DNA of 35,428 nucleotides. Source: a virus. The stretch is taken from positions 1-35,428 of IMG/VR virus record IMGVR_UViG_3300009001_000037, one strand, 5' to 3'. Numbering within the stretch: position 1 is the first letter of the stretch; the number at the start of each line of letters is the position of its first letter. Of the stretch, positions 1-35,428 are shown piece by piece. The position numbers were made by a program, and so were the translations under genes. The notes under the pieces were generated by a model, which saw only the letters and a list, made by a program, of their open reading frames with translations, did not search any database and had not been told where the DNA came from.

Positions 1-798
1 GAATTAGATGATATTGTAGGAGCTTCTAAAGCATTATTAGATTTTGAATCTTCTATTAGAAACGAATTAGAAGCCGAATTACTTTTAGGTAGAAATCTTA
101 GTTTAGAAAGAGCTAGGTTAGCAGCTTTAACAGGAGACCAATCTACATTAGCAGCTGAATTAGCTAAAAATGCTCAAGATTTTGAAACATTTACAAAATT
201 AAATGTAATCCAACAGGATGCTTTAGCATCTGCCTTAGGATTACAATCAGATCAGTTAGCTAACATTTTATTTAAACAAGAAGTTCAAGGTAAAACAGCT
301 AAAGAATTAAGAGCATTAGGTAAAAATGAATTAGCAGATAGATTAGAAGCCCAAACTTTACAAGATAAATTTACCAAATCTGTTGAAAAATTAAAATCAG
401 TTTTAGTTGATGTAGTATCTGCTTTTACCCCTATATTAGATATTTTAGGGGGAGCTTTAGAACTTGTAGGAAAAATTATACAAGGGATAAATAGTATTTC
501 TCCTGCTTTAAGCGGTGCTTTAGTAGGTGCAGGAACAGGGGCTTTAATAGGAGGAGCTCCTGGTGCTTTGATTGGAGGTGCAATCGGGTTAGCTGGTGGA
601 GTAATTAATACTTCTACAGCATCAACAACCTTATCATCCCCCTCAGTAAGTATAGGATCTAATCAAGATGCACTAAAAAAAGAAGTACAGGGAATGAGAA
701 TGGCTTTTGAAAAGTATGCTGAAAAAGGTACTGTATTAAAAGTAGCAGCTACCAGTTTTAATAACCAGCAAAAAGTTCAGGCGTATTCTGTTCCTTAG
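1..798 (+). CDS. Tail tape measure protein, C-terminal part (partial)
   Basis: The frame is open from the first base of the window to a TAA at 796-798, giving the last 265 residues of a longer protein. The visible part is rich in Ala, Leu, Glu and Gln helices. It is followed by a hydrophobic stretch and a glycine-zipper run of GAxxGGAxG type (about residues 170-200), then a Ser/Thr-rich tail. Long helical proteins with a hydrophobic Gly-rich patch just before baseplate genes are typically tape measures, which set tail length and may enter the host envelope. An ATG at 568 exists but is internal, because the codon pattern and frame continue upstream without a break. The tape-measure role is inferred from composition and position; no family motif is decisive. 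Confidence 0.6.
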   Translation, partial: ELDDIVGASKALLDFESSIRNELEAELLLGRNLSLERARLAALTGDQSTLAAELAKNAQDFETFTKLNVIQQDALASALGLQSDQLANILFKQEVQGKTAKELRALGKNELADRLEAQTLQDKFTKSVEKLKSVLVDVVSAFTPILDILGGALELVGKIIQGINSISPALSGALVGAGTGALIGGAPGALIGGAIGLAGGVINTSTASTTLSSPSVSIGSNQDALKKEVQGMRMAFEKYAEKGTVLKVAATSFNNQQKVQAYSVP

Positions 799-810
799 TA
801 ATATTAAAAT

Positions 811-835
811 AATATAGGTTCATATTTATAATAAA
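811..835 (+). promoter_or_regulatory. Candidate phage promoter (GGTTCATATTTA motif)
   Basis: The gap between the tape measure and the next gene holds GGTTCATATTTATAATAA, about 30 bases before the ATG at 860. Near-copies of GGTTCRTATATT lie before the genes at 9184, 17859 and 32263, and a weaker one before 7394. It does not resemble the host-type TAnnTTTG element. Promoter function is inferred from recurrence only. Confidence 0.4.
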
Positions 836-859
836 CCGATTAATTTAAAATTTTAAACT

Positions 860-1051
860 ATGTCAATTTTACAAAAATTTCAAGAACAAGGTACTTTATT
901 AGATGGTACACTTAATGGTGGCAAACCATTAGCAGCCTTAAAAGATCCTTCTACTTTACCCATTAATAATACTTTTAGAAATGGGGAATATGATACAGCT
1001 TTACCCGATGGTGTACAAACATCTCGCGCTACAGACGTTACAGGAAACTAA
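860..1051 (+). CDS. Small hypothetical protein, probable virion component
   Basis: This encodes 63 residues with no transmembrane segment or signal peptide. The N-terminus (MSILQKFQEQGTLLDG) is short and helical, and the rest is polar and Gly/Asn/Asp-rich, as in small structural or adaptor proteins. It sits 61 bases after the tape measure, behind a candidate promoter, and 11 bases before the large baseplate-region gene, so it probably belongs to the tail operon. The start follows an A/T-rich leader without a Shine-Dalgarno sequence. An inverted repeat at 913-931 (TAATGGT, loop GGCAA, ACCATTA) lies within codons 18-24. I do not recognise the family. Confidence 0.65.
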   Translation: MSILQKFQEQGTLLDGTLNGGKPLAALKDPSTLPINNTFRNGEYDTALPDGVQTSRATDVTGN

Positions 1052-1062
1052 TAAATAAATTA

Positions 1063-3003
1063 ATGCCGTCTCTTAAGTCAATATTGGTTACTCAAAATAG
1101 TGATCTAAGAAAACTTAAGTTTGGAGCTGATAAACCTTTTAAGGGTTCTTCTAAACAACCGTTTATAAGAGAGCCCTTACCTGGAGTCCTTGAAGACAAT
1201 CCAAATTTAGGCTTACTTGGGGGCAATACTGACTTTATTTTAAGAGCAGGCACTTTAAAAAGATCTGCAGATGATGTCTCTAGATTAAGTCAATTTTTAG
1301 TTGGTACAGGCCAAGGTTTAGCCTTTACAGCTAAACAAAATCTTCTTTCTCTTAGCAATGTTAGGACAGTAAATACTGGAGCAAACCAGGGCATTTATTT
1401 GCCCACTTCAACGTTGGCTCAAGTTGGTGTAGCTGGAGTAGGTGGGCACTTACTAAAACAGGGTATTAATCCTTTTAGGAATACTCAATCTACTGGAGAA
1501 AATACTGATCCTAATTTTATCCAAAGATTAATTAATAACGTTAGTGACAAAACAGAATTACCTGTTTATTCTTCAGCTTTATCTAAAATTGCAAATCAAG
1601 AAACCAATAGATTAGTTAATTTAAAAAATGAAAAAATAGGTAGAAATACAGGTAGCAGTGGGGGATCTATATTAGATAGTGTAAATAAACTAGGATTTAA
1701 CATACAACCCAATAATACATTAGAAAGTCTTATAGACCAAGGATTAGCTTCACCCTCAAATGCTAATACATTAAATTTTATTACCAACACCCCTAATACT
1801 CTTATTTCATACGATGGTGGGCCTGGTTCAGTATTAGGAGTAGGTAAAACTATCATAAACAGAGTTACTTATAGTGATGAAGGTTTAGACTTTGCAAAAA
1901 AACCAGAATTTGCTAAATATAACATAGCTAGCTATAACCCAAACCAATTATCAGCCCAAACCTCTTCTGAAATGAATCCTAGGGTTAAAGCCGACTTTAG
2001 AAAAAATTTAAATAATAAACCAGATAGTGTTATTTCTGATTCTTTGGATTATACAAGAAAAAACATTGAATCTAGAGTAAATTTAGGAGATCCAGGAATA
2101 AAAGGAAATAGAAAAAACTTTGTTAAGGGTAAGGAAGTAGCAGGCAAGGTAGTAATAGCAGATAAAATTAATGCTATGCAAATTTATAAATCTGCGTATG
2201 CAACTCCTAATGAAGTAAAAAATGATTTAGCTTATTTTAGAATAGCAGTGATTAATCCTGTTTCTGAGGAAATAGATGGGGTGTTTGCTAAAGAATTTTT
2301 ACATTTCAGGGCATTTATAAATAATTTTCAGGACAGTATGAATTCTGAATGGAATGCTCAAAAATATATGGGTAGAGGAGAAAATATGTACCGATATAAT
2401 GGGTTTGATAGAACTATTTCAATGGGATTCACGGCAGCTGCTCAATCTAAAGGTGAATTACTGCCCATGTACCATAAATTAAACTATTTACAAAGTTCTA
2501 TGGCTCCAAACTATACAAAAAGTGGATACTTTTTTGGTAATTTAGTAACTATAAAAGTTGGAAGTTATTTACATGATGTAACTGGAGTTATTACAGATTT
2601 AACATATACTATCCCACAAGAATCCCCTTGGGAAATTTCTATATCCAATGAAGATACAGAATCTGATGGGGATGTTTCTTCATTTACTGATAAAACTATC
2701 CAAACAATGCCCCACATAATTAATGTTGATTTAACATTTAAACCAATTCATAATTTTGCTCCTAAACTTCAAAATAATAAATATAAAGATACAAATGGTG
2801 TAATAGAAAGATTTGGAAATGAAAGATTTATTTCTTTAGGTAGAGGAACTGCAAATGTGGACACTGGGTATAACAAAACTTCGGGTGTGGATCCAATACT
2901 AGGAGAAGTTATTCCTGAAACTGTAAATACTATTACCCAAGAAGGAGTAGACCTGCCTACACCCCCTTTACCAACAGCTAATGTACTTACAGATATAAAT
3001 TAA
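1063..3003 (+). CDS. Large tail/baseplate protein, possibly tube-initiator-like
   Basis: This encodes 646 residues with no signal peptide. The first 350 residues are Asn/Ser/Gly-rich and low in recognisable motifs. The last 250 residues look folded and rich in beta strands. They include FRAFINNFQDSMNSEWN, YMGRGENMYRYNGFDRTISM and a hydrophobic segment ending ITDLTYTIPQESPWEIS. This layout resembles tail-tube-fold baseplate proteins of T4 type (gp48/gp54), in which a tube-like domain caps the hub. It lies between the tape-measure region and a gp53/LysM-like gene, which fits that role. The assignment is by context and impression of fold; a structure search of the last 250 residues would settle it. 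Confidence 0.5.
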   Translation: MPSLKSILVTQNSDLRKLKFGADKPFKGSSKQPFIREPLPGVLEDNPNLGLLGGNTDFILRAGTLKRSADDVSRLSQFLVGTGQGLAFTAKQNLLSLSNVRTVNTGANQGIYLPTSTLAQVGVAGVGGHLLKQGINPFRNTQSTGENTDPNFIQRLINNVSDKTELPVYSSALSKIANQETNRLVNLKNEKIGRNTGSSGGSILDSVNKLGFNIQPNNTLESLIDQGLASPSNANTLNFITNTPNTLISYDGGPGSVLGVGKTIINRVTYSDEGLDFAKKPEFAKYNIASYNPNQLSAQTSSEMNPRVKADFRKNLNNKPDSVISDSLDYTRKNIESRVNLGDPGIKGNRKNFVKGKEVAGKVVIADKINAMQIYKSAYATPNEVKNDLAYFRIAVINPVSEEIDGVFAKEFLHFRAFINNFQDSMNSEWNAQKYMGRGENMYRYNGFDRTISMGFTAAAQSKGELLPMYHKLNYLQSSMAPNYTKSGYFFGNLVTIKVGSYLHDVTGVITDLTYTIPQESPWEISISNEDTESDGDVSSFTDKTIQTMPHIINVDLTFKPIHNFAPKLQNNKYKDTNGVIERFGNERFISLGRGTANVDTGYNKTSGVDPILGEVIPETVNTITQEGVDLPTPPLPTANVLTDIN

Positions 3004-3013
3004 ATTGTAATAA

Positions 3014-3316
3014 ATGGCCAGATATTCAAACCAAATAATATTAAGAAACCAAACTGGTAAAAGATACTATAAAGGTACTAAATACCCAGATGTGCCTGTA
3101 TCTTTTGATGATATCTATGTTATCACAACTACAGGAGATAGATATGATATTTTAGCACAAGAATATCTTGGAGATTCATCTCTATGGTGGATGATAGCAT
3201 CTGCAAACCCTCAATATGGTTTAGGTAGTTATTATCCTCCTGTAGGAGTACAATTAAGAATTCCTTCTAACCAAGCAGAAATTCAAGTTGATTTTGAATC
3301 CTTAAACAATGAATAG
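3014..3316 (+). CDS. LysM-like baseplate wedge protein (gp53 analogue)
   Basis: This encodes 100 residues. The sequence YDILAQEYLGDSSLWWMIA followed by PPVGVQLRIP is the pattern of the LysM/tail protein X domain: a Y-x-x-LA helix, a LWW-x-IA core and a closing G-x-x-L-x-IP strand. In contractile phages this small domain occurs in the baseplate wedge protein gp53 and in related P2-like tail protein X. It starts 10 bases after the preceding tail gene and ends 2 bases before the hub gene. The start codon follows the A/T leader TTGTAATAA. The domain is clear; the precise position in the baseplate is inferred. Confidence 0.75.
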   Translation: MARYSNQIILRNQTGKRYYKGTKYPDVPVSFDDIYVITTTGDRYDILAQEYLGDSSLWWMIASANPQYGLGSYYPPVGVQLRIPSNQAEIQVDFESLNNE

Positions 3317-3318
3317 TT

Positions 3319-6300
3319 ATGCCCATAATAGACGGAAATTCTAAAAAAACCTCAAGTTTATTACAAAAAGAAGCCAAAACTTCTTCTCCTGATATAGTTG
3401 GGGAACCCTTTAAAGATTATGTAAATAATCAAATCACCCAGAGACAAAAAGTACATGGTTCTGGGTTTGGTGGTACTAGATCCCAAAAAGATTTAGTATA
3501 CTTAAATTCCCGTAATGCTTGGGTAAAAATGGCTTCCTCAGTTCAAATATCTGCTCTGGGAGAAGATCTGGCTAAAGAAAACCCAGATGCAATAGGATTT
3601 AATCAAGAAATGGTTGATTTCCAAAATGAAGCAAATGCTAAATTAAAACGTTTAGGGTTAAATGTTGAAAATTATCAAGGTATAAAATTAGCTCAAGAAG
3701 GAGTTTTATTTAACGGTATTACAGATAATAAAACTAAAATACCTAAAAAAGGAGTATCTTCCACTTCATCAAAAATAAATAATTCTGTATATGGTTTTGG
3801 GGGCACTAAATTTGGTCTACAACCAATGCCCGGTATTACTTCTTTCAATATAGGACATAATAATATAGGTTCAATTAGAACTGCTGAAGTACAAATTAAA
3901 GCATATAATGACTTTCAGTTTGATTTAATCAGTATTCTTTATATTAGATTAGGATTTACTATGCTAATCGAGTGGGGAAATTCTATGTACTTAGATAATA
4001 AAGGAAACCTTACAAAAATGGGTCCTACTATAATTGATGATAATCAAACAGGGTGGTTTGGTCAAAAAGGAACTTCCCATTTAGAAATGTTTAATCAGAT
4101 AGAAACTAAAAGAGAACAACATAATGGAAATTATGATGGATTTTTTGGTAAAATAACTAACTTTGATTTTTCATTTGAAACTGATGGAAGTTATAGTATT
4201 ACATTAACCTTAATTTCTATGGGCGATGTAGTAGAATCCTTTAATTTAAATACTTTAAATGATGAGTTCCTTCTTCCACTAGGTTCGGAAAGGGATGTTA
4301 ACAATAAATTATTAAATAATAATTCAATTTTAAACAAAATTTTTTGTTTAAAAAACAACCTTTTAAATGAATTAGATATTCCTCAACCTTTTGATAAAGA
4401 AGGTAACCCAAATCCTGATTATAAAAACCAACAATCTTTTTTAAAATCAAACACTAATAAGGATTTTGTAGTAGTTAGAGCTGATACCCTAAATTTAGAC
4501 CCACCTCAACTAGCAACCCTGGATCCCTTTTACACACCACCAACCCCAAAAGAAATAAAATATGATGATACTTTTATAACTTTTTCTTATTTTTTAAACT
4601 TAGTTAATGATCTTATTGGGTACATAGGAAATAAATCTAGTTTTGCTCCTCAATTAACTATTAATACTAGTAAAAAAAACTACTGTAAATCTATCCCCAA
4701 GTTAGTTTCTTTTAACCCTCAAGTTTGTGTTATTAATAACAATATTGATCTCTCTGAATTTACAAATACTTTTAAACTTTTTAATCCTACCCTTTATGAA
4801 GAAGAAAAAAATGATCCTTTTCTTCGTAATGTAATTACCCAAAACCAACAAACATATGGGCCTTTAGAGGAAATAGAATTTATAGAAGAAAACTTTCAAA
4901 TTTCAAACTTACTTGTAGGAAGAATAATGAACATATATTTAAATGTAAATTATTTAGAAAAACAAATTCAAAATAAAATAAATGGTCAAGGTGAATTATT
5001 ATTATTTAATTTATTAGATTCTATTTGTAAGGACATTAATATAAGTTTAGCTAATGTAACCCAATTAAAGCCCACATTACAAGATGATAATATAGTAGTA
5101 ATTCGTGATTTTAATTTAGATGTAAAAACTGGAGAAGATGCAACTAGAATTACTAAAAATTCTATTCCATTAGAAATATATGGTGTAAATACTACTAATA
5201 AAAACCAAAGTAATTTTGTAAAAGATTTTAAATTTAATACAACCATTTCAAAAAACTTAGCTAATTCAATGTCAATTGGAGCAACTGCTGGATCAAGTGA
5301 TATAAGTTCTTATGCTAAATTTTTTACTAATTTAAATAGAGGATTAATAGACAGATTTAAAGAATATTCCCTCCCAAAAAACCCAGAATTTACTCTAGAC
5401 TGTGGTGTAAAAACTAAAAAAAATAAATCCTCATCTTACGATCCCATTGGATCTGCAGTTTCTAATCTTGTAGGTCCTCTTCCTGATACATTGGCGAACA
5501 ATAAAGGGGTTTCAAATATAAGTTTTGGACAAGGATTTAGACCTTCTCCTGGGGATTTTACAGATGGTATTAAAAAAGTTAAAGAATCAATTTTTAGTAC
5601 TTATTCTCAATGGTATTATAATACATTTGCATCCCAAGGGCAAGTTACAGGATTAAAAGAAAGATGGAAAATACTATTACAATCTGGTTTTGATCTTGAT
5701 GAAGCCTCAGTTAGGGCTAATGACCCTGGAAGAAAATCCCTAATATATTTTGATCCTTCTTTAGCTAATTACCAACAAGGGAAAAATTTATTTTTAAATT
5801 TACTAAAAATACTATCAGGAGAAGGTAATCCTGCTACTGATTCTTTAATAGGTTTTATCCCTATGAATGTAGAATTAACTTTAGATGGTATTTCTGGTAT
5901 AAAAATTTATAATCAATTAGTATTTAATTCTTCTCATTTACCCTCAGGTTACCCTGATAATATAGAATTAATAGTAACGGGAGTAGATCACTTTTTAGTA
6001 GATAATGAATGGACTACAAAAATTAGAACTTTAACCAAACCTAGTTCTAAAAATGTAGATCCTAAAAAAGATCCTGTCCCCGAACTAAATACTAAAATTG
6101 ACCAAACTGGAGATGGGGTTGGAGATCCAAATTTTCTTCCTTTAGGAACTCCTTTTCTTAACATGGATGATATTTTAGACCCTCAGGGTCAAATCCCTAT
6201 ATTTGCCCCTATAGAAAAAGATAAAGGGATGTTTTTATCTTCTATACCTCAGGCTAATAGGAATATTGATGGGGTAATAAGTGATCATTATGGAGTTGAT

Positions 6301-6729
6301 ATAGCAGCTAAAGAAGGATTAAAAGTTTATGCTGTAACAGAAGGTACCTTAAGAAAACCACCCCCAAACCCAAAAGGTTTTGGAAATAATTTTGTTTACA
6401 TTGAAGAAAAACGTACTATTAATACACCTGATCAATCTACTTTTGAAACTATAATTCACATTTATGGACATATGGGATCTTATAGAGAAGAACTTGTTGA
6501 TACTTACGTTAAACCTGGTACTATTATTGGAACAGTTGGGGATGATGGCAGTCCCGGATCTTTTCATTTACATTATGAAGTAAGAAAAGGATCCTATAGT
6601 AGAAATAATAGTAAATTTAAAGGTCACAAAAACCCTGTTTTAGAATTAAATAAGGCCTATAATCCTACAATTTTCCCTAATGCACAAACACCACTCCCCT
6701 TTAATCCTGCTAGTATATTTAAATTTTAA
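3319..6729 (+). CDS. Baseplate hub protein with C-terminal M23 endopeptidase
   Basis: This encodes 1136 residues. The N-terminal part carries baseplate-hub signatures: GLQPMPGITSFNIGH, then a region reading GSIRTAEVQIKAYNDFQ, then LGFTMLIEWG, and GFFGKITNFDFSFETDGSYS. These resemble gp27/gp5-type hub proteins. The C-terminus is an M23 (LytM-like) metallopeptidase. It has HYGVD (His990, Asp994), YGHM (His1051) and HLHYEV (His1083, His1085), which are the zinc-binding H-x3-D and H-x-H pairs plus the central His. The enzyme would cut peptide cross-bridges locally during DNA injection, replacing the lysozyme of T4 gp5. A low-complexity linker around residues 905-935 separates the two parts. Start is the ATG two bases after the previous stop. 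Confidence 0.8.
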   Translation: MPIIDGNSKKTSSLLQKEAKTSSPDIVGEPFKDYVNNQITQRQKVHGSGFGGTRSQKDLVYLNSRNAWVKMASSVQISALGEDLAKENPDAIGFNQEMVDFQNEANAKLKRLGLNVENYQGIKLAQEGVLFNGITDNKTKIPKKGVSSTSSKINNSVYGFGGTKFGLQPMPGITSFNIGHNNIGSIRTAEVQIKAYNDFQFDLISILYIRLGFTMLIEWGNSMYLDNKGNLTKMGPTIIDDNQTGWFGQKGTSHLEMFNQIETKREQHNGNYDGFFGKITNFDFSFETDGSYSITLTLISMGDVVESFNLNTLNDEFLLPLGSERDVNNKLLNNNSILNKIFCLKNNLLNELDIPQPFDKEGNPNPDYKNQQSFLKSNTNKDFVVVRADTLNLDPPQLATLDPFYTPPTPKEIKYDDTFITFSYFLNLVNDLIGYIGNKSSFAPQLTINTSKKNYCKSIPKLVSFNPQVCVINNNIDLSEFTNTFKLFNPTLYEEEKNDPFLRNVITQNQQTYGPLEEIEFIEENFQISNLLVGRIMNIYLNVNYLEKQIQNKINGQGELLLFNLLDSICKDINISLANVTQLKPTLQDDNIVVIRDFNLDVKTGEDATRITKNSIPLEIYGVNTTNKNQSNFVKDFKFNTTISKNLANSMSIGATAGSSDISSYAKFFTNLNRGLIDRFKEYSLPKNPEFTLDCGVKTKKNKSSSYDPIGSAVSNLVGPLPDTLANNKGVSNISFGQGFRPSPGDFTDGIKKVKESIFSTYSQWYYNTFASQGQVTGLKERWKILLQSGFDLDEASVRANDPGRKSLIYFDPSLANYQQGKNLFLNLLKILSGEGNPATDSLIGFIPMNVELTLDGISGIKIYNQLVFNSSHLPSGYPDNIELIVTGVDHFLVDNEWTTKIRTLTKPSSKNVDPKKDPVPELNTKIDQTGDGVGDPNFLPLGTPFLNMDDILDPQGQIPIFAPIEKDKGMFLSSIPQANRNIDGVISDHYGVDIAAKEGLKVYAVTEGTLRKPPPNPKGFGNNFVYIEEKRTINTPDQSTFETIIHIYGHMGSYREELVDTYVKPGTIIGTVGDDGSPGSFHLHYEVRKGSYSRNNSKFKGHKNPVLELNKAYNPTIFPNAQTPLPFNPASIFKF

Positions 6730-6733
6730 TTAA

Positions 6734-7357
6734 ATGAAATATTATCCTAAATCTCAAATCACAACAAACCTTTATACTTCAGGTGGGGAATTTATTCAAT
6801 TTTCAAACTCACTTCCCTATACTGGGAATTATTGGGCTAGTTCAGATGGTAGATATTATACAGGAAAAACACCTACAGAAAAACCCACCTTAGAGATTAT
6901 ACCTCTACCCCCACAATATTCATCAACACCAAACTCTCCCAAAGGAGAAAATGAAACTGATGTTCTAGAATCAAACTCTACCAGTTGGCAAGTATTAAAT
7001 AAATATTCCAAACAAGGTCCTCCGGGAAATATTCCTAAAAAATTTACAACCCTACCTACTCAAAAGGATTATGAATTAGGAGAATTCCAAAGGTATTTTA
7101 CTAAAAAAAGAACTCAAAGTGTATATTTTGAAATTTCTCAAAAAGAATTTAAATTACTAAATACTAAAAATCCAAAAATTCAATTTCAATTATACTTACC
7201 CATAGTTTTATCTTGGAGATTAAAAGGAACTAAAAGCGAAGTATATAATACAAATAAAAATACTGTAAAATTACTAGAACAAAATATTCCTTTACCTGGA
7301 TTCTCTCAATTTTTTAAAGATAAATTTGATAAATATTATAAAATTGTTGGAGATTAA
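6734..7357 (+). CDS. Probable virion structural protein, unknown family
   Basis: This encodes 207 residues with no membrane segment. The N-terminus reads MKYYPKSQITTNLYTSGGEF and continues with YTGNYWASSDGRYYTGKTP. That beta-rich, aromatic pattern recurs in small baseplate-associated proteins of marine contractile phages, though I cannot name the family. A Pro-rich linker (about residues 50-75) leads to a basic, Lys-rich C-terminal half. It begins 4 bases after the hub gene and is the last gene before a candidate promoter and a change of function, so it is taken as the final gene of the tail operon. The function is inferred from position. Confidence 0.6.
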   Translation: MKYYPKSQITTNLYTSGGEFIQFSNSLPYTGNYWASSDGRYYTGKTPTEKPTLEIIPLPPQYSSTPNSPKGENETDVLESNSTSWQVLNKYSKQGPPGNIPKKFTTLPTQKDYELGEFQRYFTKKRTQSVYFEISQKEFKLLNTKNPKIQFQLYLPIVLSWRLKGTKSEVYNTNKNTVKLLEQNIPLPGFSQFFKDKFDKYYKIVGD

Positions 7358-7360
7358 ATA

Positions 7361-7392
7361 AATTTTCCATATATTAGGGTAAAATAAGGTTA
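7361..7392 (+). promoter_or_regulatory. Candidate phage promoter before the polymerase gene
   Basis: CCATATATTAGGGTAAAATA precedes the ATG at 7394. It matches the element before 32263 (CGTATATTTAGGTAAAATAA) closely, including the GGTAAAATAAG part downstream of the TATA core. The two genes are unrelated, so the shared leader suggests a common promoter type. Confidence 0.4.
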
Positions 7393-7393
7393 T

Positions 7394-8671
7394 ATGTACT
7401 GGCTTGTAGAAAACGAGGAGCAGTTAAATGTTTTAATAAATAGTGGTTATAAAGAGGCTTTCATTGAGGTAATACCTTATAATGACACAATTCACCCCGT
7501 ACAAAATCATGTTAGTTTAGTGTATATTAGGCCATTACTTGCGAGTAAAGGATTTATGTTATGCGTTGACCATAGTGAAACTTTGAATGGTGTAAATACG
7601 CATATAAACGCGGTTTTAAATAAGTTTGATAAGTTATATTGTCGTGATAAAAAGGAAGTATTACATTATTTTTGCCTAAAAGAGCTTTATGACATAACAC
7701 CACCACCTACTACATATATACGACCTACAACACAAACACATGATTTATATTATCGTGAACACAAAGATAATCCGGAGTTAAACAAAATTATACCGATTGT
7801 CAAACACTATGAATTGTGTGAAACGATTTTTGGAGATCTAAAAGCGAATATTAACATAGAAAAAACAAAATATGATGGATTTTTTAACAATAAAACCTCA
7901 GTGGTATTCAACGCTATCGAAAGAAGTGGATTACGAGTACACAAACCAACATTCGAAGGATATTTCCATCCCGTTGATAGTGAATACGTCTACACTCAGT
8001 TCAACTTAAAAACAACAACAACAAGACCATCAAATAAATTTAAAAATGTAAATTATGCCGCACTTAATAAAGAAAACGGATGTAGGACTAGTTTTATTCC
8101 TCGTAATAGCAAACTTGTGGAGATTGATATTTCTGCTTACCACCCTAGTTTGGCTGCTCGTCTCATTGATTATAGCTTTGCCACTAATGATATTCACGCT
8201 CATTTTGCTTCCCTATATAACGTGGATTATAAAAAAGCGAAAGAGCTTACTTTCAAACAGCTTTATGGAGGGGTTTTCAAAAATTACAAACACCTTGAAT
8301 TCTTTCGGAAAATAGAAGAATACGTAAGTGGGTGCTGGCAATTATTTAATAGTCAAGGGTTTATAGAATGCCCGGTTTCGGGTTTTGTATATACGAAGGA
8401 GAGTTTGGGGGAGATGAACCCGCAAAAGCTATTTAATTATGTGTTACAAAATTTAGAAACATCCATGAATGTGTTGGTTTTGTGGGATATATTTCGTATA
8501 TTACGGGGATGTAAAACAAAGCTAGTGCTTTATACATATGATTCGTTTTTGTTTGATTTTGATGAAAATGAAGTAAAAGTTTTAGAGGAGATTAGAGAAG
8601 TCTTCAAAAAATATAAATTAAATATAAAAGAAATAGAAGGTTATGATTACAACTTTGGAGAAACCACTTAA
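7394..8671 (+). CDS. Divergent family A DNA polymerase without exonuclease domain
   Basis: This encodes 425 residues. Palm and finger motifs of Pol I-type polymerases are recognisable. The region before motif A ends CRTSFIPR. Motif A reads VEIDISAYHPSLAARL, with the metal-binding Asp. Motif B is YKKAKELTFKQLYGG, aligning with the O-helix K-x3-F-x3-YG. Motif C reads LVLYTYDSFLFDF, keeping the Asp but with YDS in place of the usual HDE. The Glu of DYSQIELR in motif A is also replaced. No 3'-5' exonuclease motifs are seen in the first 180 residues, which are unassigned. Typical Pol I polymerase domains are about 400 residues, so this is a bare polymerase. The gene uses CGT, GTG, TTG and GAG codons more than its neighbours, suggesting separate origin. 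It sits beside the replication operon. Activity is unproven given the changed motif C. Confidence 0.7.
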   Translation: MYWLVENEEQLNVLINSGYKEAFIEVIPYNDTIHPVQNHVSLVYIRPLLASKGFMLCVDHSETLNGVNTHINAVLNKFDKLYCRDKKEVLHYFCLKELYDITPPPTTYIRPTTQTHDLYYREHKDNPELNKIIPIVKHYELCETIFGDLKANINIEKTKYDGFFNNKTSVVFNAIERSGLRVHKPTFEGYFHPVDSEYVYTQFNLKTTTTRPSNKFKNVNYAALNKENGCRTSFIPRNSKLVEIDISAYHPSLAARLIDYSFATNDIHAHFASLYNVDYKKAKELTFKQLYGGVFKNYKHLEFFRKIEEYVSGCWQLFNSQGFIECPVSGFVYTKESLGEMNPQKLFNYVLQNLETSMNVLVLWDIFRILRGCKTKLVLYTYDSFLFDFDENEVKVLEEIREVFKKYKLNIKEIEGYDYNFGETT

Positions 8672-8672
8672 T

Positions 8673-9110
8673 ATGTATAACGCAGAATATGATGTTATAG
8701 ATAACATTCAAAATTTAAGTGATTTGAATAATAAATTATTTTGTACCTTCACAAATTTAGAAGGTCTAGACATACTTATAGAAGATATTAAAGCTAAGTA
8801 TAGCATTATTTACAATAAACTATTTGTTTTAGAGATAGCTGGTAAAGATGAATATGTTATTACTTATAACGTTGAACAGGCTAATGTAAATTCTATCCCA
8901 GAAAATACTATTTTAGTACACCGTAAAAAGGAATCTAATACCTTATATACTATTAATGCTCTAAATGAGTTAATTAAAAAATTAAATGGTGGTGTTGTAG
9001 ATACCAGATATAGAGTTGACTGGCAACATTATAGAAATTGTATTTTACTTACTCAACATAATGAGCTAAACCAACTAAATACAAAAATTTACAAAATAAT
9101 TGACCTATAG
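8673..9110 (+). CDS. Hypothetical protein upstream of the SSB gene
   Basis: This encodes 145 residues from the ATG at 8673, one base after the polymerase stop. An in-frame ATG at 8643 lies inside the polymerase gene and is less likely. The protein is soluble. It has a conserved-looking C-terminal half containing TLYTINALNELIKKLNGG and VDWQHYRNCILLT, then a short helix ending NTKIYKIIDL. The pattern suggests a small alpha/beta protein of the T4-like replication region, but I do not recognise a family. Its codon use is closer to the replication genes than to the polymerase. A candidate promoter follows before the next gene, so it probably ends a transcription unit. Confidence 0.6.
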   Translation: MYNAEYDVIDNIQNLSDLNNKLFCTFTNLEGLDILIEDIKAKYSIIYNKLFVLEIAGKDEYVITYNVEQANVNSIPENTILVHRKKESNTLYTINALNELIKKLNGGVVDTRYRVDWQHYRNCILLTQHNELNQLNTKIYKIIDL

Positions 9111-9126
9111 TTTGGCTCCCCAAATT

Positions 9127-9150
9127 TAGGTTCGTATATTAGAGTTACAT
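9127..9150 (+). promoter_or_regulatory. Candidate phage promoter of the replication operon
   Basis: The 73-base gap before the gp32-like gene holds TAGGTTCGTATATTAGAG, matching the elements before 860, 17859 and 32263. The motif ends about 40 bases from the ATG at 9184. Upstream lies GGCTCCCCAAATT, which is loosely like the TGTCTCCCACAT repeats before 32835. Function is inferred. Confidence 0.45.
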
Positions 9151-9183
9151 ATAAACAGTTATAATTAAAAATAAGTTACATTT

Positions 9184-10017
9184 ATGGATTTATCAATGCT
9201 TAAACAGAAATTGGATACCCTCCAATCAAAACCCCAGGGTGGTCAAAAGACCGATTACACAACTATTTTCTGGAGACCTACAGTAGGTAAACAACAAATT
9301 AGAATTGTACCTTCTGCGTTCAATTCAGCTAACCCATTTACAGAACTTAAGTTCTATTATGGTATTACAAATAAGGTTATGATTTCACCTCTTAATTTTG
9401 GTGATAAAGACCCTATTGCCCTATTCGCTAGTAAACTACGTGAAGGTGAGTATAATAAAGAGAATTATGTACTTGCTAAAAAGTTAGATGCTAAAAACCG
9501 TACCTTTGTTCCTGTTGTAGTACGTGGAGAAGAAGATAAAGGTGTTAGGCTATGGCAATTTGGAAAACAAGTATACGAAGAATTACTTGCACTTGCAGTA
9601 GATGATGAAATTGGAGATTACACAGATATTGTAAATGGTAGAGATATTACCGTAGAGACTGTAGGACCAGAATCAACAGGAACTCCTTATAATAAATCAT
9701 CAGTACGTGTTAGATTAAAAACAACCCCACTTAGTGAAGATGCTTCATTAGTAGAAAAGTGGACAAGTGAGCAACCAAACCCAACAGATGGTTTATTTAA
9801 ACGTTATTCATTTGATGAAATGAAATCTGCTCTTGAAAAATGGTTATCACCTGAAGAAGATTCAGAAGAAGTAGTAGCTGCCCCAGTAGCACCCTCACCA
9901 TCAACTTCAAATAACAATTTTAGTTTAGATACTACAAAAGCTAAACAAAGTAAAGTAGATGAATTTGATTCTTTATTTGATGGTAAAGAGAAAAAATCCG
10001 ATGATCTACCCTTCTAA
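9184..10017 (+). CDS. gp32-like single-stranded DNA-binding protein
   Basis: This encodes 277 residues. It resembles T4 gp32 in size, in position directly before uvsX, and in sequence. IFWRPTVGKQQIRIVPS and the following NPFTELKFYYGI match the start of the gp32 OB-fold core, and RLWQFGKQVYEELL matches a later helix. It coats single-stranded DNA during replication and recombination. Two features differ from T4. The protein contains no cysteine, so the gp32 zinc finger is absent. The acidic tail (after residue 230) ends in DDLPF, the tip found on bacterial SSB proteins that binds helicases, primase and repair enzymes. It is the first gene after a candidate promoter and ends 2 bases before uvsX. 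Confidence 0.85.
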   Translation: MDLSMLKQKLDTLQSKPQGGQKTDYTTIFWRPTVGKQQIRIVPSAFNSANPFTELKFYYGITNKVMISPLNFGDKDPIALFASKLREGEYNKENYVLAKKLDAKNRTFVPVVVRGEEDKGVRLWQFGKQVYEELLALAVDDEIGDYTDIVNGRDITVETVGPESTGTPYNKSSVRVRLKTTPLSEDASLVEKWTSEQPNPTDGLFKRYSFDEMKSALEKWLSPEEDSEEVVAAPVAPSPSTSNNNFSLDTTKAKQSKVDEFDSLFDGKEKKSDDLPF

Positions 10018-10019
10018 AT

Positions 10020-11093
10020 ATGGCGAAAAAAGTATCAAAGTCTCTCTCGGCGGCCGTGTCCGCCGAGATTAAGAGCAAATTTGATCTTAATAAGTTTAAA
10101 TCATCTAAAGGTTTAAATAAAAACGTCAAATTTAAGGAACAACAATGGATACCCTTATCACCTGCTTTCCAAAAAGTAGCTGGGGTTCCTGGAATACCGA
10201 TGGGGCACATTTCATTACTTAGAGGACATTCTGATACCGGCAAAACCACAGCATTACTTGAAGCAGCAGTATCTGCCCAAAATATGGGAATTCTTCCTGT
10301 ATTTATTATTACTGAGATGAAATGGAACTGGGAGCATGCCGCTCAAATGGGATTACAAGTTAACCTAATTAAGGATGATGAAGGTAATGTTGTTGACTAT
10401 GAAGGTAATTTCATTTATGTTGATAGAGAAACACTACATACTATTGAAGACGTAGCAGCATTTATAATGGATCTACAGAATGAACAGAAAAAAGGCAATT
10501 TACCATATGATTTAGCATTTTTCTGGGATTCAATTGGATCTATTCCCTGTGCAATGTCAGTTGAAAAACTGAAAAATAACAATGAGTGGAATGCAGGAGC
10601 AATGTCAACACAATTTGGTAATACAGTTAATCAAAGTATTGTAATGTCTCGTAAAGAATCATCCCCATACACCAATACATTAATTGCAGTTAATAAAGTT
10701 TGGACAGCAAAAGCAGAATCACCTATGGGTCAACCAAAGATGATGAACAAAGGTGGAATGGCCATGTGGTATGATGCTACATTTGTAGTTACATTTGGTA
10801 ATATTTCAAATGCGGGTACATCTAAGATTAAGGCTATTAAAGGTGGTATGCAAGTAGAATGGGGTAAAAGAACAAATTTACAAATTGACAAAAACCATGT
10901 TAATGGTATGCAGTCAAGAGGTAAAATTGTTATGACAAACCACGGTTTTATCCAAGATACTGACAAGGATAAAAATGAGTATAAAAAAGCTCATGCTGAT
11001 GAATGGTCTAAAATTCTAGGAGGAGGACAATTTAAAATTGTAGAAGACCAAGAAGATACAACACCTGTTCTTTACGATGTAGAGGACTTATAG
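10020..11093 (+). CDS. uvsX: UvsX-like RecA-family recombinase
   Basis: This encodes 357 residues. A RecA-type ATPase core has Walker A GHSDTGKTT (residues 69-77) in the phrase GHISLLRGHSDTGKTT. The Walker B strand is LAFFWDSIGSIP, and the C-terminal part carries the DNA-binding loop region. The order SSB-recombinase-nuclease-helicase matches T4-like phages, where UvsX carries out strand invasion for recombination-dependent replication. The basic N-terminus (MAKKVSKSL) is consistent with the UvsX N-terminal domain. The start lies 2 bases after the SSB stop. Codons 9-17 form a GC-rich perfect inverted repeat (see 10045-10068), unusual in this AT-rich DNA. Confidence 0.88.
   Translation: MAKKVSKSLSAAVSAEIKSKFDLNKFKSSKGLNKNVKFKEQQWIPLSPAFQKVAGVPGIPMGHISLLRGHSDTGKTTALLEAAVSAQNMGILPVFIITEMKWNWEHAAQMGLQVNLIKDDEGNVVDYEGNFIYVDRETLHTIEDVAAFIMDLQNEQKKGNLPYDLAFFWDSIGSIPCAMSVEKLKNNNEWNAGAMSTQFGNTVNQSIVMSRKESSPYTNTLIAVNKVWTAKAESPMGQPKMMNKGGMAMWYDATFVVTFGNISNAGTSKIKAIKGGMQVEWGKRTNLQIDKNHVNGMQSRGKIVMTNHGFIQDTDKDKNEYKKAHADEWSKILGGGQFKIVEDQEDTTPVLYDVEDL
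10045..10068 (+). repeat. GC-rich inverted repeat at the start of uvsX
   Basis: TCTCGGCGG at 10045-10053 is the perfect reverse complement of CCGCCGAGA at 10060-10068, with a 6-base loop CCGTGT. It begins 25 bases after the ATG of uvsX. In transcript form it would be a very stable 9-bp hairpin inside the ribosome footprint, so it could limit or time translation. It is seen in the sequence; the function is inferred. Confidence 0.6.
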
Positions 11094-11103
11094 AAAGTAA
11101 AAC

Positions 11104-12144
11104 ATGAAGCATAAAGAATTATTTAGTCTACTGGACAGCGTCCAGGAGGATCAGGAAGAGACTGTACAAAAGAAACATGATAGAGTACTAATTTTAGATG
11201 GTTTAAATCTATTTTTTAGAAACTTTGCCATGATGAATATGGTTAATCCTGATGGAGTTCACATCGGTGGATTGGGTGGGTTCTTCCGTTCTTTAGGTGC
11301 CATGATTAGACAAACAAATCCAACCTCTGTTTATGTAGTATTCGATGGAGCAGGTTCTACAACCAACCGAAAGAACTTGCTCTCCGAATACAAAGGGACA
11401 AGAAATTTACAAAGGGTTACAAATTGGGAAGCATTTGATAATATTGAAGAAGAACATGATTCAAAAATTGATCAAATAGTTCGTATAATACAATATCTAA
11501 AATTATTACCTGTTAAAACCACAATACTTGATAAAGTAGAAGCAGATGATATTATAGCAGTATTAGCTGAAAAATTAGTAAAGAAACACAATTCAACGTG
11601 TTTTATAGTATCTTCAGATAAAGATTTCCTACAGTTAGTAACTGATAAAATTATTGTTTATAGGCCAATGGAAAAAGAATATTATACTCCAAAGGTAGTA
11701 GAAGAAAAATTTGGTTTAAAACCTTCTAATTTTATTTTACATAAAACATTATTAGGTGATAATTCAGATAATATTCAAGGTATTAAAGGATTAGGTGCTA
11801 AAGGTATATTTAAAAAATTCCCTGAATTAAAAACCCATGATTTAACCTTAGATGATATTTTCGATATATCAGCTAGGAAATTTAAAGATCATGTTGTATA
11901 TTCACGCATAGTTCAGGAACAAGCTCGAATTGAAACTAATTATAAAGTTATGGATTTAAGTGTTCCAATGATTGATGATAGGGGAAAGGAGCATATAGAT
12001 AATTTAATAGTAGAAGATTTCCCAGATTTTAATCCTGAAATGTTTGTTCAATTTTATAATGAAGACAAAATGGGTGGGATGATTAGGAATTTAGAAACAT
12101 GGTTAAAAGATATATTTTCACAATTTAAAGGTTATAAAGATTGA
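11104..12144 (+). CDS. 5'-3' exonuclease / RNase H-type flap nuclease
   Basis: This encodes 346 residues of the FEN/T4 RNase H family, which removes RNA primers and 5' flaps. Acidic metal-binding residues fall in the usual places: ILDGLN (Asp32), VVFDG (Asp81), VEADDI (Glu146, Asp148, Asp149), SSDKDFLQL (Asp172, Asp174) and LLGDNSDNIQGIKGLG (Asp219, Asp222). The last of these runs into the helix-three-turn-helix DNA-binding motif. T4 RNase H is about 305 residues, so there is a modest N-terminal extension (residues 1-25, acidic and Gln-rich). The start lies 10 bases after uvsX, and the stop overlaps the helicase start. A small inverted repeat (CTGGAC, AGC, GTCCAG) at 11131-11145 lies in codons 10-14. 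Confidence 0.88.
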   Translation: MKHKELFSLLDSVQEDQEETVQKKHDRVLILDGLNLFFRNFAMMNMVNPDGVHIGGLGGFFRSLGAMIRQTNPTSVYVVFDGAGSTTNRKNLLSEYKGTRNLQRVTNWEAFDNIEEEHDSKIDQIVRIIQYLKLLPVKTTILDKVEADDIIAVLAEKLVKKHNSTCFIVSSDKDFLQLVTDKIIVYRPMEKEYYTPKVVEEKFGLKPSNFILHKTLLGDNSDNIQGIKGLGAKGIFKKFPELKTHDLTLDDIFDISARKFKDHVVYSRIVQEQARIETNYKVMDLSVPMIDDRGKEHIDNLIVEDFPDFNPEMFVQFYNEDKMGGMIRNLETWLKDIFSQFKGYKD

Positions 12145-13514
12145 CATTAAATAGTATAAATCAATACGGACACGATTTTCAAATAAAGGTTTTATCATCT
12201 TTATTAACTCATAAAGAGTTTTTAGTCAATATTCATGATATTATGTCAGATGAATATTTTGAGAATCCTGCTATTAAATGGACTATAAAAGAAATACTCA
12301 AGTATTTTGATAAATATCATACAGTCCCTTCATTAGACATACTTAAAGTTGAATTGCAAAAAGTAGATAACGAAGTACTGCAAATTTCCATTAAGGAACA
12401 ACTTAAGGAAGCGTATGTAACATCTGATAATGATTTAGAATATGTACAAGAAGAATTTACAAATTTTTGTAAAAACCAACAATTAAAGAAAGCTTTAATG
12501 TCGTCTGTAGACTTATTAAAAGCAGGAGATTTTGATGGTATTCGTTTTATTGTAGATAATGCTTTAAAAGCAGGACAAGATAAAAATTTAGGACATGAAT
12601 ATATTAAAGACATTGAATCAAGGTATAGAGAAAATTCAAGAGAAACTGTTCCAACTCCCTGGGATAAAATCAATAATTTATTACAAGGCGGACTGGGAAA
12701 TGGAGATTTTGGTCTTATATTTGGCAATCCAGGAGGCGGTAAATCTTGGTCATTAGTTGCTTTAGGAGGTCATGCTGTTAGATTAGGGTATAATGTACTT
12801 CATTATACTTTAGAATTAGGAGAGGATTATGTTGGGAAAAGATATGACGCTTTCTTTACAAAAATTCCAGTTAATAAAGTAGATTCACATAGAGATAAAA
12901 TTGAAGAAATCATACCTCAACTACCAGGTAAGTTAATTATTAAAGAATATCCAACAGGTAAAGCAACAATCTCAACAATTGAGTCACATATTGCAAAAGC
13001 TACAAGTATGGGAGTAAAACCTGACCTTGTAATTATTGATTATGTGGATCTTCTTTCATCAAGAAAGAAAAATCGTGAGCGTAAGGATGAAATTGATGAT
13101 ATTTATACAAGCACCAAAGGACTTGCCAGACAATTAGATATACCAATTTGGTCTGTATCACAAGTAAATCGTGCAGGTGCCCAGGATAAAGTTATTCAGG
13201 GAGATAAAGCAGCAGGATCATATGATAAAATTATGATAACTGATTTCTGTATGTCTCTTTCACGTAAAAAAGAAGATAAAGTCAATAACACAGGTAGATT
13301 TCACTTAATGAAAAACAGATATGGAATGGATGGTATAACATTTGGTGTAGAAGCAGACACTTCAACAGGCCACTTTGTAGTAAAAAGTGAATACTTTGAA
13401 GGAGATGAATCTGAAACTATGGTTCCAAGTACTCGTTCTAATAAGTTTGATACTGATGTTGATCCTTTTGATAAACAGTTATTAGCTAAAAAGTTTTTCG
13501 AATTAGAAAAATAA
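12141..13514 (+). CDS. DnaB-type replicative helicase (gp41-like)
   Basis: This encodes 457 residues. An N-terminal helical domain (about 1-150) precedes a RecA-type hexameric helicase domain. Walker A is FGNPGGGKS (ending Ser202). Walker B is PDLVIIDYVDLLSS (Asp300). The H3-like motif is IWSVSQVNRAG. The C-terminal segment SLSRKKEDKVNNTGRFHLMKN fits the DnaB family arginine-finger region. It unwinds DNA at the fork. The proposed start is TTG at 12141, overlapping the nuclease stop as TTGA. No ATG lies close by, and the residues after it align well with DnaB N-termini. The TTGA overlap implies translational coupling. No separate primase was seen in the window. Confidence 0.87.
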   Translation: MTLNSINQYGHDFQIKVLSSLLTHKEFLVNIHDIMSDEYFENPAIKWTIKEILKYFDKYHTVPSLDILKVELQKVDNEVLQISIKEQLKEAYVTSDNDLEYVQEEFTNFCKNQQLKKALMSSVDLLKAGDFDGIRFIVDNALKAGQDKNLGHEYIKDIESRYRENSRETVPTPWDKINNLLQGGLGNGDFGLIFGNPGGGKSWSLVALGGHAVRLGYNVLHYTLELGEDYVGKRYDAFFTKIPVNKVDSHRDKIEEIIPQLPGKLIIKEYPTGKATISTIESHIAKATSMGVKPDLVIIDYVDLLSSRKKNRERKDEIDDIYTSTKGLARQLDIPIWSVSQVNRAGAQDKVIQGDKAAGSYDKIMITDFCMSLSRKKEDKVNNTGRFHLMKNRYGMDGITFGVEADTSTGHFVVKSEYFEGDESETMVPSTRSNKFDTDVDPFDKQLLAKKFFELEK

Positions 13515-13535
13515 ATTAACCAATTAAATTTAAAA

Positions 13536-14522
13536 ATGGCAAAGAAATCTCTATTACAGGAACGTATCGTTTATAAACCATTCGAGTACCCTGAAGCACA
13601 TGACTACTGGATGAAACAACAACAAGCACATTGGCTACATACTGAAGTGCCAATGATGTCTGATGTTAATGACTGGAAACAAAACCTTAATGAAACAGAA
13701 AAAAATATAATTGGATCAATTCTTAAAGGGTTTGCTCAAACAGAAACTGTAGTAAATGACTATTGGTCAACATTAGTAACTTCTTGGTTTAGAAAACCTG
13801 AAGTAATTAAAATGGCTGTTACATTTGGGGCTTTTGAAACAATTCACGCCGAAGCTTATTCTTTATTAAATGAAGAATTAGGATTAGATAATTTTAGTGA
13901 ATTTTTAGAAGATGAAGCAACAATGGCTAAAATTGAAACTCTTATGGACGTAAGAGATAGTCATGATGGTACTCCTGATTGGCATGAAAGAGCTAAATCA
14001 CTAGCTATATTTTCAGCTTTTACAGAAGGTGTAAATTTGTTTTCTTCATTTGCCGTTTTATTATCTTTTAAACTTAGGAATTTACTTAAAGGAGTAGGAA
14101 GTATTGTGGAATGGAGCATTAGAGATGAGTCACTACATTCAGATGCGGGATGTTGGTTATTTAGAACATTAATGGAAGAACACCCAGAATTAAATACTCC
14201 TGAATTAAAATCTCAAATCGAAGAAGCTGCTTTGTTATCTTTAAAACTTGAATTAGACTTTATAGATAAAGTATTTGAAATGGGAGACTTAGAAGGTTGT
14301 TCTAAGTATGACTTAATATCTTTTATTAAATATCGAACTAATACTAAAATGGGAGATCTAGGTTATGACCCCATAGTAAATGGTATAGATGATAAAGCAA
14401 TCCAACGCATGAAATGGTTTGATAACCTTTCAGGGGGTAAACAACACACCGATTTCTTCAGTACAAGGGTAACTAATTATTCCAAAGGAGCCCAAAACTG
14501 GGATGCAAATGATTTATTTTAG
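13536..14522 (+). CDS. nrdB: Class I ribonucleotide reductase, beta subunit
   Basis: This encodes 328 residues. It forms the diiron or other dimetal radical-generating subunit that works with NrdA to make deoxynucleotides for phage replication. Metal ligands fit Glu70 (FAQTE), Glu101 and His104 (FETIHAEAY), Glu164 (FTEGV), and Glu198 and His201 (RDESLH). The spacing of 31 and 3 residues early and 34 and 3 late matches E. coli NrdB. Tyr108 occupies the radical tyrosine position. The first ligand aligns with Asp84 of E. coli but is Glu here, a change associated with class Ic proteins, which normally lack the Tyr. The C-terminus ends NWDANDLF, the tail that docks on NrdA. The start follows an A/T-only leader. 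Confidence 0.88.
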   Translation: MAKKSLLQERIVYKPFEYPEAHDYWMKQQQAHWLHTEVPMMSDVNDWKQNLNETEKNIIGSILKGFAQTETVVNDYWSTLVTSWFRKPEVIKMAVTFGAFETIHAEAYSLLNEELGLDNFSEFLEDEATMAKIETLMDVRDSHDGTPDWHERAKSLAIFSAFTEGVNLFSSFAVLLSFKLRNLLKGVGSIVEWSIRDESLHSDAGCWLFRTLMEEHPELNTPELKSQIEEAALLSLKLELDFIDKVFEMGDLEGCSKYDLISFIKYRTNTKMGDLGYDPIVNGIDDKAIQRMKWFDNLSGGKQHTDFFSTRVTNYSKGAQNWDANDLF

Positions 14523-14613
14523 TCAACTAAGTAAAGGAGGAACTATACATTGGTCTAACTCTCAACCATTAACAATATCAGAAAATAGGAAAAAAAGTAA
14601 TAAAATACTATAA
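14509..14613 (+). CDS. Possible 34-residue peptide between nrdB and nrdA
   Basis: An open frame starts at ATG 14509 (or 14503), inside the last codons of nrdB, and ends with TAA directly before the nrdA ATG. It would encode a basic peptide that reads GGTIHWSNSQPLTISENRK and ends KSNKIL. The 91-base spacing between nrdB and nrdA is large for this genome, and the frame fills it exactly, which is why it is listed. AAAGGAGGA occurs within it, not before it. No family is recognised, and it could be chance. Confidence 0.3.
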   Translation: MIYFSQLSKGGTIHWSNSQPLTISENRKKSNKIL

Positions 14614-16329
14614 ATGGAAAACAACGCACTACAAGTAGATTATACAAATTGGGTAAAAGGTAAAGATTACCCTGAATTTATGGATGAAATTTCTTTAGCC
14701 ACAGTATCTAAAGGATACTTGTTACCTGGAGAAACAGTAAAAACAGCATATAAAAGGGTTGCTAATGCCTCTGCTAATAGGCTTAAAAAACCTGAATTGG
14801 CTAATAAATTCTTTAAAATTATGTGGAATGGTTGGTTAGGTTTAGCATCCCCAGTACTATCAAATATGGGAACTGATCGTGGTTTACCTATTTCATGTTT
14901 TGGTATTGACACACCAGATTCTATACGTGGAATTGGCTTAACCAACGCAGAACTAATGAAATTAACAGCATCCGGTGGTGGTGTTGGTATTAGTGTATCT
15001 CGCATTAGACCACGTGGAACCTCAATTACAGGAAATGGTAAAAGTGAAGGTGTAGTTCCATGGTGTAAAATTTATGATTCTGCAATTATTGCTACAAACC
15101 AAGGAAATGTAAGACGAGGTGCTGCATCTGTTAATCTAGATATTAACCACCCAGATATAGATGAGTTTCTACAAATTCGTAGACCAAAAGGTGACCCAAA
15201 TAGACAATGTTTAAATTTACATCAGTGTGTAGTTGTAGATGATGTTTTTATGCGTAAATTAGAAACTAGAGATCCTGATGCTATGAATACTTGGGCTACC
15301 ATTTTAAAAGCTAGAATGGAAACAGGTGAACCTTACATCATGTATAAAGATAATGTAAACAAAGATAACCCTATTGCTTACCGTCTAAATAATTTGGATG
15401 TAACAATGACTAATATTTGTTCTGAAATTACATTATTTACAGATGAAGAACATAGTTTTATCTGTTGTTTATCTTCTTTAAATCTAGCTAAGTATGATGA
15501 ATGGAAAGATACAGATACTGTAGAATTAGCTACTTGGTTTTTAGATGGTGTAATGCAAGAATTTATTGATAAATCTTCTGGCAGAGAATCATTAAAAAGA
15601 ACTAATGCTCATGCTAGAAAAGGTAGAGCTTTAGGTTTAGGAGTAATGGGATGGCATACATTCTTACAACAAAAAGGATTACCATTTAATTCTATTGCTT
15701 CAACTGCTCATACTCATAATATATTCTCAGATATTAGAGGTAAAGCCGAAAAAGCATCCCGTGATTTAGCTGTTGAGTATGGTGAACCCTTATGGTGTAA
15801 AGGAACAGGTATGAGAAATACCCACTTAATGGCTGTTGCCCCTACTGTATCCAACTCAGTTATTACAGGGGGAATTAGTGCAGGCATTGAACCTTTACCA
15901 GCAAATATTTATACTTTTAATGGTGCTAAAGGCACTTTTATTAGAAAAAATAAAGTACTTCAAACATTATTAGATGAAAAAGGAGAAGATAAAGACCAAT
16001 GGTGGGATCAAATGTTAGCTGATGGTGGTTCTGTAATGAATTTACCAGATAATGTATTAACTCCTGATGAAAAAGAGTTATTTTTAACATTCCCTGAAAT
16101 AAACCAATTAGAACTTGTACGCCAATCAGCTATTAGACAACAATATATTGATCAAACCCAATCTTTAAATTTAAGTTTTGATCCTAATGATTCTCCAAAA
16201 TGGATTAACCAAGTTCACTTAGAAGCTTGGAAATTAGGAATAAAAACATTATATTACCTAAGAACAGATTCCGTAATTAAAGGTGATCTTGGTTCCCGAA
16301 TGGCAGATTGTATTAGTTGTGATGGATAA
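14614..16329 (+). CDS. nrdA: Class I ribonucleotide reductase, alpha subunit without ATP cone
   Basis: This encodes 571 residues of the catalytic subunit reducing ribonucleotides. The active-site cysteine Cys95 lies in LPISCFG. The loop TNICSEI holds Asn267, Cys269 (thiyl radical) and Glu271. Cys285 in CCLSSLNL is the second redox partner. Tyr547 and Tyr548 in TLYYLRT form the radical-transfer pair. The C-terminal DCISCDG keeps the Cys-x-x-Cys that re-reduces the site. E. coli NrdA is 761 residues. The shortening is mainly at the N-terminus, where the ATP-cone domain that senses dATP is missing, so this enzyme should escape that feedback. The start follows TAA of the small peptide directly (TAAATG). 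Confidence 0.9.
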   Translation: MENNALQVDYTNWVKGKDYPEFMDEISLATVSKGYLLPGETVKTAYKRVANASANRLKKPELANKFFKIMWNGWLGLASPVLSNMGTDRGLPISCFGIDTPDSIRGIGLTNAELMKLTASGGGVGISVSRIRPRGTSITGNGKSEGVVPWCKIYDSAIIATNQGNVRRGAASVNLDINHPDIDEFLQIRRPKGDPNRQCLNLHQCVVVDDVFMRKLETRDPDAMNTWATILKARMETGEPYIMYKDNVNKDNPIAYRLNNLDVTMTNICSEITLFTDEEHSFICCLSSLNLAKYDEWKDTDTVELATWFLDGVMQEFIDKSSGRESLKRTNAHARKGRALGLGVMGWHTFLQQKGLPFNSIASTAHTHNIFSDIRGKAEKASRDLAVEYGEPLWCKGTGMRNTHLMAVAPTVSNSVITGGISAGIEPLPANIYTFNGAKGTFIRKNKVLQTLLDEKGEDKDQWWDQMLADGGSVMNLPDNVLTPDEKELFLTFPEINQLELVRQSAIRQQYIDQTQSLNLSFDPNDSPKWINQVHLEAWKLGIKTLYYLRTDSVIKGDLGSRMADCISCDG

Positions 16330-16340
16330 AAATTAAAATT

Positions 16341-16502
16341 ATGAGTAAATCAAAAGGATTAGGGGACACTATTGAAAAAGTAACCACAGCAACAGGGATT
16401 AAAAAAGTAGTTGATACCGTAGCCCGAAAAACTAAAAGAGATTGTGGTTGTAAACGTCGAAAAGACAAATTAAATAAAATGTTCCCGTATGGCGAGAAGT
16501 AA
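16341..16502 (+). CDS. Small basic protein with Cys-x-Cys, unknown function
   Basis: This encodes 53 residues. The N-terminus reads MSKSKGLGDTIEKVTTATG and continues with IKKVVDTVARKTKRDCGCKRR, ending KLNKMFPYGEK. The C-G-C followed by charged residues and the closing LNKMFPY look like a conserved small phage protein rather than noise. No function is known to me. It begins 11 bases after nrdA, has the codon use of its neighbours, and overlaps the start of the next gene by 14 bases, which argues for real translation and coupling. It could be a small metal- or nucleic-acid-binding protein; this is a guess from composition. Confidence 0.65.
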   Translation: MSKSKGLGDTIEKVTTATGIKKVVDTVARKTKRDCGCKRRKDKLNKMFPYGEK

Positions 16503-17748
16503 AAATACAATTTTTATACAAATTGCAAGTTATAGAGATCCACAATTAGTTCCAACAATAAAAGATTGTTTAAAAAATGCTAAATACCCTAAAAATTTAG
16601 TTTTTAGTATTGCTTGGCAACATTCTGATAAAGATAAATGGGATAATTTAGATGAATTTAAAGATGATCCTCGTTTTAAAATTATAGATATTCCTTATAA
16701 AGAATCCAAGGGAGCTTGTTGGGCAAGGCATGCTTTACAACAACAATATAATGGTGAAAAATATACTTTACAGTTAGATTCCCACCATCGTTTTGTTAAG
16801 AATTGGGATGTAGAATTAATCTCAATGGTTAAACAACTTCAAAAGAAGGGCCATAAAAAACCATTATTGACTTCATATGCTTCATCATTTGACCCAGATA
16901 ATGATCCTGAAGCTCGTATTATGGAACCTTGGTGGATGACTTTTGATAGATTTATTCCTGAAGGGGCTGTATTTTTCTTACCTGCAACAATTCCAGGATG
17001 GGAAAACATAACTGAACCTGTTCCTGCAAGATTTTACTCAGCACATTTTTGCTTTACTTTAGGTCAATTTGCTAAAGAAGTTCAACATGATCCTAATTTA
17101 TATTTTCATGGTGAAGAAATTTCTATAGCAGTTCGTGCTTACACTCATGGTTATGATTTATTTCACCCACATAAAGTTATAGTTTGGCATGAGTATACTA
17201 GAAAAGGTAGAACTAAACAATGGGATGATGATTCTGATTGGGTAAATAAAAATAATAAGTCACACTTACGTAATCGTACTTTATTAGAGATGGAGGGTAA
17301 ATGTGAATGTGAAATGGATTTTGAACATTATGGGTTAGGAACCCAAAGAACTCGCCAAGATTATGAAAAATACGCGGGTATAAGATTTACAGATAGAGGG
17401 GTCCAACAACATACTTTAGATAATAAATTTCCTCCAAACCCAGAAGTAGGAGATTATGACAACTCATTCCATAATATTTTTAAACATTGTGTAGATTTAC
17501 ATGCTCCAAATTTCCCTGAAACTGATTATGATTTTTGGGCTGTAATTTTTGAAGATGAAGATGGAAATGAAATTTATAGACAAGATGCGGATGTTAATGA
17601 AATTAAAAATTTATTAGAATTATCTAAAAAGGATAATGATTGGATAAGATTATGGAGAACATATACAGGTAAAAAACCTTATAAATGGGTTGTGTGGCCT
17701 CATTCAGTATCTAAAGATTGGTGTGAACGAATAGAAGGAAACTTATAG
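16489..17748 (+). CDS. GlcNAc-transferase-like glycosyltransferase
   Basis: This encodes 419 residues. The start (IFIQIASYRDPQLVPTIKDC) is the signature of the GlcNAc-transferase family known from Skp1 hydroxyproline GlcNAc-transferases. GACWARHALQQQY and LQLDSHHRF follow, the latter carrying the DxH metal-binding motif of a GT-A fold. FHGEEISIAVRAYTHGYDLF supplies the likely catalytic acidic residues. It presumably moves a sugar from a nucleotide donor to a protein or glycan. There is no membrane segment. It heads a cluster of sugar-modifying genes that ends at 23438. The donor and acceptor cannot be read from the sequence. The last 70 residues look like a separate small beta domain (DYDFWAVIFEDEDGNEIYR). 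Confidence 0.8.
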   Translation: MARSKNTIFIQIASYRDPQLVPTIKDCLKNAKYPKNLVFSIAWQHSDKDKWDNLDEFKDDPRFKIIDIPYKESKGACWARHALQQQYNGEKYTLQLDSHHRFVKNWDVELISMVKQLQKKGHKKPLLTSYASSFDPDNDPEARIMEPWWMTFDRFIPEGAVFFLPATIPGWENITEPVPARFYSAHFCFTLGQFAKEVQHDPNLYFHGEEISIAVRAYTHGYDLFHPHKVIVWHEYTRKGRTKQWDDDSDWVNKNNKSHLRNRTLLEMEGKCECEMDFEHYGLGTQRTRQDYEKYAGIRFTDRGVQQHTLDNKFPPNPEVGDYDNSFHNIFKHCVDLHAPNFPETDYDFWAVIFEDEDGNEIYRQDADVNEIKNLLELSKKDNDWIRLWRTYTGKKPYKWVVWPHSVSKDWCERIEGNL

Positions 17749-17749
17749 T

Positions 17750-17830
17750 ATGAAAATTTTATTTACTCTTCCAAGTATAGAAGAAAATAAAAAAAAGGAT
17801 GGAATATCTAAATTGGGGTTCATATATTAA
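17750..17830 (+). pseudogene. Remnant of a glycosyltransferase start, resembling the 18391 gene
   Basis: A 26-codon frame begins MKILFTLPSIEENKKKDG and stops early at TAA 17828-17830. The first 12 residues and about 35 of the first 41 bases match the start of the gene at 18391 (MKILFTLLSIGE). The bases before both ATGs are also alike (ACTTATAGT and GTTTATAAT). It looks like the stump left when the FkbM gene and its promoter were inserted in, or duplicated within, the cluster. A functional 26-residue peptide is unlikely. Confidence 0.5.
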
Positions 17831-17858
17831 ATACAAATAAATACAAATAAAAACAAAT
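17815..17858 (+). promoter_or_regulatory. Candidate promoter and tandem 10-base leader repeats before the FkbM gene
   Basis: GGTTCATATATTAAATAC (17817-17834) matches the recurring phage promoter motif. It is followed immediately by three tandem 10-base units, AAATACAAAT, AAATACAAAT and AAAAACAAAT, which end at the ATG at 17859. An unstructured A-rich leader of this kind favours initiation in hosts that do not use Shine-Dalgarno pairing. Promoter function is inferred from motif recurrence. Confidence 0.45.
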
Positions 17859-18374
17859 ATGGAATATTTTTCAATAACATCAGAAAATTCATCAGTTCAT
17901 TGGCCTTACTTTGATACCGAAGATAAAGTAGTTTTAGATTTAGGATGCGGGAGATGGGATGTGCAGAATCATGATGAGTTAAGCCCAATATTTTTTAGTA
18001 AAACCGCAAAACATGTGATAGGAGTAGATTCAGATCCCAAAGAGGTGGAATACTTCAAAGAGACTGCTACTCCACCAGAAAAATTTACATTCTTACATCT
18101 ATCTATAACAAGTCCATCTACTGTATCTGAACTTATAAAAAAATATTCTGTAAATGCTGTAAAGTGCGATATTGAAGGTTACGAATATAGTCTTTTAGGT
18201 CTAACAGAAGAAGATTTTAGAAATATAAATGAATTTGCTTTAGAGTACCATACTCCTGAGTTACGAGAAGCTTTCCTAAATAAATACCCAGAATGGGGGT
18301 TTAATCTTTTTGGGAAAGGAGTTTTTACTAGTGTTGGGAATGATAATATGGGAGTACTATTATTTAAAAAATAA
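17859..18374 (+). CDS. FkbM-family SAM-dependent methyltransferase
   Basis: This encodes 171 residues. The SAM-binding motif I is VVLDLGCGRWD. The acidic strand-2 residue lies in VIGVDSDPKEVEYF. The FkbM hallmark VKCDIEGYEYSLL appears in the middle, followed by FALEYH. FkbM enzymes O-methylate sugars or related hydroxyls, and sit in many glycan clusters. The protein is shorter than typical FkbM domains (about 200-250 residues) but has all core motifs. It carries its own candidate promoter and interrupts what appears to be an older gene start, so it may be a late arrival in the cluster. It is followed 16 bases later by a GT-A enzyme. The substrate is probably one of the sugars added by the neighbouring enzymes. 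Confidence 0.82.
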   Translation: MEYFSITSENSSVHWPYFDTEDKVVLDLGCGRWDVQNHDELSPIFFSKTAKHVIGVDSDPKEVEYFKETATPPEKFTFLHLSITSPSTVSELIKKYSVNAVKCDIEGYEYSLLGLTEEDFRNINEFALEYHTPELREAFLNKYPEWGFNLFGKGVFTSVGNDNMGVLLFKK

Positions 18375-18390
18375 CAAGAAAGTTTATAAT

Positions 18391-19113
18391 ATGAAAATTT
18401 TATTTACACTTTTAAGTATTGGAGAAAAGTATAGTAAAAGCTGTACAATGCTTATCCAGGAGCTTTTAGACAACACCCCTTATGATATATTGGTATCTAC
18501 AGATAATGTAGAATATTTTCCCAATTATCCTAAAAGAGTAACAATAAGACAAAATATAGAAAAAAAAGCTAAAATTCTATACAGTGGGGTGGAATTTAAT
18601 TATAATTTAAAATTCCACGCTTTTGAAAATATACCAGAAGGATATGATATAATATTATATTTAGATTGTGATATAAAAAATAATTTTTGGTCTAAAGAAG
18701 GTGATAATAAACTTAAAGCTTCATTTAATGGTCATGATTTTATAGCATGTAGACTAAATTGTATACTTAAAAATGAACTAACACAGTTAAACTCTACTGG
18801 AAATTGTTTATTTAAACATAAAATTTCAAGTTATAAAGCTAATGAATGGGAAGATAAAAGTTTATATGAATCTAAACTACCAAGTGAACACTTTTTTGGT
18901 TTTAAGTATGATAAAAACAAACTAACTAAGTTTTACAAAAAATGGAGAGAATTAAATTACCAACTACAATTAGTAGAAGAGGCAAGAAGTTGGGGAGATG
19001 GATTTGAAATAGGAGTAGCAGCTTTTTACGCAGGGTATAAAAATTCTTTTGAGTTTAGCTATACAGATCAACAACTTCTTTTAGGGTTAGAATTTAATGG
19101 TAATAAACTTTAA
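18391..19113 (+). CDS. GT-A-type glycosyltransferase
   Basis: This encodes 240 residues from the ATG at 18391. An upstream in-frame ATG at 18310 lies inside the FkbM gene and adds a sequence with no family sense. The start MKILFTLLSIGEKYSKSC is typical of a nucleotide-sugar-binding first strand. IILYLDCDIK carries the D-x-D metal motif of GT-A folds, and later HFFGFKYD and WGDGFEIGVAAFYAGY are plausible acceptor-site residues. It has no membrane segment. The family resembles short capsule or LPS glycosyltransferases. Donor and acceptor are unknown. It ends 3 bases before the next gene, suggesting coupled expression. Confidence 0.65.
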   Translation: MKILFTLLSIGEKYSKSCTMLIQELLDNTPYDILVSTDNVEYFPNYPKRVTIRQNIEKKAKILYSGVEFNYNLKFHAFENIPEGYDIILYLDCDIKNNFWSKEGDNKLKASFNGHDFIACRLNCILKNELTQLNSTGNCLFKHKISSYKANEWEDKSLYESKLPSEHFFGFKYDKNKLTKFYKKWRELNYQLQLVEEARSWGDGFEIGVAAFYAGYKNSFEFSYTDQQLLLGLEFNGNKL

Positions 19114-19116
19114 AAT

Positions 19117-20064
19117 ATGAAAAAAATAGCATTCCACTCAAATCAATTATGTTTAAGAGGTACTGAGGTGGCTTTGTTTGATTATGCAAAATATAACGAG
19201 GATATTCTTGGAAATAAAAGTGTTATTTTTAGTAACCCAAATGCTAATTTAGATGCATTGCCCAAATTTAAAAAAAGATTTGAAGTACAACTTATGGATT
19301 GGTGGTCTTATGAAAGATATTTATTAGATAATAACTTCGATTATCTCTATATAATAAAGGGAGGAAATAATGATGGGTACTGTTTACCTAAAACATCTAT
19401 ACCTACTATAATTCATGCTGTTTTTAGACATAATGAACCTCATGGTTACAAATATATGTATGTATCAGATTGGTTAGCTAGAGACCAAGGATACGATCCT
19501 GCTGAATATTCACTCCCTCATATATGTGAACCTCTCCCTCAACCCACTGAGACATTACGTCCCCAGTTAGGTATAAAAAATACAGATATAGTTTTTGGCT
19601 ATTATGGGGGAAGTACAGAATTTAATATACAGTCAACTAAAGAAGCAATTATTTCAGCAATTTCTTTACGGAATGATATAAAATTTACCTTCATGAATAT
19701 TGATAAATTTGTAGATCACCCACAGGTAATTTTTTTACCCGGAACTTACGACCTACAGGAAAAGTCTAATTTCGTACACACCTGTGATGCAATGATACAT
19801 GCAAGATCAGGTGGAGAAACATTTGGTTTAGCAGTTGCTGAATTTGCTCTTGCTAACAAGCCGATAGTAACCTATGAACTTTCGGGAGAACGTAATCACA
19901 TAGAAGTACTAGGAGATACAGGGATTTATTATAAAGGAAAGAAAGATTTATTAGATATATTTTTAAATTTTTCAAAATATAGAAAAGATATAGATTATGC
20001 TGAACCCTATCAACAATTCAACCCAGAAGCTATAATGAATAAGTTTAATAAGTTACTTAAATAG
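19117..20064 (+). CDS. GT-B-type glycosyltransferase (GT4-like)
   Basis: This encodes 315 residues. The first strand and loop read KKIAFHSNQLCLRGTEVALFDYA, which has the G-T-E pattern found in GT4-like enzymes. The C-terminal Rossmann-like domain contains FGYYGGSTEFNIQ and the donor-binding segment HARSGGETFGLAVAEFALA followed by NKPIVTYELSGERNHIEVLG, with the E-x7-E-like acidic residues. This retaining-type enzyme would use a nucleotide-activated sugar. It lies between a GT-A and a fucosyltransferase-like gene with spacings of 3 and 2 bases, so the three are probably translated from one transcript. Confidence 0.75.
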   Translation: MKKIAFHSNQLCLRGTEVALFDYAKYNEDILGNKSVIFSNPNANLDALPKFKKRFEVQLMDWWSYERYLLDNNFDYLYIIKGGNNDGYCLPKTSIPTIIHAVFRHNEPHGYKYMYVSDWLARDQGYDPAEYSLPHICEPLPQPTETLRPQLGIKNTDIVFGYYGGSTEFNIQSTKEAIISAISLRNDIKFTFMNIDKFVDHPQVIFLPGTYDLQEKSNFVHTCDAMIHARSGGETFGLAVAEFALANKPIVTYELSGERNHIEVLGDTGIYYKGKKDLLDIFLNFSKYRKDIDYAEPYQQFNPEAIMNKFNKLLK

Positions 20065-20066
20065 AA

Positions 20067-20840
20067 ATGGTAGAGATAACAGAAGACTTTATCTCAGCAG
20101 GTAGAAACCTAGGAAATAAGTTATTTACTTATGCAGTTGGGAGCATACTTGCAAAAGAATTAGGATACTCACTAAAGATACCTACATCGTCCTATATACG
20201 TAGAGGAGAGCAACTACAACTATTTCCATTTCAAAGCACAAAGGGGATAGAAGTACATCAACCTGTTTTATCTGTATGTGATGGAGGAATGCAACAAAAA
20301 ACAATTAACGGGGTTGTTGAAGAAGGAAAAAACAAGAAAATAGAATTACCTGGGTACTATCTTAAATATGAAAATATAAAACACCACAAAGACTATATAA
20401 AAAAGATATACAGCTCATTAATAGAAGATTTTACAGAAGTAGGTTCCATAGTAGTACTGTTACGTGATAGTAGGGTAGATCCAACCTTTAAACTCCCAAA
20501 TAGTTACTACATACAGCAACTTGAAAAATTAAACGTAAAAAAACTTTATATTAGTTTTGATCATTACGATAGGCATAAAGACTTAATAAATCAACTTAGT
20601 AAATACAATCCTGTACTTCTTGATTTAGATATACTAGAGTTGTTTAAAAAAATAACAAGCATGGAGACGATAATCGCTAGTCAAGGTACTTATTCCTTCT
20701 GGTCATGCTTGCTTTCAAATGCTAAGACTATAATATGGCCCATAACAAAGATAGGACCCAATAAAATTACAGACCCTAATGTTGATATAGTCGTAAATGA
20801 TGAAGATAGGTACAAATTTACATATATAGATAATGATTAA
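20067..20840 (+). CDS. GT11-like fucosyltransferase
   Basis: This encodes 257 residues. GRNLGNKLFTYAVGSILAKE near the start is the hallmark of alpha-1,2-fucosyltransferase-like (GT11) proteins (G-x-GN-x-LF-Y). The later SQGTYSFWSCLLSNAKTIIWP matches the family's S-x-SFWS region, and the central IVVLLRDSRVD stands where HxRRGD-type motif I occurs, though diverged. The likely donor is GDP-fucose or a related GDP-sugar. The codon use differs a little from neighbours (more ATA and CTA). It overlaps the following GT10-like gene by 8 bases. The substrate is unknown. Confidence 0.7.
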   Translation: MVEITEDFISAGRNLGNKLFTYAVGSILAKELGYSLKIPTSSYIRRGEQLQLFPFQSTKGIEVHQPVLSVCDGGMQQKTINGVVEEGKNKKIELPGYYLKYENIKHHKDYIKKIYSSLIEDFTEVGSIVVLLRDSRVDPTFKLPNSYYIQQLEKLNVKKLYISFDHYDRHKDLINQLSKYNPVLLDLDILELFKKITSMETIIASQGTYSFWSCLLSNAKTIIWPITKIGPNKITDPNVDIVVNDEDRYKFTYIDND

Positions 20841-21732
20841 AATAAGAGTATCCGGACCCTGGGACACACCAGAAAACATACTTAACAGACTCCTCCAACA
20901 ATTTACAACAGATAATGTAGATTTTTCTAACGTCACTTTTGTTACAGATGATTCGTACGACATTGTAGTATTTTTGAACTACATTGACCTGGAAGTACCA
21001 GATGGTAAAAAAATCTTTGTGTTCCCCCATGAACCCTTATGGAATGGTCAACACCAAAAAAATTATTCTTCATTTAAAAATGTTAAAGTATTTGGATTTG
21101 ATAAAGAATCCTATACTCCTACAGAATCATGTATCCCTACAATAGCCCATACTTTTTATGGAGGTAGGGGTCCATGGGTTGATAAATTAGAAGATTGGAA
21201 TTATAAAAGTTTAATAAATATTAAACCTAAAAAAACAAAAAACATTTCATCAATATTAACTAATAATATAAATGCTTTAGAATTTAATAATAAGTTTAGT
21301 TTGTATGAATGTAGGTATAATTTAGCTAAATATCTTATATCTAATGCTTCTTTTATAGATTATTATGGTGGGTGGGGTTTAAAAACTTCTGAGTATAAAA
21401 AATCCACTGTTAAAGATTATATGTTTAGCATAGCCATAGAAAATGAATCTTCCCCTAATTGGATATCTGAAAAATTTTATGATCCTATATTATATAATAC
21501 TATTCCTATTTATTATGGTTGCTCAAATATAAAAGAATATTACCCTGAAAATGGATATATATTATTAGAAGATCCTTTTGATACCCAAAAAACTTTAAAA
21601 CAGATTAAAAATATACAAAGTAATGCTAAAGATATTTATAAAGAAATGTTACCTAATTTATTAAAAATAAAACAAAAATATTTTAACCAATATAATCTAC
21701 TTAAAAAAATCATAAAACTAGCTAATCAATAG
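20833..21732 (+). CDS. GT10-like alpha-1,3/4-fucosyltransferase
   Basis: This encodes 299 residues. The donor-binding signature of GT10 enzymes is clear. YMFSIAIENESSPNWISEKF is followed by YDPILYNTIPIYYGCSNIKEYYP, which fits F-x-x-A-x-EN...EK-x-x-x-P...IP-Y-G. In the family this binds GDP-fucose. The N-terminal half has the partner Rossmann-like domain with KKIFVFPHEPLWNG. It starts within the last codons of the GT11-like gene (ATGATTAA overlap). Together the two enzymes suggest a fucosylated (or similar deoxyhexose) product. Nothing in the window makes GDP-fucose, so the host must supply it. The codon use becomes more AT-rich in the second half. Confidence 0.82.
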   Translation: MIKIRVSGPWDTPENILNRLLQQFTTDNVDFSNVTFVTDDSYDIVVFLNYIDLEVPDGKKIFVFPHEPLWNGQHQKNYSSFKNVKVFGFDKESYTPTESCIPTIAHTFYGGRGPWVDKLEDWNYKSLINIKPKKTKNISSILTNNINALEFNNKFSLYECRYNLAKYLISNASFIDYYGGWGLKTSEYKKSTVKDYMFSIAIENESSPNWISEKFYDPILYNTIPIYYGCSNIKEYYPENGYILLEDPFDTQKTLKQIKNIQSNAKDIYKEMLPNLLKIKQKYFNQYNLLKKIIKLANQ

Positions 21733-21767
21733 TAAAATTCCAAAATAAAATCTGAAAAAAATCAATA

Positions 21768-23438
21768 ATGAGTAAAATTACATTAGTTACAGGTTTATGG
21801 GATATAAAAAGAGACCAACTAAATGAGGGATGGTCTAGGTCCTTTGACCATTATTTAGAAAAATTTTCTCAATTACTTGAAGTTGAGGAAAATTTAATAA
21901 TTTTTGGGGATTCTAAATTAGAAAAATTTGTATGGGGTAAAAGAGACCCAAAAAATACCCAATTTATAGAAAGATCTCAAGAGTGGTTTAAAAACCATTT
22001 TTTTGAACAAATACAATCTATAAGAAACAATCCTAATTGGTTTAACCAATCAGGATGGCTTCCAAATTCTACCCAAGCTAAACTAGAAATGTATAACCCT
22101 CTAGTTATGTCTAAGGTATTTTTACTTAATGATGCTAGTATTTTTGATAAATTTGATTCTGAACATTTATATTGGATCGATGCTGGAATCACCAACACAG
22201 TTCATCCTGGATATTTTACTCATGATAAAGTACTAGATAAACTCCCAGAACATATTAACAAATTTAATTTTGTTTGTTTCCCTTACAAAGCAGAAAATGA
22301 AATACATGGGTTTACTTACCCAGATATAAATAAATTTTCTGGAAAAGATACTAAATTAGTAGGAAGAGGTGGTTTTTTTGGAGGTCCTAAAAAATCTATT
22401 TCAGATATAAATGGAATATATTATAATCTAATGTCTGATACACTTAATCAAGGGTATATGGGTACTGAAGAATCTATTTTTTCTATTATGGTTTACAAAT
22501 ATCCTGAATTAGTAAGTTATGCTGAAATTGAAGATAATGGGTTAATAAATAAATTTTTTGAAGATTTAAAAAATGATCAACTTAAAATCAAATCTCAATC
22601 TAAAAAAGTAAATTTAAAACCTATAAATTATTCTAATGTAGGTTTGTATGTCATTACTTATAATTCCCCAAATCAATTTAAAACATTAATTGAATCCTTT
22701 AAACAATATGATCCTGATTATTTAAATAAACCTAAAAAGTTTTTATTAAACAATTCAATAGATAAATCTACTTTTGAAGAGTATGATAAGTTATGTGAAG
22801 AATTTGGTTTTGAAGAAATCCACCAAGATAATATAGGAATTTGTGGCGGAAGACAATTTATAGCCGAACATTTTGATAAACAAGAAGAATTGGATTACTA
22901 TCTATTTTTTGAGGATGATATGTTTTTTTATAATGGTTCCGATATTACTTGTAAAAATGGATTTATTCGAAAAATAAAAAACTTGTATAAAAGATCTTTA
23001 GACATTGCCAATAAAGAAAATTTTGATTTTTTAAAATTAAATTATACTGAATTTTTTGGGTCTAACGATTTACAATGGGCTTGGCATAATGTCCCTCAAG
23101 ATACTAGACAAAAATACTTCCCGGAAAACCCTACAAAAGAAACAAATGATGTAAAAGCTGCTCCTTTTTTAAAATACCAAAATATAAAATCGTATGATGG
23201 GATTGCTTATGCAACTGGGGAAATCTATTATTGTAATTGGCCTCAAATAGTATCCCGTGAAGGAAATAAAAAAATGTTTTTAGAAACAACTTGGGTCCAC
23301 CCCTATGAACAAACTTGGATGTCTTATATTTACCAAGAAACAGTAAAAGATAATATAAATCCTGGGATTTTATTATCAACCCCTACTGAACATGATAGGT
23401 TTGATTTTTACCCAAAAGAAGAAAGAAGAGAAAATTAA
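21768..23438 (+). CDS. Two-domain protein: HtrL/YibB-like plus GT2-like glycosyltransferase
   Basis: This encodes 556 residues. Residues 1-275 resemble the HtrL/YibB (WlaTC) family: ITLVTGLWDIKRDQ, NPLVMSKVFLL and LYWIDAGI, the last being a D-x-G signature. Residues 290-556 form a GT2-like GT-A domain: VGLYVITYNSPNQFKTLIES begins it, with FFEDDMFF carrying the DDD-like metal motif, and KMFLETTWVHPYEQTWMSYI near the end. Proteins of both families add sugars in LPS or capsule loci. Fusion in one chain suggests two linked transfers. It ends the glycan cluster and is followed by a strong intrinsic terminator. There are 35 A-rich bases before its ATG. Confidence 0.7.
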   Translation: MSKITLVTGLWDIKRDQLNEGWSRSFDHYLEKFSQLLEVEENLIIFGDSKLEKFVWGKRDPKNTQFIERSQEWFKNHFFEQIQSIRNNPNWFNQSGWLPNSTQAKLEMYNPLVMSKVFLLNDASIFDKFDSEHLYWIDAGITNTVHPGYFTHDKVLDKLPEHINKFNFVCFPYKAENEIHGFTYPDINKFSGKDTKLVGRGGFFGGPKKSISDINGIYYNLMSDTLNQGYMGTEESIFSIMVYKYPELVSYAEIEDNGLINKFFEDLKNDQLKIKSQSKKVNLKPINYSNVGLYVITYNSPNQFKTLIESFKQYDPDYLNKPKKFLLNNSIDKSTFEEYDKLCEEFGFEEIHQDNIGICGGRQFIAEHFDKQEELDYYLFFEDDMFFYNGSDITCKNGFIRKIKNLYKRSLDIANKENFDFLKLNYTEFFGSNDLQWAWHNVPQDTRQKYFPENPTKETNDVKAAPFLKYQNIKSYDGIAYATGEIYYCNWPQIVSREGNKKMFLETTWVHPYEQTWMSYIYQETVKDNINPGILLSTPTEHDRFDFYPKEERREN

Positions 23439-23465
23439 AAAATAATTTATAATAAAATTATTATT

Positions 23466-23494
23466 AAAGGAGTGCAATAGCGCTCCTTTTTTTT
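23466..23494 (+). terminator. Intrinsic terminator ending the glycan cluster
   Basis: AAAGGAGTGC, loop AATA, GCGCTCCTTT forms a 10-bp stem (one G-T pair) followed by eight T residues at 23487-23494. It lies 27 bases after the stop of the 21768 gene and separates the glycan cluster from the exported-protein operon. Confidence 0.9.
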
Positions 23495-23507
23495 ATATTT
23501 ATACTCC

Positions 23508-23529
23508 GAATAGTGCGGCAACACTGTTC
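23508..23529 (+). ncRNA. Leader hairpin with CGGCAA hexaloop
   Basis: GAATAGTG, loop CGGCAA, CACTGTTC folds into an 8-bp stem (one G-U pair) with the loop closed by G-C. No T-tract follows, so it is not a terminator. It lies in the 80-base leader of the exported-protein operon. The same CGGCAA loop closed by G-C recurs in the hairpin at 26415-26440 in the same operon, suggesting a shared RNA signal. This is seen in sequence; the function is unknown. Confidence 0.5.
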
Positions 23530-23574
23530 AATTCAATAGTTTTTCCAACCGTTTTTTTAACTAAAAAGTTAAAT

Positions 23575-24048
23575 ATGAGATTAATATATTTCATTTTTGC
23601 CTTAATGATAGGCATTAATGCGTATAGTCAAGAAACTATACACATACAAGAAGTTACCAATAACATAGTTATGGGGCCTTTTGCAGGTAACCGTAACCTA
23701 GCTTTTGGTGTAAAGAATATACTAGAAGAAGTAATTCAAGATAAAGACTATTACTTAGATGAAAATGCATCAAAAAGTATTAAAGTCGAACTACTATACT
23801 TTGACGTAAAGAAAAACAGCATGCAATTGGCAGCATATGGACGTAAAGTTGATATCACTCAAATTATTGCAGGTGCAAGGTTAATAGTAGATGGAAAAGT
23901 AGTAAAAGAAGTTACTGCAAAAGGGACTTCTAAGTCTATTTCAACATCTACTTTAATTATAGATGATGGGGGAAAATTTTCTCAAGCTGGTGTATCCTCT
24001 GCACTTAAAAAAGTTTGTGAACAACTTATAGATAAATTAAAATTATAA
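23575..24048 (+). CDS. Exported small protein, first gene of the envelope operon
   Basis: This encodes 157 residues. Residues 1-19 form a signal peptide (LIYFIFALMIGINAYSQ) with cleavage before Gln-Glu, the Bacteroidetes habit. The mature part (about 138 residues) is alpha/beta: LAFGVKNILEEVIQ, VELLYFDVKK, then a hairpin region GARLIVDGKVVKEVTAKGTSKS and a C-terminal helix. This resembles small periplasmic proteins of the type associated with outer-membrane assembly or the CsgG-like fold, but I cannot name the family. It overlaps the next gene as TAATG. It is first after the terminator and leader hairpin, so probably it opens the operon ending with the OM-barrel gene at 29066. Confidence 0.65.
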   Translation: MRLIYFIFALMIGINAYSQETIHIQEVTNNIVMGPFAGNRNLAFGVKNILEEVIQDKDYYLDENASKSIKVELLYFDVKKNSMQLAAYGRKVDITQIIAGARLIVDGKVVKEVTAKGTSKSISTSTLIIDDGGKFSQAGVSSALKKVCEQLIDKLKL

Positions 24049-25742
24049 TGAAAAAATTACTATTTTTATTACTCTTACCGCTTACTTTAATAGCTCAAGA
24101 TGGGTATGTTAGCCATAGCTATATCGATAACGATACAAATGCATTTGCTGTAGGAGATATTATTACTGTTAAAGTTGAATGGATTGACAATAATAATATC
24201 ACACCAGATCTTATCCATATTGATTTACAATGGAATAATAAATTATTAGAATTAGTCGATAATACTTTCGATCCATCTTTATCTTTTCCTGCCAATACAC
24301 AAACAAGTTGGAATAATTGGACTGGTTATTCATTTGACGATAATGACGCTATAAACGATAATGATCTAGATGGGCAATATAGTTGGTGGGCATCTGGAGC
24401 AAGCCAAGCAGGGACTAACTCCTATCCTTCATCTGCAGATTGGTCTGTAGGTAGATTAACAATTCAAGCTTCTAATACTCTTCCTTCTTCAACTCCTTTA
24501 ACTTATATAAGATTTAGAGTTAGAGACAGACAAGGAACAAATTATTCAAATTATGATAATGTAACTAAAATTAACTTTGCTAAACTAGAAGATATAGGAG
24601 ATGCTTCTGGATTATACGACATACAGGCAGGGACTCAAACAATATCTTTATCCACAGTAACAGGAGTTGGAGCAGGTAATATTAAAATAGTACTAAATAC
24701 TCCTGCAAAAGCAAATCATGCCACAGACTTTGGTTATTCTCTTTACAGTTCAAATCAATTAACTGAAGGAGGATACCCAGATGCAAATGAACTACCAATT
24801 AAAAGTGGGAATTTTGATGCTAATGGAGAAGCAGAGATAAGTGGATTAATTATTGGTGAAACTTATTGGGTACATACTCATATAAACCAAACACCAGAAT
24901 GGTTGGATGAAGTATTAACCGTAACAGATGCATATATTATATTTCAAGAAGCTATATCAGCAGGAAATACTCCTGGTGGTCAAGGAGGTTCTTTTGAATA
25001 CCAAATACAATATGAATTAGGAGAAGTAACTAATTCAGGTAATGTTGATTTTCAAGATTCATACGTAGCTTTAGCCCATGTTAATGGTGTAGATCCCGGT
25101 AGCACTTGGTTTACTTCAATAGCCAACGGTGCTTTTAATTTAAGTCGTGATGTTGCTACATTTGGAGTTTCTTCTAATGAATATTATTTTGGTCTAAAAC
25201 ATACATTCACAATTGTAGAAGGGACTGTAAATTATAATTTTGCACACGCTTTTAAAGGTGATCCTGATTTTTCACATTCATATACTCCAACAGCAACAGG
25301 AGCAACTACTGGGAATCAGGCCCAAGCTCAAGCAATGTCCAGATTAACTACCAATGCTCTAAAAGATCCTATACAATCAAATTTAGATATAGTATCTGAA
25401 CTTATAGATGGTAAAGTACATTTTACAATAAACTTACAAGAAGAAGGAGTAATAGGAACTCAATTTAATATTAAGTATGATGAAACCATCTTAACTTTAG
25501 ACAATGTAATTTTTGATACTGGAAATGAAATGACAAACTTTGCTAATCATAAAGAAAATTTAGCAAAAGTAAATATTGGTTCTTTAGATCAGGATGGAGA
25601 TGTAAGTATAAAAATAGGCAATGCTTATAAACTTATCTTCACTCCTAACCAAGCAATACAAAATACTTCAGGGTTAATTACTTTTAAATTAACTGAAGGA
25701 GTTAAAGCTGATGGTACAAAAGTAAAATTTAATATACAATAA
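24048..25742 (+). CDS. Exported cohesin/dockerin-like adhesin
   Basis: This encodes 564 residues. The signal peptide is KKLLFLLLLPLTLIAQ, with cleavage at or just after AQ. The mature protein is beta-rich. A first cohesin-like domain begins AVGDIITVKVEW, with later DLIHIDLQWNNKLLELV. A last domain with the same plan begins DGKVHFTINLQ and reads GTQFNIKYDETILTLD. Between them lies a segment with GNVDFQDSYVALAHVNGV, like half of a dockerin Ca-binding repeat, preceded by LTVTDAYIIFQEA. Such layouts occur in extracellular assemblies of Bacteroidetes. In a phage it could be displayed on the infected cell or shed. No T9SS C-terminal domain is apparent. It is coupled to its upstream gene by TAATG. 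Confidence 0.65.
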   Translation: MKKLLFLLLLPLTLIAQDGYVSHSYIDNDTNAFAVGDIITVKVEWIDNNNITPDLIHIDLQWNNKLLELVDNTFDPSLSFPANTQTSWNNWTGYSFDDNDAINDNDLDGQYSWWASGASQAGTNSYPSSADWSVGRLTIQASNTLPSSTPLTYIRFRVRDRQGTNYSNYDNVTKINFAKLEDIGDASGLYDIQAGTQTISLSTVTGVGAGNIKIVLNTPAKANHATDFGYSLYSSNQLTEGGYPDANELPIKSGNFDANGEAEISGLIIGETYWVHTHINQTPEWLDEVLTVTDAYIIFQEAISAGNTPGGQGGSFEYQIQYELGEVTNSGNVDFQDSYVALAHVNGVDPGSTWFTSIANGAFNLSRDVATFGVSSNEYYFGLKHTFTIVEGTVNYNFAHAFKGDPDFSHSYTPTATGATTGNQAQAQAMSRLTTNALKDPIQSNLDIVSELIDGKVHFTINLQEEGVIGTQFNIKYDETILTLDNVIFDTGNEMTNFANHKENLAKVNIGSLDQDGDVSIKIGNAYKLIFTPNQAIQNTSGLITFKLTEGVKADGTKVKFNIQ

Positions 25743-25743
25743 A

Positions 25744-26121
25744 ATGAAAAAAATTATAACCATATTCTTATTAATATTATCAGTTAGCTGTGCTAAAGAC
25801 GAAGAAATTATAGTACTACAACCTGATCAAGAAGTTCCTCAATCTCTAGTAATCGATGAATTACAAGGACTTAAATTAGAAAACCTAAATGTATCAAGTG
25901 AAGTAGCAATGAATGTAAAACTTCCATCAGACGGTATTTATAGAATAAAAATTAAACACGGTTTGAATAGTGAGTTGATTTCACAAGAAAAGATACAGGG
26001 TAAAGAAGGAGACAATATTTTAAAAGTATATGTTAATACTTTAGAAGTAAGTTCTTATAGATTAGAGCTTACCAATGAAAGCAATCAATTAATAGGAGTA
26101 ACAGTATTCTCTAAATTATAA
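25744..26121 (+). CDS. Lipoprotein with surface-export signal
   Basis: This encodes 125 residues. The signal peptide ends in a lipobox LSVSC at residues 12-16. The next residues are A-K-D-E-E. In Capnocytophaga and relatives, a Lys plus acidic cluster directly after the lipidated Cys (consensus QKDDE) is the lipoprotein export signal sending the protein to the outer face of the outer membrane. The mature domain is a small beta sandwich-like unit with NVKLPSDGIYRIKIKH and SYRLELTNESNQLIGVTVF. The gene begins one base after the adhesin stop (TAAA then ATG), indicating coupled translation. The surface location is inferred from the rule for this phylum; the partner could be the adhesin or the OM barrel. 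Confidence 0.7.
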   Translation: MKKIITIFLLILSVSCAKDEEIIVLQPDQEVPQSLVIDELQGLKLENLNVSSEVAMNVKLPSDGIYRIKIKHGLNSELISQEKIQGKEGDNILKVYVNTLEVSSYRLELTNESNQLIGVTVFSKL

Positions 26122-26124
26122 ATT

Positions 26125-26409
26125 ATGTCAGAAGAACAACAAGGAGGATTTTTCCAACAAATTAAAAATCAAATCATAGCTGCATTAGGTGTAGCTTTAA
26201 CAACAGCAGGTACAGTTTTTTTAAATGAAATTAAAACTGCATTAGGTCTTGAAACACCTGAAGCAATAGAAGTAGTAGCAGAACAACCAAAAGAATCTAC
26301 TAAAGATACTTTAGTAATACTTCAAAAAGCTCAACCTAAAGTAATAGTTAAAAAAGTTCAACCTAAAAAAACCGAAACAGAAAAAAGAAAAGAAGAATTC
26401 GATTGGTAA
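26125..26409 (+). CDS. Single-pass membrane protein with Lys/Pro-rich tail
   Basis: This encodes 94 residues. After a short N-terminus (MSEEQQGGFFQQIKNQ), residues 18-33 (IIAALGVALTTAGTVF) form a hydrophobic helix. The rest is polar, ending in repeated KVIVKKVQPKKTETEKRKEE-type basic/acidic residues. The long Lys/Pro-rich tail resembles TonB-like linkers or a short periplasmic arm. An i-spanin-like role with the lipoprotein upstream as partner is a possible alternative, but spanins usually lie beside the lysis genes. I do not recognise the family. It starts 3 bases after the lipoprotein stop. Confidence 0.5.
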   Translation: MSEEQQGGFFQQIKNQIIAALGVALTTAGTVFLNEIKTALGLETPEAIEVVAEQPKESTKDTLVILQKAQPKVIVKKVQPKKTETEKRKEEFDW

Positions 26410-26414
26410 AAACG

Positions 26415-26440
26415 GAAGACCCGGCGGCAACCAGGTCTTC
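26415..26440 (+). ncRNA. Intergenic hairpin with CGGCAA hexaloop
   Basis: GAAGACC (26415-26421) pairs with GGTCTTC (26434-26440). Inside it, after one C-A mismatch, GG pairs with CC around the loop CGGCAA. The following bases are TCAATTCC, not a T-tract, so it is not a simple terminator. The loop matches the hairpin at 23508-23529. It lies between the genes at 26125 and 26488, where it could process or stabilise the operon transcript. It is GC-rich in AT-rich surroundings. Confidence 0.55.
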
Positions 26441-26487
26441 TCAATTCCAGTTGATTTTAATATAAAGTGAAGAGTATAACAATTAAA

Positions 26488-26739
26488 ATGACAACCATGA
26501 ATTATTTATTACAACATACAAAGAAATTTTGGCTAAGCCAAGTAATTCTTAGTATTCTTAGTTTTTATAAATTAGAACAAGATAATCTTATTAGTAAAAC
26601 AATCGAAGTTATTTTCAAGGCATGGATAACATTCCTTTTTGTACTAGCTACATTAGGAATAGTAAAATTAGCTTTTGAATTATTAACTAATCCAACCCAA
26701 TTTAATAATCTTACTTTTGGGGTATTCGATTATATCTAA
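26488..26739 (+). CDS. Small membrane protein, unknown
   Basis: This encodes 83 residues from the ATG at 26488. An in-frame GTG at 26467 would add seven residues, but the ATG has the usual A-rich leader. Residues 16-29 (WLSQVILSILSFYK) and 48-66 (WITFLFVLATLGIVKLAFELL) are hydrophobic, so one or two helices cross the membrane. The C-terminus is polar and ends GVFDYI. It starts 48 bases after the hairpin and stops 1 base before the CsgG-like gene (TAATATG). No family is recognised. Confidence 0.5.
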   Translation: MTTMNYLLQHTKKFWLSQVILSILSFYKLEQDNLISKTIEVIFKAWITFLFVLATLGIVKLAFELLTNPTQFNNLTFGVFDYI

Positions 26740-26740
26740 T

Positions 26741-27451
26741 ATGAAATATTTTATCGTATTTTTACTTGGGCTAAATGTAGCATTTGGTCAAGTACTAGGC
26801 AAAACAACTACTGAGGATTATACAGCTGGATTTGAATCAAGAGAATCTATCTGGTCTGTTCCAGAATATAACGGAGACCCAGTTACTGTCGCCCTCCTTA
26901 ATATTGGAGTTAGTGATGAAGTACTATCACAATACCCGGAACTAGGAGATTACCGTGTAGGGTTAGGTCTTACCAATATAACAGTAGCATTCTTAGATGA
27001 AACATTTAGATTTGAATTCGTTGAAACTAAAGACGAAATTAAAAATAGAATGGTTTCTCAATACAAAGCTTCCCAGAAAGGATTTACTGCAAACCAAATT
27101 AACATTAAAGGTAAGATTATGCTTGCTAAATACTTTTGTTATATAGAAGTATATGACTTTTCTATTTCGGAAGATGAAAATATTAGCTTAAAAGATGGAG
27201 TTAAAAGTAACTTAGTTACTAGGTTAGGTCTTCAAGTTAAGATGGTCGATGCTGAAACAGGCCTGTATATGACAGGTTCAGGTTTAGGTAAAGCTACAAC
27301 AACAAGAGAAATGACTCTATTAAATGATCAAAATTTAGAAGAAATTAAATTTAACCAGTCTTCAATTGGTACGTCAACCAAGAAAGCTTTAGAAACAGCA
27401 GTAGCTAAAGTAGTAAAGAGGATGATACGCAAACGTATATTTGATCATTAA
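26741..27451 (+). CDS. csgG: CsgG-like outer-membrane secretion channel
   Basis: This encodes 236 residues from the ATG at 26741; an upstream in-frame ATG at 26717 would sit in the previous gene. The signal peptide MKYFIVFLLGLNVAFG is cleaved before Gln. The mature part resembles CsgG: VALLNIGVSDEVLSQYP, then LGLTNITVAFLDETFRFEFVET and later GLYMTGSGLGKATTTRE, followed by a C-terminal helix ending KALETAVAKVVKRMIRK. In E. coli, CsgG is the lipid-anchored nonameric pore that exports curli subunits. Here there is no lipobox Cys, unlike E. coli CsgG, so pore insertion would differ. It begins one base after the preceding stop. The partner substrates could be the adhesin and other exported proteins of this operon. 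Confidence in family is fair from these segments alone. Confidence 0.72.
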   Translation: MKYFIVFLLGLNVAFGQVLGKTTTEDYTAGFESRESIWSVPEYNGDPVTVALLNIGVSDEVLSQYPELGDYRVGLGLTNITVAFLDETFRFEFVETKDEIKNRMVSQYKASQKGFTANQINIKGKIMLAKYFCYIEVYDFSISEDENISLKDGVKSNLVTRLGLQVKMVDAETGLYMTGSGLGKATTTREMTLLNDQNLEEIKFNQSSIGTSTKKALETAVAKVVKRMIRKRIFDH

Positions 27452-27452
27452 T

Positions 27453-29066
27453 GTGCGAAAACTACTCTACATATTATTTTTATTTGTCTGTTTTAAATCT
27501 ATAGGACAGACCCAAACTATATCTCAAACTTTTGTAGACAGATGTACTGGTGAAACCACAATAGTAACAGCTAACTTTGTAAATGGTTCAGCTGTAGTAG
27601 CATTTTATAATAGGGTAAAAACATTCACTTGGGATGAATATACGAATGGAACTTTAGAAGCATGGCTTAATGAAACATACCTTTGGTGGGAAAATTTAAG
27701 CCCATGCTCTACAGCAACAGCAACAAACCAAACCACACAGCAGACAACTACTAATGCTACTTCTAGTGCTACAAACGCTGCTACTAATGCCGCTAGTACT
27801 GCAGGAGGAACAACAAGTTCAACAACAGGGACAGCATCTACTAACACAGGTTCGACTTCAACAGGATCTACCAATACGTCTAATGGTAACACAAATACAG
27901 GAAATGGTTCAACAAATTCAAATTCTTCTTCTTCAAACTCATCGTCTGGGTCTTCGGATTCATCTAATAGCTCTTCGTCTGGTAATGATTCCACTGGGGG
28001 TGGAGATGACCAATCTAATAGTTCGTCAAGCGGATCAGGAGGAGATTCGGGAGGTGAAAGCGAAAATACTAGCAGCGGAGGCAAAAGTGAAGGAGATACT
28101 TCTAATGATTCAAAGGAAGACACTTCAGATACAAATAGTGAAGAATCCACCGAAGAAGAAAGTAGCACTGAATCAGAAAGCTCAGAAGATAGTGAAAGTG
28201 AAAAATCTGAATCTGAAGAAGTAGAAGAAGAATCTTCAGAAGAGTCAGAGGAAGAAAGTTCTGAAGAAGAAAGTTCTGAAGAAGAAGAAAAAGAGGAGAA
28301 GAAAGAAGAAAAGAAAAAACGTAATCCTATAGCAGTAGCTGCTAATATAATGACCCAATCTGGTCTAGATGGAAGATTAACCCAAGCAGCTAGTTTTGGA
28401 TTTTCACAATCTTCACTTACAGGTACTACCACTTACTCTGCTAATGCTATGATTTGGGATAACCTAAAGCAATTTAGTTTAGGTTTATCTAAATCAGATG
28501 TATATTTTAATTATGACAGAGAAGAAAAATTATTTTTAAGAAACCCAAAAACAGGTAAAAATGATTTGTATTTTGGTTCTACTTACGGTAGAGGAAGTAT
28601 AATGATGATACAATCTGTTAGTGCTAACTTTATGTACATATACGGTACTAAAGTAGCATCGTTTGGTTTGTCAAACGTATACTTAGGTCAAAAAGAAAAC
28701 TTCTGGAAAGGATTCGTAGGTGGGTATGCTCTCTCTGGCACTATAATAAATGTAGATGATACTGTAATGATAATGCCCTCTGGTGTATTATTTGGTACAA
28801 AACCATTTCCAACTAAAAGAGTTACTATTTCTCCAATGCTCGCTCTGGCATTCAATCCAGTCTCTTACACTTTTAATACTAAAGAAAAAACATTAAAAGG
28901 AGATTTAGTATGGAACGAACATATAACTTATATAGTAGGCTCAAATTTTGATGTGGGGCTTACTCAAAGGTTTAGATTTAATATAGGAGGTAATATAATA
29001 GGAACGACCCTTCCAGGAATTCCATTAACTTGGTCAGCAACTATTGGATCTAAATTTCAGTTTTAA
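27453..29066 (+). CDS. Outer-membrane-barrel-like protein with Ser/Glu-rich segment
   Basis: This encodes 537 residues from GTG at 27453 (TTG at 27441 would prefix four residues to a fine signal peptide; ATG at 27451 is out of frame). The signal peptide RKLLYILFLFVCFKSIG is cleaved before Gln. A 60-residue domain with two Cys follows. Next come about 190 residues of low complexity, first Thr/Ala/Asn, then Ser/Asn/Gly, then Ser/Glu and finally Glu/Lys. The last 240 residues form alternating aromatic strands ending in GSKFQF, typical of an outer-membrane beta barrel with a terminal Phe. The acidic segment would lie outside or in the periplasm and may bind cations. It ends the operon. Confidence 0.65.
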   Translation: MRKLLYILFLFVCFKSIGQTQTISQTFVDRCTGETTIVTANFVNGSAVVAFYNRVKTFTWDEYTNGTLEAWLNETYLWWENLSPCSTATATNQTTQQTTTNATSSATNAATNAASTAGGTTSSTTGTASTNTGSTSTGSTNTSNGNTNTGNGSTNSNSSSSNSSSGSSDSSNSSSSGNDSTGGGDDQSNSSSSGSGGDSGGESENTSSGGKSEGDTSNDSKEDTSDTNSEESTEEESSTESESSEDSESEKSESEEVEEESSEESEEESSEEESSEEEEKEEKKEEKKKRNPIAVAANIMTQSGLDGRLTQAASFGFSQSSLTGTTTYSANAMIWDNLKQFSLGLSKSDVYFNYDREEKLFLRNPKTGKNDLYFGSTYGRGSIMMIQSVSANFMYIYGTKVASFGLSNVYLGQKENFWKGFVGGYALSGTIINVDDTVMIMPSGVLFGTKPFPTKRVTISPMLALAFNPVSYTFNTKEKTLKGDLVWNEHITYIVGSNFDVGLTQRFRFNIGGNIIGTTLPGIPLTWSATIGSKFQF

Positions 29067-29106
29067 TATGTATAACAAATATTGTTTCACCTAAATTAGT
29101 TATTTT

Positions 29107-29367
29107 ATGTTTAATTATTTAAAACGTAAATGGATGGCTTTCAAAGACATTTTTAAAGATCAAAATGATATGAATGAAAAAACCGTAGTAGGTTTTATGT
29201 CATTCGCAATTATGGCAATATTTGCCTTTGCTGATATAGGCTCAGGAATATTTGGAAAAGATTTAGTAATTAATGAATTTATTTATAATTCATTTGTTAT
29301 TATTACTTTAGGATCATTTGGTATTGCCGAAGCAGGTAAAATATTTGGAAAAAAAGATAACGAATAA
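29107..29367 (+). CDS. Small two-helix membrane protein of the lysis cassette
   Basis: This encodes 86 residues. After a basic N-terminus (MFNYLKRKWMAFKDIFKDQ), two hydrophobic helices follow, TVVGFMSFAIMAIFAFADIG and, later, FIYNSFVIITLGSFGIAEAG, ending in basic KIFGKKDNE. It could be a holin partner or antiholin. It starts 40 bases after the OM-barrel stop, and its stop overlaps the next gene start (TAATG). No named family is recognised; the lysis role comes from the neighbours. Confidence 0.55.
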   Translation: MFNYLKRKWMAFKDIFKDQNDMNEKTVVGFMSFAIMAIFAFADIGSGIFGKDLVINEFIYNSFVIITLGSFGIAEAGKIFGKKDNE

Positions 29368-29969
29368 TGTCATATACAAGAGAACAAATTCAAAAAGCTG
29401 TAGAATCTAAAGGATATAAATGGTTTGAAGGCGGTGACTACAACCTAAATATAGTTGGAGTACGAAATTCAGACACCCATGGTGTTGTAACAAATAAATT
29501 TGATGATAAATTAACTGTTTCTTACTCAGTAAATGGTGAAATGAAATATCATGAATTTGATGCTACAACAGATCCAGGTTCACATTGGGAAAAAAATCTA
29601 CTTAATAAAGATGGTGTAGCTATTTTAGTTCCTAATCAATATAGAGGATCTCATGAAATTAGAAAACATCAAGGTAAATATGAAGCTTTATGCCAGAAAA
29701 AACCAGTTAAAGTTTATAGAGACAATAACAAAGATGGTAAATATGATATGATTGAAGAAAACATCAAAGAGGGTATTTTTGGGATTAATATCCATAAAGC
29801 AGGTTCAAGAGTAGAAGGTTCTACCCAAATAGACAAATGGTCAGCTGGTTGTCAAGTATTTTCAAAAGAATCAGATTTTAATCAATTAATGGAATTAGCT
29901 TATAAAGCTAAAAATTTATATGGTAATTCATTTACCTATACCTTAATTGAATCAAAAGATTTAGTATAA
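29367..29969 (+). CDS. YkuD/L,D-transpeptidase-like cell-wall enzyme, probable endolysin
   Basis: This encodes 200 residues. The catalytic pattern of YkuD domains lies near the C-terminus: FGINIHKAG (His143), then WSAGCQVF with Ser159, Gly161 and Cys162, matching H...[ST]-x-G-C. The enzyme would act on the peptide stems of peptidoglycan, here probably cutting or exchanging cross-links during lysis. It has no signal peptide, so a holin must let it through. It lies between a small membrane protein (TAATG overlap) and the holin-like gene (2-base gap), which is the reason for the endolysin call. L,D-transpeptidase folds normally make cross-links; some phages use the fold for lysis, so the exact reaction is inferred. 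Confidence 0.7.
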   Translation: MSYTREQIQKAVESKGYKWFEGGDYNLNIVGVRNSDTHGVVTNKFDDKLTVSYSVNGEMKYHEFDATTDPGSHWEKNLLNKDGVAILVPNQYRGSHEIRKHQGKYEALCQKKPVKVYRDNNKDGKYDMIEENIKEGIFGINIHKAGSRVEGSTQIDKWSAGCQVFSKESDFNQLMELAYKAKNLYGNSFTYTLIESKDLV

Positions 29970-29970
29970 G

Positions 29971-30387
29971 ATGAAAACTATCAAATTAGCAATTTTAACT
30001 TCAAGTATGTCAATAGCTTTTATATGTTCCTATTTTATGGAACTTACAATGCAAAACGCAGAACAATATTTAGCTGTTGCTATGTTAATTTTTGCTGATG
30101 GATTTTTCGGGATAATAGCGGGAACAAAAAGAGAGGGCTTTAAAACTTATAAAGCCCTTAAAATCTTAAAAACATTAGTTTTTTGGATTATTATATTAAC
30201 ATTAATTTTAGTTATAGAAAAAAGTATTCCTGGAGCAGGTTGGTTAAGTGAAACTGTAACTATGCCTCTAGTAGTATTTCAATTAATAAGTGCCCTAAAA
30301 AATGCATCAATGTCTGGTTTTATTAAAACAGATATTGTAAATCAAATTTTAGACCGTATTGATAAGCATAAGGGTATAAGAAAATAG
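29971..30387 (+). CDS. Holin
   Basis: This encodes 138 residues with three or four hydrophobic helices: LAILTSSMSIAFICSYFM, YLAVAMLIFADGFFGIIAG, LVFWIIILTLILVIEKSI, and a weaker segment around VTMPLVVFQLISALKN. After the second helix, the sequence TKREGFKTYKALKIL resembles the phage holin_4 family. The C-terminus, TDIVNQILDRIDKHKG, is a charged helix facing the cytoplasm. A holin forms the membrane lesion that frees the upstream YkuD-like enzyme. It starts 2 bases after that gene and its stop codon lies inside the terminator stem at 30381-30409, so it ends the lysis transcript. Confidence 0.75.
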   Translation: MKTIKLAILTSSMSIAFICSYFMELTMQNAEQYLAVAMLIFADGFFGIIAGTKREGFKTYKALKILKTLVFWIIILTLILVIEKSIPGAGWLSETVTMPLVVFQLISALKNASMSGFIKTDIVNQILDRIDKHKGIRK

Positions 30388-30409
30388 GTTGTCTTAGCCC
30401 TATTTTTTT
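30381..30409 (+). terminator. Intrinsic terminator ending the lysis cassette
   Basis: AAAATAGG and CCTATTTT form an 8-bp stem around a 10-base loop, with seven T residues at 30403-30409. The holin stop codon TAG (30385-30387) is within the left arm. It is weaker than the one at 23466, but position and T-run are right. Confidence 0.75.
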
Positions 30410-30424
30410 ACTATATTTATTACC

Positions 30425-31672
30425 ATGCTTAAAAAATTAAAACAAGGTATATTTCCTTTTATTATAGCATTTTCCGCCCTGTCGGTGTCTGCTTCGGCCG
30501 CTTTCTATTCTGTTAGTGGCCTTAGCAAACTTTTTGCTGGTGCATCTTTTGAGGTAATAATTATGGCTGGTTCTTTAGAAGTAGCTAAATTAGTTATAGC
30601 ATCCCTTTTATATCAGTACTGGACTGATTTAAATAAACTACTTAGAACATATTTAACTATTGCAGCTACAATATTAGTATTAATTACTAGTATGGGCATT
30701 TATGGGTTTTTATCTGCAGCTTATCAAGAAACTTATTCTAAACTATCGGCTGTAGAAAATGAGAAAAAATTTATACAACAAAAAATAGATTTTTATGGTG
30801 CGGACGTTACAAGATATGATGGTGAACTTAAAAGAATATCTAACAATATTAGTACTCTTTCCAATGCTAGGTCTCAACAAATCCAAGTACGAGACACCTC
30901 GGTGGTTGGAGGCGTTAGAACCACAATATCAACTTCCGAACTTAGGGCTGCACAAGCTAGGATTAAAGTTGAAGAAGAAAATAGGAAAAATGTACAATCC
31001 CAACGTGAAATAGCAGCAGATAGTTTACGTAAATTTCAATTACAAGTATTAGAATTAGATAACAACACAGAAGTAGCTGGGGAATTAGGTCCATTACAGT
31101 ATCTATCGGGTTTAACTGGAGTATCAATGGATAAAATCATCAACATCCTGTTATTGGTGATTATATTTGTATTTGATCCTTTAGCCATTTCACTCGTTGT
31201 TGCAGCAAATTTTGCATTTGAAAAAGCATATCCAAAAAAAAAGTATAGGCAAAATTTATACGGAGAAGAAGTAGAAGAAAATATTACTTCGGTTTGGGAT
31301 ACAACTTTAAATGATGGTTTAGAAGATGAACCCGAATGGGAATTTACTACAAATAGTGATAAACCAACTAAAGTAGAAGTTACTCCCTTTATTAATCTTA
31401 AAGATATAGAAGTTAAAGATGCTGAAGAAGTAAAATCTAAGGAAGAATTTTTTGAGCAATTAGATAAAATAGAAAAAAGTAATAAAAATATTCTAGATTT
31501 AAACCAAGATGGGGTTGTAGATAAAAATGAAATCTTAACAGCTAGATCCCAACTTAAAAATTTAAAATCCCAAATGCACCCCGGCTTATCTGCTTTTAGA
31601 AAAAATAAAATACAATCTCAAATAGATAAATTAAAACAAGCACTAGATAATGATGAAACAAAAACTTATTAG
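30425..31672 (+). CDS. Membrane protein with coiled coil and EF-hand-like loop
   Basis: This encodes 415 residues. Hydrophobic helices lie at about 10-32, 42-64 and 76-96. A long coiled coil with heptad-like Glu/Lys/Gln/Leu extends over about 100-215. A further helix (IINILLLVIIFVFDPLAISL) follows around residue 240, and a polar C-terminal domain completes the protein. The C-terminal domain contains DLNQDGVVDKNE (residues 358-369), a perfect EF-hand calcium loop pattern D-x-N-x-DG-x-x-D-x-x-E. No family is recognised. Such proteins recur in marine T4-like phages and could sit in the host inner membrane. The gene begins 16 bases after the terminator, and a weak TATATTTAT lies in the gap. It overlaps the next gene by 23 bases. 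Confidence 0.6.
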   Translation: MLKKLKQGIFPFIIAFSALSVSASAAFYSVSGLSKLFAGASFEVIIMAGSLEVAKLVIASLLYQYWTDLNKLLRTYLTIAATILVLITSMGIYGFLSAAYQETYSKLSAVENEKKFIQQKIDFYGADVTRYDGELKRISNNISTLSNARSQQIQVRDTSVVGGVRTTISTSELRAAQARIKVEEENRKNVQSQREIAADSLRKFQLQVLELDNNTEVAGELGPLQYLSGLTGVSMDKIINILLLVIIFVFDPLAISLVVAANFAFEKAYPKKKYRQNLYGEEVEENITSVWDTTLNDGLEDEPEWEFTTNSDKPTKVEVTPFINLKDIEVKDAEEVKSKEEFFEQLDKIEKSNKNILDLNQDGVVDKNEILTARSQLKNLKSQMHPGLSAFRKNKIQSQIDKLKQALDNDETKTY

Positions 31673-32228
31673 TTTATTAATACTATTACCTCTTTTACTA
31701 CAAAGTCAAGTAATAAAAACAGATATTTTTATAGTAGAATACGATCAAAAAAAAGAACAACCTTTATGGGTAGAATATACAGTACAATGCCCTAAAGGAG
31801 ATGCTTCTAGACAAGGAATGGATTTTTATAAAGATGATGAAATTCATACCTCAGATAATGATGATTACAAAAATAATATTTGGGATAAAGGCCATTTAGC
31901 TCCCGCTGCTTCTTTTAATTGTGATAAAGAAACACTTAAAAAAACATTTTCTTATTTAAACTGTGCTTTACAACACCAAGGTTTAAATAGAGGTGTTTGG
32001 AAAGAATTAGAAGAATTTGAACGAAATTTAGCTAATTTTTATGAAGTAAAAGTAAGAATAGATGTTATATTCGAAGTGGGAATGGGTATGCCAATATTTT
32101 TAGATTCAGGTGCTGTGGTGCCAACAGATTTTATTAAAACATTAGAATTTGGGGGTAAAAAATATATATTTAAATTTCCAAATATAGATACTAAAGGAAC
32201 AAAATGGGCAGATTATTTGATAGAGTAA
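31650..32228 (+). CDS. Exported NUC1-family DNA/RNA nonspecific endonuclease
   Basis: This encodes 192 residues. The signal peptide (KLISLLILLPLLLQSQ) is cleaved before Gln-Val. The catalytic motif WDKGHLAPAA is the D-R-G-H block of NUC1/Serratia-type nucleases with Lys for Arg. The following NCALQHQGLNRGVWKELEE provides the Asn that holds the magnesium ion and the Glu of the N-x7-N-x-G-x-W-x-x-LE pattern. The mature enzyme (about 175 residues) would degrade DNA or RNA in the periplasm or outside the cell. Export from an infected cell suggests a role in removing incoming DNA, nucleotide salvage or slime loosening. It overlaps the upstream membrane gene by 23 bases. Two adjacent ATGs (31650, 31653) are equally usable. 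Confidence 0.8.
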   Translation: MMKQKLISLLILLPLLLQSQVIKTDIFIVEYDQKKEQPLWVEYTVQCPKGDASRQGMDFYKDDEIHTSDNDDYKNNIWDKGHLAPAASFNCDKETLKKTFSYLNCALQHQGLNRGVWKELEEFERNLANFYEVKVRIDVIFEVGMGMPIFLDSGAVVPTDFIKTLEFGGKKYIFKFPNIDTKGTKWADYLIE

Positions 32229-32230
32229 AA

Positions 32231-32256
32231 TAGGTTTCGTATATTTAGGTAAAATA
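32231..32256 (+). promoter_or_regulatory. Candidate phage promoter before the 32263 gene
   Basis: AGGTTTCGTATATTTAGGTA followed by AAATAAG matches the other candidate elements. Its downstream part GGTAAAATAAG is nearly identical to that at 7379-7389. It ends 7 bases before the ATG, close for a promoter, so it may also act as a leader. Function is inferred. Confidence 0.4.
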
Positions 32257-32262
32257 AGAGTT

Positions 32263-32778
32263 ATGTATAATCCTCCTTTATCAAGGGAACAAGTCGAAAA
32301 ACAATTATCTAAGTACCAAAAACTAAATTACAACCAATTTAGATGGTGGAGATTATATGCTCCTAAGAACAAAATATTAGATAAACGACAGCCTCTTCGT
32401 GATCGTATACTTAATGGTGATTTTGATTTTTCATGTTATAAAGCGCAAATATATTGGTGTGAATATCAATTAAATGATACATTAAAAGAATGTGATGGTG
32501 ATTATCAAAAATATTTAGAAAAATCAGCTTTAATGTTAGCTCGTAGAAAACGTCTAATAGAAGATTTTGAAAAAGATGAAAAGGAAAGATTAGATTCTCT
32601 TATTATTGAATTTACTAAATATTTTAAATGTAATAGAAAACAGGTTTTAGAAGAAATGTTAAAATGTAGTGGAGAAATAATTGATCTTTATTATATTATA
32701 GAAGAAAAATATAAAGTTATTCCTATACCTTATCCATTAAAGCGTAGAGGACGACCATCAAAAAGTTTATATAAATGA
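32263..32778 (+). CDS. Hypothetical protein with C-terminal AT-hook-like motif
   Basis: This encodes 171 residues, highly charged and helical. The N-terminus has MYNPPLSREQVEKQLSKYQ; Trp/Tyr-rich segments follow (YNQFRWWRLYAP, YWCEYQL). A basic C-terminus reads KRRGRPSKSLYK, which contains the GRP core of an AT hook flanked by Arg/Lys. AT hooks bind the minor groove of AT-rich DNA, and this genome is AT-rich. Codon use (CGT for Arg) differs from many neighbours and resembles the polymerase gene at 7394, which has the same type of leader. I do not recognise a family; a DNA-binding regulatory or packaging role is a guess from the motif. Confidence 0.55.
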   Translation: MYNPPLSREQVEKQLSKYQKLNYNQFRWWRLYAPKNKILDKRQPLRDRILNGDFDFSCYKAQIYWCEYQLNDTLKECDGDYQKYLEKSALMLARRKRLIEDFEKDEKERLDSLIIEFTKYFKCNRKQVLEEMLKCSGEIIDLYYIIEEKYKVIPIPYPLKRRGRPSKSLYK

Positions 32779-32783
32779 GTTAC

Positions 32784-32814
32784 TGTCTCCCACATTTTTT
32801 ATTGTCTCCCACAT
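32784..32814 (+). repeat. Paired direct repeats TGTCTCCCACAT, possible operator
   Basis: TGTCTCCCACAT occurs at 32784-32795 and exactly again at 32803-32814, 19 bases apart, followed by ACGTATAATAAAACAAC and the ATG of the homing endonuclease at 32835. Two identical 12-base GC-richer units spaced at nearly two helical turns before a TATAAT-like element look like an operator or promoter pair. Confidence 0.5.
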
Positions 32815-32834
32815 ACGTATAATAAAACAACATT

Positions 32835-33506
32835 ATGCAAAGTGGAATTTATAAAATAACAAACCCTGAAGGTAAAATTTATATTGGGTGTACAAGTGAT
32901 TTAGAACGAAGAATCAAAGATTATGAACGAGGTAATATTAGAACCCAACCCTTGATACTGGAATCCTGGAGAAAACATGGTTGGGATTCTCATATATTTG
33001 AAATACTGGAGTATACTGAGGATTTAATATTAAAAGAAAAATATTATATTAAAAAATATGACTCGTACTACAAGGGATTAAATGGTAATAAGGGAGGTAA
33101 CGGAGTAAAAAAACACACTTTAAACACCCGATTAAAAATGGGGATAGCAGGTAAAAAAAATAAAGGTAAACGTGCTATTTCCCATAGAAAAGGTAAAAAA
33201 CTAAGTGAAGAACATAGATTAAATATGAGTATGGCTAAAAAAGGAATCCCATCACATAGAAAAGGTAAAAAACTAAGTGAAGAACATAGGTTAAATATAA
33301 GTAAAGGTAAAAAAGGATTACCAAATCCTAAAAATGCCAAAGCTATATTACAATATGATAAAGACAATACCCTTATTGCCGAACACCCCAGCATAGAACA
33401 AGCTGCTATCTCAGTAAATGGGAATCCAACAGCTATAACCAACGCTTTAAGAAAAGGTGGAGAAGCAACATCTTCTTCGTATATTTGGAAATATAAAAAG
33501 TTATAA
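32835..33506 (+). CDS. GIY-YIG homing endonuclease with NUMOD3 repeats
   Basis: This encodes 223 residues. GIYKITNPEGKIYIGCTSDLE carries the GIY and YIG strands at residues 4-6 and 16-18, followed by ERRIKDY with the catalytic Arg. The Glu needed for metal binding fits LKEKYYIKKY (about residue 75). The centre has two copies of a NUMOD3-like DNA-binding repeat (HRKGKKLSEEHRLN), 24 residues apart. The C-terminus matches a NUMOD1-type helix-turn-helix, HPSIEQAAISVNG with YIWKY at the end. Free-standing enzymes of this type cut a related phage genome near their own site and so copy themselves. It sits 3 bases before the transglycosylase gene, so that gene or its flank may be the target. Confidence 0.88.
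   Translation: MQSGIYKITNPEGKIYIGCTSDLERRIKDYERGNIRTQPLILESWRKHGWDSHIFEILEYTEDLILKEKYYIKKYDSYYKGLNGNKGGNGVKKHTLNTRLKMGIAGKKNKGKRAISHRKGKKLSEEHRLNMSMAKKGIPSHRKGKKLSEEHRLNISKGKKGLPNPKNAKAILQYDKDNTLIAEHPSIEQAAISVNGNPTAITNALRKGGEATSSSYIWKYKKL
33183..33304 (+). repeat. Tandem 50-base repeat encoding two NUMOD3 units
   Basis: A block starting CATAGAAAAGGTAAAAAACT at 33183 recurs at 33255, a period of 72 bases (24 codons). About 50 bases match with two differences. It encodes HRKGKKLSEEHRLN twice. The low divergence points to recent duplication or continuing conversion between the two units. Confidence 0.75.
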
Positions 33507-33509
33507 ATT

Positions 33510-34301
33510 ATGATGATATCACATGAAGTACCTAGATGTCTTTTAACATCCTCACCTGAATACAATGATTATGACTATGCACTTCCTCACTTGTTTGATC
33601 AAGATGAAGAATATCTACAATATTTTATGGATGCAAAAGCAGATGGTCGTTACATTATTATGGATAACTCACTTCATGAATTAGGAGAAGCATATAACCA
33701 TGAAAGATTACGTTATTGGGTTAGTGTAATAGAACCAGATGAATTTATAGTCCCGGATGTTTGGATGAAATGTGCTGAAACAGCAGCTCAAGCTAAATAT
33801 TGGAAACAATTTAAATATCCTAAAAAAACTAAACTCACAGCTGTAATTCAAGGTGAAAATAAAAACCAAGCCTATTTGTGTGCTAATTTATTAGCTAATT
33901 TAGGATATGATAAATTATGTGTATCTTATGGTGCTACTTGGTATAATGATTTCTTTCCACATACTAACTCAGATATGGGAAAAGCATTAGGTAGAGTACG
34001 ATTTGTACAAGGTTTATTTAAATTAGACCAATTAAAGGATATTAAATTCCATTTATTAGGTTGTTCAATCCCACAAGAATTTGGTTGGTATGATAATAAT
34101 CCAAGAATAGAATCAATTGATACTTCTAACCCAGTAATGGCTGCTTTAGAAGGTACTTGGTATAATGGTAATGGTTTAAATACAAAACCAAAAGCAAATA
34201 TGAATGATTATTTTGATATAGATTTTTCAAAAATTGATTATTTAAATGTTGTTCATAATACAACTAAATTTAGAAGAATTAATAATTTAAAAATTAAATA
34301 G
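33510..34301 (+). CDS. DpdA-like (TGT-related) DNA 7-deazaguanine transglycosylase
   Basis: This encodes 263 residues with the TIM-barrel motifs of tRNA-guanine transglycosylase relatives. YIIMDNSLHELGEA (Asp52) stands for the base-binding Asp. FIVPDVWMKCAETA (Asp83), LTAVIQGENKN and the loop FHLLGCSIPQEF follow. IESIDTSNPVMAALEG carries the probable nucleophile Asp204. The C-terminal zinc cluster of tRNA enzymes is absent, as in short phage DpdA proteins that exchange guanine in DNA for a 7-deazaguanine. QueC, which makes preQ0, lies 386 bases downstream in the same direction, supporting that role. Hosts' nucleases that need normal guanine would fail to cut such DNA. Two ATGs (33510, 33513) are possible. 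A tRNA target cannot be ruled out from sequence alone. Confidence 0.75.
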   Translation: MMISHEVPRCLLTSSPEYNDYDYALPHLFDQDEEYLQYFMDAKADGRYIIMDNSLHELGEAYNHERLRYWVSVIEPDEFIVPDVWMKCAETAAQAKYWKQFKYPKKTKLTAVIQGENKNQAYLCANLLANLGYDKLCVSYGATWYNDFFPHTNSDMGKALGRVRFVQGLFKLDQLKDIKFHLLGCSIPQEFGWYDNNPRIESIDTSNPVMAALEGTWYNGNGLNTKPKANMNDYFDIDFSKIDYLNVVHNTTKFRRINNLKIK

Positions 34302-34303
34302 TT

Positions 34304-34498
34304 ATGGCAAAGTTAACAAGAAATGTAAATTATTGTAATTACAGATGGGAAGAATATGTGCTAACAGAAGAAGAATTAGCACAATGGAAAACAGGTGATG
34401 AAGATCTTCAACAAGAAATCATAGATAATGCAGATTGGGACTTAGTAAGAGATAAACCAATTGATGATTATAGTGAACCAGAATTTGTAGAAGAATAA
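34304..34498 (+). CDS. Small acidic hypothetical protein
   Basis: This encodes 64 residues. The first third is basic and aromatic (MAKLTRNVNYCNYRWEEYVL), the rest strongly acidic (EEELAQWKTGDEDLQQEI, ending DDYSEPEFVEE). It has no membrane segment or known motif. Position 2 bases after the DpdA-like gene and 1 base before the next gene places it in the deazaguanine operon. A regulator or partner of the neighbours is possible, but the sequence gives no function. Confidence 0.6.
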   Translation: MAKLTRNVNYCNYRWEEYVLTEEELAQWKTGDEDLQQEIIDNADWDLVRDKPIDDYSEPEFVEE

Positions 34499-34499
34499 T

Positions 34500-34676
34500 A
34501 TGGCAGAATTCATAAGACATGCATTAGGACTTTGTGGAGAACACTATCATCCAAACTTATGGACTCTTTTAATAGGGGGAGTTGGATTTTCAACTATTTT
34601 TTCGTATGTTCAATCATATATAAAATGTAAAATAAAAGCGTTTGCCTATACGCTTAATAATACCTGGCAGTTATAA
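34500..34676 (+). CDS. Small membrane protein, unknown
   Basis: This encodes 58 residues. A Cys/His-rich N-terminus (LGLCGEHYHPNLW) precedes a hydrophobic helix TLLIGGVGFSTIFSYVQSYI, then a basic tail with CKIKAFAYTLNNTWQL. The ATG lies one base after the previous stop (TAATATG). It is too short for many gene callers, yet the frame has normal codon use and leads straight into the QueC leader. A C-x6-H-x2 pattern before a membrane helix suggests a small inner-membrane protein. No function is known to me. Confidence 0.6.
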   Translation: MAEFIRHALGLCGEHYHPNLWTLLIGGVGFSTIFSYVQSYIKCKIKAFAYTLNNTWQL

Positions 34677-34687
34677 ATTTAAACAAA

Positions 34688-35428
34688 ATGAGTAAAACAA
34701 AAAAACATTGCGTAATTAGCCTCTCAGGGGGCATGGATAGCAGCACTTTGCTACTTAGAGCATTAACAGAATATGACACTTGCACCGCTATTAGCTTTGA
34801 CTATGGTCAAAAACACAGAGTAGAGCTAGAAAGAGCTCAATCATTAGTAGATTATCTAAACGATAATCCTATGAGAGTGTATCCTCATGATCACGGTGAA
34901 AATGGATTTAGTGAAAGGTATTCTAAAATTAATTATCGTCAAATCAAATTAGATGGATTAGTAGATTTACTAGATTCAGCTTTAGTTTCAGGTGGAGATG
35001 ATGTACCGGAAGGACATTATGAGCAAGATAATATGAAAGAAACAGTTGTACCCAATAGAAATAAAATGTTTGCTTCTATTACTCAAGCAGTTGCTTTATC
35101 TATAGCAAATAAAACAGGTGAAACTTGTGATATCGCTTTGGGTATTCATGCAGGTGATTTCAGCGTTTATCCAGATTGCAGACAAGAGTTTAGAGATGCA
35201 GATGATGCAGCTTTCAGAATTGGAAATTGGGATGCTGAAAGAGTAGGGTATTTTACACCTTATATTGAAGGTATGAAACTCGATATTTTAAAGGATGGTG
35301 AAGTGTTATGTAGTAAGTTAGGATTAGACTTCGATGAAGTTTATTCTAGAACTAATACCTCTTATAAGCCTATAAAAGTATATAGCAGACCTGAAACTAA
35401 TGCTTATGAATGGTATAGCGATTATAAA
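34688..35428 (+). CDS. queC: QueC-like 7-cyano-7-deazaguanine synthase (partial)
   Basis: The first 247 residues are visible; the gene runs past the window end. The ATP-pyrophosphatase P-loop is ISLSGGMDSSTLLLRA (Ser13-Ser19). AISFDYGQKHRVELERA, VVPNRNKMFAS and LGIHAGDFSVYPDCRQEF are all QueC hallmarks. QueC turns carboxy-deazaguanine into preQ0, the precursor of queuosine in tRNA and of modified guanines in DNA. The usual zinc-site region, TWSCY followed by C-x2-C, reads RTNTSYKP here with no Cys before the window ends at residue 247. This may be a variant class lacking that site. The upstream DpdA-like gene is the natural partner. The other pathway enzymes (GCH I, QueD, QueE) are not in the window and may be host-derived or lie downstream. 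Confidence 0.87.
   Translation, partial: MSKTKKHCVISLSGGMDSSTLLLRALTEYDTCTAISFDYGQKHRVELERAQSLVDYLNDNPMRVYPHDHGENGFSERYSKINYRQIKLDGLVDLLDSALVSGGDDVPEGHYEQDNMKETVVPNRNKMFASITQAVALSIANKTGETCDIALGIHAGDFSVYPDCRQEFRDADDAAFRIGNWDAERVGYFTPYIEGMKLDILKDGEVLCSKLGLDFDEVYSRTNTSYKPIKVYSRPETNAYEWYSDYK

Follow-up and report, generated by a model that had tools for sequence, protein, structure and literature searches.

Outer-membrane secretion genes carried by phages are known from the curli (type VIII secretion) operons of pelagiphages and of the Methylophilales phage Melnitz. Their CsgG is a true one, with a PF03783 match of 1e-48 or better; they also encode CsgF, FecR, an adenylate cyclase and curlin repeats, and ‘sibling capture’ by tethering fibres of the pelagiphage type has already been proposed (PMC7029224, PMC9599517). 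In cryophages, T9SS type A sorting domains occur on the products of cargo genes, one of which also has a PA14 domain, and superinfection exclusion has been proposed for them (PMC7468147).

The locus described here lies on viral DNA of 35,428 nt (IMG/VR record IMGVR_UViG_3300009001_000037), the whole of which is called the window below. Like the curli phage operons, it is a phage-borne set of genes with a protein of predicted CsgG fold and lies soon after an ssb gene in a large myovirus; it is best read as a non-curli counterpart of the pelagiphage operons. Unlike in those operons, the protein of predicted CsgG fold does not match CsgG by sequence, curlins were not detected, and it is accompanied by a cohesin/dockerin-like protein, a probable T9SS-type domain and a barrel resembling those of autotransporters. 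The locus also differs from the T9SS-labelled cargo of cryophages, described as single variable genes (PMC7468147), in that several genes form a conserved module, with a lipoprotein able to take the place of the sorting domain.

A block of exported and membrane proteins

Seven consecutive genes (23575-29066), in the order A-B-C-D-(E)-F-G, encode exported or membrane-bound products. All seven open reading frames were confirmed, apart from small corrections of the starts: the most likely starts are 26497 for E, the ATG at 26741 for F and the GTG at 27453 for G, the last in frame with TTG 27441. The features of the region are as follows.

23466..23494, + strand: intrinsic terminator 5′ of the block, ten-pair stem (23466-23489) followed by a T run
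23506..23531, + strand: hairpin with loop CGGCAA, about 45 nt 5′ of gene A
23575..24048, + strand: gene A, 157-aa exported protein with a signal-like N-terminus, in 78 of 86 loci
24048..25742, + strand: gene B, 564-aa exported protein, cohesin-like/dockerin-like/cohesin-like
25744..26121, + strand: gene C, 125-aa lipoprotein with a probable T9SS-sorting-domain-like fold and the surface-export signal CAKDE
26125..26409, + strand: gene D, 94-aa protein with a single transmembrane segment and a Pro/Lys-rich tail ending in EFDW, in 81 of 86 loci
26413..26440, + strand: hairpin with loop CGGCAA between D and E, covarying stem in eight contigs
26497..26739, + strand: gene E, membrane protein of about 80 aa, lineage-specific, in 28 of 86 loci
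26741..27451, + strand: gene F, 236-aa exported protein with a CsgG fold predicted by AlphaFold2 and Foldseek
27453..29066, + strand: gene G, exported protein modelled by AlphaFold2 as a two-Cys domain, a helix, a disordered Ser/Glu linker and a C-terminal β-barrel
29107..29367, + strand: gene H, 86-aa small membrane protein accompanying the module, in 52 of 86 loci
31650..32228, + strand: gene N, exported DNA/RNA non-specific endonuclease (PF01223, 8.1e-25) with a signal-like N-terminus

By a simple hydrophobicity scan, A, B, F, G and C, the last with a lipobox, begin with signal-peptide-like sequences, and D and E contain membrane segments. Among 19 genes of the window that lie upstream and were scanned in the same way, only one has a signal-like N-terminus (18310, start uncertain); downstream, J, K and N have one. 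An earlier note, made from the sequence alone, had described such a run of envelope genes, with a cohesin/dockerin-like protein, a lipoprotein, two membrane proteins and an outer-membrane-barrel-like protein with a long Ser/Glu segment, and these assignments agree with the present analyses. The strong upstream terminator that it reported is also real (ten terminator-like sites were seen, against 4.1 expected from shuffles of this region), as are the lysis genes 3′ of the block, namely the endolysin-like I (phrog_33083, 6e-14) and the holin-like J (PF05105, 1e-4). Two of its statements need amending. The TAATG overlaps are present at A/B and H/I, but the F/G instance is out of the frame of G; and the seven-gene block exists but is part of a larger unit, since H and often the nuclease N accompany it. 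In relatives H often lies inside the operon, in the interval from D to F, or ahead of A. N is a recurrent partner, found inside the module or close to it in 23 of the 86 loci.

The loop of the hairpin upstream of A is found at the same place in eight related contigs, with varying stems and imperfect pairing in two of the relatives (L002 and L003), and L077 has CTGCAA at both hairpin sites. An Rfam search of the window gave no match.

Recurrence of the module in phages

The core A-B-C-D-(E)-F-G recurs with variations in 85 further compared loci (86 with the window). F is present in all 86, G in 83, D in 81, A and B in 78 each and C in 63. The F sequences of these loci form 39 clusters at 90% identity and eight at 70%. 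F relatives are encoded on 482 viral contigs in IMG/VR, compared with two loci, on contigs in bacterial bins, among 84,980 species genomes; at least one of these two (L069) is likely to be a phage contig. The F family is thus almost confined to phages, and the carriers of the module are many uncultured phages of Flavobacterium-like bacteria.

One relative is cultured, Flavobacterium phage immuto. When 50,697 phage records were searched by tblastn, F matched immuto only and A, B and G gave no match, so that the synteny with immuto is detected through F. Relatives also carry added domains: a C-type lectin in L129, L120, L147 and immuto gp013, and PA14/GLEYA in L102. Proteins ending in sorting domains are also encoded on L070 and by immuto (gp015).

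F and A: a predicted CsgG fold

F is modelled by AlphaFold2 with a pLDDT of 74 and a pTM of 0.70, and its top Foldseek matches are CsgG (5.2e-7). The structural alignment with CsgG (VIA-align Z 12.0, r.m.s.d. 5.8, 154 aligned residues) scores above those with PelC (Z 9.9) and with the surface-exclusion lipoprotein TraT (Z 6.8), which have the same broad fold. F is therefore predicted to have a CsgG fold; the secretion channel that the earlier note saw in F is a less certain reading. None of the 28 F orthologs matches PF03783 (CsgG), whereas CsgG of E. coli, of HTVC008M and of Melnitz, used as controls, all do so at 1e-48 or better; the alignment of F with the CsgG profile by hhalign has a probability of 0.8%, and sequence searches of F against Pfam, the PDB and CsgG profiles found nothing. 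F carries no lipobox, its signal-like N-terminus ending in AFGQ without a Cys. Moreover, the model shows a single long hairpin (strands 131-149 and 153-170) bearing the conserved acidic residues E144, D145 and E146; a second candidate hairpin region (190-199) is of low model confidence.

A is probably a small relative of F with a CsgG/ABD-like fold, on the basis of a profile-profile match over 39 C-terminal columns that is weak (pairwise E 0.0013, probability only 18%). A also has a weak PF03923 match (0.021), and its profile gave no meaningful match in the PDB.

B and C: a cohesin-like protein and its possible separate anchor

B looks like a cohesin-dockerin-cohesin protein, its dockerin and N-terminal cohesin each being marginal alone. 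Cohesin PF00963 is matched by 12 of 22 B orthologs (best 5e-8), the window protein alone scoring 0.0046, below the curated cut-off. In PDB profile searches, all 13 matches of the C-terminal part are cohesin/scaffoldin-type or cellulosomal (best 0.0012), the top seven of the middle part are either dockerins or cellulosomal proteins that contain one (best E 0.0098; Pfam Dockerin_1 in one of 22 orthologs) and three of four for the N-terminal part are cohesins (E about 0.1). The resemblance is to cellulosome scaffolds, yet B is phage-borne, no enzymes are seen and relatives have lectin domains instead.

The lipobox Cys of C is invariant. C also carries the Bacteroidota surface-lipoprotein export signal, C-X-K-(D/E)2 (PMC5080379), as CAKDEE in the window, with an acidic residue at +4 in 38 of 43 distinct ortholog signals. 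The T9SS sorting domain PF18962 is matched by 16 of 24 C orthologs (best 1.3e-7), window C alone reaching only 0.15, and the C profile gave no match in the PDB.

The window B has no T9SS sorting domain, but B of L129, L132, L133, L137 and L142-L146 does. In 78 of 78 loci, a sorting domain on B and a separate lipoprotein behind B are strict alternatives: 69 have the lipoprotein without a B sorting domain, nine the sorting domain without the lipoprotein and none both or neither, a pattern that rests largely on the single clade formed by the nine. This mutual exclusion is new here. Relatives with a sorting domain on their own B keep F and G, so that these two proteins are unlikely to serve B export alone.

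G: a predicted stalked barrel

AlphaFold2 models the C-terminal part of G as an outer-membrane-type barrel of 12-14 strands. The modelled barrel is nearest to autotransporter translocators (NalP, Z 23.8, r.m.s.d. 2.9, 230 aligned residues) and FapF (Z 19.0; Foldseek rank 2, 6.3e-7). Unlike FapF and type V autotransporters, whose barrel fold it has in common, G has no sequence match, and its N-terminal domain and helix are parted from the barrel by a disordered acidic Ser/Glu linker of about 170-205 aa (net charge -36 for the 205-aa figure; 113-308 aa in orthologs). A DR-TG motif common to the N-terminal domain of G and CsgF was spotted by eye.

A probable surface display module and its alternatives

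We favour, as the probable explanation, a phage-specific cell-surface display module, the rebuilt surface likely blocking competing phages or sticking cells together before lysis. During infection, the Bacteroidota host would send A, B, F and G out through Sec, and C would reach the outer surface by the lipoprotein path and hold the scaffold B there. B would cross the outer membrane in the lineage of the window; in relatives a sorting domain fused to B would replace C, and the host T9SS would export and anchor B. F and A may assemble at the outer membrane into a ring or channel of CsgG fold, with G as an autotransporter/FapF-like barrel carrying its small disulphide domain on the long acidic stalk, and D and E would link the assembly to the inner membrane. 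Lectin/PA14 domains added in relatives would bind glycans. The remodelled surface could possibly block superinfection by rival phages, make cells stick together before lysis or hold particles. The most elaborate form of this reading is doubtful as a whole: a surface organelle of a CsgG-fold A/F ring pair, the stalked barrel G and inner-membrane D/E, displaying a cohesin/lectin scaffold whose anchor, once a T9SS sorting domain, was split off as a surface lipoprotein, with paired matching RNA hairpins and rival-phage exclusion aided by the exported nuclease.

A divergent curli-type (T8SS) amyloid exporter, with F as the pore and G or another product exported as cell-tethering fibres for ‘sibling capture’, is an unlikely alternative, although both predicted folds, the CsgG fold of F and the FapF-like barrel of G, come from functional-amyloid secretion systems and csgFG of HTVC008M and Melnitz also lie a short way 3′ of the gene for the single-strand binding protein. 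No sequence similarity connects F with CsgG, B is cohesin-like rather than curlin-like, and the ten genes at 23575-30387 give no Pfam match to CsgG, CsgF or curlin.

Next in order, and improbable too, is a lysis module in which F and G open the outer membrane and C and D have a spanin-like role, in step with the holin and endolysin encoded nearby. The position of these two genes directly 3′, the small membrane protein H often within the operon, and the lysis role proposed for the Melnitz CsgGF pore would suit it. Many relatives, however, have no I or J homolog nearby (present in 12 and 18 of the 86 loci, respectively), and lectin, cohesin and sorting domains are unexpected in lysis proteins. 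Spanins were set aside for C and D: the tail of D is apparently too short to span the periplasm, and the Ig-like domain of C is common to T9SS sorting domains.

Very unlikely is an action of C and B on the host T9SS, in which C, as a lipid-anchored mimic of a sorting domain, jams the system so that gliding adhesins and phage receptors go undisplayed. The sorting-domain-like fold on a lipoprotein would suit such a mimic, but C is gone exactly where B has its own sorting domain, so that anchoring fits better than inhibition. Adhesion or neck fibres packaged on the virion, which cohesin, lectin and PA14 domains would suit as well, are least probable of all and were rejected as the main explanation on the signal-peptide-like N-termini and lipobox, the outer-membrane barrel of G, the absence of a structural PHROG match, and the replication and glycosyltransferase genes between the block and the baseplate genes.

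The curli operons of ocean phages have so far been without clear function. The module would be a second, sequence-unrelated solution to apparently the same task, widespread (on the 482 contigs) and in phages of another phylum. With immuto, grown on Flavobacterium LMO8, as a cultured representative, the proposed rebuilding of the cell surface by virulent phages before lysis is directly testable. Finally, the exchange of a T9SS sorting domain for a free-standing surface lipoprotein is relevant to the way in which such domains anchor their proteins.

Genome setting and spread of the module

At 35 kb, the window covers part of the genome of a large T4-like phage and is entered in IMG/VR as a virus record. 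In it, baseplate, gp32-like, UvsX-like, exonuclease, DnaB-like helicase and ribonucleotide reductase genes are followed by glycosyltransferase genes and then by the block. All seven ORFs of the block were found where they had first been placed:

23575-24048 (+), A, exported protein
24048-25742 (+), B, exported cohesin-type protein
25744-26121 (+), C, lipoprotein
26125-26409 (+), D, membrane protein
26497-26739 (+), E, membrane protein
26741-27451 (+), F, exported protein compared with CsgG
27453-29066 (+), G, exported barrel protein

The earlier note had described seven consecutive envelope-type genes between a terminator and lysis genes, and this was confirmed: A, B, C, F and G have strong signal-peptide-like starts (with a lipobox in C), D and E have membrane segments, a terminator precedes A and endolysin-like and holin-like genes follow the block.

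The glycosyltransferase-like cluster adjoining the block upstream (16489-23438) includes GT10 fucosyltransferase-like and HtrL/YibB-like genes. The window also holds a conserved 415-residue multi-pass membrane protein (30425-31672; N-terminal part very strongly conserved; 24 of 86 loci), a GIY-YIG/NUMOD3 homing-endonuclease-like gene (32835-33506) and a QueC-like gene (34688-35428; PF06508, 1e-35), which suggests 7-deazaguanine DNA modification; Flavobacterium phage immuto likewise has a QueC-like gene.

Two hairpins share the loop CGGCAA, one before A (23506-23531) and one between D and E (26413-26440); within the window GCGGCAA is confined to these two sites, and Rfam gave no match for them. 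CGGCAA hairpins with varying stems stand at both places in eight related contigs, and the related locus L077 has CTGCAA at both. A phage RNA-binding regulator might use them as operators.

Scanning IMG/VR with the F alignment gave 482 contigs that encode a relative, the best 80 of which were retrieved. Among 84,980 species genomes only two loci were found: L069, which looks like a phage contig from its neighbouring genes, and L070, in a 254-kb binned contig adjoining tail-collar-like and endolysin-like genes. Among 50,697 phage records F was found in immuto only, where gp013-gp018 encode, in order, a C-type lectin, a protein without a clear domain, a cohesin with a T9SS sorting domain, D, F and G. 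The gene order is mostly kept over the 86 loci, prevailing as A-B-C-D-(E or H)-F-G (H, a small membrane protein gene, lies at 29107-29367 in the window), and its theme recurs in immuto. F is present in 86 loci, G in 83, D in 81, A and B in 78 each, C in 63 and H in 52, absences being upper limits since part of the contigs are incomplete. The F sequences form 39 clusters at 90% identity and eight at 70%, so the module is not a single recent lineage. B and C are both duplicated (A-B-B-C-C) in L105, L118, L120, L147 and L149; in L128, B and F are each spread over two or three frames, through either decay or an error in sequencing.

A probable surface scaffold and its proposed retention

The C-terminal part of B matches cohesin in Pfam (12 of 22 orthologs, best 5e-8), and its PDB matches are chains of cohesins, scaffoldins or other cellulosomal proteins. 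Dockerins lead the PDB matches of the middle part (best E 0.0098) and three of the four weak N-terminal matches are cohesins; either of these two results is marginal alone. Taken together, the three parts point to a cohesin-dockerin-cohesin architecture, in line with the proposed cohesin/dockerin likeness.

For 16 of 24 orthologs of C, the domain matches a T9SS sorting domain. In the window, the cysteine of C is followed by A-K-D-E-E, consistent with the published surface-export signal C-X-K-(D/E)2 (PMC5080379), and 38 of the 43 distinct orthologs carry an acidic residue at +4. In 69 loci the lipoprotein gene is present and B has no sorting domain (in six of them it was recognised from its position and lipobox and not through the C profile); in nine, a canonical sorting domain ends B and the lipoprotein was not found. 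No locus among these 78 was found with both or with neither. The nine are mutually related and so do not represent nine independent events. Sorting domains also end immuto gp015 and the L070 protein. The plain reading of these sequences is that C would do for B what a sorting domain does elsewhere, namely surface retention. D (26125-26409) has a conserved tail, which in nearly all orthologs closes with an EFDW-like motif that may be a signal for docking.

Some B-like proteins encoded within the operon have a C-type lectin domain (L129, L120 and L147, in the latter two on the second of two B copies, and immuto gp013) or PA14/GLEYA (L102). An exported DNA/RNA non-specific endonuclease (31650-32228; PF01223, 8e-25; DKGH motif), similar to immuto gp012, has counterparts that lie within or close to the module in 23 of 86 loci and at times separate D from F or F from G.

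F and G

The AlphaFold2 model of F (pLDDT 74, pTM 0.70) has CsgG as its top PDB match (Foldseek 5.2e-7; VIA Z 12.0, rmsd 5.8), ranked above PelC, FlgT, LptE and TraT. However, none of 28 F orthologs matches PF03783, which the CsgG controls from E. coli, pelagiphage HTVC008M and Methylophilales phage Melnitz match at 1e-48 or better, and hhalign gives F against CsgG a probability of only 0.8%. F also lacks a lipobox and has conserved acidic residues on its long hairpin. Of the proposed CsgG-like pore, the fold is thus upheld by modelling, membership of the CsgG family is not, and the pore is a candidate role only. The C-terminal motif F-x-Q-x-x-V-S-x-A-L-K-K of A resembles that of F (an hhalign comparison of the pair gives E 0.0013 with a probability of only 18%), from which we infer that A is a small relative of F.

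G has a two-Cys domain at its N-terminus, then a helix and a disordered linker, which among orthologs is 113-308 residues long and mostly strongly negative. Its barrel is confidently modelled; the nearest folds are those of autotransporter translocators (NalP, Z 23.8) and of FapF, an amyloid exporter (Z 19; Foldseek rank 2), which bears out the earlier reading as an outer-membrane-barrel-like protein with a long Ser/Glu-rich segment.

Likely role

The module differs from known systems: pelagiphages and Melnitz have true CsgG with CsgF, curlin repeats, FecR and adenylate cyclase, and Cryophage has single T9SS-labelled cargo genes, for which superinfection exclusion was suggested (PMC7468147). 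No description of this gene combination was found in searches of an open-access library, which covers few subscription journals. A role in lysis, as proposed for Melnitz (PMC9004378), is possible, but lysis genes are not constant neighbours of the module over the 86 loci. The parts of the module are exported, directed to the surface and of glycan- and cohesin-binding kinds; in a virulent-type phage, this indicates that the module probably remodels the surface of the infected cell. As to the putative benefit, our first guess is the blocking of competing phages, because the nuclease and the glycosyltransferases encoded upstream would suit it; cell aggregation for 'sibling capture' (PMC7029224) would be the next candidate.
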